NCBI GenBank assembly: GCA_037783545.1
Contig: JBBELK010000438.1
Span: forward strand, 620,001-684,000
Reading direction: 5' to 3'
DNA from: Henricia sp. BOLD:AAB3569
Lineage: Eukaryota > Echinodermata > Asteroidea > Spinulosida > Echinasteridae
DNA: 64,000 bases
In this document: one piece after another, positions 1 through 64,000 of the stretch
Position numbering within the stretch: the first letter of the stretch is position 1
How the letters are laid out: every line of letters begins with the position of its first letter
The notes under the pieces: generated by a model
The model's input: the letters and a program-made list of their open reading frames with translations, nothing else
Databases searched by the model: none
What the model was told of the DNA's origin: nothing
Program-made: the position numbers and the translations under genes

Positions 1-517
1 GAAAAGAAGAGTGTCCTGCTCACCCACTTATCTCCATTTTCCCCCCACCACATGCATGTAAAATCCGATACGTGGGACATTTGTGTGAGAATAACTAAAC
101 AGGGCCAAAATTAAGCTGATCCCAAAACCTTCGAGCAAAACATATTATTTATAGGATGAGAGAAAAATCATATATGGGCCTCATCGAAATTCAAACCTAA
201 CCAGCTGAGGTAGACATGAGATATAGTCGTACATGTATATAAACCGTTTCGAATAGCAGAAGCTGCCATCTTGTAAAGACGTTTCTTGTTCCTTCAAGAC
301 ATGCATGGTTGTCCATCTTGTGCTTACATTGTTCACATATTTAAATATCAAAGGTTTCCCCACACAATAGCGGTTTTTCGATACGATCATCTATTCCCTC
401 ATGTTTCTCCCACGGTCCCAATTTTTCTCTCGGAGTACAACTGAACGCATTATTTGCTAACATGCCAGTATACAAGTTGATTATTAACCAGAATTAACCT
501 AGCTTTCGAACATTATC
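1..517. other. Upstream non-coding DNA
   Basis: No gene found. Positions 474-510 match 2132-2170 almost exactly, so one copy of a dispersed repeat is present; the LINE fragment begins just after it. Confidence 0.4.
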
Positions 518-1272
518 TTGAACTATGTGAGTAAGACCAAGGCAATTGTCATGGACTTTAGGACGAATCCTACCGACATCCAGCCACTGGGTATTAATGG
601 GTTAGAAGAAGGAATGGTGGATTGTTTTACATTTTTAGGCATTCACATCTTATTAGACTTAAAATGGGAAATTAATTCGACTGAGAGGCTTTCGTGTCAG
701 CCAGAGGTTGTTGCTTAAATTCTACCGGGCAGTGATTGAGAGCGTTTTGACGCAGTTAATCATTGTTTGGTGGGGCAATGCCATGCACTGTCATTGACCG
801 AAGGCGTCTCTGTCGCATTGTTTCCACGGCTAGCCGGATTATGGGATGTGAAGTCCCTTCTTTGGATGATTTGTATCATTCACGAGTTAAGAAAAGAGCG
901 TATTCTCATTGCAGACCAGTTTCACCCAGCAAACGATTTTTTTCTTCAACTAATGAGGTCAGGAAATCGATACAGATCCATTTCATCGGGGTGTAACCGG
1001 ATGTTCCTAAGTTGTTATCCTACAGCAGTTCGAGTTTTAAATAGTTCTGTGCATGCGCGACAGTATTATTCGGGGTCTTGTTCTTGTATTCTTTATAATT
1101 TGAACTGATCTGTATTTTAAGAATGTATGTATTGTGATGTCTGTTTTATTTCTTTTCTTTTTTCAAAGGTGTTTGTGAATTTTAACGATTTTAAAGCACG
1201 CCTATAACCGAAGACATTTCATTGTATGTAATTGTATAGTGACAATAAATATTAAATTGAATTGAATTGAAT
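518..1272 (+). mobile_element. 3' end of a non-LTR retrotransposon (LINE), decayed
   Basis: The translation in two to three frames shows the C-terminal part of a LINE reverse transcriptase: KTKAIVMDF, FLGIHILLDLKWE, then a YRAVIES-like block, DRRRL, TASRIMGCE and PSLDDLYHSRV, and a tail ending AVRVLNSS. This motif order is known from jockey/CR1/L2/Rex1-like elements. A stop at about 716 and a frame change near 900 show it is dead. It ends in a short (ATTGA)n tail at 1253-1272, the usual LINE 3' end. The 5' part, endonuclease and catalytic YADD box are absent, as in 5'-truncated copies. Confidence 0.8.
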
Positions 1273-1599
1273 ATTTGATATGGTGCCTAATCACCATTGA
1301 AATAGTTAAAGCAGCCGCCTACATGTCATCAGATTCGTCAACTTAGCATAATTTGGTTTCAACCTCCCCCACCCCCTCCCCCAAGAAATAGATTGGCACT
1401 GGTAAAAGGGCTTAAAACAAAAACCGAAAATGTATCGTTCTTAAAATGCGGTTATAAAGTAATTGCTCAGACTTAAAGTAGGCTATACATGATTGGTAAA
1501 CTGTTACAAATAGTTTTATCCCCCTGTGTGATTGAAGATATGCATAATTAAAACCAACCTGAGCAAAAACCAGCTCCGTGCTTCGTCTAACTTTTGAGA

Positions 1600-1770
1600 G
1601 AAAAAGGTTTGCAGTTATCGCCCCCAAACCACTTCGCCCTGAACCACGGCCTGTGCACGAAGTGGTTTTGGGGCGAGGTAGCATTTGGGCGATGTATATA
1701 GTGTTCGGACGAAGTGATTTAGGGCGAAATTGCACTTGGGCGAAATGGTTTTGGGGCGAATTGAATTTAC
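1600..1770. repeat. Hairpin with GGGCGAA units
   Basis: CGCCCCCAAACCACTTCG pairs with a near-complement at 1659-1676, and the unit GGGCGAA/GTGGTTTTGGGGCG recurs three times up to 1760. It looks like a short hairpin repeat; family unknown. Confidence 0.5.
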
Positions 1771-1772
1771 GT

Positions 1773-2871
1773 CTTATGAGACGAAAAATAATTGTTTTAC
1801 TCATTTCTCAAAGACTATAGCACTTTAGACAAAACCATTTCGGGGGAAGTTTTCTACGGTCATCATGTTTATATTGTGTAAGTTAGGCGTAAATTTGTAA
1901 ACATTTCTGATTTTCGAGAACATGTATACTGCCTTTAACTCGCAGTCACCCTTTACATGACATTATTTTCCGGTATTCATTATAATCCGAAAAAAGGGCG
2001 CAGATAAGTTAATTTAAATTTTTGGATTACAAAATAGTTTTAAAAAGCGATAGTCATGTTGTTTTTGTCTGTAATATAGTGTAATTAATCAGCCGCATTA
2101 TTTGCTGGGCGGGTTTAGTAACATTACGGGCCTGGCACTACAAGTTGATTATTAACCAGAATTGACCCAGCTTTCGAAAACCTCAGGAAACCTGAGTAAT
2201 GATAGACTTGATGTCAAGTCGGTAACTAGACCGGTTGGTTCGTAAACCGCAGCAGCGTAGTCGCGAATGGACTGGGAACAAGTCTAGTCGACCTCTAGTT
2301 ACCGACTTGAGAAACCTGTCTGTCATTATGTATACGGGCTGTTTGGTTCTTGATATGGCAAAAGCGTCAACGCGCTTTGAATCGTGAATATTGTCGCGCA
2401 ATCAGGTTTCTCAAGTCGGTATACGAGTCGAAACCAAAATATATACTGCACATAAAAACGGCTATCGATCGTGCGCGGTAAAATGGCGTTAGACGGACAA
2501 AACACGTCCGTATACCGAATTGATTTCAAGTCTAGAGTAATGACGGCACGAAGTTATTAAACTGTTCTATTTTGCAGCAGTGAACGTTTTTTTTGGTCGT
2601 TGCATGCCGTCAATAACTCTATAGGGCCTACAGCTATATACAGAGCAACAAAAGTAATGCAAAATTTACAGTTTAATCAAAATCTGAATATTTCTTCTGT
2701 ACTTAAACTGACATCGAAAGATAACAGCTTCATTGTGCATAACTGCTTGAAACTTCAGCTTGCTAACAATTCCTACTCTCAGATTCACTGATTTAGTTTT
2801 TTAATCACAACGTAGAGAAATTGTATTTCCTTTGTTTAACAGCTGTCAGACTCACGGGTCACTAAACATCT
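1773..2871. other. Non-coding, repeat-derived stretch
   Basis: No coding signal. 2094-2170 repeats part of 440-515. 2190-2430 holds scattered short inverted pieces around the motif AAGTCGGTA, probably a decayed hairpin element. Confidence 0.35.
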
Positions 2872-2991
2872 CCCGTGTTTGTCCTCCAAATCGGAAGAGA
2901 ACAATAGAGCTCTTGCCTTTCTGCTAGCAGCCACATGTATTTCCCCACGTGGCTTTATTGTTCTTCCCCATCTGGAGGACAAACACCGGAG
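2872..2991. repeat. MITE-like hairpin
   Basis: Arms 2872-2906 and 2956-2991 are complementary over about 35 bp with few mismatches (core GTTTGTCCTCCA). Loop about 49 bp. Confidence 0.6.
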
Positions 2992-3217
2992 GGTCGTGAC
3001 TATTTGACCCCATGTGAAAGCGCCCTATATCTTTAAAATCTATTTTATCGTTTGCAATGACCCAAAAGTTTAAAAAATGAAACATACACCATGTGAATTT
3101 TTTTTCTGTCCAAGATGCATACTTTTGGTAAAAAAATTAACAATTACATCGGGAATAAGAGAGGATATAGCTTGTTTTGCTCATTGATCCCGTATGTTTG
3201 TCAGCTGCTTTCATTAA

Positions 3218-3385
3218 AGCGGGCCTCCCACTGTGCGATTTTTTGCCACGAATTTCCAACGATTAGGTACGATTTGGTGAGATTATCAGAGACTGTCTAT
3301 ATAGACTCTATATACACAATCGTACCAAATCGTATACCTAATCGTTGGAAATTCATGGCAAAAATCGCATGGTGGGAGGCCCGCT
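3218..3385. mobile_element. PIF/Harbinger-like MITE, copy 1
   Basis: Terminal inverted repeats begin AGCGGGCCTCCCAC and extend about 70 bp; flanked on both sides by TAA (3215-3217, 3386-3388). A second copy is at 34632-34772. A 3-bp TWA duplication is the known PIF/Harbinger pattern. Confidence 0.8.
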
Positions 3386-3785
3386 TAACCGTTATTGTGC
3401 ATTATTGTGCATTATTGAAACACCGCATATAGCATCTCCACCAGGTCTGGGAACGAGACTAGGAAAAATACAGCCATGCTGTTATGGGCTCCCGTTTATT
3501 TTAATTTTTTTCCATCTTATAGTGCAAATTATTGTCTCTGCACTCAGTTCAGCTCAGTTACAAATAATAATAAGTCGACACAACTGCATCGTTGCGCTTT
3601 TTTACGATGACCGTTTTCCGCATGCTGAATTAGTCATAGCCTACCCATTTAATCAGACCGAAGTTTATCATCAACTATTAGGTACACATCATACGAGTGT
3701 GTTTGTGAGCTATAAGCCATAGTCCAAAGTCTATACAGACACTCCCACGGAGAATATTTTAACGTACGAAAAGATGGACATGTAA

Positions 3786-4226
3786 GGGCGGGTTCACACT
3801 GCACTATTTTTGTCCGTCTGGCGTACGTTTCGTTACATCCGTCGTGCGTCCGTCCGTCCGTCCGTCGCGTAGCTGGCCACATTACGTCAAAGTGGATGAG
3901 TTGAATTTGTTCCAGATACTGTCCGTTACGGCGTTTTCACCATCGGTCCACACTAGACGGCATTTGACCGCATGGAGAACTGAACAAAATGCGCGGGAAA
4001 TTCACCCTCGCGTTGTTTCTTCAAAAACATTATATACATCCACAACATTATATTAGTAGACCTCGGATCAACTCTTCCGGCATCTGTCAACTATGAAGCA
4101 GATGGGATCTTTGAGACAGTTCACATTGAAAACGCATCAACGGACCAAAAACTGACGGACCGGAGACGACGTACGTCAATTTTACGTACGTCTGACGGAC
4201 GATAACAGTGCACTGTGCTCCCGCCC
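3786..4226. mobile_element. PIF/Harbinger-like MITE
   Basis: Ends GGGCGGGTTCACACTGCAC and its near-complement; TAA flanks at 3783-3785 and 4227-4229. Contains a (CGTC)n run at 3849-3866. Confidence 0.7.
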
Positions 4227-4434
4227 TAAAACAACACCTGCATAACGAAAATGTCGTACGAGTGCGGCTTTAGCCTATATAATCTGTCGCTAGAACACCA
4301 AGAAAAATTTATATAGTCAAAATAGATATTCTGACAGATAATTTGAAGAACAAAATGCTTTATCTTCTGTAGGTTTTGTCATATTATTTTCCTTTTCACA
4401 AAGCAGTGAAAGACAACCAGCAATAGACAGCTGA

Positions 4435-4550
4435 AGTGTGACGTGTTGCCATGATAATTGGCTCTAAACATCATGGCCGTCTGAAAAGTACCATTGCAAA
4501 AGCACAGGGACACGGTTCAGTGATTTGTAGTGTAGAGCCATTGCCTAGGC
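4435..4550. repeat. Dispersed repeat, copy 1
   Basis: Matches 9500-9612 in the same orientation over about 110 bp (shared block CATGGCCGTC...GGGACACGGTT). Type unknown. Confidence 0.55.
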
Positions 4551-4732
4551 AACTAATAAAAGATGACTTATTCACTTCGGCAGTCTATATGCATAACCAG
4601 TGGTAGTCAGGGATTCATGGGAACTGGTTTAAAGGCCATTATTGCAGTGATCCAACATTTTATTTCATGAGATGACAAAAAGAAAACTCCGAATAAAAGT
4701 GTTGATGGCAATGGTATAACAAACACCGCATG

Positions 4733-4914
4733 GTAACAAAGTTCATTGCGGTACCTATTTGGGACAACTATTATTGCGTGGCGCCGGCCTCATTTTTCAT
4801 CGTGAGTCAAACGATAACAGCGTTTATAAAGCCCCGCCCGGTAACAACCCGAGTTGACCCGAGTTCAAAGTGAAACCTGTGTCATTCGTTTTGCATCTCA
4901 AACGCCCCTATTAT
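4733..4914. repeat. Partial copy of the GGGGCGTTCGAG element
   Basis: Resembles the 3' half of the elements at 37011-37533 and 54000-54487, including GGCGCCGGC, GTTTATAAAGC and the terminal CATCTCAAACGCCCC. Confidence 0.55.
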
Positions 4915-5803
4915 TTCAAGTGGACTTTGGTATACATGACAAGTGGACTTTGGTATACATGACACAAACTGTAGCACTATAAAAACTGGGACCTAAAAGT
5001 GAATATTTAACAGATGATTCCTTGACAACATGCAGCACAGTTCGCTTGGAGGTATAGACGTTTGTCAGAGGAGGTAAGGTAAATTTGAAAATGCGGCATA
5101 ATTAAACTAGCCTGCAAAAATTTCAGCTACGTAAGTGGAGCATTGTTTTCTTCAGAAAACCTTTTAAAATGTGTTATCCAAATGAATGATTAAAAAAATC
5201 CAAAAAACGGTAACCTTTCAAACGGTACCTTTCAAAAAAAGAAAAACTGAGAAGGAAGACGAGAGAAAAAGAAGGGGAGGGAAGAACGCACTCCCCTTCC
5301 CATGGTACATGTATATGGTATAGTAGTCCAGGTAATATCACGTTTTTAACATCGGGACGGGAGTTTTGCAAAATCTTGGGTCTTAGCCCACCCTAAAATT
5401 AATATGTTCTGGAGCCGCCTATGCCTTTTTACCAAAACAAATCACGTGGTGCATGTTGTTTCCAGTGCACTAGATCAGAAACAAACAAGGTTGTTTTTTT
5501 ATATATATATTATTTAAGGGAGGAATATTTTCATTCGGTGAAATATGAATAAATGTTCCATTCAACTCGATCTCGCCTCGTTGAATGAAACATTCCATCT
5601 TTTACCTCATTAAAATATTCCTTCCATTGCACCTATAAACATTCATTATTTGTAGAAAAAAAAACGCCCAAGTAGATCCTTGTGAAAAAAGTTGTGTCAG
5701 GCAGTGTCAGGGGCACATTTTTACCCAAAACACACACATGCGAATGCATGTGCTTCGAAGTACACGCGTGCAAAGTCATGGTCCGTGTATGTCCGCTGTG
5801 GGT
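4915..5803. other. Non-coding, with a fragment shared with intron 3
   Basis: 4917-4963 contains a short tandem duplication (AAGTGGACTTTGGTATACAT). 5510-5690 is partly shared with 32515-33275 (ATTCATTATTTGTA and CGCCCAAGTAGATCCTTGT). No gene seen. Confidence 0.4.
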
Positions 5804-6008
5804 TTTGTGTTGATGATATGCGTTACATTATGTTGTCACTTCGAACAATTTTGCGCGTTTATTTGCTTGCGAAGCCGTTGTGCGCTGTTCGATTTAACAA
5901 CAAGAGAAAGCGCCCAGTTCATGGCAGTGGATGGCCCCCAGTAATGGCGGACGTGCAGGGAAGGAGTCCTTAGCAACCGGATTCGTGTATACACCAATCC
6001 GGTAACTA

Positions 6009-6300
6009 AGGTCTCCTTCCCTGCATATCCGCCATAGATGGGGGGCTTCCACTGAATGAACTGTATGTTTTTGCTGTTGCTGAAGCTGCATTCGTTTACT
6101 TCGAACAAGTTGCGCGACTTTGTAGGGTTGTGTGTACGCGAAGACGGGCGCGTCGCGTGTACGCAAAGGCGGGCGCGTCGCGTGTACGCGCGTTCGTGCG
6201 TGTAATGGATGAGCGCATTTCGTTCTAACAGTGACACAAAACGCACAGCTCATGCACTGGACGCCCCCCAGCTATGACGGATATACAGGGAAGGAGACCT
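6009..6300. mobile_element. TIR element, copy A
   Basis: TIR AGGTCTCCTTCCCTG with TA on each side, followed by TCCGCCATAG; arms about 40 bp. Related copies at 6697-6967 and 17492-17767. Confidence 0.65.
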
Positions 6301-6696
6301 TATAGTTGGTCTATTGATTGCTTTCCGGTGACGTCACCCCTTCCATCCACCATTTTGGTGGGCATTTTTCACTTACCTCTGTTGCTTGACCTTGCTTTAT
6401 GTTGTTGCGCTTTTGCTGTTGTGTCGAGAAAGATAAAAACGCATTTCTTCAGGCTAAAAATCGCGATCAACTAAAAGCACTTTCGTTTTTACAAGCCGAG
6501 TGCATGCTCAATAATTTGAACTTATCACAACGCCCGCGGCATCTTCGAATGAAAATACGCTGGTGAGTATTTTTTACGCGTGTTCATGTGCGTCTATTGG
6601 CGCGCGCGTGTACGCGCGTGACTGTTGCCCACCACACATTCCCGGATGTTCTACGTCATCGAAAGCAATCAATACGTGACCAATCCGGTAACTATA

Positions 6697-6967
6697 AGGT
6701 CTTCTTCCCTGTATATCCGCCACAGCTGGGGGCTTCCACTGAATGAACTGTATGCTTTTGCTGTTGCTGAAGCTGCATTTGTTTACTTCGAACAAGTTGC
6801 ACGTTGTACGGTTGCGTGTACGCGAAGGCGGGCGCGTCGCGTGTACGCGAAGGAGGCGCTTTCGTGCATGTAATGGACGAGCGCTTTTCGTTCTAACAGC
6901 AACACAAAATGCACAGCCCATGCACTGGACGCCCCCAGCTATGGCGGATATACAGGGAAGGAGACCT
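6697..6967. mobile_element. TIR element, copy B
   Basis: Same TIRs as copy A and about 85-90% similar inside by eye, TA flanks at 6695-6696 and 6968-6969. Confidence 0.65.
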
Positions 6968-7397
6968 TAGTTACCGGATTGGTCTATATACACGAATCCG
7001 GTTGCTAAGGACTCCTTCCCTGCATGTCCGCCATTACTGGGGGCCATCCACTGCCATGAACTGGGCGCTTTGTCTTGTTGTTAAATCGAACAGCGCACAA
7101 CGCGTACGCGTACACAGGCTTCGCAATCAAATAAACGCGCAAAATTGTTCGAAGTGACAACATAATGTAACAGCATATCATCAACACAATGCACTGTGCA
7201 ATGGCGAACATGCATGCCAAACTGCAGTTTCGAGTAATTCGCGTTTTTGAGAATAACATCCCACTTTTGGGTAACCTTCTTGCTTAATGTTTAAACTTTA
7301 ATTAATTATGTATTTTCCATTTATTTAATTAATCTCTGAGCAATTATAAAGCTGTGAACGTGTTCGCCGTTAGGGATTTTGTACCTTTGTATAGAAT

Positions 7398-7433
7398 AGG
7401 TTAGGGTTAGGGTTTAGGGTTGGTTATTTTTAA
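7398..7433 (+). repeat. Short telomere-like TTAGGG run
   Basis: Three to four TTAGGG or TTTAGGG units in a row. Too short to indicate a chromosome end. Confidence 0.6.
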
Positions 7434-7707
7434 GGAATTTAGGGTTTTGAATGCGGTCGGTTTGCAACCAGCTTCGTGGTCTGGTTATAAGAGAGCTGTG
7501 TGTTGTTTAGGATTTTTCGAAATTTCTCGGTTTCTTTTTTTTTCTCTAAGAGTGAGAGTAAAGAATTCGGACTATTTCCAAGCATAAAGGGAATTTATTC
7601 GGGTTGAAAAATTGGGGTGTACCCAACGCTGCGGTGTAAAAAAAAAAAACTACGCCGGTCTGACCGTACACCGTATACCGTACACAACCGGGGCAAATCA
7701 ATATTAG

Positions 7708-7844
7708 TTATCCCACGAGCGCGAGTGGAATACGGCATCATGTAGTGCGTTTGCGTCCCATATCCCACGAGGCCGAAGGCCGAGTGGGATATGGGACGCA
7801 GACGCACTACATCATGCCGTATTCCACGAGCGCGAGTGGGATAA
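7708..7844. repeat. Near-perfect palindrome, copy 1
   Basis: About 65-bp arms around GGCCGAAGGCC; the outer block TTATCCCACGAGCGCGAGTG is itself repeated at both ends. A related copy is at 51708-51824. Confidence 0.75.
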
Positions 7845-7848
7845 CGAA

Positions 7849-8141
7849 TTTATCTTCAAGCAAACTTGACGCACTAATAACGCGCACACTCTGCAGTCGC
7901 GCAGTCTGCAATACACGCGCGGGACGCAGTGCAGAGAATCGCGCGCATAACAAGCCGCATCAGATAGCTAGATTGAAGTGTGCAGCTCCGTGTATGTAGG
8001 GGACGCATGCATTTGGAATACCAGGGCGCATCACGCAGAGTGCGACATAAAATCGGAAGTCGGGACATAGGATAATGTCACACTGTTGTTGCCATGGATC
8101 CACCAATCAGAACCACGGATTCAAGTTTGCTTGAAGATAAA
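7849..8141. mobile_element. MITE with TTTATCTTCAAGC ends, copy 1
   Basis: TIR TTTATCTTCAAGCAAACTTG at 7849 and its exact complement ending at 8141. An inverted second copy lies at 51416-51707, also beside the palindrome. Confidence 0.75.
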
Positions 8142-8246
8142 CTTGTTTGGCCTTTGTTGGGTTACGGGCCTGTTTCTGGTGGGCTGATATGGGATTTCCC
8201 ATGTTGTAACTGAGATGACAACTGCCACGTTAAAAACTATGAGTTA

Positions 8247-8438
8247 AGCCAGGTTCATACTTCATGCGAACGCGAACGCGAATGCGAATTTGACGTCACA
8301 ACGATTGTTTCGCGCAGCGAATTCGCAAAAAGTTGAACTAGTTTCAACTTGCGCGAATGTTCGCCGCGAAATGTTTGACGTCACATTGACGTGAGATTCG
8401 CGTTCGCGTTTGCTTTCGCGTGAAGTATGAACCGGGCT
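8247..8438. mobile_element. PIF/Harbinger-like MITE
   Basis: TIRs AGCC(A/C)GGTTCATACTTCA, TTA at 8244-8246 and 8439-8441. Internal GCGAACGCGAA runs pair with TTCGCGTTCGCG. Confidence 0.7.
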
Positions 8439-8695
8439 TTATGAACATTATCAACTGGTCACTTTCGCATGCATTTCCCTCGAATACAAAATTTGCAATG
8501 AACCAAAACGTTAACAGTTTTAAAACTGTTAAAGGGGAAGTCAATTAACACTGCCCTCGGCTAATGTCGTTAGAATGTTTTGTCCTTTGAGGGCTGTATA
8601 GTCACAAAAAAGTCCCCAAAAACCTTCACAAGTTTTTGCATACCGCATTGTTTATTGCCACATGTTTATTGTGTACCACACGTATGGGCAAATGT

Positions 8696-8810
8696 GTGAA
8701 AACCTATAGTTAACCGGGTTAACGCTTGTCGTGTGAAAAGAAACTCCGGGTTAAATGTAACCCGGGTTATTTACCGCTACCCGGGTAGAAAAGTTACCCG
8801 GGTCGGAGGT
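8696..8810. repeat. Clustered ACCCGGGT/GTTAACC palindromes
   Basis: CCGGGTTAAC, AACCCGGGTT and TACCCGGGTA recur within 115 bp. Possibly a decayed hairpin repeat. Confidence 0.4.
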
Positions 8811-8847
8811 GGGTAGTGGGAAAAGGCTATATGAGGTCAATGGTCGA

Positions 8848-8924
8848 GTAAACTCGACATTGGTAAGCAAGCATAACGTGTTGTGTGGTCGAGTAAACTC
8901 GACATTGGTAAGCAAAGGGTTTCA
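8848..8924 (+). repeat. Two-copy direct repeat about 340 bp before the ABCA start
   Basis: GGTCGAGTAAACTCGACATT followed by GGTAAGCAA occurs twice, 40 bp apart. Each copy contains the palindrome TCGAGTAAACTCGA. Could be regulatory, but no known site is recognised. Confidence 0.5.
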
Positions 8925-9188
8925 AGTCACAAGCTATTCAAATGAAGTCAAACAATACTGAGCATTTTTTAAGTGTGCGTGTTCATTCCTTTGCTTCTTG
9001 TTACTGGACTTGTGACAGGCTTGTGCGGGACTTGTCACGGACTTGTGATTTTATCGGCTTAGTTGGACTGGTGATAGACTTGTGATGCACTCGACTATAC
9101 TACCATGTTTGATACCTTATTGTGGCTCTGTATTGTATTGCAGAATCTGGTATACATGTAAATTAGTAATTGGGCAAGCAGAGGAACA

Positions 9189-9272
9189 ATGGCATCCTTT
9201 TGGCGTCAGTTTGTCTCTTTGATGTACCTCAACTTGTTGCTGAAAAGCAGAAATATCAAACAGTTGTTGCAG
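9189..9272 (+). CDS. ABCA5: ABCA5-like exon 1 (start codon)
   Basis: Residues 1-28, ending in phase 0 at CAG|gtaagt. The start is chosen because ATG has A at -3 and G at +4, and the peptide begins MASFWRQ, the usual ABCA cytosolic start before the first helix. A TTGCAG acceptor at 9138-9143 may open this exon with 5' UTR; the upstream UTR exon is not identified. Confidence 0.88.
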
Positions 9273-12200
9273 GTAAGTCATATAACATTAAGGAAAACAA
9301 ACTGTCTTAATTAGCAAGGTACACTTTACCCAAACCTGCTGTGGATGCTCGCACAGGTCTGGGGAATCACGATGAGAGCTCATCATATCACTGACTAGTT
9401 GAGGCACGCACGCACTGAATTTCGGTGCGGGACCCCTGCGAAGCTTTTGGCCATTATCATAAGCACCGCGGGTATTAAAGCTTAGAAGCTGCATACAAAT
9501 TAGTCAGCCGAAGTGTGACGTGGTTGCCATGGAAATTGGCTCTAAACTATCATGGCCGTCGGAAAAGGTACCATTGCAAAGCACAGGGACACGGTTAAGT
9601 GATTTTTAGTTTATCAGTCTATATATATCGGTCAAATTAAATCACACCAATAGCAGTGCACGTACTATCAACGACGGCTCACGAAATTAAATGGGTAATC
9701 ATGGCGTTTAACCTATCAGCGTTGAGCTTTCACCGTGATTCCCCAGACCTGATGTGCGAGCATCCACAGCAGGTCGGGGTACGAGGCTTCGTACACTTAT
9801 TAAAGATGCTCCAGAAAATATATTTCGCTCTAACCTATGAATAGTCCCTTCCAGTGGCGGATCCAGCCTCATTAACATACAGGAATACAATGGAATTCAG
9901 GGGGGTTGAACCCCTTGAAATCCCTGTATTTTAATGAGGCTGGATCCGCCACTGCCTTTAGTCACAATAATTTGAACAGGAAAAAAAGTATTTTTAAACA
10001 AATGTACATATTATGCATGCATGCCTCCCCAAAATACTATCCATGGGACGATCTCATAAAATCATCAATCTCTACTACTTGAGCAAATTGTAGCAATTGT
10101 TTGTGTGTATTCACTGTAATGTTCTTATAGGTCTACTCCGGATAAGTTAATTAAAACAAAAATCAGTGGTAATTTTGACGATGCCTTTGAATGTGGATTG
10201 GGACTAAGCGTGAAATTTCAGAATGAGAAAAACATGACAAATGGTATATGGTATCAACATCTCAACACCCATGGGAAAATGGGGGGAGGGTGGCAAAAAT
10301 GTGATCTGGACACACTCCTTTAATGTGGTGGAATGGAATCGAGATGAAAACATGCCGTACTCTCAAGTGTTTCCGATTCTTTAAATTCCCAAATTGACTC
10401 GCCTGGCTGCAGTTGTGTTGCCTTGTTGTAGTTGATATTAAACATTATAGCGGCTTGCCGACCATTTTTCTTGCTGTAAGCAGAATGTCATGAAAGTAAA
10501 AGTGTTCATATTTTTAACCGATCGCATTCAAGTTGTTTTCATTTTGTCAAGGAAATCTTCGTGCCCATCCTTTTCATCGGTGCTGTGCGGCTCGTTTATG
10601 GCATTGCTAGTGTGGAAACATTCCCTGCCATTGGGTACGATCGTTACACAAGCTACAGTTTATTACAAGATTCCAGGCTACCCAATCCGAGGATGCCAGT
10701 TGGCTTCACTCCCAACACCACGGAAACCAACACTGTGATCAGAATCGTCACGGAGGCCTTGGGAGCAAATGGGCCTTATGGGGGCTTGCTGCCGTATGAC
10801 ACCGAGAAGGAAATGCTCCGTGCGTATAATGTCTCGTACCCGTTCGATATTGGGATCGTTTTCAGCACCAAGTTTCCCGACAACTTAACAGTTACAATAC
10901 GCATGTATAGCTCGCCCTTTTTGAGGACCACAGATCTGTACACCGACTTCCCAGGTATGCAGTGGGTATTGACCTACAGAAATCCATTCAAATTAAGCTT
11001 GGGCGGTTCTGCAGTCGATTTCACGAAACATTGCGTAGCTTGCGCAACGTGTGAAAATGGCATAAGCCCCATAGGCTTGCGTGTAACTATCACAGGAATG
11101 TTGCGCAGCTTCCGCTGGCAATAAAAAGTTGCGCAAGCGGGCTTACGAAGTGCGCAAGGACTCGTGAAATCGGCTGCTGGTGGGTACCCGGTTCTATACC
11201 CGGTTCCAACATGAAGATCCGAGTTTCAGTTCCAACTTTTTCACGCACCCGCTGTCAGCATGGTCAGTCGGTTCAAATTTCAAAGTTCAAAGTATCAGTT
11301 CCGGCTCTTGAGAACCGGCTCTTGAGAACGGCTCGAACCGACCCAACCCGGCTCCTAGGACCTTATTTATAAAGCCCGCGGCCCGTAGCGGCACCGGACC
11401 CGGCCCCGTAAACCACCCCGTAGATGACTCCAGCGCCCGCAGTTGATATTCATAAACGACCCGTTGATCTCAGGCCCCGAAATCTTCCCCGGACGGACTT
11501 TTACGGGAGGTCTGCTAGTATACCCGCAGGTTTACGGGGTCCACGCACAGTGTTACTTTGCAATGGAAAACGGTAGCAGCATTCTAAAAAAGCATGTATT
11601 TACAGCCCTATTCCCTCCTATTTTGTGTCATAAATCTGTGTTTTTCTTCGTACTACGTCACGATTCCAAACTGTCCGCCGTGTTTTACTGCATGCTCACG
11701 TTTACTAGGTGACGTCATTACACCGTGCTTTACACCACAGACCCGCTCGCGATCTCGGTTATACCCCCTTCACTACGGTTTTTGGTCAAAACCGCCATTA
11801 ACGTAGTGCGGCACCGCCAGTAGTTTTTCATAGTTTCCCCCCTACCCGTCACACATGTGTTTTTCTTCGCGGTGCGACTGTCGATCTGAACTGTTTGAAG
11901 ACTTTTAGAACACTGAAATTGAAGCAGAAAACCGAAGCTTTTATACTACAAAATATGCCCGCAGTAGCACCGTACAAGCACCTGATCAGTGCAACCTCAT
12001 GGAAACGCCATTGCCGTACAACTTCAATAACACCGCCGGCACCGCCGTAGGAACGCAGTGGCACCGCAGTAAGATCGCCAAATTTTCTAAAATTCCTCCC
12101 TGGCTCCGCAGTGGCACCCCCATACCCGCAGGGCTCCCGTGGTAGCACCGCCATAACCGCAGTAGAACCGCCACGGGATCGCCAGTCTACTTTTTCGGCG

Positions 12201-15200
12201 ATTGCACGGCGGTTGTATGTACTGCGGAGGCGGTCATTGGCGGTGCCGCGGCGATCCCACTGCGTATTGGCCAAACCCGCGGTGGCACTGCGGAAGTTTT
12301 GAACATGTTCAAAGTTTCCGCCGTGCCACCGCGAAGGTCTGCGGTTTTGACAGTTTTCCGCGGTGCTACGGCGATCAATGACGGAACCACTGCGGAACCA
12401 CGGCGATCATGGCGGTGCCACTGCGGTTTATGCCGTACAAGCACCGCAGTGGCACCGCGCCTCCGGTGTGACGGGGGTATAAGTGGTGGTTGCCGCCGGG
12501 GCGCGATATTCTTTCCGTACCGCGCCGCAGTTTAGCGGACATTGCTTCTGATTGGTTTATAACCCCCATGCATATGTTGCATACTGATGTGTTTTGTCGA
12601 TGACTACCTGTACCTCAACATAACCCCACACCTAGGCCACACTCTTTCCTCAATTAATAGTGACAAAAATGAATACGACTCAAAGGAGATTCGTCGAACC
12701 CGCAATCTCGATTGATAGTCCCATGTCTTAACCACTAGACTACCAAACGACTCGACAAACCCTTTAATTTTCTTCCTTATATGCCTTTTATTTAATAACT
12801 CTTGAGGGCGCTATATAGAAAATATGAATATTAATTTACAATGCACTAATCAGAAACCTCGATGAAGCCTATAGCTAATATGTGGTACGGAAAGAAATAT
12901 CGCCACCGGCGCAGACTCGTGTATCACGTGATGACTAAAAGAACGTTCCGGTGCATTACGGCTTATACAACTCTATGTTCCGGTGTAAGTTTGTGTTACA
13001 CGGTGTAAGCATCTCGAACGCCCCTATTGTGAGGCACACAATGAACTAGCCTGGTTCCCGCTCCACATATTCCACATACAACGACTGAATATGAGTACCG
13101 GCTACTTTCGTGTTTAAAATAGCACTTTAAGCATTACGTCATGCATTTATTTTTAGGAGCACATAACCGTTAAATTTCAAAGCGCGCTGCGCGCTATATG
13201 GCATGAGTGTACAACAATTTGAAAGGGGTTATTCCTTATTTGACCAATACAAATTTAATATATTAACCTTAAAATATTAAAGGGCCTGTGACATGCTAAA
13301 CAACTTTGTGCCTAAGCTTTGCTTCATAATGACGGATTACTTGTTCAGCAAGACATACTATTGTTCGTTTGGATGTATTAAAATCAATAAAAGGTGGCCT
13401 TTTTCAACTTTGAAGATTTCATTGCAATAAATCACAGACAGAGGGCGCTGTTTGGAGTGCATCACATAAGGAAGACAGAAGGGAAAGGTTAAGAAAAAAC
13501 ATAAGACTTCAAGTTGGACTTGTGGCAAATTGCTGCAGTTTCTACCCCCAGTTTTGTCATGGGTTACAGCAGGCAACATGTAAAACAAACTCAGATAGCC
13601 ATGGATTACAAAAGTTTCAGGAAAATTGAGAACAAAGTGGAATCTTTTGTGCACAGTTGAATGTGATTTTCCTGTGTTTGCCTCTTGTGACATCGTGACC
13701 TTGGTCATGAATATGCATATTCGCATTAGCATAAAAACTAAAAACCTTTGTTTTAACCCCTAAAGCAAGCTCCAAATAGGATTTTGATGACTTTAACTGA
13801 GTAGAGTGGTTTTAAAGCATATATTTCATTGATAAAAATCCTAAATAAGGGGCCCTTTAAATATGCCCATTTTAATATACATGTAGGCTGGCATCAAAAA
13901 GAAATTTCAAACATTATCTGCATCACCCAGTGAGCTCCTACGGTTACCGTAACTATAGCCACTGCGTAGTTTTAAATCCGTGGCATCACCATAAATACAC
14001 ACGCAGCGGCACGCGCACGTACGTGCACGCGACGTCAATTCAAGTTCTCGAAACAATGACGAATTGTACCCGACGATTAACGGTAACGTCCGGACGACCA
14101 AACGTGCATTCGGGTAACTTGGGGAACCTTCGGAAAAAGGAGGAATTCCTCCTGTTTCAAAATGGCGGAATTGGCGGCTGCCGGACCTTAAATTCAGTCT
14201 AGTCAAAGAATGTTTGGTCCGGGTACCAGACTAACAATGAACTAGACTGGTTCCCGTCCACATATTCCACACAGGAGAATATAAGGACAGGTAAAAGGCT
14301 CTTCATCTTGATCTGTAATTGGTCGTCTTTGCGCGTGCGCATTGTGTTTTTTTATATTAAAAAATTGGCCAAGCCTTTGCTTTAGGCAATGTACTTTATT
14401 TACATAATTGGATATGTTCGACACGCACGGCCAAGTTACAAATGTCAATGCAAAATCTGCGCACTTAATAAAAAAATTAAAATAATAATAACCACGTGAC
14501 GGCCAGAATTCTGCCCGTCATGGCTGCCCTTTACCTAGTCTGGTACCCGGACCAAAAATTATTTGACTAGACTGAATTTAAGGTCCGGCAGGCGTAATTT
14601 TTTTTCCCAGGATGGTTAAGGGAAGATTGCTCCTGATTGGCCTAACCACATGCATATATTGCATACTGAAGTGTTTTGTTGATAGCTGTCACTTAACACA
14701 ACTGCGTGGTTCGAGAGTTAGACTATAGGTCTTTCCTCAATTAATGAAGAAAAAAACTACGAGAGAAGAGATTCGAACCCACAATCTCTCGATTAATAGT
14801 CCCACGTCTTAACCACTAGACTACCAAACGACTCGACAAACCCTTAAATTTTCTTTCTTATATCCCTTTTATTTAATAACTCTTGAGGGCGCTATATAGA
14901 AAATATGAATATTCATTTACAATGCACCAATCAAAAGCAGAGAATATTCTCAATGGCCTTTACCATCCTGGGAAAAAAAATTACGCGTCCGGCAGCCGTC
15001 AATTCCGCCATTTTGAAACAGGAGGAATTCCTCCTTTTTCCGAAGGTTCCCGAAGTTACCCGAATGCACGTCCGGACGTTACCGTTAATCGTCGGGTACA
15101 ATTCGTCATTGTTTCGAGAATTTGAATTGACATCGCGTGCACGTACGCGTGCCGCTGCGTGTGTATTTATGGTGATGCCACGGATTTAAAACTACGCAAT

Positions 15201-18200
15201 TCTATAGTTACGGCATGGAGGAAGAAACAAACAACCGTTTGAATGGCTATAGTTACGGGATTGCAACAGCAGATTAAAACTCATGTACAATATGGAGCTC
15301 ACTCGGTGATGCAGACAAGGTTTGAATTTTCCAGAATTGTCTTTTTGATGCTAGCCTACATGATTAAAATGGGCATATTTAATATTTTAAGGTTAATATA
15401 TTAAGTTTGTATTGGTCAAATATAGAATAACCCCTGTCAAATTGTTGTACACTCATGCCATATCGCGCAGCGCGCGCGCTTTGAAAATTAACGGTTATGT
15501 GCTCCTAAAAATAAATGCATGACGTAATGCTTAAAATGCTATTTTAAACACGACAGTAGCCGGTCCTCATATTCAGTCGTTGTAATATGTGGAGCGGGAA
15601 CCAGTCTACCCTTTACCGAACCAATCTATAGGGATCGGGAACCAATCTAACAATGAACATTTTCAACACGGGGCCAAACTATTTTTTTCTGCAAGCCTCG
15701 CTTTGGTTACTTTAATTTTAAAAGAGGACAAGGGAAGATGGCCGCAAAGATTTCCATTTTAAGGGGCGTCTACGCGCACTTTCGCGGAAAATGGCTTTGC
15801 GCGCAGCTGTTTCATATATAGTAACCCCTGGCCAAATGAAACATATTTTTAGCCAATCTGTGAAAATATTTTAAAGAAGCTGATTTCAACTGATTTTGGT
15901 AGGCGTGGGGGTCAACATTTACCAACATCCCCCCAAAAAAACCAAACTGGTTTGCCGTTTGTGTAGTTGAAACCGTGCATTTGGTGCACATACGGTGGTC
16001 GTATAAGAACATTAAAAAAAACCGGAGCTACCTGACGGTGTGACGAATTTGAGGAAACATTACAAGCCTGAAGGTGAATATCCTGAGATCTCAGGGAATT
16101 TCCACTCTGCTAAGCGACGTTACAATACCCTGAGGAAATCCACGCAAATCTATGGAGTAAGCTGGCTGTTGTGTTCAGCCAACACACACCCGAGTCATTT
16201 TGATGTAATTTAATCAATTTGGTCATGTTTATGCCGAAAATAAACGATTTCTATACTTTCTAGAAATTGTATTGGGTTCTATTCCTGGCTTTATAACTGT
16301 CCCATTCCTACCAACATTTCCGGCGACGATCTTATTTACTCCTTATGGGTCCAGAGAGGCGACAAGATTTCTGTCGCTTGTTCCCCAGCGAAATGGGGCC
16401 GGTTTCAACATTAACAGGGCCTCGGTACGCACGATCGGGGAGTGCGTTAAAGGGGCACTATTTTAAGAGGATGGAAGGTGAAAGGTTATAAAAAGTCTAA
16501 CTTTGGTTTGAAAAATATAAGGCGAACATGACCGTTTTATCGTTGCTAATATTTTCGGTGGCATAATTTTCTTGGCAAATGTTTGCGAATATATTTACAA
16601 ACATGTTTGCAAAGGCGTATGACATCGCAAAATACATTTGTTTATGAAGATAATTGCGACATTGCAAATATTTGCAAAAATATCTGTGGTATGCCATGTC
16701 CCTTGTGTGCCATCATAAAACCCTGTGCAGCTATTTACATAAAACGGTACTGCCCCCAATGCTGAACTTCCGGGGAGAGATTAGTGAGGTTTCGGTGTGC
16801 ACAGTTAGTCATTACGACTACGATTAGCCAAACCTCCAAATCGTTACCTTTCGCTGTCCTCTTTTTACTAAGGTATACACCATGAATCCGGTAACTAATA
16901 TAGTGATGTCCCCTAACTTGGCGCACTTCGACAACTCACTGGAAATCCGCTCACCTTATAGCAAAACCCCCTAGCAGAATTAGTTGAAACTTACACACCT
17001 TGTAGTATAATTCATAGGCTCCAAGAAAAAGTAATACTTTAATATTTTGACTCATCAACAAGTACAAAATAACACAAACAACTTTTTTTCCCGAAATCGC
17101 CCGGACTGTCCCCTTACGTGGAGCGCGTCGCTGATTGGCTGAAACGGTTTGATGCCTTACTACGATGGCCCACAAAGGCCACTTGCACGCACACACTGTG
17201 ACACTGTACACAACGCCAGTATGCCTGGTTTTATTCACGTGAAATGCCTATTACAGGCTTCCGTGTATGGTGTCATGACAACCTGAAGCGAACGGCGATT
17301 CCTTCACATTCCGGTGAATTTCTAGTAACTGAATGATTCTTCTCCGTATTTCAGTTTTAGAATTTATGAAGGTACTTGAGAACTTTATTTCCATTTAATG
17401 CCAAGTGCAACAGATTGTTTATTGCGCCAAGAGAGAACGGAAAGTAAAGCCCGCCACGTTAGGGGCCGCGCCACGTTGGGGGACATCAACAATATCTCCT
17501 CCCTGCATAACCGCCATAGCTGGGGGGCTTCCAGTGCATGGGCTGTGCGTTTTGTGTTGCTGTTAGAACGAAAAGCGCTCATCCATTACATGCACAAACG
17601 AGCCTCCTTCGCGTATACGCGACGCGCCCGCCTTCGCGCGCACACAACCCTACAAAGACGCGCAACTTGTTCGAAGTAAACAAATGCAGCTTCAGCAACA
17701 ACAAAAACATACAGTTCATTCAGTGGAAGCCCCCCAGCTAAGGCGGATATACAGGGACGAAGATCTTATTACCGGATTGGTGTATAGAGGCGTAGCTATC
17801 AGTGTAAACAACAAAACAACACTTGGGATATTTGTGTAAACGCCACAAGTACGCACAAATACGCACAAATCGATGACGTAAAATTCACTAATAGTCGTCG
17901 TTTTGCCTAACCGTATGCGACCGAAACCTCCCTATTCCCAAGACTACTACTACTAGTATTAGCCTTTTAGAAGTATGGCGGGACAAAAGGAGAGGGCGCA
18001 ATTTCAAAATCAAAATAGCGTCTACTGTGCTCGCTTTGCGATCGTACAGACATGACAGAGCAGAGGAAGAACATTTGGACAAAAAAGACGCTAAAGAATC
18101 AAAATAAGCTTTAGAAAATGCAGTTTGCATACTTGCAACAAACGCTGAATGCAGGGGAATGACTAGCCCAGGTTGGACTCCGTACCGCATACTACATGGG

Positions 18201-21200
18201 GATACGGAGTCCAACAGCCGATTTCACGAAAGAGTGCAGCCTGCGCAACTTTTGAAAAATGGCGCAAGCCCCATAGCTTGCGTGTTATCACCGCTAAATT
18301 GTTGCGCGACTTACGCAATAAAATGTTGCGCAAGTGGGTTTACGCAACTGCGTAAGTTTCGTGAAATCGGCTGCAGGATATGAAGTTCCAAAAACAGGGT
18401 GAACATTTTTGTAACAAAAAAAATCAATATTTCTACCTTGTGCAGGAAGCCAGTAATGTGCTAACAAAGTTCCATGTGTCCTAATCTTTGGGATTGCCGG
18501 GTTTAGAAATCCACTACACATCACCGAACTGCATATTCCGGAGGAAAACGGCAAAAAGTCACGCTAATTTGCTATATATTTGTGCACAAATAATCCACTA
18601 CTATACAGACAGCCAAGTTACGTTCAGCTTATTTTGTTCTCACCGCGCGCGTATAGTCGAGTCCCGCGTACGCGTGCCAGCCGGCCGTGCGCGCGTCGCA
18701 ACTAAACTAGGCCATGACCTCGGCGCATTGCGTGCCTGAAATCGTGACGCCGCACGCGCAAGCCTATCCAAACTTCACGATGCGTGACGCGACGGCAGCT
18801 GTTATTTATTTCTCTGAACTTTAACGTTAGGTTGTGCCTTAGATTTCACTATTTTGTTCATCAAATTTGGTATATACGACATTTAAACCTTCCGTTCCTG
18901 TAAATGAAGACACAAAGGATATACGGACATCAATTCGACGTCCACTAAAAGGTAAAATAGCTCAACAATTTATGTGCAAGTTTCAGTCCCCCTGTTTAGA
19001 GACATCGTGACCTGGACGTCACTCGTAATGCAATGAAGACGACGTCCAACCTGGGCTAGGGAATGACTATAAATAAAGTAGAACAGTTGGAAGAAAGGTA
19101 ATCCTAAATGACTTTCTACGCCGCTTCTGCCGAAGTTCGCACCAAGTTTGACGTCGATGACAGATTTGACGGGTGTGGTTGAAACCCGGAGGTCGGAGGT
19201 AACCCGGAGGTAGAATTTTTTGTGACTGTGTAGTACATGCTACAACCTATACCTCCATCCTGAGATATCAGGGAATTTCCACTCTGCAAAGCGACGTGAC
19301 AATACCCTGAGGAAATACACGCAAATCTGTGGAGCGAGCCGGCTGTTGTCTTGAGCCAACTCACGCCCGAGTCATTTTGATGTAATTTTATTAATTCGGT
19401 CATGTTATGCCGAAAAGAAACAATTTCTATACTTTCTAGAAATTGTATTGGGTTCCGTTCCTTATGACTGTCCCATTCCTACCAAACTTTCAAACGACGA
19501 ACCTTATTTACTCCGCAGTTTTTCAAATTAATAACAGGGATGCATGCTGACGAATGTAATGGAACGGATCCCCCAGTATGCTTTAAATAGCAGCCGATCG
19601 CCGACGCGGACAACGGCTAGCATTACCGAGTACATGTATCACATGCATGCACAGTGTTTACAATCTGCGCGCGTTACATTTGAATGCCTGCAATCGTGCT
19701 ACAATGCACTGCAAGCGTCCTGATTGGTCCAGCAGAGGCGACAAGATTTCTGTCGCTAGTCCCACCGCCAAATGGGGCCTTTTTCAACAGGGCCACTGTA
19801 CGCAGGAGTTAAGCCCGCCGCACACCTTTGCGATTTACCGGATAATCGGATCATCGGACCACTTACCGGAAAGGTGTGCGCTGAAACAGCTCGGGCCGGT
19901 TTGACCGCACACCATAGACCGGAGCAAATCAAACTTGTTTGATTTTTCCGGATCCGATGGTGCGGTGTCCGATGAGCCGGTAAATCGCAAAGGTGTGCGG
20001 CGGGCTTTAGGGAGTGCGTTAAAGGGGCACTGTTGCAAGAGGATGACCTACCTCCGGCTTGTTATTTTAATACCACGTAGCTAGCTCCGGAGCCACCGAC
20101 CGTCAACGCACCAACTACACGTTAGCAAAACAAATCTACCTCCGGGTATCCTGCAGTCATCTAAATTGGTCGGAGGTACCCGGAGCAAAGGTATCCTCGA
20201 GTCATGATATTTAGGATACCTTTGCTTTGGGTACCTCCGACCATGCTCCTACCTAGCCCTACAAATAGGGCTGTAAATAGCTCACTTTTGAAATCTGACT
20301 TTGGTATTTTTTTCGTATACATTGAACAAAGATTTTAAGGAAATTACCTCCTGGAATCAACACATAATGTAATTTTAAGATATACTTCCCACTTGCACTT
20401 TTGTCGCAAATGTTGCTTTTCTGTAGAAAAATCACGTTTTCTTCTTCAAAAATTGCCTTCAGTTAGTGCACAAGATAACCATTCACGCGCGCGCGCAGCG
20501 CCCTCTGTTATCGCGCCTATGCACAGAACGCTCGCCACGTCATTTTGTGCATTACTTTATGCAGTAATTTTATCATTTATTTATCTCAGAAATGCAACAT
20601 TTGCGACAGAAGTGTCAGTGGGAAGTATATCTTAGATTTGAATAAGCTATCAATTCCAATATAAATTCACCCAAATCCGTGTTCAATGTATATGAAAAAA
20701 AATCCCTGACTTTTTACACTGTCGCTATTACAGCCCTATACTTGAGGTCCGTACGACAATGCTAAGTTTCAAACTGCTTAAATCCGGGATAGTTTAACTG
20801 CAAATATCGTTTTAGTGCCAATATCATCCAACATCTCGGTGTTGTTAGTTTTCACTATCTCCCATCAAACCATGTTGTATTTGTATATTAACACCTGTCC
20901 ATGGGTACCACAGACTTACTGTGCATGTGTGAACTTTTAACGGCTGTATGTGTTTTATATTTGGCACGCTTTTTGGTGTCTAAATCGTATGGGTTTTATC
21001 CAGTCCAAAAATAAGCAATAAACTAGAAATCTTGTGTTTGTCACTTTGAACATGGAGGAAGCTCCATGCTTTGACAAACACCAGGGCCCAATTTCATAGA
21101 GCTGTTTAACAGCCCATTTTCTGTTAACCGAGCATCAGGCTATTTCATAGACATCGTTAACGGTAAGCAACTGAAAACCTGCCTTAACCGCAGAGCCAAA

Positions 21201-24200
21201 TTTTGCTTAAAGGAACACGTTGCCTTCAGATTTCACGAAATCTCACGTTTGAGGGTGTTCCTTATACTTATTAAGAGTTGTTCTTGCAATAAAACACATT
21301 TAATGTGTTATAATTAGTGAATGGTAATTTAAAAAAACAAACACTGACCTCTGACCCCCACTACATGTCCCGCGAAATGTATACGTATTTCAAGCCGTCA
21401 ATACGATCGTCCGGGTAGTGGGCAAAATGCAGCGACGAACAGGAGTTAGGCAGGTGTCCCGATCTCAGATGTTCCGCGTGCTCAGATGTTCCGATGACCA
21501 AATATGGTAGCCTACGTCACGGAACGTCATGCGCACAGCATACGTAATTATACCAGTTTAGGTGAAGTGCTGAGTTGATCAGCAGAATTCGCGCCATGTA
21601 CGTAGCGCGCAGTATGTACAGGTACTGGGTACGGTCACAGGTTTCTCCACGTTTCTGGTAGGGTACCGTATGCGTACGGGGATATACGGTAGTCTCATTT
21701 TTGCAAGATGGCGGCCGCGGAGCGTTCATGCCGTTTCGCCGTATTTAGAGAGAAAAACGAACAAATAATTTATTACTTGAGCAAGGGGTCTTACGCAGCA
21801 GGGCTTTCTGAGAGTCAGAAGAGAGTCGTGCGTGTGCAGGCAAAGAAACACACGTACGATGAGGCCAGACACATTCGCAAGGGGACAGTTTTACCTTTTA
21901 CACCGGGACATGTGAGCACGCGGAACATCTGAGATCGTGCACGCAACGTGCTGAACTGTTCCGTGACGTCATCGGAACATCTGAGCACGCGGAACATCTG
22001 AGACCGTGACACCGGCGCCGTAGCCAGTGGTCAGGTAAACCTATCAGATGAACGCAAGGTACCATACCATTCTCCGCCTCCCGAGACATGTGTGAAATGT
22101 AAACACATGAACCCACACACACCGACTGGCTGTCAAAAAATGGATCGTCAAGAGAACACAGCAGACGCGTCAAAAAAGAAAAAACGAAAACCTCGCCAAT
22201 CAGGGTAAGAATATTGTCATGGGACAAACCGATAGAAAGGACTTGGATGATTTATACCCAATGGTTATTGTAGACACGAATTAAAAAAACAGGCACATCA
22301 CACGCAACGGAGGAAGGAAAAATAATTTCTTTCTCCAGGCTGGAAATAAGACTAATATAATTTCTCCGCCATTTATGGGAGTCAAGATTTTGACTCCCAT
22401 AAATGGCGGAGCGTGCTGCTTCGAGAAATTACGCAAAATTGAAGCATTTCTAAGGCACGTTTGTGTGGATCATTATATTCTACTTTTTAAACATCTTTCA
22501 GATCGTGCTCATTATACTTCAAACGCTTGTAATAGCCCAAAAACGCACAATAAAGCGCAACCCGAAGGCAACGTTTCCTTTAAGACATTGACGCAATAAT
22601 GGCGGTTTCCAAGCGCGCCCATGCCTAAGCACGCCGCGGCCGTGAAATAGCCTTAATAGTCCGGGAGCCCACTGGGATTTGATGTGACTTTTGCGCCCAA
22701 AAGGTTTGACTGCTAAAATGAGTTGTATGGACCGTGGTAACTGTGGAAAGGCAATTCTTGCAAAACGGGGGTGGTGCGTTTGGGGAGGGGGACGCTGACA
22801 AAACCCCCCAAAATCGGTTTTAATTAGACTTTCGCGCCCAAGCTTAATTCCGGTACCAAATGATAGCCAACAATGTGCCAATCACGAAATTACAACGTAA
22901 GAACGGAAAATATGGTGCGTAATTATTTTAAGAACGGTCTTAATTAGTCAAAAAATACGTTTTAATTAGACTTCCGTGCCCAAGCATAATTCTGGCACCA
23001 TATGACAGCCAACAACGTGCTGATCACAAAAATATAACGTAAGAACGCAAAATATGGTGCAAATTTGGTTTAAGAACGGTCTTAATTAGTGCTCATTTAG
23101 CGCGCGCCGTTAGTAACACTCGAGAAAAGACTAACATGCGGCGAACCACGCGCATATACACACACACAGTACACACAGATTCGTATGTGGCGCATGGCGC
23201 GCGCTAGTCTTTTTACAGGGCATGTGTAGCTAGTGTGCGATGTACAATACAATGTATTGTAGGCTATACTGTACTGTACAAGTTGTTATACAGGCCGTTG
23301 CGTTCAAAGCGCGTAGCAAGTACTGGACTTCGATATTAAAAAGCCGTTGTTTATAGCTTTTTTTTGCTTCTTTTCCATGAGAGAAATGACTTTGGCATGG
23401 GATTATACAGTCATACGATAACATTACACTGCAGTGTACCTCCGTAAGCGTGATTCCCTGATATGTATGTTTGGGGCCGTGTTCGGTATAGGCAGTTTCT
23501 TGCTCAGAGATGTGAGCTCTAAACAAATACGAGAAGGCAAATGGGAATTGAGACACATAAAGAGAAAAAAGTGGAAACTTTCTGTACATTTGCACACGAA
23601 AAGACTGGGGGGCGGGGAGAAAATTAAAGAGCAATGAGGAAATCAACTGAAAAGTTGAGTTTCACATGCAGATTGCATGTTTGAAGACGTTTCATTGCAG
23701 GGATTTGTTGTCATCGTAATTTCCCTGTCATAATTTAATAATAATGTTGCAAAATACAGGCAGTAAAGATGTTGTCCATTTTGTTAAATATTTGAAATAT
23801 TTCAACACGTCCCGCTGTAGCCTGGGTTTTGGAACTAAATGGGTCGTGCACCGAATTAATTCACATTATGCGGCACGATATGTGGCAGAGGGTATCCCCC
23901 TATCATTGTTCCCCCATTGTGTATCAAACATCCAAGGGATTCCAAAGGAATTCCTTTTATTTTTTGGGGGGGAGGGGGGGGGGGTTGGGGGGGGGGGGGG
24001 GGGGGGGGGTGCGTTGAAGGGAAGAGTACCTGGGTTGAGAGTGGGAAGAGAGGGGCGTTAGGAGTCCCTTTGTCATATATATCGTGCTGGGTATGAAGAA
24101 TCACTACGCCAACCCGATAGTACGCCCACAAAAAGTGTTCAGGCACGTTCGTACCAACAAATGCATTTTATTCGTTCCCTCCGGGGAACAACCTCCGTGT

Positions 24201-27200
24201 AAACATGCCTAAAGTGAGTTTCTCCGGGGCATATAGCCCTACGTCACGGACTGCTTTGGACAGGTGTGCACATGCCCAACATGCCCATTTATTTTTATAA
24301 TCTAACACTCCAAAATTGAAGATGTGGTAAACTGGTGCATGATTTTTTTTCCAGTCGAATATCCATTAAGAATCATTTTACGGACCACCTTTAAAAAAAA
24401 AAAATTATCCCTTATTTCCCGGAAGGACCTCAGTTTCCGTTCACCAGTGGCGGATCTAGGCTCATCTATATATAACGATTGGAAAACTTTTAAAAACAAA
24501 TATAACAACAGTGTTACATAATATTTTTTGTGTGTGCATAAATTAATGCTGAATGAATGGTTAAAAAAGCACCTTCAGTTGGCAATTTCTTCCAAAAGGG
24601 TACCATTTTACACTGGGAAAATCATGTGGTGTTTGTTACCATGTTTGTTACCATTGCTGTCAACACTAGAAAAGCGAAAGAATATCGCCCAGAATCTGAA
24701 ATAGAGTCTGATTTTTCTTGTCAACTCGTGAAGTTTAGGTAACTGCAAAAAATGTTGTATTGGGCTTACAGGACAATGGAAAATCCGGCGTATTCCTTAA
24801 GTTTGTATTTCTGTATTTTAGCAGGTGTTGTTTCATTCAAACACAATACAATACAATTGCAGGCATGCAAACTGTGGATAACAGGTATGTGTGAAATTTC
24901 CTCTTTTTAACTTCTCATTTTTCCCAGGCCTTTTTTCATTGTTTTCGTATTCAAAAGTATAGAACGTTTCCACGTTAAGTTCTCTTTTATGTTACTGGAT
25001 TCCCATTTGCCTCCCTCGTATTGTTTACTGCTCACATCCCTGACCAAGCAACTGCCCACCGAACATCGCTCCCCAAACACGCATTTATGGGAATCACGCT
25101 TTATGATTTATATAACGGAGGTATATATATATATAAACACCGTAATGTTATCTTATAACCGTATAATCCTATGCCACAGAGTCATTTCTCTCATGGAAAA
25201 GAAACAAAATAAGCTATGTACAACGGCTTTTTAATATCTAAGTCATACTTTTTAATATCGAAGTCGCATAGTACTTGCTACGCGCTTTACGAACGGCTTG
25301 TGTACATTGTATTGTACAGCATACACATACAGCTACACATGCCCTGTGAGAAGACTAGCGCGCGCCAGCGCCACATACGAATGCGTGTGTGTGAGCACGT
25401 GGTTCGCTGCATGTTAGTCTTTTCTCGAGTGTTACTAACGGCGCGCGCTAAATTAGCACTAATTAAGACCATTCTTAAACCAAATTTGCACCATATTTTC
25501 CGTTCTTACGTTATATTTTTGTGACCAGCACGCTGTTGGCTATCATATGGTGCCAGAATTGTGCTTGGGCGCAGAAGTCTAATTAAAACGGATTTTTTGA
25601 CTAATTAAGACCGTTCTTAAATTAATTACGCACCATATTTTCCGTTCTTACGTTGTAATTTCGTGATTGGCACATTGTTGGCTATCATTTGGTACCGGAA
25701 TTATGCTTGGGCGCGAAAGTCTAATTAAAACCGATTTTTGGGGGTTTTGTCAGCGTCCCCCTCCCCAAACGCACCACCCCTGTTTTGCAAGAATTGCCTT
25801 TCCACAGTTACCACGGTCATTACAACTCATTTTAGCAGTCAAACCTTTTGGGCGCAAAAGTCACATCAAATCCCAGTGGGCTCCCGGACTATAACGTTAG
25901 CATAACTTTTCTGGTACAGTATAAGCACACGTTTTCAGCTAGCGCTTAAGCAGCTCTATGAATTCTTTTTTTTGTGTGTATACTACATGCAGACAATAAT
26001 CTGTCAGCAATGTACAGTATGCATGCAGTGTATCAGCAGGGTTAGTTTTGACTGCTTGCTTTCCAACAGCCCTAGTGGATAATAATAGGACTTCAAAAAT
26101 GCATGTCAACACTGTAGCGGCACCTTTTATGCACCGTACTTTTATGTAAGCACTGACTTACACGTTTACTTTATTAACGTATAGTTCGTGACTGGACTTT
26201 GTCTGCAGAGACACAACACGAACTGTTATACAAATATTGAGCCTAGGAGCATGCTGGGATAGGGTCAAAGGTTATTCTTGTTAAGATGGCCGACGCTCCC
26301 CAATCACGTTTAGATTTCGTTCTGCCAATAAATAATCCTTAATTGTTGTTTGATGAATCAATCCCCGGAGTCACCTAACTTCTTACTCGGCATTCGAACA
26401 TTTAAGTAACAGGGAAACCGTTACACTGGCGTAGTCGGCAGGATGCCGCGTTTGAAGTGTGATTTGCGTGGATTTTAGTGTGCCGATTTTGTGGAAATTG
26501 ACTGAACAGAACAGTGAACATGGTGAAAGTAAAAAAAAAAAAAAATACCATGATGTTTGAACATGAACAGTAACATGATAATGCGGGATATAAGAGACTG
26601 ATTGAAGACTGTAAAAAATTGTCATCGGGTCGTGAGTAGTTCTACAAAATCTTTTGCCGTTTTTATGGTAGGATTTTCAAAACACTTTTGATTCGTTGCA
26701 ATTTTAGCTTGGTCATCAGTAGCTAAGATAATCTCAGCTCTTTTTTTATCATTTTTCATTGGGATGTGGTCTTTTCACGCGTAGAGCTGAGAGAACTTAT
26801 GAACATGAACCCGCCATCGCAAAAACAGGACAAAACAAATGTGTCATTTTCTCACCGTGACACACTAATTCCCCCTAAAACTCACCCAAACCTTGCCAGG
26901 CATAACCACTACGCAGGTCCTTGAGGGAAATAACCAGCCACGATGATTATTTTGCCAACAATTCCAACAAAACAAACCGGTATTCTCACAGCCAGTGCTG
27001 TTGTCTTGTGTTTTAAATGATAATGTGTCTTCTCGTCGCGTGACCCATAGTCTGTGTACAAAGGAATTTGTATGCGCGTCGGTTACCAGTGCACGTGCGG
27101 CCTACCAGTCAAACCTATTTCGCTGTGCGGACGTGATTACGAAATAGGTTTGACTGGTAGGCCGCATGTGCACTGGTAACCGACGCGCATAAAAATTCCT

Positions 27201-30200
27201 TTGTACACAGACTATGGGTCACGCGACGAGAAGACACATTATCATTTAAAACACAAGACAACAGCACTGGCTGTGAGAATACCGGTTTGTTTTGTTGGAA
27301 TTGTTGGCAAAATAATCATCGTGGCTGGTTATTTCCCTCAAGGACCTGCGTAGTGGTTATGCCTGGCAAGGTTTGGGTGAGTTTTAGGGGGAATTAGTGT
27401 GTCACGGTGAGAAAATGACACATTTGTTTTGTCCTGTTTTTGCGATGGCGGGTTCATGTTCATAAGTTCTCTCAGCTCTACGCGTGAAAAGACCACATCC
27501 CAATGAAAAATGATAAAAAAAGAGCTGAGATTATCTTAGCTAGGTCATCAGCACATGTACGTCAACAAACATGGCTGAAAGAGCAGTTTATCTCCGTCGC
27601 TATACTGGGCAGTATATTACCCAACTCTGTCAGTTAAACCACATTGACATTAATGAGATTAGGACCAAGCAGGAGAGAATTGATAGCTTGTGTGACCTAC
27701 CATACATGAAAGAGCCTGTTGAAGAGCAGTCCCCGCAAAAGTCTGACATCCTGATACTGCAGATGATTGAGAAATTAGAAGCAACCAGAAAGAGTGAAAC
27801 AGAGGCACTTTGTCAATCTTTATTGAAAGCTGTGTCAGAGGTCACAAAGCCTCCCATCCAAGAAATACGGTTTGGCCCTGAGCTACCCGATTTCCATAAA
27901 CTTTCTGCTGATGATGACATCACCTGTTATCTTGCGACATTTGAACGCATGGCAACTGCTGCAAAGAAACCCAAAGCAGAGTGGCCACGCCTTTTGGAGC
28001 CCTACCTTACGGGGAAAGCGCAACAAGCATTTCATTCACTGACCGAAAGTGATAAAAAGGACTTTGACAAAATCACTGCCATAATCCTGAGACGATATCA
28101 GCTCACTCCAGAAGCATACAGGCTAAAGTTTAAGCATTCTTCAAAAAAGCCTGACGAAACCTTTGAAGAATTTGCCACACGCCTGAACCTGTACTTCCAG
28201 AAGTGGACGCAGCCGTCCGATCAGTCAAAATCCTGTGCTGATACTACCAGAATATTTGATCTTGTGTTGATAGATCAATTCCTGTCCACTGTAGCAGATG
28301 AAACCTTGTGCCTGAGGTTGAGAGAAAAGCGCTTTACGTCGCTTCAAGCCGTAGCAAAAGCGGCCGATGAATACATTCTGAACCGAAGAATGTCCAATGC
28401 TGATGTGAGTGTCCCCAGACATCACCCTCCTAACAACCAGAAGTTCCGCCCACCCGGTACTTTCAAGTCGAACCGATACGACAACCAGTCAACACCACGT
28501 GAGGACCCAAAGCCAAGTGACCATACTGCCAACTCTTCATTTGTGAAGAATCGTGTGAATGCACCCCCCAAGCAAGGAAGTATGAGAGGCTCATATGAGA
28601 TAGTCTGTTTCAGGTGCCGCCAGATGGGTCACCGAGTGGCAGATTGCCCCTACCCGCCACCACAAGGCAATGAAGTGAAACAAATAAAAGCTGAAGTTAG
28701 GCAGTCACAGCCTAAACCTGTGGAAACTCAGTTCAAAAAACCTGAGACACTAAGAGCGCAAATAAACTACCTGATGACGACTTCTCCGTCAGCCACTTGT
28801 CCATATGATGGTGGTGGCCCATACATTGCTGTGAAAGTTGAAGGTCGAGAGATAAGAGCCTTAGCCGATACAGGGTCTTGCATATCTCCCTCATTACTGA
28901 AGAAGCCTGTGGAAACCTTTTGTTAAATGGTTTTCCAAATTCTGTGCCAACGTCTTTGTCCATGGTTGATGGGACAAAGCTACAAACGACAAGTCATGTG
29001 CAGACTACAATTGAAGTAGGCGGAATTGACACGAGCCTCACCCTACACGTTGTTGACAAGTTGCCAACACCCATCCTGTTGGGAAGAGACTTTGCTAAAC
29101 AAGTCAAGTTAGTTATGGATTTCGATTCTAATTCCTACTGGCTTGGAAGTGGAAGCAACCCTCGTACCAAATGGCCTCTACTTGGTCTCCCCGAAAATCT
29201 GCCTGTACCGTGCCCTGAAGTTAGTGAGAACAATCCCTCACAAAAGTCATGCCTGAGTGAAGAGACAACACAAACTGAAAATCATGACTGTGTTGCACAC
29301 TTATTAGAAGAGTTCCCTGAGGTGTTGAATGAGAAACCTGGGCGTACAAATGTTGCTCAGCACTACATGTACATAGATACAGGAGAGTCTTCCCCAGTTC
29401 GAAGTTTCCCCTATCGTACATACATGTACATGTACACAGATCGACGAGACTCGCTCAGAAACCAGCTACAAGTAGACAAAATAGCTGAACCCCCTGACCC
29501 CCCTGATCCCCCTGATGTCCCCTTGCAGAAGGTGACCGAACAAAATGAACACTCACGAAAGAAGAGGAAACAACACTATGACAAACACCGCCGGCGCCGT
29601 CCACCGAAAATCAACAATTGGAGATTCAGTGATGCTCAAGACACACCCACAGTCTAATGCTGGAAAACATTTTGCAGCAAAGCTGGCCCCTCGATGGTGT
29701 GGGCCATTTTCCGTTATTGAGCAGCTTACCCCTGTGAACTATAAACTTTTGGCGAACAATGGCAGTGGAAAAAACATTGTCGCCCACGCAGACCAAATGA
29801 AAGCATGCTAACTCTATAGGCAAAGTGACAATCAAACCAAAATAAGCATTTTTGGAAAATTGCTGTTTAAGCTGGTCTGAACAGTAGTGAAACCAAAAAA
29901 GTGATTTACATTTTTTCTGGCCTATAGAAATAGTAAATTACCAAAAAAAAGAAGAAAGATTCTTACTCCATTATTTGTTTGGTCTCATTTTCATTGTTGT
30001 TTGCACAAACTCGCTGGAACAAACAATTTTTATGTGAGAAAAGAAACTATGCACAAGCTCTGCATAAAAGTTCTCTATAAAAAAGAAAAGACTTTGAGTA
30101 AAGTTTACAAAAGTACATGTATGTTGAACTTTAAAGTTACAAGTGTTAACCTGAAAAAAATGTATACTTTGTCTTAGTGGAGGGGAGTGTAGCGGCACCT

Positions 30201-33200
30201 TTTATGCACCGTACTTTTATGTAAACACTGACTTACACGTTTACTTTATTAACGTATAGTTCGTGACTGGACTTTGTCTGCAGAGACACAACACGAACTG
30301 TTATACAAATATTGAGCCCAGGAGCATGCTGGGATAGGGTCAAAGGTTATTCTTGTTAAGATGGCCGACGCTCCCCAATCACGTTTATATTTCGTTCTGC
30401 CAATAAATAATCCTTAATTGTTGTTTGATGAATCAATCCCCGGAGTCACCTAACTTCTTACTCGGCATTCGAACATTTAAGTAACAGGGAAACCGTTACA
30501 ACACCGGACACCGTGTTTACACTTGATCCCGAGTTCGGGGTCGAACACCAAGCTCAGGATCAACCCCGGATCACAAACTGAGTGTAAACGCTCTCGGAAC
30601 CAAATTGGCCCCGTATCAGACCCCGAGATTTTGTTCTCGCGTTGGCAGAGGGTTGGATCCTGAGCTCTGGATCATTTTGCGGTTAGATAAGCAATTAATC
30701 TTTAACGCATCCTGCCGCGTCTGCACAGCCATAGCGGGAAAAAGCCCGCGAAAGTAGACCATATGCATCTTTGTCATGCTTGTTAAGTCGTGTTTATGGT
30801 TTTATAAAAGTTATTATGAAAGCATGTAAACCATTCAACTTTAAAAAAAATAAATTATTGTTGATGATTTTAATAGGAATACCTTTTCCATTGTCATTTC
30901 TGTCGCAATAAAAAGGTTACATTTTCAAGACAATTTGGGGTTTTTGTCATGCAAGTGTGTGAAACTGCTGCTGGCCGATTGAGGCAGTGTGTGAAGCGTG
31001 TGAAGAAATATGGTAGATACGCGCAAAACTCGGACTGTGTTGTTATTTTACAACATTTTTGGGGTTTGGTAATAATAATTTTAAGATTTTTCTGGGTATG
31101 AATTCCGTTCACTGCCGTGCATTAGGTCTATGGAACATGGCAACAAAAGTTTTAAATTGATGAGTGTTTTTTCAATCCAAAAATCACTTACCGGTACTTT
31201 TAAAATGTAAACACGTTTTGGTGATTATTAAGTCATAAGGAGAATAAGTGGCGACCAGTTAACGGAATTATTTCCTTTTTCTGTTACATGTATTTAGATT
31301 ACGAATGTCGAGTACTGGAGAATAACATCTATGGTTTTGTTCAACCCGGTCTATTGTATTGTCCTGGAAATAGTTACTTGACGAGTGGCTTTGCTAAATT
31401 GCAAGTCATCCTACAAAATGCAGTGGCTTCAGTGAGTATCTCATGGGGACTGTATCAAACGCCCATAAGGGACTTTCGCATCCTGCGGCCATCTTGAAAA
31501 AAGTTTCAGTAGAGGGGAACAAAATTGCTGGCAACCAATAAAAAAGCCCTAATGGCAAATACCTCACCGACTGACGTCATTTACGTTGGCGCTAATCATT
31601 GGCTGCCAACAATTTTGTTTCCCTCTGCTGGATCTTTTTTCTAGATGGCGGGGGGATGCAAAAGTCCCTTATTGTATCATTTGCAGTTTTTGTTTTGTTT
31701 TTGTTTTTCAAATTGCAGGAACAAATGAACAACGGCATTCATAAATACCTTAGACAGTTTCCGCATTCCTATTGGCTGAGAGCACATTACGTGGGCAGTT
31801 TTAAACGAATGATCAAGGCCCAACCAGTCTTAATTTTTAATAAACACAAATTTAGCAAATGGTGCCCAAAACTATGCAAATGAAGGTGCCCAAAACTATG
31901 CTAATGAGATGCAGTTATGCCTGTCCCGACTCCATTTCACTGAGTTATGTGGTACACACTTTTTAAAGGTAGAACGCATGATTGGTAAACTGTTTAAGTG
32001 GTGTTAATTCCTGTTGTGATGAGAAGCCCATGTTGATAAATCTGCCCTGTAAATATGTCAGCCACATATACCAGTAGGTGCAGTAATACTTCTGAAATTG
32101 TGAAAAATCCATGCATGGTTTTGTTTTGAGTTCATTGGTAAAAAGTCTTTTGCAAAAGACCTTTTAGAAAACCATCTTCAGTTAATTTCTTATACAAAAT
32201 ACCATTTTGGACTGAAATAAAATCATTGTTATTAACATATGTTTAGTAAGGTTTTTCTTGTCAACTCGTGAACAATTTAATTTGGGGTCACTGCAAATGA
32301 GGTGTTTTTTTAATCGAGATCACCACTCCCTCATGTACGGAACCAGACTATTGGGCTGTTGGCTTCACACAATTTCTAAACCATGGAGACTGTTTTTCAT
32401 AGTTTTCTGGGAATATAGATAATAGACTAGAGGTTGGTTCTTATCACACACACACACACACACATCCTCAATCACACAGGGAGATACACGGAATGCCATT
32501 TGTATTATATATTTTTTATTATATAACGCCCAAGTAGATCCTTGTCATCTGATTGGACGGCAGCAGCTTACGTGTCGTTCAATATTTAATCCATTTAATG
32601 CTACGTCACTAACCGTGCAGTTTTGTTCAATTTGCCGTGCAGTTTTGTGGACATACTTTTTTTTCATTGCACGGTGCGGGTGCACCCAATGTACGCGCAG
32701 TCAGCCTGCACGAACATTCGCAGGCACGCACACACGCACACACGCATGCACGCAGTGTGTGTATGACTATAGTCATGTTTAGATGGGCACTACCTTCGGT
32801 AAGGTAAAGTTAACCCGACAGTCCAACTACCAACGACGCGTGTTCACACGGTGCTTTAACAACGCCGCGCAGGCATGCTTGCACACGGCCCATATACCAA
32901 AGGTGCACGCTCGTAAGTAGCGCGCTACTCATAAGATTTCTTGTGAGTAAATCGTCGTTGGTAACTTGTAAGTAAGTGCGTCCACACGGTCACTACTTAC
33001 GAGCTTACTCACAAGCGCCCACTACCAACGACTTACTCACAAGTTAACAACCATCGTCTGAAAGCACATATGCATGTGTGACGACCCCGACACAAACGTT
33101 TTTACAACTCGCAAGTGCAAGAAACTTGAAGGGTAAGCCTGAATAAATGTTTTTTATCAATGTAGGATGACAAATAATGAATGTTTTCATTTGTGCAATG

Positions 33201-36200
33201 AAAGGAATATTTTCAATCGATGAAAATATTTCATGAAAATATTCCTCCCATTGCACTCATAAACATTCATTATTTGTATGGTACATGTATTTGCGGAATG
33301 TTGACCCAGCTTTACTGACCCAAGGATTTAGTTCAATAAATTTAATAGTTTGCTTCTTTCACCACGCAGGTGGCTGCAAATAAGTCGCTTCCAATGCCAG
33401 ATTTTCGAGTACGGATGATGCCCAAGACCCGATTTGTCCAGCTGAAACCCAGCGAAATGAGAGTTGTTGCAGCGATTCTTTACATTGTGACGTACGCCGT
33501 GTTCATCGGAGTCTTGCTGTCTAATCTGGTCTATGACAAGGAGAAGAAAATTAAGGAGAGCATGCTGATGATGGGAATGTCCAATAGCACATACTGGTCA
33601 GTTTTTCATTGAACATGAGCGTAGGCTGGTTTGGGTCAGGGGAGGGAGCGGTATTTGAGTGAGGGTACACATGTCTACTACATGTATTATAGGTACCAAT
33701 GTCTTTGTATGATATTGAAGCTACCGTAAGAGTTGGGAAGTTGATCAGAAATTGTTTTCTTTAAAATGACTCGTCTAGCCTTAAAATATGCAGATTGGGT
33801 GGAAAAAACCCCAAAATGTTGAAACACTTTCATTTTCAAGCCATTATCAACTTCCCAATTCTTTCCGCTACTGCCTGAAATACTGCACCCCCAACACTGA
33901 GATTTTGGGGGAGGGGAGGGAAGGTGAGAGGGGGTGGGGGGTGGGGGGTGGGGGGTGGGGTGTGGGGTGGGGTGGGGTGGGGTGGGGTGGGGTGGGGTGG
34001 GGTGGGGTTTCTCAAAGGCACGGTACATGAGCGTAGGCTGGTTTGGGTCAGGGGAGGGGGGTGCATGGTAGGGGTAGGGGTAGGTACAGGTACGGTGGTA
34101 CATATGTCTACTACATGTAGGTACCTATACCGGGGTATGTCTTTGTACCCATGAGTTGGGAAGTTGATCAGAAATTGTTTTCTTTAAAATGACTCATCTA
34201 GCCTTGAAATGTGCAGATTGGATGGGGAAAACACCAAGGGCTTAAGCTTCAAAAACAGTAGATATATCAAGATCCCAATTTCTTTGTAACAATGTCGACA
34301 GTGCCCTAATTTTTTTACACAATTCAGGCTGACTTGGTTCGTCCTGTATGGAGGCATCATGATCCTGGTGTCATTTTTAATTGCCATTTTGAGTAAATTC
34401 GCTTTGGCTACCGTACCCAATGGAAATATCCTGCTACTATTCCTGATTTTCTTCCTGTATGGAATGTCAAGTAAGTTGCATATTTATAACTACCTCACTT
34501 TTTCGGGAGAATGTGCACAGAAATCTGAAATTGTGACCCGTCATCTTTTTTGGACAATTTGAAATTTCAGCACCTTTCCTACAGAAAGGTGCAGTTGTGG
34601 ACAAAAATAATCATGTGGTGTTTAAGCCTAAAGCGGGCCTCCCACTGTGCGATTTCTGCTACGAATTTCCTACGATTGGGTACGATTCTGTGTAGAGTCT
34701 ATAGACAGTCTCTGGTGATCGTACCAATTCGTAGGAAATTCGTGGCAAAAATCGCACAGTGGGAGGCCCGCTTAACATATATCGACATTGCAACTGGAAG
34801 CAATTAGTGGCAACTGGGAGCAACTGATCAGTTGCATGTACATGCACTGAAAAAATCCCAGTTGCCGCGAGTTGCTCATGTTTTACTTTCTTGCAACTAC
34901 ATTCAGTTGTACCCAGTTGAGGTCAGCTGCGTCGATGTGTATGCGTAATTGCAACTAGTTGCTGTCAGTTGCTCACATGCTTCTGGGCCCAATTCCAGTT
35001 GCAATTTTCATGTACGCTAGGCTATCATCAACACTGAGGAAGGTGTTTCTCATCAACTTGTGAAGTAAAATTAATTGTAGGTCCCTGCAAATGATACAAT
35101 GGGCCTTTAAATGTTCCTAGGAGCCGTCCAAAGTTGTCAAAATTTTCACGGTTCTATAAAGCGTAGGAAGGGGGCGGGGGGAGGGGGGTTCGAGAGCAGT
35201 GTAGGACTTTACATGCACTGTAAAATGTTGACACTTCATGGTACTGACAGAAACATTTTGATAAGTAGTATTTCGGAGGGAGGGAGGAGGGTCTGTTGAA
35301 TGTTGACAACTTTTGACGGCCTCTTAATTTTTTTCTCCCCAGTGGTCAGTCTGTCTTTCGTGCTGACTCCATTCTTCAACAAAGCCGTTGTGGCCGAGAG
35401 GATTGCAACCCTCGCCACTTTGGGCATGGGGCTCATCTTTTTTCCCGTGGGTTTCTTCTCGGCAGATATTGCCTTCGTCTACAAATGGTTGCTAAGTTTC
35501 ATCTCGCCCCTTGCACTGGGTCTTGCCTTAGATCAGGTATATGCTGTCACTTTGAACCCAATAATGTTCTCTTTGCATTCATACAACCCTATTCAAAGAC
35601 ATATTACATGACTAGAAAACGTTTATTAAAAACGGGAACAGCATTACATAATTACAGAATAATGTGGAAAAAGTTGTTGAATGAATGCTAAAAAAATTGT
35701 CTGCAGACAAGTTTATTTATTTTGTTCAAGCACCCCACTTGGCATTTTATCCTATAAAGGTACCATTTTACAATGGTGTTTATTACCATTGCTATCAACA
35801 CTTTTCATCAGATTTGTCTTGTCAACTTGTGAAGTAATATTTTGCAATCCCAGCTTATGACATGACTAAATGTCCCAGTGCACTATTTTTTTCAAGCAAA
35901 CCTTACAAAATCCCCACCCCCCAGCCCCTTCCCCCTCCCCTCCCCCTCCTCTCCCCCTCCCCTTCCCCCTTCCCTTCCCCCTTCCCTTCCCCCTCCCCTT
36001 GCCCCTCCCCTTGCCCCTCCCCTTGCCCCTCCCCTTGCCCCTCCCCTTGCCCCTCCCCTTGCCCCTCCCCTTGCCCCTCCCCTTGCCCCTCCCCTTGCCC
36101 CTTGCCCCTCCCCTTGCCCCTCCCCTTGCCCCTCCCCTTGCCCCTCCCCTTGCCCCTCCCCTTGCCCCTCCCCTTGCCCCTCCCCTTGCCCCTCCCCTTC

Positions 36201-39200
36201 CCCCTCCCCTTCCCCCTCCCCTTCCCCCTCCCCTTCCCCCTCCCCTTCCCCCTCCCCTTCCCCCTCCCCTTCCCCCTCCCTTCCCCCATCCGTGTGTACA
36301 TACTTTATGGACCGCCTCTAATTACCCTTTATTCAAGAAATATTACATCAAACGTTTTCTTGACCACATGTTTTTAGGCAATGGTCTTGGAGATGGGTGA
36401 TTCAGGACTCCAGTTTGATAACTGTGGCATTGGCGGTTTCCCGCCATACGTTGTCATGCTTGCAATCGACGCAGTCTTGTATCTACTACTGGCTATCTAC
36501 TTTGACAATGTCATTCCAGGTAATGGAATTTATAATGCTCTCAAAGATGTGACCACAGCACAGTGGTTTAAGACCCAGACATTTCGGCCGATTTTGGTTT
36601 GCAGTTTTTTGACTTATAACAAGTCAGTTGTATCTGAAACAATGGATTTGGGGCAAAAAAGTTGTTTGTGCCCTGACAAATTGCCTATTTGTAGCCTTAA
36701 TGTAACTGTATGAGAATAAGCCGAGTATTTAAAACGTGCAGTCAACTGAACTAAATCCCATATTTTCCCGAATAGAAAAACAGTTTTGTGGTAATGAGCT
36801 GGGTAATGAGCTGTTTTGGATTGCAAATAGGTTGAATGGGTGTGCAAAATGACTACATCAAAGGTATATTGAAGTAAGTTTGTGGTATTTTGTCATGTCT
36901 GGGTGGTACTGGCTTTTATACCACTGTGCACAGTTAGGGCAAAGCTCAGACTGACTATAAAACGTCATGTGACTGTATGGGCAAGATACCATGGTATTGT
37001 TGAAACATAAGGGGCGTTCGAGATGCTTACACCGGGTAACACCAACTTACACCGGAGCGTTCTTTTAGCTATCACGTGATACACGAGTCTGCCCCGGTGG
37101 CAGCCACCACTACCCGAGCTCGCGGCTGGGTCTGTGGTGTAAAGCAAGGTGTAGTGACGTCACCTAGTAACCGCGAGTAGTAAGGAATCGCGACAGTTTG
37201 GAATCGCGACGTGAGTACGAAGAAAAACACTTATTTATGACACAAAATAGAAGGCGAATAGAGCTGTAAATACATTTTGCTGAATCAGTAGATGTCTGTG
37301 GGCATTGACGAAGTTTATTTGGGTACTTTAGGGCAACTATTTGTGCGTGGCGCCGGCTTCATTCTTCATCCTGAGTCAAACGATAACGGCGTTTATAAAG
37401 CTCCACCCGTACAACCTTTGACCACGTGTTCCCAGAATTCAAAGCGAGACCCTGTGTCGTTCGTTTTGCATCTTCTGGGGGCTTCCCCCGGTGTAAACCC
37501 CGTGTTACACGAGGTAAGCATCTCGAAAGCCCCCATTGTGTGTTTGTGAAATTAAGTACTCTAAGGCCCGCTTCAAACGTCGCGCGTATGCCGTGTCAAA
37601 TTAAATTTAACTTGGCACGACGTTGAAACGACGTTAGCACGGCAGTGGCTTCAAACGTCGAACTTAATTGCAAACTCCCAGTCGAGTTTAAATACATCCA
37701 ACATGGCGGATGAGTAATGTGCACGTCATGGACGTTGTGCACGTGCGTTTTCAATTCTGTCCATTGTACGTCACCATTTTATTATTTTGATGCACTTGTT
37801 TGTTGGTTATTTCTTTACTCACATACGCGCTGCGAGCATGCGCATTCCTAGTTGTGAACAATATTGCGGACCAACTTCGAACTGGAATTAAATTCGACAC
37901 GGCAGAAGCACGACGTTTGAAGCCGAGCCGTGCTTGTGCCGCACTAAATTGAGTTAGCACGGCAGACCCTGTCGAGCTAAAATCTTTTGCCGTGTCGAAC
38001 TCATTTTGCCGAGCCAAATGGCTTCAAACGTCGTGCTTGTGCCGTGTCGAATTAAAAAAATCAAGTTGAATTTAATTCGACACGGCATAAGCGCCATGTT
38101 TGAAGCGGGCCTAACACTCCTCAATCAATATGATTTCACATACACCCTAGGGAGTTGGGGTTAATTAAAAAATAGTTGTTGTGTACTGCAACTTCAAATA
38201 TTGTCTGTACAGGAACGTACGGTCAACCCAAGCCTCCGTGGTTTTGCTTCATGCCTTCGTACTGGTGCAAGGCTCGTGGAAAGGGAAATTTGATAAATGA
38301 TCTTGACGAGATAGAGCTCACAGCCCAGGATGACATGGAACGCGTGTCTCCTGAAATGAGAGCTAAAGTCGGCATCAGGTAAAAAGAATGTACTCCTATG
38401 GTTTATTACGAGCGTTTATAAGCAGTAAGCTTGGGTGGTTCTGGCGGGTATTCGGTTCCACCCAATTTTAACATGAACCAAGTTTTGGTTCAAACTTTTG
38501 TTTACCCACTGTGAGTCGGTTCCAAGGTTCTAGGTCATGGGAATCGCCTCCAACCTAAATAGAGTGCAACAGCGCGTGCAACGTAAATAGAGTGCAAACT
38601 GGCCACCAAAACTCCACCGCGCGTGGCTGGCTGGTTGGCTGGCTGGCTGTGCAGGCTGGCTGGCTGGCTGTGCAGGCTGGCTGGCTGGCTGTGCAGGCTG
38701 GCTGGCTGGCTGGCTGGCTGGCTGTGCAGGCTGGCTGGCTGGCTGTGCAGGCTGGCTGGCTGGCTGTGCAGGCTGGCTGGCTGGCTGGCTGTGCAGGCTG
38801 GCTGGCTGGCTGGCTGGCTGGCTGTGCAGGCTGGCTGGCTGTGCAGGCTGGCTGGCTGGCTGGCTGTGCAGGCTGGCTGGCTGGCTGTGCAGGCTGGCTG
38901 GCTGGCTGTGCAGGCTGGCTGTGCAGGCTGGCTGGCTGGCTGGCTGTGCAGCCTGGCTGGCTGGCTGTGCAGGCTGGCTGGCTGGCTGGCTGTGCAGGCT
39001 GGCTGGCTGGCTGTGCAGGCTGGTTGGCTGTCCTGGCTGGCTGGCTGTGCAGGCTGGCTGGCTGGCTGGCTGTGCAGGCTGGCTGGCTGGCTGGCTGTGC
39101 AGGCTGGCTGGCTGGCTGTGCAGGCTGGCTGGCTGTGCAGGCAGGCTGGCTGGCTGGCTGTGCAGGCTGTGCATTGTATCATGCATGATGTCATGTGCGT

Positions 39201-42200
39201 TGCATACTAAATAATGGCCGCTAGTTATCCTGCTTGGCCGGCGGTCGATGTCAATGTGTTGATAAAACGTTTTATGTTAATAAAACGTGCTGTTTTAGCT
39301 GCCGCAGGAAAAAAAAGCATTGACGCCCATGCTTGAAATTGACGCTCGCTTGGACCAGAGACCGAACATCGTTTTTTTTTTGCCTAAAGCTTCTGTGTGC
39401 TGAAAATTCCCACTCTCAGACTGACCACTTTTTAAATCAAAAAGTGGAGAAAGTTTTTGCGCTTCTTTTGTTGCTCAGTCATAGTTAGGTGGTGCCATTG
39501 GCAGCCGACGGCTAGAGACACCAGAGAATCCCCTTGCACTTTATGAAAAAGTGCTCTGGAATCTGTGTTGTACTGTCGTGTATCCATTTAACTTGTTAAC
39601 AGACTAATGATTGTCTTTGTTTTGATGACATATGTACATGTAGTATCCGCAATTTGACAAAGACCTACCCAGGCAGTTGGGGGAAGCCAGACGTTCTTGC
39701 AGTAAGAGGTGAGAAATTTGCCAAATGATACATTGAAATACAATTTAAATACCCGACTGTATTTTCTGAGGTCGATTTCACAAAGAAATATTTGCGACGC
39801 GTCGTAACAACTGATGAATCCGTCGCAACAACACGACTGCCAAATAAATATTTGCAACTTTTAGAAGGGTTCTGCCCTACCTCGTCCCCGTGGTCTGAAC
39901 GATCGCGCTCGACCATCCTGGGGACAACGTTGGATTCTGCCCACAACTTGCAACGTGTACTCGTCGCAAGTGTTTTGTGAAATGCAACTATAAACCCATT
40001 GTTAACTTACGAAGGGTTTAGCAAGTTGCACTGAATTTGAGCACTTGCAACGCGTCGCAAGCCTTTGTTAAATCGACCCCAGGTAACATTTGATTTTATA
40101 ATTTCTAGGGATAAGTCTGGACATCTACGAAGGCCAGATCACATGTTTGTTGGGGCATAATGGAGCCGGCAAGACCACCCTGATCAATGCTCTAACTGGC
40201 CTTGTACCGGCCGACAGCGGCCATGCTACCATCTGTGGCTATAGCATCAGGGATCCCATACAGATGCAGAAGATTCGCTCCATGATGGGCGTATGCTCAC
40301 AGGATAATACACTGTTTGATAAGTTGACACCACGAGAACACCTGAAGGTGTATGCTGGATTGAAAGGGGTTGCACGAGAGGATATAGAGGCAGAGGTACA
40401 AAATTGATTTGATATTGTTTTAGGCAAATTTAACCCGATATTTTTATTAGCAATGTTTGTAAAGGCATGTGTCGTTTCGGAATGTTTAAGGTATGAATCT
40501 CTTTAAAAATCACTCAAAAATATGATGCTATGAATAAATTCCATTTGGTACAGGTTTTAGACCCTAAACATGTTACCTTGATATACTTTTACAAACTGGG
40601 TAATTCCCAAAATTAGGGGTCCAAAATGTTTGGTGTCCCAGTTACGTACGACACTCTCTGCTTCAAAATCACCACTTATGACCACAAATTCTCAGTAATG
40701 GACTATGGCCATTTGTTTTCTGATTCCTGAAAAATATTCAAAACAAAAGACCATAAAGGCTTATCATTTGTTTTATGGTATTGAATAGGAGTTTGGTGTC
40801 CCGGGTTACCTGCGCCAATGAAAATTGGCTGTAGAATGAGTTTGCACTAACCTTGGTGCCATATCTACACACAAACATTAAATTTGAGTGGCATTTGTAC
40901 AAATAAAAATATTTGTTTCTACTGGGAAACCACTTTCAATCATTAAAAACACTTGAAGCATGTCACACTTTTGGACCCGTAATTTTGGGAATTATCCAAC
41001 TACAAAGTTTCTCTCTCAAATTGGGACAAAACCCATCAATTGCAAAGAAAAACCTCCCTAGCAACAGGAAACGTTTACCGAGCAACGAGTACAGTAAACA
41101 GTTATTTATATTGGCCAGCTTGGTGGTTGAGTGCTTACGACGTCTGTCTAGTTTGCAGGAGGACGTGGGTTCGAGTCCCACCCGAGCACGCTATGAAGTT
41201 CTCTCTTAGGGCAAAGCAAAAGCCTAATTAATAATTCATTCTTCCCGACGCAAGCCAGGTAGCATTATCTCACCAGTTCTTTCTAATGCTGTAATTTAGT
41301 TATTTTACAAGATAGGAAACAAAATGGGGAGAGAGAGAACTCTATGCAGCTGGGATGTTCTAGATGCATTTAGTCAAACAATTTGCCAAAAATGTGCAAA
41401 TAAACAGAATAATTGGACATAACAAAAATGTTAAGCAGCCAATCAGTTACCATGGTGACTGGGTCTAAACATTCACTGATAATCTGAAACGTCCAATGCT
41501 AAAGTTCAAGGAAACAATTCACTGGTTTTTACACAGTAACCTTGGAAACCCAAAACAGGTGACGTTTTCACTTTAGTATTCTGTTATAGATTTTTTTCTA
41601 CAAATGTCTATGTGAGAGTACACTACTCACAATAAGTTTGGGATATTGTGGGGTGTATGCATATATTTTATTGAGGGTATGCATTCTGCTTGAATGATTT
41701 TGTGTATGATTAGACAGTTGTATCTGCATGACAGACACACCTTGTCACAGGAATAGGCGAAAACAGTCATTTGACGAAAAAAAATCCAAAAACCACAACG
41801 TACCAATACTTGTTTTGAGTAGTGTAGTGCGGTAATATAATCTACCTTATATTTAGAATTCCAACAATGTCACTTCTGAATTTGAGATGAGCTGCCAGCA
41901 GCATGTTATCGAGGTTATTTGTTTCTCTTTAATAGGCTGATAAAATCTTGAAACTGACCATGCTGGACCAGTCGGCCAACACCAGGTCTATAAACCTCAG
42001 CGGTGGACAGAAACGCAAACTGTGTGTTGGCATTGCACTCATTGGAAACCCCAGGGTACGTATTGCGAAAGCGGGACATTGGTATATGTGCGACGAGGGG
42101 GCGCATCCTCGTTATATTACATACATGTATAACCCCCAACACCTTGGTTCTATTGAAATTTGTGTGCAAATTGGAGGCTTTGTTACTGTTAGGGTTAAAG

Positions 42201-45200
42201 ATAGGTTACAGGATTGTAAAACTGTTACAAATGGCATTATCTCCATGAGTGATTGAGGATGTAAATGATAAAAACCATCTTTTTGTCGCCAAGCTGTTTG
42301 CTCCCCACCGAGTTCCACAAAACCCTTGCTGAAACGAGTTTAGCTAGGCTGTATTAGACCCCCGGGCTGTTTGACTAATGAGAGATCTATACTGAACACC
42401 ATTGACCGTTTCAACCAATTATCTCGCGACGTTATTAAAAAATGTCTTTGTGAATTATATTGCCTCAAGCATTAGACCTGCCAGTATCTATTTGGAGAAA
42501 ACGTTGAAAAACTTTTCCCATGCTTTAAAGAAAGCATGCCAAGCTACTCGCCTATTTAGGCTTGTTTCGTGGCTTTATTGCATAGATTGTGATTGTAATG
42601 GATCTGAAACATAATAATGTCACATATAATAATTGTTTACATATGTGCTTTCCTACGGTCTTATGTCGTCTAGTACCCTGAGACTCCCCAATAGATTTGC
42701 AAACCTTGACGTCATTATGTTTCAGGTCCATCGTGAATTGTAGTACACAATCTGGCAACTGAAACAAAGCATTATTAAGGCGCCTTTCCTTCGGTCCGTT
42801 TTTCGTCCGTCTTGTGCGTGCGTTGCGCTCCACAGACCGATTACAGACGGATGAGCGCAGCATATACGCAACGCACGCCCAAAGGATGAAAACGGATCAA
42901 AGGAAAGGCGCCTTTACTGCGATATTGCACAATGACAAGTCACGGCTACTTTCATCGATTTCAAGAATTATTGAAAAACATCATTCAGTTACATTGCAGC
43001 TGTATATGTCTACTTAATTCATGACATTTCACCAGAATGAATGTTTCATTAGTACTTTTCCTCAAAAAATTCAACACCAAACAAGTTTTTGCAGAAGCTT
43101 GTTGTATATTCTATCATTTAAAGCCATTTTCCCACATATAATTCTAAATGTTAAGGTAATTTTTCACCTTTTCATGGAGTTGCTCTTTTGAGACCCCCAC
43201 CCAAAACTCGGGGAATGGATTTTTGGAATAATTTATGTGGCCAATAATGTTGTTTTGATTGCGTTCAATCAGATTCTGTTTCTTGATGAGCCAAGTAGCG
43301 GCATGGATCCATACTCACGAAGACAGATGTGGAATCTACTCAAGAGCCAAAGACAAGGCCGAATCATGGTACTCACCACGCACTTCATGGACGAAGCGGA
43401 CATTTTGGCAGGTTAGTGGTTGTCACTGACATTACCCCCCAACGTTAACGGCAGTTTCTTTGCTGCTATTGCGCCTGGAGTGCTAAATATTAAACGAGCG
43501 TGACCAGATTGTCCTAAAAATGGATTTCATTTTAACTGAACAATCATATGAAATACCTTCCTAAAATACTATCCATGGGGAGACAATGGGCAATTTGCAA
43601 TCTCCAATTTGGATGTGGAAGCAAAAAGGTTGGTGTGATAACTGCACTGCTTTATATAACTGGATAAATTAGTTCACTAAACTTTGGTAGATTTTTGACG
43701 ATATCCCTGGAAATATACATATTAGGCCGTACGGTGTGAAGTGTTTACTTCTTGTTTCGTTCCAACTCGACGGGTCTAGGAGAACTTGGTGCTGTAGACA
43801 CAGTAATAACCGAAGAACATTGTTCCGAAAAGTTCTCCAAAATAGCATCAGTCAAATTTGAGAATTTTAACGATCAAAATCGGCACTATAGTAGACAGCG
43901 ACGGAGCACCGTTTATAGTTGTTATGCGGTGGCGCTTTACAAATATATGCGCATCGGCACCATAATCCGGGCTTCGGCAGGTCGAAGGTTAGGCAACTTG
44001 GCAACTGTTGCCGTGTGTACGTACGTACATGTTGTGCAGTGTGAAAATGGCGTCAACGTACCGACACGACCGACGTGAGTTTTCCGAAATGTTTGATCCA
44101 TTTAGGCCTACATTCGATAACGACAGAGAATCCAAAAAGTTGGACAGTTCATATAGAAATGAGTTTAGGTCTCTGACTTGGCATGCTTGGTTTTGTTTGC
44201 GGAAGCTCGCCATCGCCGGTAGGCCTACCTCGATTCCAAACCATGCAAACGGCTCATCCGGCCCAGGGCTGCCGAAAAACGATTCAAAGAAAAAAAGTGC
44301 AGACTAAGGCAAACGAATAAGGGACAAACTGAGAAAGGCTGAAACCAACGATGGAGGTAAGCAGTTTTTACTCTGACAAACGAGGCCTATAACATTTTAT
44401 AAATTCTTCATGCTTTGCCTTTGGTAAGTAAATAAACTAGAGATTAATTATCGTTATAAAATGCTCGAACACCAAGGATTTGCCTTTTTCGTTAACTTAT
44501 CAAAGCAGTAGGAGCCTATGGCCTATTGGATGTCAGACAAGTCGACCCTTGAGACAAGTCGACCGCTGAGACAACTCGGCGGACACACTTAAATTTTGAA
44601 ATTAAAAAAAAATAACATTTTATTTTCAAACAATAAAAACATGTCGACCAGAACGGCCGTGTCACTGAATGGGTAAGCACCATCACCCCCCACCCCCCCC
44701 CCCCCCCCCATTTTACTTGTCTAAACGGTCGACTTGTCTCAACGGTCGACTTGTCTTTCCATTTATCGCACATACGGTCGAGTTGTCTCAACAGTCGAGT
44801 TGTCTCAACGGTCGACTTGTCTCGAGTCGAGTTGTCTCAACGGTCGACTTGTCTGACCCCCGGCCTATTTGTTGCGGATAGGCTGAGTTATAAAAAATTA
44901 AAAAATCTTGGGAAAAATGTTAGTTTGTTGATAAAAATGTAGGCCAGTAAAATTAAGCGGTAAGATTTCATGATTTTAGGGTGTGGTTGAAACCCGGAGG
45001 TAGCCGCGGAGGTCGGAGGTAACCTGGAGGTAGAATTTTTTTGTGACCGTGTAGTAGGCCTACTGCTAAGCCAGCTGTTTCAACCTACCTCCGGCTTGCA
45101 TGTTATTTTAATACAGCGTAGCTCCAGGGCCACTGTCAACGCACCAACTACACGTTAGGTACCTCCGGGTACCTCCAACCACCTCCGACCTCTGGGTTTT

Positions 45201-48200
45201 GTAAATTTCCATGATTTTATATTTTAAAAAATTTTGAAAAAAAACTGTTCTATTCCATAGGATTGTCAACTTGGAAATTGCAACTAAATTTCAATGTTTT
45301 TGTTTGAAGCTCCATGCATCGATAGGCCTACTAGTACTAGTACTACTACATGTAGTGTACATTGTGTTTGTTTCAACATCTAAAACACAAACTTTTGCAA
45401 ACTACTTACCAACCATCAGGATGTGGAATATAAATTTGCTTTAAAATTAGTGCCCTCACATTCTTACCCCACAAGTCTTTCTCAAAGGCTGAGACTTGAG
45501 GAGAGCCTTTAATAGGGTAAGAAACGAGGTCACTAATTTTGCAGCATGTTTTTGTTTTTATTTTTCTTTAATTTTTGGCAAGTTTCAGCACATCAATAAT
45601 AAGAGTGTACCCAGGTCTGATCCCTTTTTCAATTCATCTATCTATAACAGGTCATACTAATTACCGTCAACTGCCGTCATCGGTCGTCCCCAGCATTTAT
45701 CGGGCGTCCTAAGGTCACAGGCTGTTCTCGGCCATGCCGCCAGAAAAAGAAGGTAATTGTAGCCAAATCGGTGACCATTTTGAATATGATGTATGAGACA
45801 ATACCACTTCGCATTTATAGGGGTATTTTAATGCAAATATTGTGTTAGGAGTTTTGTTAGATACACGCACACAAAAGAAAGCACACCCCTTGTCCATTAA
45901 TGGTTCGACCCACATCGTCCAAAAGTAATATGGCTGCCACTGCGCTGCGCAAAGCAACCTCGCGAGAACAGTTAGATTATTTTTCCATTTTAAGCCAGAA
46001 TTTACATCTTAAATGCGAAAATTCTTTGTCATGCCATAATTGGATAATTTCTCATTAAAAGATGGCTGGTGGCAGCTGTTGATGGCAGTTGATGGTAATT
46101 ACATGTAGTAGGACCCTTCATAACACTTCAACTTGCCTTCAGGCCAAGAAAAAAATACTTGTTTCCTATTACATAAACAAACAAATTTAGGTTGGGTAAG
46201 TTGGAACTTTTTCAGCTTTGAGGGGGATAAACAAAAACAAAGTCGATCTACAGAAAGATTAGGTTCCAGGTTGGCACAACAAGTTTTACTTTTTATTGAT
46301 TTTTTGAATAAAATATCTAGGCTCTGCATGACTTTCTAGGTTGTGGCGGGTAATAGGAAACACAGCTATCTTTTTTCTTGGCCTTATCAGTGAAAATGCA
46401 AGGTTCAGTGCAAAGAAGCAGAGTTGTGCTGGCAATAATATAAGATCCTATTAACCTGCAATGCCCGTTTGTGAAACCAGTGTTGATTCTAATGTAAGGT
46501 GGTTTTCTGCTTGAAAGGTCTTGCAACGTGAAGCTGGATAGCACAATTGAGCAGCACCAGGATGGAATTCAAGTCTTTTTGCGAGAAAGTTATTCATCAG
46601 CGATTAGTTGGAAATGAAGAGGCCCTGAGGTTGTCCAAACTTACCCTACTTTTGACCAAGAATTAGCACACAAGAGGGACTTCAACTGCCATGCATTAGG
46701 TACATGTACATGTAAGTCAGTATGCTTTTAAACTAAATATGTGGGTGAAATGCACCTACATGTATTCACCAAATTGTCACCTTTTTTTATTCACTGAACA
46801 CAATGTATAGCAATCTGAGCCCCTTGTTTAACACCGGGGTTAGAATCCCTGTTGTGCAATAGGCGTATTCTTTTTAAAATGGTCTTCTTCAACCTTTCAA
46901 CCAAGTTCAAGTGCCCTCCAGATTGCCCATCAGGATTGAAATTTTAAATGTGCACAGGCAGATTATATATCAATAAAATAACTTTTCCAATATCAGGTAG
47001 GTAAAAACTTATTGAAATAAAAAAATGACAACAATAACATGGATTTGTCATTTTCTCCGCACTTGTGATCTCAGTATACCACTTGCCACAATGCTCACAT
47101 TTCGAAATTGAGAACATTAAAGTAGTGTCTTCAAAAAAATTAATTTCGTTTTAACCTAACAATCATACAAAATACCTCCCCAAACACCGGTACTTCCATG
47201 AACTGAAAACAAGAAATTTGGAGATGCGAATGGAAAAATGTTTGTGTAGTTTAGTGCACTGCTTTATGGAACCAGATGAGTTACCATAGGTATTTTTTGA
47301 ACAATATCTTTCAAAGTATACGGATTTGGAATGCATAATTTCAAAACAAAATCTCAACCTGTGGGTCAAAAATGTGATCTGGTCACGCTTCTTTAAATAA
47401 ACTTGTGATTTTTTTTCTGCACAAAACTGTAGTGTAGCCGATTTCTTACTGTAGTTTTTTTTTTCGAGATGAATTTAGAAACACGAGAAAATTGCAATGC
47501 CCCGACTGGGATTCGAACCCAGATCCTTGGCATACATGGCCAACCGCTCTACCAACTGAGCTATCTGGGCATCCCGTCGGAGCATCACAACAATCTCGTA
47601 TTTTGTATCAACAATCTTGTATTTTTTTTCCTTTATTAAGGTTGACACATTGAAACGACATCTTGAGACGGATTTTCCTCAGCTCTCAAGGTTGAACTGG
47701 ACATCAAGTATTTTGGAGCTTGGATTCACTCAAGTGATAAAGACCTCAAGATCCAAAGAGGATAGGCGCGTCAGTTGTCTTCCATATGAAAAAGTGTTGT
47801 CATCAGCCTTCAGTGATGAAATGAGGAACGTAGATCTGAATGCTGTCTCAAGCTTGCTACTATTCTCTGGGAGCCCACACAAGGCACTGCCTCAGATGGC
47901 AGAAGTATCTCATATGTGGATTCACTGAAACGGGACATACCAAGTCCCGTTTCATGCTAGACCAAGACATCTGAGGCAAGATCTCTGGGCAGGCTTGAGC
48001 TACCAATGGCCTCAACTTGATAAGTTATAAAGTCCTAAACTTTGTGCGTCATTTTGTGAGCGATGTAAACCCTGAAGACCGCTATTCTTGTTGTAACGTA
48101 ATTTATATCAGTACCCAAGGCACACAGGGCACGAAGAATGCCAGATATGCCACTCGTTTTGCCATTGGCTAAAATGTTTCTTGACAAAGAAGTCTTACTC

Positions 48201-51200
48201 AGCTGGGTGTCTTACTGTGGTGGTCAGCCGAACAGCGTTTAACTTCACATTCATAAATACCTTAGACAGTTTACGCATCCTCATTTGCTGAGAGCACATC
48301 ACGGGGCCAGTTTTAAACGAATGATAATAACCAGTGATTAAGACCGGTTGGCTCTCGTTTCTACCCGCGTCCTAGTAAGCATATGGAACAACCAAACGCG
48401 CACAGAAACTGCACGCTCCCGAAAGCAAAATGTGCACTATGACTTAACAACACGCCTGGATCGCGCGATCGAATAAATGACTTGATGCGCACGCACAGCT
48501 ACAGCAGTTTGAACAACAAGATGAAAGAAAAAAGTGAATGCAACGACATGCTAATTTTGGCGAGTTTTACCGATTTACAAATAAAAAGGTATTTATGAAT
48601 AGGAGTAGGCCTTTGGTTTGGGGCTATTATCGGCGTCCAGGCCCCTATCCATTTTTAAACGTATGTTTAAGACGGCTAAACGTCCAAACTCACTTTTAAT
48701 CCCTAATTAAAGGTGAAAAGTAGCAATTGCATAACAATGTAACAGAATTGTATTGCCACATTTCCCAAAAACTCTGAATAAAAACAAAACTTCACTGATG
48801 TGAACAAGAAACTCATTGTTAAGGAAATTGTTTTCATCCAAAATACAAGTGATTTCTTCTAGGATTTTTTTCTATGAGCTGACATCTGGATCTACGTGTC
48901 TTCTAAATAGCCTGAGAAGCACACGTCATGGAGGTACTTACATGTAGGCTATTCAAGCAGAGTGGTGCATTCTTCTTCAACAGCTGTTATGAAGGATGGT
49001 ACATCAGCCTACTCTGTCTTAATGCGGTCAGAGTATAATTTGCATCTTTTCTTTTTCTTTTTTCCCCTCTTTAACCATCAATTTGCATATAAAACTATTC
49101 CAGAATCCGTGCGTGACATGCTCATAAATATTCACGAGTTGCCTTGATTAAGTTAAAGTGGTTTCCCACAGCAGTAGCACTTACATTCCGTCGCCGTCCT
49201 ACAAATCATTTAAACTGGGCGCAAAATTAACTCGTAACCACTCTTAAACAACATCCTAAAAATCTGACATGTAGTGCAGAAATACCATTTTTTCAACTTT
49301 GTCCAATATGCAAATTTGACTGGAAATTTTGTGGAGAACTTTTAGCATAGCAATGAATATGCATTACTTTGCATATTTATGCCTTCAGAAAGTAGACCCA
49401 AGGGGGTTGGAACGAAACTAATTTTTCAGCTTTCTTTTTTATTACACCTTATGGCCTATATTGAGGGCGTGAAATTTTAGAATGGTAATGAGAAAAGTAT
49501 GACACATGATATGATATCAAAATCTCAATACCCATGGGGTAAAGTGGGGGTGTCAAAAATATGATCTGGTCACGCTCCTTCAAAGGCTCATTGCAATGAC
49601 CAAAAACTACTTGTTTTTCTCTAAAACCAAAGTGCCGATTGATGGAAGGAATTGACAAGTAAACAAACAAAATTTAGGAGGGATGTCCAGAAATCCATCC
49701 CGAGAATGAATCTGAAGGCAGATGTGCAGTAGTTTCTGGTAAAAACAAAACAATGTCGTTCTGGAACAAGACTGCTACCGAATACTATTACTGATCAATT
49801 AACTTGAATTTTTGAAACCATAGATCAAAAAGCAGTAGTCTCTCGAGGCAGTCTCCGTTGCTATGGATCCTCCCTCTTTCTCAAGAACCGCTTCGGGGTT
49901 GGTTACCATCTTGGGTAAGCTTTTCCATTGTTAGACTACTTTTACAATGTAATACTGAACAACAAAAGAAATATGGACAATTTCTTCATAAACTATACTG
50001 ACCATCTGGCCAGGCTTGCTTGTCCATGGCAACAGAAGACTATGCCGTACTATACTGAAGTAAGGCATTTTGAGAACACTTCACCTTTATTTTGATTAGT
50101 TTTGATGTCAACTTTTTAAACAAAAGTTAAACTGAAGAATTGTCTGTCTGCTGCCTTTAGTCCCCTAACCAGAGCTGAAAATTAACTGGGTTTTGTGGCA
50201 TTTTTGGCCAGTTAATCCGGGTTAGTTGTAGCTCCGAGATTTGCAGTGGAGAATGGACGCTTAACACGGGTAATCTCAGAATCAAAATGTCGTGGAAAAA
50301 ACACCACCTGTTATAATACCAATGATGGTGCAATCTTTGCACTTTACAGCATTATCGCCCTGGTCATTGGGCACAACTCCCTGGAGGGTATTCAGCCCCG
50401 GCAGCCTGACACAAGCACACAGGGGCTACAACCCTTGCTGATAACACACTTAATCTGGGTGGAGTGAGGCAGTGTGCCTAATTGCCCAAAGGCACACGGA
50501 CTAAGGACGCGGCCGGGAACCATATTTTATACCATGTCTTTCTGATTGCTTGGTTGTTAGAATGGTGGTTGACCAAAACGCTAACGTCGGTGAAATCACC
50601 AAGCTGGTGCGCTCATACATCCCCAAGGGTCAAGTGTCACGTAGTCATGGAATGGAACTGGCCTACACGCTGCCCTTACAGGATGTCAAGAGGTTCCCAG
50701 GTAGGAATGTTAACTACACAAAGCTTTTGCTAAATAAAGAGACTTGAAGATATATTACAGAATTGAAAAACTTGTCCCTGGGTCATATTCCCTAAAATAA
50801 TCACTTATTCATACAAAATGGTAAACTGTTAAAAAACAACTATCTCAATGTGTGATTGAGATTGTGTATAAGTCACTTCAGTATTTCATTTTAATCTCTT
50901 CTTGCATGGTTCCCATGTTATAGACTTCTTTCAAGCTCTCGAAGCCGGATCAAATTCCAAGACCTCCACTGCTGAGCAACTGGGCATCCAGTCATATGGT
51001 ATTTCCATGACGACACTGGAGGAAGTCTTTCTCAAGCTCAATGAGGAAGAGGAGGCAGATGAGCAAGATTTGGAAGCAAGCGCTAAAGAATCTTCAGGTG
51101 TGTGGTTAGCATTTAAAGGAACATGTTCAGATTTTTCCAGAAAATGGATTTTGTTCTTTACCTAACCTGACCTAACAATCATATAAAATACCTCCCTGAA

Positions 51201-54200
51201 ATACTATCCATGGAAAGAAAACAGGAAATCTGCAATCTCCATGGGTCGTGATTATATACGTGTTTCCTGCAGTTCTCCCAGGTGGCTCTATTGGTAAACA
51301 GTTTATCATGAAACAAGCTAGAAAATGCAGGCTCGTTGCACAAAACTGCAGCATGCCTTCTGAGGCATAAGGGTTGTTTACCTGTCTAATTAAACTTTAA
51401 GGTGTCGCAACGACATTTATCTTCAAGCAAACTTGAATCCATGGTTCTGATTGGTAGATCCGTGGCAACCAATAGTGTCATAATGTTCCATATGTCTCTT
51501 CCGATTCTCATATTGCACACTGCGTAAAATGAGCCATGGTATTCCAAGATAACTGCGTCCCTATGCTGCAGAGCTGTATAATACACTACTGCAAATTCAA
51601 ACGTGACACGTGGCGTCCAATGCGATTTGTTATGCGCGTGATTCTATGCATGCGCTTCCCGGCACCCGCACGTGTGTGTGCGCGCATCAAGTTTGCTTGA
51701 AGATAAATTATACGGCATAATGTAGTGCGTCTGTGTCCCATATCCCACTCGGCGTTCGGCCTCGTGGGATATGGGATGCAAACGCACTACATAATGCTGT
51801 ATTCCACTCGCGCTCGTGGGATAACTAATACACGTTAGTAATGCGACGTCGTTTGAGAGCGCCACCATGTAACAAACAGGAACTAGAGTAGCTGTGACAC
51901 CATTGCCAACCCATATTGCATTACTTATTAATTTTTCAATTCAACACAGAGAGTTGACATTTTCGTTTGCACTTGCAGAAAACGGGTTGTCAGTGGCGTC
52001 CCAGCTGTGCAGCTGCTCTACATCCTCACCACATGGTGGTGCTCTCAAACGGGCTCGCGATACGTGCTGTTTTCATGAAAATTTTCAAGATAATGTAAAT
52101 TTGTACTGTGATGCCACGTCACAACATTTTTGTATCATGATTTTTACATAATATTGGATGGCTTTGAGGGTGATATAAGAATATACCGCACGAGTCATGT
52201 AAAAACGGGCCCAGAGGCAAGTTTGGTATATTCATGACGGGTGCGGTATATTCTCATATCACCTGAAAAGACACCTAGTGTTGGCTAAAAAAAACAAACA
52301 AAAAAACCAAAACCTTTTTTGGGGATCCCTGGGGCACCACGGTCATGAGAAATTACATCCCCGCTAATAAATAGCTTGGTCTGCCGCAAAATCTATCGCA
52401 GTTATCTGATGAAAATAAATCATCAAAATTTCTACAGCATTTGGATTTGTTGTGGAAGTTTGAACATTCAAAATATAAACTTAAATTTTCAGAATTATTA
52501 AACGATGCGCCAGCCATTTTGGCTAAGTCATGCGTGAGTACGCACAACTGTGCATGTCTCCCAGTCGTCCCAACGACGCGGTGGGTGCACCAACATGCTT
52601 TTGACTGCACACCGGGGAACGCCGGGGATCCCTGATGCTGCGCTTGAAAGCAGCAATTATTGTTGTATAAAATGAAGCTTATACCTTTTTTATTTTGTAG
52701 GATTTCTCGCAAGATTTTTGTCTGGCGTTGAAAACTTCAGTTCATTTACGTTTACAACTGCATGCACTTTTGTTACGGTTATACCTAATTTTTTTGTTAC
52801 CATACTCGCGCCCACGTTGCACACATGCACAGAGCATTCACTCGATAGATGACGTGCGCGTGAGCGTGTGCTTTGGTACGCCAAGCATGCACACACTTCA
52901 GATTGGGGCTCTGTGCTGCACAGTATCAGAAATGCAGGGTATCCGCAAAAGCTTAATTTTATATAATGTCAAATATCTTACAACAGGTAACATTGGATCT
53001 GTACATGACAACAATCAAGTTGACCCAGCGTCTATGGACGTCAGTAGCCTGATCACCACACCACTCAGACCGGGTCATAATCAGATCAAAGCGCTGTGTA
53101 AAGCCCAGTTTTATCAGATGTTTCGTGACCCCAAGGTATGGTCAGCAAATATACGGTTAACAAAAATGGGGAAAACAATTTATAATCTGACTGAAAGATC
53201 AAGGGGGCTGAGAGAGGTAACATTTTATCGGTCAGTAATGTGTATGGCCGCCTCTTGTGGCAAGGCTGACTGCACCAGTCCAGGTGCGCCACTCTGCCTG
53301 AAGTGCCTCCCTGAACTGCTGCACTTCCAGGGCTGTTTGGGAGACGCTCGGCTCCAGAGGTCAGCTCATCCCACACAGGTTTAACCAAGTTAAAATCCCA
53401 ATAAAATGGGTTTTGTGAGAGAAACGGAAAATATCATGTTTCATTGCTGTGGGAGTCACTCTTTTCAAATGGATCCTTTTGGACCTGGGGGAAATTCACT
53501 GAAGCAGAACAGTCTTTAAAACAATTCCTGAGTGATTGGTCATTCAGTGCCTCATTATTAAAAAGCTCACTGTATTTAACAAACTTCTGTTCCAGTTAAA
53601 GATTTTACATTTTGAGAAAATTTTTTTTTTCTTTTTTGGGAGAGTATATTTCAATTCAAGTATTCTTGGGTTTCACTTTCTTGACAACTGGTTGCTATCC
53701 GCCATTACTGTGTCCATACTATGGCATGCCAAAACGAAAATAATTCAACACTGATAATTCTGCCATCAACCCTGAAAAACAAGTCAACATTTTTTAAAAA
53801 CTTGCAAACAAAAGCACAGTATAATGCCAGTTTCAAACAGTCTGTCAACATTTAAAAGTCATGCCAACTTGTTTTTCTTGCGCAACATTTACGAAAAATG
53901 CGCCAACATTAAATTATCAGTGTTGAATTATTTTCTCTTTGGCGTGCCATAGTATGGACACAGTAATGGCGGATAGCAACTGAAACCCAATAATTAGTAG
54001 GGGCATTCGAGATGCTTACACCATGTAAGACCAACTTACACCGGAGTGTTCTTTTAGCCATCACGTGATACACGAGTCTGCCCCGGTGGCAGCCAGCACT
54101 GCCCGACCTCGCGTCAGGGTCTCTGGTGTAAGGCTCGGTGTAATGACGTGACCTAGTAACCGTGTGGACGTTGAGAGTAGTAAAACATGGCGGACAGTTT

Positions 54201-57200
54201 GGAATTGCGACGTGAGTACTAAGAAAAACACAGATTTATGACACAAAATAGGAGGGAATAGGGCTGTAAATACATTTTGCTTAATCAGTAGATGTCTGTG
54301 GGCATTGACAAAGTTTATTACGGTAGAAATAGGGGAACTATTAACGATAACATTGTTTACAAAAACCCTGCCTGGCAACCTCTGACCTGCGTTCCCAGAA
54401 TTCAAAGTGGAATCCCGTGTCGTTCATCTTCTAAAGGATTCCCCCGGTGTAAACTCCGTGTTACACGGTGTAAGCATCTCGAATGCCTTTAGTAATAATA
54501 ATAACTCTGGCACTGATTTAATTCAATGAATCTAAGGTGCATGCAATCACTGTATGCTTTTTCCGCAGACGTACATTTTCCGCTTTCTAGTTCCAGTCCT
54601 TTTCATTGTGGTGGCAGCCATTTTGATGGCCACAGTGTCATTTGATGATTCATACGGTGGACAGCAAGAGCCATTCGTTTTTGACCCTAATGTGTACCTC
54701 AAGAACAAATTGGACTCCACTTCCCAAGGGCTGACTGATCTGCTTTATCAGAGTAACCTGACGAAAGGAGGTAAAATACCCTTTTTTTGATCTTGTTTTC
54801 ACCAAATATTGTATTGTGAAAGAGAACCAGAGCTGTAGTCGAGTCCTTGGTGTCCGAGTCAAGCCAAGTCCTTGGTGTCCGAGTCCAGGCCGAGTCCTTG
54901 GTGTCCGAGTCCTTGGTGTCCGAGTCCAAGCCGAGTCCTTGGTGTCCGAGTCCAAGCCGAGTCCTTGGTGTCCGAGTCCAAGCCGAGTCCTTGGTGTCCT
55001 AGTCCAAGCCGAGTCCTTGAGTCCGAGTCCTTGAGTCCGAGTCCAAGCCGAGTCCTTGGTGTCCGAGTCCAAGCCGAGTCCTTGGTGTCCAAGTCCAGGC
55101 CGAGTCCTTGGTGTCCGAGTCCAGGCCGAGTCCTTGGTGTCCGAGTCCAGGCCGAGTCCTTGGTGTCCGAGTCCAAGCCGAGTCCTTGGTGTCCGAGTCC
55201 TTGAGTCCGAGTCCAAGCCAAGTCCTTGAGTCCGAGTCCGAGTCCAGCATACATCTGAGTCCTCAGCAGGCAGAGTCCGAGTCCTTTGTTTCAATCTACA
55301 TTACTGTGAAGTATCAGTGATAGTACCTGGTTGAGGAAAATATATCTTTGGCACGTGAAGTACATTTTGAGTGCTCAAAATCATTTCAAGCGGTTGCAAT
55401 TCCACCTTCTCAAAATTTCAGTTCACAAGTTTGAAATATTTTTGTAATGGTGCTTGAAATAATTGTTTGGCACTTGTAAAATGTTTCTTAACGTCGTATT
55501 TTCTTTTTCACTGGACTCCGAATAACTTGGCCCAGATCTCTGAATTCTTACTGCCCGAGTCCTAGACCCAATCCTGACTGGCTGAGTCCACAGCCTAGTC
55601 CTTGTCAAATTATGTGATTTTTGTGTAGGTTCACTCCTTTCAATGCTAGTGTATGTCTTTTCCCCATTAGGTGTGGACCTGTTGGTTAAACAGTTTGACG
55701 ATATGAAGCTGATCAGCAAGGAAATAGTTGACCTGAGTCAAATCATGTCGTTGGCGCCGCACAGTATGGCCGTTGTGGCTGAAGAATTCAACATTTCTGC
55801 CGTAAGCAATCTTTAAACCCTTGTAGCCAAACAATTTAGAAAACTGAATTATCAGGGGTCGATTTCACCAAACTCTTCGTACGTTAAGGTCCATAATAAG
55901 GCTTGCGATGGATCGTAGGGCTGCGATAGATCGTGGCTACGATGGGTGCTGCGATGAATTTCACCAAACCTATCGTAAGCGTGATGCGTTCGATTATCAA
56001 TTAGGGATATTTGCATATTTACTCTAAGGCTGTTTGCTGTGCTGAATTATGTTTTTAATAAAACAGTCGTCGGCTACACGAGTTCAAAAATTCTCTGTGT
56101 CCGTTCTGCGTAGTGCAAGCGCGCGCGTTAAATTCGCCGGCAGCTTGCGGGACGCGAGGGCAGTTTTTGTTTTCCGCGTTTTTAAATCGTGCGTAGGACG
56201 AGTGTAGAACACGGTAGCATCATTCAAATTTTTATTTCACGGGTTACACTCACACGATGTGTGGCCGACGTTTACAATGGATGGCCAACTGCAGCGTAGC
56301 TTCCGTGTTTTTGCATGCAGCAAAAACATCGACACTGAACAGTTTTGAAGCGACACTTTGTCACCTGCTATAATCGTATGTACAAAATTTAAAAGTTGTC
56401 TCTTGTTTATATCGCTTGGCATAGAATCTATCAAGAGTGGCAATCAGTTTTTTTGGGAGCCAGAGTTCGTTTCGTCTAACAAAAACGGCAAAAAACACGA
56501 CCATCGTTGGTCAAAAAGTACGCTACGATGACCCATTGCCTCATCTTAGCTTACGGTGCGTTGTCATGGCATACTGTATATGCATCGGTACACTCATCGC
56601 AAGTTTCTTGAAATTGTTCTTCGGACGCAACACGAGTTACGGAGCGGTAATCCATCGCATCTCGAGTTACGAAGGATCATAAACGTTAGTGAAATTGACC
56701 CCAGGTTACATAGAGCAGTGCAGTGATGAGTGATTACACAGTTTGTTTCCACATCCAAATTAGAGGTTGCAGATGTCATGTTTTCTTCCCGTGGATAGTA
56801 TTTTGGGGAGGTATTTTATGTGATTCTTGGGTTAAAAGAAAATCCATTTTTATTCAAAAATCTGGTGACACCTGTGTCATAACTGAATTTATTATATCTT
56901 AATTATGACGCACTGTAAACTGTCCTGCAATTGACTTTTATCACGGTGCGTTCATCTTTGTCTCGTCCTCCCTTGTGCTTGTTGGGCACAATCAGTGCGT
57001 CGTCTGCTTGACCACGCAATAACATGTGTAATCTTTCGTTGTTGTTTTGAGAGAGTCACTGTTCGTGCTGCGCATTTTCTCGATCACGCTATTTGGTCGC
57101 GCAGACACACTGATCGTGCCCGCCACGTACCAGGGGAAACGAGACAAAGATGGACGCACCGTAATAAAGGTCAATTGAGCAGGAAATATAGAAGTCGCCT

Positions 57201-60200
57201 AAAGGTAACTTGCGACACATATTCCATATGTTTATTTACAATTGGGGCAAGCCGGTCAGGGGTTTGGGGCGTATCTTAAGTGATCTCTGGAAGGGGTGGT
57301 TTATCCCTTACTAAGCTCATGTAGGGCTTGCTAAGCTCATGTGATAGCCAATCCCAATCAGTGAGGAACAGCAGCAATACCGTTAATTGAGACCACCAGT
57401 AGGGTTTATAGCTCAATGCATAGTTCCGATTTTGCCCAGTTAACCTTGGATATTGTTGCTATGCCTCACACTGCACAAACCAATGGGACTTTCAACGGAA
57501 AACAGATTCATTGGAGATACTCAAAGGTATTTATGTTTCAGGGTCGACAGTTGTCTTAGAACACACTGAGTAAAGGGCCAGTAATACGGGGATGCCATAT
57601 ATCATGAAATACGTGCTTTCTTACCTTTGAACAGCGAATCGCCCGGCCTTGAAACCAACAATTCACCCAGATCACCGCATACTTACAACACTGTACAAAC
57701 TGTATGGGCAGAATATCGTGTGATGTTTGTAATGCACTTTGGCCTATGTGGGCGCTTACCTGCTAGCTCGGTTGTGATTGGTCGGCGGGTTAGGCTTGAT
57801 TGACAGGTCGGAACTACCATTGGTAGGGCGTCTGCATGTTAAGCAAATTGCTTCATTCGATGAAGAAATCGCTTCATTCGATGAAGTAAATTTGTAATGA
57901 GAACGCTCCCTTCGTTCGACAAAGCAATTTGGCAGGCCTGGTTGCACAAGCGCGTTGTGTTTCAAGCACCCAGCAAGCGTTGTTTTTGACGCGCCACTGG
58001 AAAACCACACAGCGCGTCTAGATGCGCAACGCGCATGTACGACCTTCCACAGCTTCATTCCATCTTCGTTAGCGGTCGCTTTTAATGCAATGTGTACGGT
58101 ACCGCTCTTCGTTAAGTGCTATGTGAGCGCACGCTTCATTAACTAACAATGATTAACTAAGCGATTTCTTTAGTGGGAACGTACAGGGTCTAAGTTGTCG
58201 GGGGTCATTAAGACCAATTTTATTTTTGGCATAGGTATCTTAATGTGGAGTGTCTGTAAGGAAGTGCAAACTGAATAGCAGTGTATAATTGAGTCCTGCA
58301 AGTCATCATCTTGTTTGTTTATTTCAATTTTTGGTTTGAATTTTCTAAATTTAAACAATGACAGGATGAAATACCAGTTCTCATAGCAGCGTACAATGAC
58401 TCAGCACAGCAGTCCCTTCCTATCATCCTCAACATTCTCAGCAATGCCATAGTCTCCCTCCAGACGTCGGGAAACCGTGATTATGATGTCACCATTGTCA
58501 ACCATCCCTGGCCTGATGCACAATATAAATACACCACTTTAAATCCTGGCGTTTTCATGGTTTTCTGTTTGGGGTTGGCGATGGTCATTCTACCGGGGGC
58601 GTTCACAACCAATATTGTCAAGGAGCGACAGGTGAGACATACTCATGAATTACATTGCTTATTTTGTCCACAACACACGTCCACAACATTCATTAACTAC
58701 AGGATTTCAGTATTTACTGGAAGAAGTCAAAAGTCAAATGTTTTGTTTTTGGTTTATTTCTACCTTCCTTTGCCCTAGTCAGTGCGTATAGAATATGCAC
58801 GCGCACACAGGAACTGCACACGCCCTAGAGCAAAATGTGCACTGTGACAAGTACCTGGTCATGTGCGTGCACGTACAACACGCCTGAATTACATGTAACG
58901 CACGCATCGAACAAAAACAACTGTTTGAACGAACACAGTCGTGCATGTAACTAATGCAAAACATGGCAAAACGACCAGATTATCGAAGAATTTTGTGAGT
59001 TTTACCGATTTAAACTATAAAAATTGGTTTGGCCAGTCCTTAAACAATTCGTTTAAAACTGGCTATGGTCCGGCAGCCGATTTCACGAATCCTTACGCAC
59101 TGCGTAAGTCCGCTTGCGCAACATTTTATTGCGTAGGCTGCGCAACATTCCTGTGAAAATTACACGCAAGCTATAGGGCTTGCGCCATTTTGCAAAAGTT
59201 GCGCAAGCTGCGCACTCTTTCATGAAATCGGCTGCTGGATGCTAATAATGGCCCTCGCCTGGCAGCTTGGGCCATTATCATTCGTCCAGGCCCTTCTGCG
59301 GTTTTGAACGTATGTTTAAAGGTAGTATACTTGTTTGGTAATTACCCTCAAACAGAATTTCTGAATTATTATCTTTAAGCTTATCGTTATCAAGATGGTA
59401 ATGGTAGTAATCATCCTGTGAATTTATTTCGTCTGAATTGCCCTCATTCATGAGAAAAATTACAAAGATCGCCTGTATTGGAGCCATTAATTCATGCACA
59501 AAAAATGTACTTGGATATGTTAGGTTTTCTGAAGTATTACTGCATCTATGTGGCTGAAAGGTAGTTTTCTTGACCTAGGCTTTCAGATACCAGTGGAAAT
59601 CATGCCGTTTTTAACACTTTACCAAACAGGTATACTACCGTTAAGACTGGCCGAACCCACTTTTAATTCCCTAATTAAAACTACACGTTTCTAATAACAG
59701 GCATGTTTAATTTTGTTTAAAATTATTGATTAATCAGGGAGTCTGGTTTAGCTTTTTTTTCTGCTTGTGTTCCACCACTGCTGCCCTGGTTCGAATCCTG
59801 TCAAGGTTTAATAGTACATGTGGATTGGGTTCTCAGTCCATGCTTGATTCTCGTACTTTGTGGCCGAGCTAAAGAACCGAGCTGAAGTTTACCATTAAAA
59901 ATTATTCTTGAGATTAAGTTTTCAAGGAATCCACAAACAAATTTAATTTTGAAAATAATATATTGGGCCTTTAAAGGCCCATTGTATCATTTGCAATGAC
60001 CCAATTTTGTTTTTTACGATTTGACAAGAAAAACCTTACTCAAAGTGTTGATAGCAATGGTAACAAACACCACATGAATTTAGTTTCCATCAAAAATGGT
60101 ATTTCATGTTGGAAATTGACAACCGAAGGTGGGTTTCTAAATTGTTTGCCTTTAAATTTCCCCCTTTGGCCTTTATGGGGAACCAAAAACAAAATGTATA

Positions 60201-61682
60201 GGCCGAGCTGTACAAGTTCATAGATTAAAGTGAATGGCAAAATGTGAGAAACTAAACTAAAACGTCTATCCAAAAGGCACTACCTTCACCTATGGGCGAG
60301 TTGAAACATGTTCCAACTAACCCCCTTCATTTTGTTCCAACTAAACCCGCTGGCCCGTTGGACATTTGCAAGCTCACTACGCTATTTGACATTTCTTTAA
60401 CCTCATGTTGTAGCTTTGTACTATACCTTAAAATACATGTAATTAAAAACTAGTTGAGTGAATCTCTGAACGTCATTAGCATAATGCAACATTTCTCAAA
60501 GGTGAAAACATTACTTGGAAGGTCAAAAAACAAACATTCCTTTCTCACTTTAATAGGGTTGTAACACATGTGCTGTGGATAATATGGTGGATATCTATTG
60601 CTATAATAGCAACATATGAGTGGCAGAATTTCATAAAAATAACTACAGCCGTGGAAGAAAATATCAATGTTTCAACATACCCATTCACTTGTACACAAAA
60701 TCCACTTATAGATTTTCAAGGTTTTGTGAAGCACTGATGCATCTATGTAGCTAAAATTTCTTCAGGCTAGTTTACTAACATTCTTCCTTAGATATTTTAC
60801 ACTCTTATTCCACGAATCTGTAAAAAGTTGTATCTTGCAAATGATACATAGGTCCTTTAATAATCCTGTATGTTGGGTTTCTGTTACAGGAAGGAATCCG
60901 CACTCAGCTGCGTGTGTCCGGTGTGTCCACCCTAAACTACTGGTTGTCGCATCTTATCATCGATGCTGGCCAGTTGTACTTTATCGTCATACTGGCTTTC
61001 ATCTGCAGTCTAGCATCAGGTCTGGCTATTGGCGGTACTTCGCTCACTCGAGGGGGAGCAATCTTCATATATTTCTTCTTCATGCTCTTCTACGTTCCGT
61101 TGGATATCATTTTCACATACTGTCTGGGATTTCTCTTCAAGGAGTATAAGACATGTCAGTCGTATGGCCAATTCTTCTTCATATTGGTAAGTTAAAACAA
61201 ACAAGCAGCATATTAAAGGCACAGGCTCGTCAGCAATGCGTGCGCGCCAAATTCGTGCCACGTAATACGCAGCCCCATGGCAAAGGCACGAGCTGCGTAT
61301 TTTGTGGCATGAATTTGGCACGCGCGCATGGCTGACAAGCCTGTGCCTTTAATCAACAAAAGGCCCATTGTATCATTTGCAATTAAAAATAAAATAAAAT
61401 ATTGTACGCGGCATAACAAAATGCAATTAACACATTCAAGCAATGGTGCTTACAATTTGTATGCACCAAATTTAGATGTTGAATTTCGATGTTTGTGTTT
61501 GTTTTTTTTTCCCTTGCTCAAAGTTGCCTATATTAATGCTGGCAGCTACTGTTGCGTCGACTTTGTCATCATCATCATCATCATCTGAATCAACATTCGA
61601 CGTAGAGAAATTTCTTCACCTGTGCTTCACTTTCCTGTACCCACCATATGCAAAGTTTGGCATTCTCTTCAACTTAGAATAT
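9189..61682 (+). CDS. ABCA5: ABCA5-type ABC transporter, 21 exons, 3' end beyond window
   Basis: Full-size ABC subfamily A transporter; ABCA5-group proteins are membrane ATPases linked to lipid/sterol handling in late endosomes, lysosomes and Golgi. I joined 21 exons at GT-AG borders; phases match throughout and give 1238 codons without a stop. Visible order: membrane helix near residues 29-45, extracellular domain to about 235, membrane block about 239-440, NBD1 about 500-780 (Walker A 535-542, Q584, LSGGQ 636-640, Walker B ending D660-E661, H692), acidic linker, helix about 891-909, second extracellular domain, membrane block from about 1059. ABCA5 affinity rests on my recall of the human protein: ADILAD after the H-loop, SYG.SMTTLE.VFLKL closing NBD1, a FTP/YTP motif and TEKEML in the first extracellular domain, and an APHS motif in the second. 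The last helices and NBD2 (about 400-480 residues) are outside the window. Strict orthology would need a tree. Confidence 0.93.
9322..9775. repeat. Inverted repeat in intron 1
   Basis: 9322-9365 (CTGTGGATGCTCGCAC...) is the complement of about 9731-9775. 9500-9612 between them is the second copy of the repeat at 4435-4550. Confidence 0.55.
9852..9954. mobile_element. hAT-like MITE
   Basis: TIR CAGTGGCGGATCCAGCCTCA with matching end; CAGTGGCGGAT starts are common in hAT-type MITEs. The 8-bp duplication is not clear. A lone related end (CAGTGGCGGATCTAG) is at 24446-24460. Confidence 0.6.
9955..10551. other. Rest of intron 1
   Basis: Non-coding; 10025-10325 resembles the repeat at 47153-47395 (ATACTATCCATGG and GTGATCTGG...CACTCCTTTAA). 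Confidence 0.4.
10552..10954 (+). CDS. ABCA5: ABCA5-like exon 2
   Basis: Residues 29-163. It opens with the first membrane helix ([12 protein letters not shown]) and continues into the first extracellular domain, with the GFTPNT and TEKEML motifs of ABCA5 proteins. Acceptor gtcaag, donor CCAG|gtatgc, phase 1. Frame is open beyond the donor to 11124, but that part is a MITE (11012-11176). Confidence 0.9.
11012..11176. mobile_element. MITE with GCCGATTTCACGA ends, copy 1
   Basis: Ends CAG(T/C)CGATTTCACGA; flanked by CTG on both sides (11009-11011, 11177-11179). Other copies at 18215-18373 and 59074-59234. CWG is the second 3-bp target class known for PIF/Harbinger. It begins 57 bp after exon 2. 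Confidence 0.7.
11180..11589. other. Intron 2 start, GC-rich, no gene seen
   Basis: Contains GAACCGGCTC-type short repeats at 11200-11350. Open frames are short and show no family. Confidence 0.35.
11790..12535. repeat. GC-rich imperfect repeat, units like CCGCAGTGGCACCGC
   Basis: About 750 bp built from scrambled units such as GCAGTGGCACCG, GCCGTAGGAACGC and GGCGAT in both orientations. Open frames on both strands are by-products of the composition. Confidence 0.6.
12548..12853 (-). mobile_element. tRNA-like SINE-type repeat, copy 1
   Basis: On the minus strand 12686-12744 has an A box (TAGTCTAGTGGTTAAGAC) and a B-box-like GGGTTCGA. About 306 bp, repeated at 14632-14937 in the same orientation. 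Confidence 0.5.
13045..15608. mobile_element. Large inverted-repeat element, arms 0.6-0.8 kb
   Basis: 13045-13280 pairs with 15361-15608, and 13860-14210 pairs with about 14975-15365, in matching order. Left arm carries about 580 bp of extra DNA (13281-13859). The centre contains a second start-like CTAGACTGGTTCCCG at 14241 and the SINE copy 2. Probably a non-autonomous DNA element with long arms. Target duplication not resolved. Confidence 0.6.
14632..14937 (-). mobile_element. tRNA-like SINE-type repeat, copy 2
   Basis: Better preserved: minus strand 14766-14824 has TAGTCTAGTGGTTAAGAC and a consensus B box GGGTTCGAATCTC. Confidence 0.55.
15609..16073. other. Intron 2, no feature seen
   Basis: A-rich non-coding DNA. 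ACCAATCTA/ACCAGTCTA phrases at its start echo the end of the preceding element. Confidence 0.3.
16074..16475 (+). repeat. Dispersed repeat R1, copy 1
   Basis: About 400 bp matching 19252-20046 (minus its insertion): shared AGGGAATTTCCACTCTGC, TATACTTTCTAGAAATTG and GGCGACAAGATTTCTGTCGC. Ends carry ATCCT and AGGAT. Confidence 0.7.
16476..17491. other. Intron 2, no gene seen
   Basis: 16560-16680 is rich in short TTTGCAAA/ACATGTTTG inverted pieces. The rest shows no recognisable element. Confidence 0.3.
17492..17767. mobile_element. TIR element, copy C
   Basis: Same family as 6009-6300 and 6697-6967: ends CTCCCTGCATAACCGCCATA and its near-complement, with the internal TTACTTCGAACAAGTTGCGC block in opposite orientation. 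Confidence 0.6.
18163..19058. mobile_element. Non-autonomous DNA element with 8-bp target duplication
   Basis: TIR CTAGCCCAGGTTGGAC and its complement, flanked by GGGAATGA at 18155-18162 and 19059-19066. An 8-bp duplication points to hAT-like (or P-like) insertion. It contains the MITE at 18215-18373 and a 13-bp-arm hairpin at 18172-18213. No transposase. Confidence 0.75.
18215..18373. mobile_element. MITE with GCCGATTTCACGA ends, copy 2
   Basis: Ends CAGCCGATTTCACGAA and complement; internal order matches the copy at 11012-11176. Nested in the 896-bp element. Confidence 0.7.
19252..20046 (+). repeat. Dispersed repeat R1, copy 2
   Basis: Second copy of 16074-16475. It contains about 190 bp of unmatched DNA at 19520-19715 and a 195-bp MITE (19812-20006). 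Confidence 0.7.
19812..20006. mobile_element. PIF/Harbinger-like MITE inside R1
   Basis: TIR AGCCCGCCGCACACCTTTGC and complement, TTA at 19809-19811 and 20007-20009. R1 copy 1 lacks it, which confirms the insertion. Confidence 0.8.
20266..20738. mobile_element. MITE-like inverted repeat, 473 bp
   Basis: Outer ends TAGGGCTGTAAATAGC/complement; inner arms 20377-20420 and 20595-20635 pair almost fully (AAGATATACTTCCCACT, TCGCAAATGTTGC). The centre is CpG-rich. Confidence 0.65.
20739..21206. other. Intron 2, with a MITE-like end
   Basis: From 21088 the phrase CCCAATTTCATAGAGCTG matches, inverted, CAGCTCTATGAATT at 25951-25964. This may be an outer element opened by the insertions at 21211-22579 and 22657-25891. 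Confidence 0.4.
21454..22012. mobile_element. Inner inverted-repeat unit with short ORF
   Basis: Arms hold two copies each of CTCAGATGTTCCGCG/complement and end GTGTC(C/A)CG. Encloses the 74-codon frame at 21708. Confidence 0.6.
21708..21932 (+). pseudogene. 74-codon ORF fragment, unassigned
   Basis: Starts in AAGATGGCGGCCG, a match to the YY1 consensus. The first 50 codons look protein-like: aromatic and charged residues, then [19 protein letters not shown]. The last part runs into the right arm of the enclosing inverted repeat. The pattern faintly recalls the N-terminus of integrase-related KRAB-A-domain 2-like proteins, but this is a weak impression. Could be a captured first exon. Confidence 0.3.
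22364..22411. repeat. Perfect 22-bp hairpin
   Basis: CTCCGCCATTTATGGGAGTC and two more bases pair exactly with the right arm; loop GATT. Confidence 0.85.
22657..25891. mobile_element. 3.2-kb element with ~0.95-kb inverted arms
   Basis: Left arm 22657 to about 23612 and right arm about 24962 to 25891 are inverted copies, nearly identical in the outer 100 bp and looser inside. Ends TAGTCCGGGAGCC/complement; TAA at 22654-22656 and 25892-25894. Each arm holds two copies of a 150-bp unit around CTTACGTT and ACGGTCTTAATTAGT. The centre has the poly-G tract and a repeat shared with introns 3 and 6. No transposase. Confidence 0.75.
23966..24010 (+). repeat. Poly-G tract
   Basis: Runs of 7 to about 22 G with few interruptions; G-quadruplex-prone and probably unreliable in length. 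Confidence 0.8.
26109..26112. repeat. Target-site duplication, left (ACAC)
   Basis: ACAC before the 5' LTR equals ACAC at 30501-30504 after the 3' LTR. Four bases, short for Ty3/Gypsy but used by some members. Confidence 0.6.
26113..26425 (+). repeat. 5' LTR
   Basis: 313 bp, TG...CA ends. Contains AAGATGGCCGAC, a YY1-like site, and AATAAATAATCC, a possible polyadenylation region. Confidence 0.92.
26427..26444 (+). promoter_or_regulatory. Primer-binding site, tRNA-Ser
   Basis: TGGCGTAGTCGGCAGGAT is the exact complement of the 3' end of the eukaryotic tRNA-Ser (AGA/TGA/CGA type) plus CCA, one base after the LTR. Confidence 0.85.
26711..26719. repeat. 9-bp target duplication of palindrome, left
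   Basis: GGTCATCAG, repeated at 27543-27551. Confidence 0.85.
26720..27542. mobile_element. 823-bp palindromic DNA element inserted in the retroelement leader
   Basis: Arms 26720-27122 and 27140-27542 (403 bp each) are almost perfectly complementary with no net indel; I saw about two to four mismatches (for example near 27070 and 27093). Spacer 17 bp. Flanked by the 9-bp duplication GGTCATCAG. Long TIRs with a 9-bp duplication fit Mutator-like or Foldback-type non-autonomous elements. No coding frame. Confidence 0.9.
27571..28926 (+). pseudogene. gag: Retroelement gag with start of protease, frame broken
   Basis: 451 codons. Residues about 100-250 match the retrotransposon gag fold by pattern ([16 protein letters not shown], then [14 protein letters not shown]). 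A CCHC zinc knuckle (C-x2-C-x4-H-x4-C) spans residues 346-359. The protease active-site DTG is at 433-435, then the frame ends at a stop at 28924. The rest of the protease continues in another frame, so an indel lies at about 28880-28920. Gag itself is intact. A programmed frameshift is possible but no slippery site is visible. Confidence 0.85.
28887..29657 (+). pseudogene. pol: Protease remainder, start of RT, and deletion joint
   Basis: Frame 3 continues the protease to about 29140 (LLGRDF motif near its end), then a spacer and the entry of reverse transcriptase ([14 protein letters not shown], then a PVR...PYR motif). At about 29418-29445 a TACATG-repeat joins this directly to an integrase C-terminal region with [17 protein letters not shown] palm and fingers, RNase H and the integrase DDE core are absent. 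Confidence 0.75.
29545..29811 (+). pseudogene. pol: Integrase C-terminal tail
   Basis: From about 29625 the integrase tail shifts to this frame: GDSVMLKT, then [14 protein letters not shown], and a stop at 29809. The GDxV...KL...P.W.GPF pattern is the known Gypsy integrase C-terminal (GPY/F-like) module. A second frameshift therefore lies near 29625. Confidence 0.75.
30179..30187 (+). promoter_or_regulatory. Polypurine tract
   Basis: GGAGGGGAG directly before the 3' LTR; primes plus-strand synthesis in LTR elements. Confidence 0.8.
30188..30500 (+). repeat. 3' LTR
   Basis: 313 bp, three substitutions relative to the 5' LTR, no indels. Confidence 0.92.
30505..31297. other. End of intron 2
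   Basis: 30505-30700 has decayed inverted pieces around GATCCCGAG/CTCGGGGTC. No gene seen before exon 3. Confidence 0.35.
31298..31431 (+). CDS. ABCA5: ABCA5-like exon 3
   Basis: Residues 163-207, after the 20.3-kb intron 2. Contains the conserved Y-x-x-SGF-x-x-LQ block of the ABCA first extracellular domain. Acceptor tatttag, donor TCA|gtgagt, phase 0. Confidence 0.88.
31466..31672. mobile_element. MITE in intron 3
   Basis: Ends AAGGGACTTT(C/T)GCATCC and complement; begins about 35 bp after exon 3. Confidence 0.6.
31673..33369. other. Rest of intron 3, repeat-rich
   Basis: 31725-31815 belongs to the family at 48240-48330. 32140-32310 is a copy of the CTTGTCAACTCGTGAA repeat also seen at 24550-24790 and 35030-35115. 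32449-32464 is (CA)n. 32765-33050 has several TACTTACGAGC/ACTACCAACGAC inverted pieces. 33150-33275 contains an inverted GAATATTTTC pair and is shared with 5510-5655. Confidence 0.45.
33370..33596 (+). CDS. ABCA5: ABCA5-like exon 4
   Basis: Residues 208-283. End of the first extracellular domain, helix at about 239-262, then the cytosolic coupling motif [13 protein letters not shown] typical of ABCA. Acceptor cacgcag, donor TACTG|gtcagt, phase 2. Confidence 0.92.
33907..34008 (+). repeat. G-rich array (GGGGT)n in intron 4
   Basis: About 100 bp of GGGGTGGGGGG then tandem GGGGT units. Flanks 33625-33680 and 34027-34110 are partly duplicated (GAGCGTAGGCTGGTTTGGGT). Confidence 0.85.
34328..34470 (+). 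CDS. ABCA5: ABCA5-like exon 5
   Basis: Residues 283-331: two hydrophobic helices and the FLYGMS motif of the first membrane block. Acceptor attcag, donor TCAA|gtaagt, phase 1. Confidence 0.92.
34632..34772. mobile_element. PIF/Harbinger-like MITE, copy 2
   Basis: Same TIR as 3218-3385, TAA at 34629-34631 and 34773-34775; shorter centre. Confidence 0.8.
34773..35342. other. Rest of intron 5
   Basis: 34790-35000 has many GTTGCAACT/CAGTTGC inverted pieces; 35030-35115 is a dispersed repeat fragment. No gene. Confidence 0.35.
35343..35536 (+). CDS. ABCA5: ABCA5-like exon 6
   Basis: Residues 331-395: helix, the TPFFNKA turn, then two more hydrophobic segments. Acceptor tccccag, donor CAG|gtatat, phase 0. 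Confidence 0.92.
35925..36292 (+). repeat. Pyrimidine minisatellite in intron 6
   Basis: About 30 units of CCCCTCCCCTTG (12 bp), flanked by CCCTCCCCTTCCC units. The + strand is almost purely C/T. Proline-leucine and glycine-lysine frames in all phases are artefacts. Confidence 0.95.
36378..36519 (+). CDS. ABCA5: ABCA5-like exon 7
   Basis: Residues 396-443: last helix of the first membrane block (about 420-437) followed by DNVIPG, the ABCA motif leading to NBD1. Acceptor tttttag, donor CCAG|gtaatg, phase 1. A pyrimidine minisatellite ends about 85 bp upstream. Confidence 0.92.
37011..37533. mobile_element. GGGGCGTTCGAG element, copy 1
   Basis: TIR GGGGCGTTCGAGATGCTTAC and near-complement; internal order shared with 54000-54487, including CACGTGATACACGAGTCTGC and AGTAGATGTCTGTGGGCATT. 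Lies in intron 7. Confidence 0.75.
37565..38111. mobile_element. PIF/Harbinger-like MITE, 547 bp
   Basis: Ends GGCCCGCTTCAAACG and near-complement, TAA at 37562-37564 and 38112-38114; internal GCCGTGTCGAATTAAA repeats in both orientations. Ends about 100 bp before exon 8. Confidence 0.75.
38213..38378 (+). CDS. ABCA5: ABCA5-like exon 8
   Basis: Residues 443-498, with the FMPSYW motif conserved between membrane block 1 and NBD1, then an acidic linker. Acceptor tgtacag, donor ATCAG|gtaaaa, phase 2. Confidence 0.92.
38625..39170 (+). repeat. GGCT minisatellite in intron 8
   Basis: About 545 bp of (GCTG)n interrupted by GCTGTGCAGGCT at 21-29-bp spacing. It is open in several frames on both strands (WLAGWL and SQPA repeats), so these frames are not genes. 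Confidence 0.95.
39644..39708 (+). CDS. ABCA5: ABCA5-like exon 9
   Basis: Residues 498-520, the first strand of NBD1 ([10 protein letters not shown], the A-loop tyrosine region, then VLAVRG). Acceptor catgtag, donor AGAG|gtgaga, phase 1. Confidence 0.9.
39769..40079. mobile_element. MITE filling most of intron 9
   Basis: Ends (A/G)GGTCGATTTCACAAA and near-complement, internal GCGACGCGTCG pieces; occupies about 311 of the 400 bp of intron 9. Related ends at 55856-56701. Confidence 0.65.
40109..40395 (+). CDS. ABCA5: ABCA5-like exon 10, NBD1 Walker A and Q-loop
   Basis: Residues 520-615. Walker A GHNGAGKT at 535-542 binds nucleotide phosphates; Q-loop glutamine at 584 in CSQDN. Both are canonical. 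Acceptor tttctag, donor GCAGAG|gtacaa, phase 0. Confidence 0.95.
40396..41112. other. Intron 10, first part
   Basis: A/T-rich non-coding DNA. TTTTGGGAATTA near 40985 is complementary to TAATTCCCAAAAT near 40602, suggesting a loose inverted repeat 40560-41000. Confidence 0.35.
41118..41187 (+). mobile_element. tRNA-derived SINE head
   Basis: A box TGGTGGTTGAGTGC and B box GGGTTCGAGTCCC; GCTTGGT can pair with ACCCGAGC as an acceptor stem. No proper anticodon arm, so a SINE or tRNA relic rather than a working tRNA. Confidence 0.55.
41621..41824. mobile_element. Tc1/mariner-like MITE
   Basis: TIR CACTACTCACAATAAG and near-complement, TA on both sides (41619-41620, 41825-41826). Confidence 0.75.
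41936..42055 (+). CDS. ABCA5: ABCA5-like exon 11, NBD1 signature
   Basis: Residues 616-655. ABC signature LSGGQ at 636-640 followed by KRKL, as in ABCA proteins. Acceptor taatag, donor CCCAGG|gtacgt, phase 0. Confidence 0.95.
42056..42777. other. Intron 11, first part
   Basis: No gene. 42200-42260 repeats phrases also found at 1490-1550 (ACTGTTACAAAT...GTGATTGA). Confidence 0.3.
42778..42913. mobile_element. PIF/Harbinger-like MITE
   Basis: TIR AGGCGCCTTTCCTT(C/T)GGTCC and complement, TTA at 42775-42777 and 42914-42916. Confidence 0.75.
43273..43411 (+). CDS. ABCA5: ABCA5-like exon 12, Walker B and H-loop
   Basis: Residues 656-702. Walker B ILFLDEP (D660, catalytic E661), D-loop SGMDP, switch histidine H692 in TTHFMDEAD. 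Acceptor aatcag, donor GCAG|gttagt, phase 1. Confidence 0.95.
44047..44307 (+). CDS. 86-codon ORF in intron 12, unassigned
   Basis: ATG in AAAATGGCG context with a CpG-rich 150 bp upstream. The peptide starts [19 protein letters not shown] and ends in a lysine-rich tail; composition looks protein-like and no repeat was seen in it. A splice-donor-like GAG|gtaagc lies 50 bp past the stop. Could be a captured exon, a nested small gene or chance. No family recognised. Confidence 0.3.
   Translation: MASTYRHDRREFSEMFDPFRPTFDNDRESKKLDSSYRNEFRSLTWHAWFCLRKLAIAGRPTSIPNHANGSSGPGLPKNDSKKKSAD
44529..44856. repeat. GTCGACTTGTCTCAAC cluster, both orientations
   Basis: 44529-44580 carries the unit inverted and 44712-44856 carries six to seven direct units; poly-C lies at 44684-44709. 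Together they form an inverted repeat with a ~130-bp spacer. Confidence 0.7.
44983..45198 (+). repeat. Repeat R2, uninterrupted copy
   Basis: Begins TGTGGTTGAAACCCGGAGGT and ends in the inverse ACCTCCGACCTCTGGGTTT. Serves as the empty-site reference for 19170-20180. Confidence 0.65.
45443..45540. repeat. MITE-like hairpin
   Basis: AAAATTAGTGCCCTCACATTC...complement, about 28-bp arms. Confidence 0.6.
45541..47152. other. Intron 12, middle part
   Basis: Non-coding, A/T-rich. 46140-46330 and 46320-46545 share inverted phrases (TTGGCC/GGCCAAG, AAAGTCATGCA). No gene. Confidence 0.3.
47153..47395. repeat. Dispersed repeat with ATACCTCC and GTGATCTGG blocks
   Basis: Shares blocks with 10025-10325, 43537-43710, 49452-49580, 51171-51245 and (inverted) 56741-56832: AACAATCATA.AAAATACCTCCC...ACT.CCATG and TGATCTGGTCACGCT.CTT.AA. 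Confidence 0.55.
47499..47570 (-). ncRNA. tRNA-like sequence, probable SINE head
   Basis: 72 nt with nearly complete cloverleaf: acceptor stem with one mismatch, D arm AGCTCAGTTGGTAGAGC, anticodon stem TTGGC/GCCAA, T arm CTGGGTTCGAATCCCAG. The 7-base anticodon loop CATGTAT lacks T33, so decoding function is doubtful. It is followed on the minus strand by about 34 bp and an A run (47456-47466), as in a tRNA-derived SINE. Confidence 0.6.
47638..47928 (+). CDS. Unassigned ORF in intron 12
   Basis: Follows an acceptor-like [23 protein letters not shown] is faintly like the HLE...P.L zinc-finger stretch of hAT/ZBED-type proteins. The 3' end overlaps a hairpin (47890-47980, GAAACGGGAC pair). No start codon in good context. 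Not part of the transporter. Confidence 0.2.
   Translation, partial: KVDTLKRHLETDFPQLSRLNWTSSILELGFTQVIKTSRSKEDRRVSCLPYEKVLSSAFSDEMRNVDLNAVSSLLLFSGSPHKALPQMAEVSHMWIH
48240..48720 (+). repeat. Dispersed repeat, copy shared with introns 3 and 19
   Basis: Matches 31725-31815 (CATAAATACCTTAGACAGTTT, GCTGAGAGCACAT) and 58795-59690 (AAAATGTGCACT.TGAC, GAGTTTTACCGATTTA, AACGTATGTTTAA, CACTTTTAAT.CCCTAATTAAA). Confidence 0.6.
48721..49823. other. End of intron 12
   Basis: No gene; 49452-49580 is a dispersed repeat copy. Nothing else recognised. Confidence 0.3.
49824..49914 (+). CDS. ABCA5: ABCA5-like exon 13
   Basis: Residues 702-732, with the [16 protein letters not shown] motif found just after the H-loop in ABCA NBD1. 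Short, and identified only because the flanking phases demanded it. Acceptor accatag, donor CTTGG|gtaagc, phase 2. Confidence 0.9.
50561..50700 (+). CDS. ABCA5: ABCA5-like exon 14
   Basis: Residues 732-779, the regulatory subdomain after NBD1 ([17 protein letters not shown]). Acceptor ttgttag, donor CCCAG|gtagga, phase 1. Confidence 0.92.
50924..51097 (+). CDS. ABCA5: ABCA5-like exon 15
   Basis: Residues 779-837. Contains [16 protein letters not shown], the strongest ABCA5-like signature here, then an acidic EEEEADEQD linker. Acceptor ttatag, donor TCTTCAG|gtgtgt, phase 1. Confidence 0.93.
51416..51707. mobile_element. MITE with TTTATCTTCAAGC ends, copy 2
   Basis: Inverted relative to 7849-8141; same TIRs and internal CCATGG...CTGATTGGT.GATCC block. 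Confidence 0.75.
51708..51824. repeat. Near-perfect palindrome, copy 2
   Basis: Arms about 50-55 bp around CGGCGTTCGGCC; same sequence type as 7708-7844, directly abutting the MITE. Confidence 0.75.
52153..52975 (+). mobile_element. Composite repeat T, copy 1, interrupted
   Basis: 52153-52275 (hairpin with GAATATACCGCACGAGTCAT) and 52665-52975 match 61721-62155 in order. About 390 bp (52276-52664) is extra. The copy ends 11 bp before exon 16. Confidence 0.65.
52987..53135 (+). CDS. ABCA5: ABCA5-like exon 16
   Basis: Residues 837-886: hydrophilic linker, then [15 protein letters not shown] leading to the second membrane block. Acceptor acaacag, donor CCCAAG|gtatgg, phase 0. Confidence 0.85.
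53666..53990. mobile_element. MITE in intron 16
   Basis: Inverted arms about 80 bp with GGTTGCTATCCGCCATTACT and complement; directly before the next element. Confidence 0.7.
54000..54487. mobile_element. GGGGCGTTCGAG element, copy 2
   Basis: TIRs as in 37011-37533; TTAGTA occurs just before (53993-53998) and after the element, a possible target duplication. Confidence 0.75.
54569..54770 (+). CDS. ABCA5: ABCA5-like exon 17
   Basis: Residues 887-954: helix at about 891-909 starting the second membrane block, then the second extracellular domain. Acceptor ccgcag, donor GGAG|gtaaaa, phase 1. Confidence 0.88.
54836..55285 (+). repeat. GAGTCCTTGGTGTCC minisatellite in intron 17
   Basis: About 26-bp units (GAGTCCTTGGTGTCCGAGTC then CAAGCC or CAGGCC), roughly 16 copies, beginning about 65 bp after exon 17. 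Both strands are open but this is composition. Confidence 0.95.
55671..55801 (+). CDS. ABCA5: ABCA5-like exon 18
   Basis: Residues 954-997, second extracellular domain with the APHS motif seen in ABCA5 proteins. Acceptor ccattag, donor TCTGCC|gtaagc, phase 0. Confidence 0.86.
55856..56701. mobile_element. MITE-like element, 846 bp, intron 18
   Basis: Ends GGGTCGATTTCACCAAA and (T)AGTGAAATTGACCC; CAG at 55853-55855 and 56702-56704. Sub-terminal GCGATGGATCGTA pieces repeat in both orientations. Confidence 0.7.
56741..56832 (-). repeat. Fragment of dispersed ATACCTCC repeat, inverted
   Basis: Reverse complement resembles 51171-51245 (ATAAAATACCTCCC.AAATACTATCCA). Confidence 0.55.
56922..57183. 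mobile_element. MITE in intron 18
   Basis: Arms about 40-45 bp around ACGGTGCGTTCATCTTTGTC and complement; outer TCCTGC...GCAGGA also pairs. Confidence 0.65.
57184..58364. other. End of intron 18
   Basis: No gene. 57845-57890 has a TCGATGAAG duplication; 57940-58050 has GCGCGTTG/CAACGCGC pieces. Confidence 0.3.
58365..58631 (+). CDS. ABCA5: ABCA5-like exon 19
   Basis: Residues 998-1086: end of the second extracellular domain (AAYNDSA...[11 protein letters not shown] pattern), then a helix at about 1059-1078. Acceptor tgacag, donor CGACAG|gtgaga, phase 0. Confidence 0.92.
59074..59234. mobile_element. MITE with GCCGATTTCACGA ends, copy 3
   Basis: Inverted relative to the copies at 11012 and 18215; sits inside the dispersed repeat 58795-59690 between GGCTATGGTCCGG and CTGGATGCTAATAATGG. 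Confidence 0.7.
60112..60676 (+). repeat. Left arm of inverted repeat around exons 20-21
   Basis: Reverse complement of 62193-62780 over about 565 bp, with scattered mismatches and small indels. Shared blocks include AATTTCATAAAAATAACTAC and GATAATATGGTGGATATC. Ends 213 bp before exon 20. Confidence 0.85.
60890..61186 (+). CDS. ABCA5: ABCA5-like exon 20
   Basis: Residues 1087-1185: the coupling motif TQLRVSGVS...YW, then two to three membrane helices. Acceptor ttacag, donor ATATTG|gtaagt, phase 0. Lies between the two arms of an inverted repeat (60112-60676 and 62193-62780). Confidence 0.93.
61217..61348. mobile_element. TTAA-flanked MITE in intron 20
   Basis: TIR AGGCACAGGCT(C/T)GTCAGC and complement, TTAA at 61213-61216 and 61349-61352. 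Confidence 0.75.
61524..61682 (+). CDS. ABCA5: ABCA5-like exon 21 (last exon in window)
   Basis: Residues 1186-1238: helix, a run of seven serines from a (TCA)n tract, then a hydrophobic segment ending LFNLEY. Acceptor ctcaaag after a T-rich tract, donor GAATAT|gtgagt, phase 0. The open frame stops soon after the donor, so the gene must continue past 64000. Confidence 0.85.
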
Positions 61683-61720
61683 GTGAGTATCGTCATTAAA
61701 AGAAATCAGTAATTATATAA

Positions 61721-62155
61721 TATTGGATGGCTTTGAGGGTGATATGCGAATATACCGCACGAGTCATGAAAATACTGAACGAGCAAAGGGCGAGTTCGGT
61801 ATTTTCATGACGAGTGCGGTATATTCTCATATCACCCGAAAAGACATCCAATATTATTATTGTTATATAAAATGGAAGCTTTGTTTTGAAAGATTTCTGC
61901 GAGATTTTGTCTGTTTGGTGTTGAAAACTTCAGTTTCCAACTGCATGTGCTTTTGTTATTGTTGTACAGTATTTTTTGTTACTGTACTTTTGCGTGCGTA
62001 GCACACGCGCGCAATCCATTCACTCGATGCACGATGCGCCGTGCGCGTGTACTTGGGTGCGCCCAGCGTGCACGCGCATCAGATTGGGGCTCTGTGTTGC
62101 ACGATATCAGAAACGCACGGTATCTGCAAAAGCTTCATTTTATATAATAATAATT
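61721..62155 (+). mobile_element. Composite repeat T, copy 2
   Basis: Hairpin part 61725-61855 (TATTGGATGGCTTTGAGGGT and complement-like end) followed by a block ending AAAAGCTTCATTTTATATAA. Matches 52153-52975 without its insertion. Confidence 0.65.
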
Positions 62156-62192
62156 ATTAATGAATTGAGGGTTATAAAGGAGAGTGGGGTTA

Positions 62193-62780
62193 GTTGGAAC
62201 ATTGATATTTTCTTCCACGGCTGTAGTTATTTTTATGAAATTCTGCCACTCCTATGTTGCTATTATAGCAATAGATATCCACCATATTATCCACAGCACA
62301 TGTGTTACAACCCTATTAAAGTGAGAAAGGAATGTTTGTTTTTTGACCTTCCAAATAATTTTTTCACCTTTGAGAAATGTTGCATTATGCTAATGACGTT
62401 CATAGATTCACTCAACTAGTTTTTAAGTACATGTATTTTAAGGTATAGTACAAAGCTACAACATGAGGTTAAAGAAATGTCAAATAGCGTAGTGAGCTTG
62501 CAAATGTCCAACGGGCCAGCGGGTTTAGTTGGAACAAAATGAAGGGGGTTAGTTGGAACATGTTTCAACTTGCTCATAGGTGAAGGTAGTGCCTTTTGGA
62601 TAGACGTTTTAGTTTACTTTTTCACATTTTGTGCAAGAGAGATAACATTTTGCCGTTCACTTTAATCTATGAACTTGTACAGCTCGGCCTATACATTTTT
62701 TTGGTTCCCCATAAAGGCCAAAGGGAAAAATTTAAAGGCAAAAAATTGAAAAAAAATCCCTCCAAGGTTGTCAATTTGTT
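62193..62780 (-). repeat. Right arm of inverted repeat around exons 20-21
   Basis: Complement of 60112-60676; begins about 510 bp after exon 21. Confidence 0.85.
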
Positions 62781-64000
62781 TTTGTTTTTTTTGGTCATCT
62801 ATTTTTACAATCTTCTTGATAATTTAAAGTATTATTCTGGTTAGACCACATTAGCCCTCAAAATGAGAAATTCACCAACCAAGAATAATTTTGAAAAACT
62901 ATTGAAACAGAACAGTAAGTTGTGTTAGTGGACTTCTAATGTAAAGTATATAAATTGACTCATTTGTAACCTACCAACTGTACAAAAATAGTCATAAAGT
63001 TGCAAATTTTAATGATCCCAATTTGTTCTAAGTGGATTCTGATAGAGGAAGACATGTTCTATCAAGTCATTTTCATTTCGTTGATTTTCGGAATGATACA
63101 TTATTACAAAAATTGGGTCAAAGGTCACGATGACATATTAAAGGTCACGGTGACCTACTTTTCAAAAAAATTATTTTTGACAAAAGAATTGATTTGAGCA
63201 TGCAATTCTCATTATTTTAATACCAAATTTGCATATACTCGATGAAAATTGACATGGTTTTGACATATTTGTACCAAAATAGTGGTATTTCACTCTAAAA
63301 ATTTCCCACGCACGCGGTGTTTATTGTGTGGAAATGTCCGAGGGAAATGTCATGTTCGATTCTCACAGTCATGACATTACATTGCCAGTGATTCGATCGG
63401 GGGAACAGTTGTCTACGCTAGCAAGGATCGGGAAGACGGTGAAGAATGTTGCTAATCTGAATGATTAGATTCAGAAGTTGGACGGAGCATTATAGCTCCA
63501 TGGACGGGGTAAGGAATAGTGGTGATTGTTAGACATTCGGTTAGTAGCGATGGGGCAAGAGACACTACACTCAGGCTGACTGGTACGCGTCGAAACGGGA
63601 CGAAAAATGCTTCTTGTTGAGGTCATTTTCCTAGGATTTTGCTTTAATTGTCGGTGCTCCTGGATCTCTACTGAACAATATACATAAAGTAAGTTCTATC
63701 TGAGAATACAGAAAGGGAAAAATTGTGCAAATTCGTGCACTCAAAGTCTCAAAAACTGGGATTGAAAAAAAGTGAAATTCGACATGAAAATAGGCGCGTA
63801 CTCGGTCAGCTTGTTTACCTCTCGTCATTCGCCCCAGCGCTATCACGTTAGTCCAGAAAAGTCGTTTTTTATTTCATCCAGCAGCCACCGACTACAACTG
63901 ACTTCGGGATCGTTGGTTTATCGAGGCAAATTGCAAAAGTAGAGTGAAAAACAGTGAGAAATTTAGGGTGAACAAACACAAACAAACCGACAAAACAGTT
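62781..64000. other. Intron 21, no exon recognised
   Basis: 62781-63300 is A/T-rich. From about 63300 composition shifts to higher GC with no frame or repeat I recognise. No ABCA exon with a matching phase was found. Confidence 0.35.

What the first reader, a model, noticed from the sequence alone, without database searches (positions are those of the whole stretch)
26711..27551. 823-bp near-perfect palindrome inserted between primer site and gag of a young LTR element
Seen: two 403-bp arms with almost no mismatches, a 17-bp spacer, and an exact 9-bp duplication GGTCATCAG. It must be younger than the host retroelement, whose LTRs differ by about 1%. Known: 9-bp duplications with long TIRs fit Mutator-like or Foldback elements. 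Inference: if the retroelement is transcribed, the genomic RNA would carry a ~400-bp hairpin, a strong Dicer or ADAR substrate.
Basis: partly seen in the sequence, partly recalled or inferred. Interest (0 to 1): 0.75.

Follow-up and report, generated by a model that had tools for sequence, protein, structure and literature searches.

The report
Young palindromic transposon inside a retroelement
A small "jumping gene" that is almost a perfect 823-base mirror sequence has landed in a young retroelement; it belongs to a large, recently active family in this genome, its two halves tend to stay matched, and copies that lost one half lost it starting at the middle.

Summary
Window 26720-27542 is an 823-bp palindrome: two 403-nt arms with 2 mismatches, a 17-nt spacer, an exact 9-bp duplication GGTCATCAG on both sides. 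It lies between 5' LTR and gag of a shortened LTR element. Two sibling LTR elements carry the empty site with one GGTCATCAG, so it is a real insertion.

The family is large: 1340 matches to the terminal 21-base pattern (reversed-pattern control 0); 80 of the first 100 listed ends form inward pairs, 36 of 40 pairs 96-827 bp long. Of 33 separate two-armed copies read, 31 have their own exact 9-bp duplication, one 8 bp, one none. It is a non-autonomous foldback transposon, probably moved in trans by a Mutator-like transposase; no transposase gene was linked to these ends.

In eight copies that lost all or part of one arm, the loss starts 0-3 nt (seven) or 19 nt (one) past the spacer. Galileo of Drosophila has comparable matched arms, two-arm and solo-arm copies. 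New member of a known kind; moderate interest.

The parts
26711..26719 (.). left copy of 9-bp target site duplication GGTCATCAG
   Evidence: single copy at the empty site of two sibling LTR elements
26720..27122 (+). left arm (403 nt) of the palindromic foldback element, begins TAGCTAAG
27123..27139 (+). 17-nt asymmetric spacer CTGTGCGGACGTGATTA, the centre; 66 exact copies in the genome
27140..27542 (-). right arm (403 nt), ends CTTAGCTA; 2 mismatches to left arm
27543..27551 (.). right copy of 9-bp target site duplication GGTCATCAG
26113..26425 (+). 5' LTR of the host retroelement (313 nt)
27571..28926 (+). gag ORF of the host retroelement (451 aa; SCAN domain, CCHC zinc knuckle)
28878..29657 (+). 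ORF with weak aspartic-protease similarity (below Pfam cut-off); no further ORF of 150 aa or more is listed before the 3' LTR
30188..30500 (+). 3' LTR of the host retroelement, 3 differences from the 5' LTR

Best explanation
It is a non-autonomous, cut-and-paste DNA transposon of foldback form. A transposase made elsewhere, most likely Mutator-like, recognises the TAGCTAAG ends, cuts the element out and inserts it at staggered cuts that are repaired as 9-bp duplications (ends, duplications and empty site: shown; transposase: inferred). It inserted into a pre-existing LTR element between 5' LTR and gag. The two arms stay nearly identical because sequence is copied now and then from one arm to the other, and exchanged between copies, by recombination or by template switching in replication or gap repair (pattern shown; molecular route inferred). 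Copies that fail have lost one arm, or part of it, from the edge of the spacer outward, as expected if the hairpin centre is a weak point for nucleases or for polymerases during gap repair (pattern shown; cause inferred). Any RNA crossing it would fold into a ~400-bp hairpin (computed).
For: Empty sites in sibling LTR copies C648 and C112 with one GGTCATCAG. Of 35 two-armed elements read, 33 have an exact 9-bp duplication; without the C274 copy of the window (L009) and a tandem duplicate (in L028), 31 of 33 have 9 bp, 1 has 8 bp (L041), 1 none (L044, degenerate end). Terminal 21-base pattern: 666 + 674 matches, 0 + 0 for the reversed control. Of 100 listed ends 80 form 40 inward pairs (paired by hand): 9 of 130 bp or less, 4 of 374-483, 18 of 641-758, 5 of 817-827, 4 over 1700 bp. 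Arms in step: arm-arm divergence 0.19% against 0.78% between elements and 1.2% between lineages (32 elements); position-9 G allele: 22 elements, 20 with G at both ends, 2 with one (a degenerate copy and a chimera); inner CC variant: 24 elements, 18 on both arms, 4 on one arm, 1 chimera, 1 broken at the centre. One-sided arm losses: 8 copies, 7 starting 0-3 nt and 1 starting 19 nt past the spacer.
Against: No transposase gene was found between such ends; middles of 4.8-, 4.5- and 3.4-kb end-pairs showed a PNMA/gag-like ORF in one and nothing recognised in the ORFs scanned of the other two. The MULE assignment rests on duplication length and arm form only. The one copy read of the 736-bp class has unlike inner arm segments (91.6% palindrome), and two one-arm variants are shared by copies with different duplications, so matching of arms is frequent, not universal. 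Only the 40 best-scoring of 1089 first-look candidates were scored and read, biased to copies like the window's. Elements counted only by pattern were not checked for duplicated or allelic stretches.
Confidence: 0.8

Rival explanations
1. Arm identity simply reflects youth: a few master elements, each already palindromic, amplified recently, and no arm-to-arm copying takes place.
For: Arm-arm divergence is low and 14 of 32 elements have identical arms; each lineage's markers could have been doubled once in one master; the four elements with position-9 G and the inner CC variant on both arms (C45, C274:504821, C461, C1207) lack the exact 17-nt centre and may be an old separate lineage.
Against: Several both-arm variants are private to one element (L023 one, L027 two, L032 one, L045 one), each needing two matching mutations; end allele and inner allele occur in all four combinations, mostly alike on both arms.
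Confidence: 0.14
2. Every transposition rebuilds one arm from the other (obligate hairpin or snap-back copying), so arms are identical at each insertion.
For: Widely shared variants are on both arms (positions 9, 73 and 110 in 14 of 14 carriers; position 9 in 20 of 20 two-ended carriers).
Against: One-arm variants were passed to separate insertions: L035 and L041 share the inner variant on the same arm with different duplications, and L010 and L025 share 216G on one arm.
Confidence: 0.06
3. The mover is not Mutator-like but another superfamily that makes duplications of about 8-9 bp (for example Merlin, hAT or KDZ; their duplication lengths are recalled).
For: No transposase was linked to these ends; 9 bp alone is not unique.
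Against: 9-bp duplications in 31 of 33 and long inverted repeats are typical of Mutator-like and foldback elements (PMC3169594, PMC6446971, passages).
Confidence: 0.25
4. Assembly artefact: folded reads or a mis-join made the palindrome.
For: Palindromes are hard to assemble; no reads were available.
Against: Different flanks with 9-bp duplications in 31 of 33 separate loci, an asymmetric spacer found in both orientations (31 + 27 exact centres), empty sites.
Confidence: 0.01

Closest known systems
Galileo foldback-like transposon, two-TIR and solo-TIR copies (Drosophila mojavensis; PMC3573991, passages read)
   Same: Copies reduced to two long inverted arms (49) and solo arms (64), 98-100% identity between arms of one copy, chimeric copies; authors propose conversion among arms and copies.
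   Different: [quoted passage not shown] here 9 bp, no tandem repeats found in the arms of this class, and a complete palindrome with a 17-nt spacer.
Tm1 Mutator/Foldback family (root-knot nematodes; PMC3169594, passages read)
   Same: Composite long inverted repeats, mostly 9-bp duplications, MITE-like and transposase-bearing groups.
   Different: Tm1 arms average 93.15% identity and have non-inverted terminal motifs; here the TAGCTAAG ends are inverted and the arms of the elements read average about 99.8% identity by substitutions.
Tetris foldback (Drosophila virilis; PMC4079207, passages read)
   Same: Foldback without found transposase, 8-10-bp duplications, assigned to Mutator by duplication length and form.
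   Different: Three complete copies with tandem-repeat arms and a variable middle; here hundreds of ends and almost no middle.
Rehavkus (PMC6446971, passages read)
   Same: 9-bp duplication, inverted repeats of 26-400 bp, minisatellite near one end; a related older copy here also holds a minisatellite (L055/L056).
   Different: PHD-finger transposase not looked for by a model and not seen; membership untested.
Palindromic AT-rich repeats, PATRR (human; PMC4255720, passages read)
   Same: Breakage concentrated at the centre of symmetry.
   Different: PATRR events described there are translocations, often with symmetric central loss; here one-sided losses that keep the spacer, in a mobile element.

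Membership tests
Foldback-type transposon (structure) | long inverted repeats forming most of the element | tested here: met
   806 of 823 nt are arms; one 736-bp and one 110-bp relative also fold back
Drosophila FB family | internal tandem repeats within the arms | tested here: not met
   0 tandem arrays in window 26700-27560 at score 30. Works like a foldback, not filed as FB.
Mutator-like elements (MULE) | 8-11-bp target duplication | tested here: met
   31 of 33 separate insertions 9 bp, 1 of 33 8 bp, 1 none
Mutator-like elements (MULE) | MULE DDE transposase encoded by an autonomous copy with the same ends | tested here: inconclusive
   24 PF10551 hits in the genome, 20 over the cut-off (the control search rang in 4 of 14 named genomes), none tied to these ends; middle stretches of three long end-pairs without one
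Rehavkus | PHD-finger transposase with adjacent minisatellite | not tested
   no coding copy was read and no Rehavkus model was searched
Galileo / P superfamily | short (7-8-bp; recalled) target duplication | tested here: not met
   9 bp in 31 of 33, 8 bp in 1
Gypsy-type LTR retroelement (host, not the palindrome) | paired LTRs, gag with zinc knuckle, reverse transcriptase | tested here: inconclusive
   LTRs and gag present; no ORF of 150 aa or more listed between 29657 and the 3' LTR, so no reverse transcriptase seen

The most novel reading that the evidence does not exclude
Repair after excision both damages and mends the palindrome. A polymerase filling the gap copies one arm and the spacer; it may then stop, giving losses that begin 0-3 nt past the spacer, or snap back on the few bases just made and copy the first arm as the second, giving perfectly matched arms. 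Mobilisation would then act as an occasional self-correcting step that keeps a long palindrome alive in a large eukaryotic genome and spreads variants onto both arms. The private both-arm variants and the one-arm recombinants seen here are what such occasional events would leave.
Probability: 0.17. Interest if true: 0.7.

Novelty: new member of a known kind. Interest (0 to 1): 0.42.

Why it matters
Long perfect palindromes are unstable (established knowledge), yet this genome holds 58 exact centres of one 823-bp palindrome class (including some broken or duplicated copies), allele patterns that point to arm-to-arm copying, and scars that show where palindromes fail. It is a natural data set for measuring arm conversion and centre loss in a eukaryotic germ line. 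It also places a 400-bp RNA hairpin between LTR and gag of a young retroelement, a testable source of double-stranded RNA against that element.

Tried and rejected
Autonomous partner: three long end-pairs (4.8, 4.5, 3.4 kb) were sampled by 1.0-1.2 kb in the middle; one held a PNMA/gag-like ORF, and four ORFs of the other two gave no Pfam match over the cut-off. Viral contigs: 0 exact matches of the terminal 21-mer. Rfam on the window: two tRNAs only. Idea that the single-arm copies are longer elements with a distant second arm: 14-20 kb on the broken side of L020, L021, L024 and L029 showed no second arm. Idea that the solo arm of L029 joins the centre of the second palindromic family: no match beyond a short repeat seen by eye, dropped. 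Idea of a 21-nt-spacer lineage from the 270-nt spacing: dropped, because the copies with that spacing, C461 and C43 apart unchecked in detail, mostly have the 17-nt centre. Idea that no-arm, one-arm and both-arm states form one series on a single background: weakened, because the four both-arm copies with position-9 G lack the exact 17-nt centre; I lowered the novel case from 0.20 to 0.17 and the best explanation from 0.82 to 0.80 for this. Target preference: only a weak symmetric A at -5 and T at -2 in 31 sites. Papers: listings from searches; one search (MULE, foldback, terminal inverted repeats, gene conversion, homogeniz together) found 0 papers. Passages also seen of PMC5225508 (Muta1) and PMC3310237 (one passage). 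A count of the second palindromic family was not obtained. The species was not identified.
Full report
Observation. Arms 26720-27122 and 27140-27542 are 403 nt each with two mismatches, separated by 17 nt, and flanked by GGTCATCAG on both sides. As RNA it folds into one hairpin of -788.7 kcal/mol, against -218.5 on average for 20 shuffles. The host has LTRs at 26113-26425 and 30188-30500 with three differences in 313 nt and a gag ORF with SCAN and zinc-knuckle domains whose first listed ATG is at 27571, shortly after the second duplication. The host is short: after a weak protease match no ORF of 150 aa or more is listed before the 3' LTR. I did not test the primer site.

Insertion proved. A search with the 294 nt left of the insertion scored six candidates and gave seven matches. 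Two are the window and its copy on contig C274, which matches the window at 99.99% over 8.1 kb and is an allelic or duplicated stretch. Two other elements, C648 and C112, were read across the site: both have one GGTCATCAG followed directly by the gag leader, without a palindrome. The two remaining matches, on C219, were not read.

Family. The genome is 740.7 Mb in 2104 contigs; the organism was not identified. One arm as query gave 77 matches from the 40 scored of 1089 first-look candidates. I fetched these places: 40 elements, 35 with two full-length arms and 5 with one (L020, L021, L024, and L029 twice as a tandem duplicate). Of the 35, 33 have an exact 9-bp duplication. Without the C274 copy of the window and the tandem duplicate in L028, 31 of 33 have 9 bp, L041 has 8 bp, and L044 has a degenerate end and none; the 31 nine-base sequences all differ. 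The terminal 21-base pattern (one base free) occurs 666 + 674 times, with none for the reversed control. Of the first 100 listed ends, 80 make 40 inward pairs: 9 of 130 bp or less, 4 of 374-483, 18 of 641-758, 5 of 817-827 and 4 over 1.7 kb; 20 ends stay unpaired, the last perhaps only because the list stops there. A 736-bp copy read in full is a 91.6% palindrome with a 9-bp duplication, and a 110-bp copy is the target of the L023 insertion. The 823 class has 58 exact centres, among them one broken copy (L021), one chimera (C161) and duplicated stretches, so it is a minority of the family.

Arms in step. Aligning both arms of the 35 two-armed elements and listing variants per element shows three kinds. 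Lineage variants at positions 9, 73 and 110 are on both arms of 14 of 14 carriers. Some variants private to one element are on both arms (L023 one, L027 two, L032 one, L045 one). The other variants are on one arm. Arm-arm substitutions are 24 in 12,891 aligned pairs (0.19%) in 32 elements (two duplicates and L044 left out), against 0.78% between elements and 1.2% between lineages; 14 of 32 have identical arms. Genome-wide, the G at position 9 is found at 42 ends in 22 elements: 20 have it at both ends, 18 of 812-876 bp and 2 of about 120 bp; the two others are the degenerate element L044 (C105) and a chimera on C161 (read). The inner variant at 289/293 has 41 exact hits: 17 pairs and 7 unpaired. 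I read the partner arm of three unpaired hits (C151, C219, C293) and the centre of a fourth (C1035); two more were already read (L035, L041) and one is the chimera. The 24 elements divide into 18 with the variant on both arms, 4 with it on one arm (L035, L041, C151, C219), one chimera and one broken at the centre.

Recombination. The end allele (A or G at position 9) and the inner allele occur in all four combinations: A without CC (window), A with CC (C2, C3), G without CC (for example L033), G with CC (C45, C274:504821, C461, C1207), mostly alike on both arms. L035 and L041 carry G at both ends and CC on one arm only. A caution: the four G-with-CC elements lack the exact 17-nt centre, so they may be a separate older lineage and not the end product of the L035/L041 state. 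L045 has unlike alleles at position 217 only. Elements known by pattern alone were not checked for allelic or duplicated stretches; C151 and C219 in particular could be one event.

Against an obligate arm-copying step: L035 and L041 share the one-arm state but have different duplications, and L010 and L025 share another one-arm variant, 216G. Elements can therefore move with unlike arms. The 736-bp copy L065 has clearly unlike inner segments. So matching of arms is frequent, not universal.

Scars. The bare 17-nt spacer occurs 66 times, 58 of them with five bases of both arms. The other eight places are seven loci, because C2 holds a tandem pair. Together with L021 there are eight copies that lost all or part of one arm: L020, L021, L024, L029, C290, C368, C429 and C1035. 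The match to the second arm ends 1, 19, 3, 2, 3, 0, 1 and 2 nt past the spacer. In C290, C368 and C429 the same arm resumes at position 284, 27 or 75. For L020, L021, L024 and L029 no second arm was found in 14-20 kb. For C1035 only 49 nt were read. Places found through the spacer search are selected for breaks near it, but the four found through the arm search are not, and they end 1, 19, 3 and 2 nt from it; in that arm-based set the only other damaged arm end is L044's outer end. If losses began evenly along 403 nt, seven within 3 nt would imply several hundred losses among some 66 elements (my estimate). In L055/L056 an older single-arm relative also stops near the centre of the 736-bp type. 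One-sided loss starting at the hairpin centre fits either nuclease attack on the hairpin or abortive gap repair after excision; I cannot separate these. Centre breakage of palindromes is described for human PATRRs (PMC4255720, passages). Template switching that makes and repairs stems is described in PMC8794818 (abstract, start of the introduction and outline).

What moves it. 9-bp duplications and long inverted repeats point to Mutator-like transposases; MULE duplications are given as 8-11 bp in PMC6446971 (passages), and a foldback family with mostly 9-bp duplications and a transposase group is described in PMC3169594 (passages). The genome has 24 hits to the MULE domain, 20 over the cut-off; the tool's control search of 14 named genomes rang in 4. 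I could not place one between these ends. Middle stretches of three long end-pairs gave one PNMA/gag-like ORF and nothing over a Pfam cut-off in four other ORFs scanned.

Compared with known systems. Galileo in Drosophila mojavensis has 49 two-TIR and 64 solo-TIR copies, 98-100% identity between the arms of one copy, and chimeras, and its authors suggest conversion (PMC3573991, passages). So arm identity and solo arms are not new as such. What this case adds is a set of both-arm private variants and one-arm recombinants in one young class, and the clustering of losses at the spacer edge to the nucleotide; I did not see these in the passages read and did not search for them specifically.

Limits. 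Full reading covered the 40 best-matching places of 1089 candidates, which favours copies like the window's. Assembly polishing could in principle make arms alike, but unlike arms are present in 18 of 32 elements, so it does not erase differences in general.

Noticed in passing
window 22657-25891: A 3.2-kb element with ~947-nt inverted arms (84.9% alike) holding a ~140-nt tandem repeat, ends TAGTCCGGGAGCCC, is absent from the near-identical C274 copy; a 3-bp TAA appears duplicated. A polymorphic DNA transposon, perhaps Harbinger-like by its duplication (recalled).
   Followed up: partly
L056:5420-5970 and L055 (palindrome at 8508-9330): A second palindromic family (551 bp, ends TACCCCTAGA, 9-bp duplication GGTAAGCAC) sits in one paralogue at the site where the TAGCTAAG palindrome sits in the other, with the same duplication. 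Hot spot or coincidence unknown.
   Followed up: partly
L034:481-821: A 341-bp palindrome (94.5%) whose outer arm sequence resembles, by eye, the inner part of the second palindromic family.
   Followed up: no
L061:53-1069: Chimera: 194 nt of one lineage's arm, then a complete arm and spacer of the other lineage, then one right arm; fits nested insertion plus recombination.
   Followed up: partly
L024:255-357 and 1504-1605: Sequence after the broken palindrome centre holds an inverted 95% copy of about 100 nt that lies upstream of the arm; possible fold-back rearrangement.
   Followed up: no
L056 about 5195-5321 and 5997-6140; same in L055: Minisatellite (GTCGAGTTGTCTCAACG-like) in inverted halves inside an older relative of the element.
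   Followed up: no
L063: A 400-aa ORF with a PNMA (gag-type) match over the Pfam cut-off lies within a 4.5-kb pair of TAGCTAAG ends.
   Followed up: partly
window 35862-36400, 38530-39210, 54650-55294: Long minisatellite arrays with open frames that look like repeat artefacts.
   Followed up: no
window 41117-41189 and 47498-47570: Two tRNA-Thr genes (anticodons AGT and TGT).
   Followed up: no
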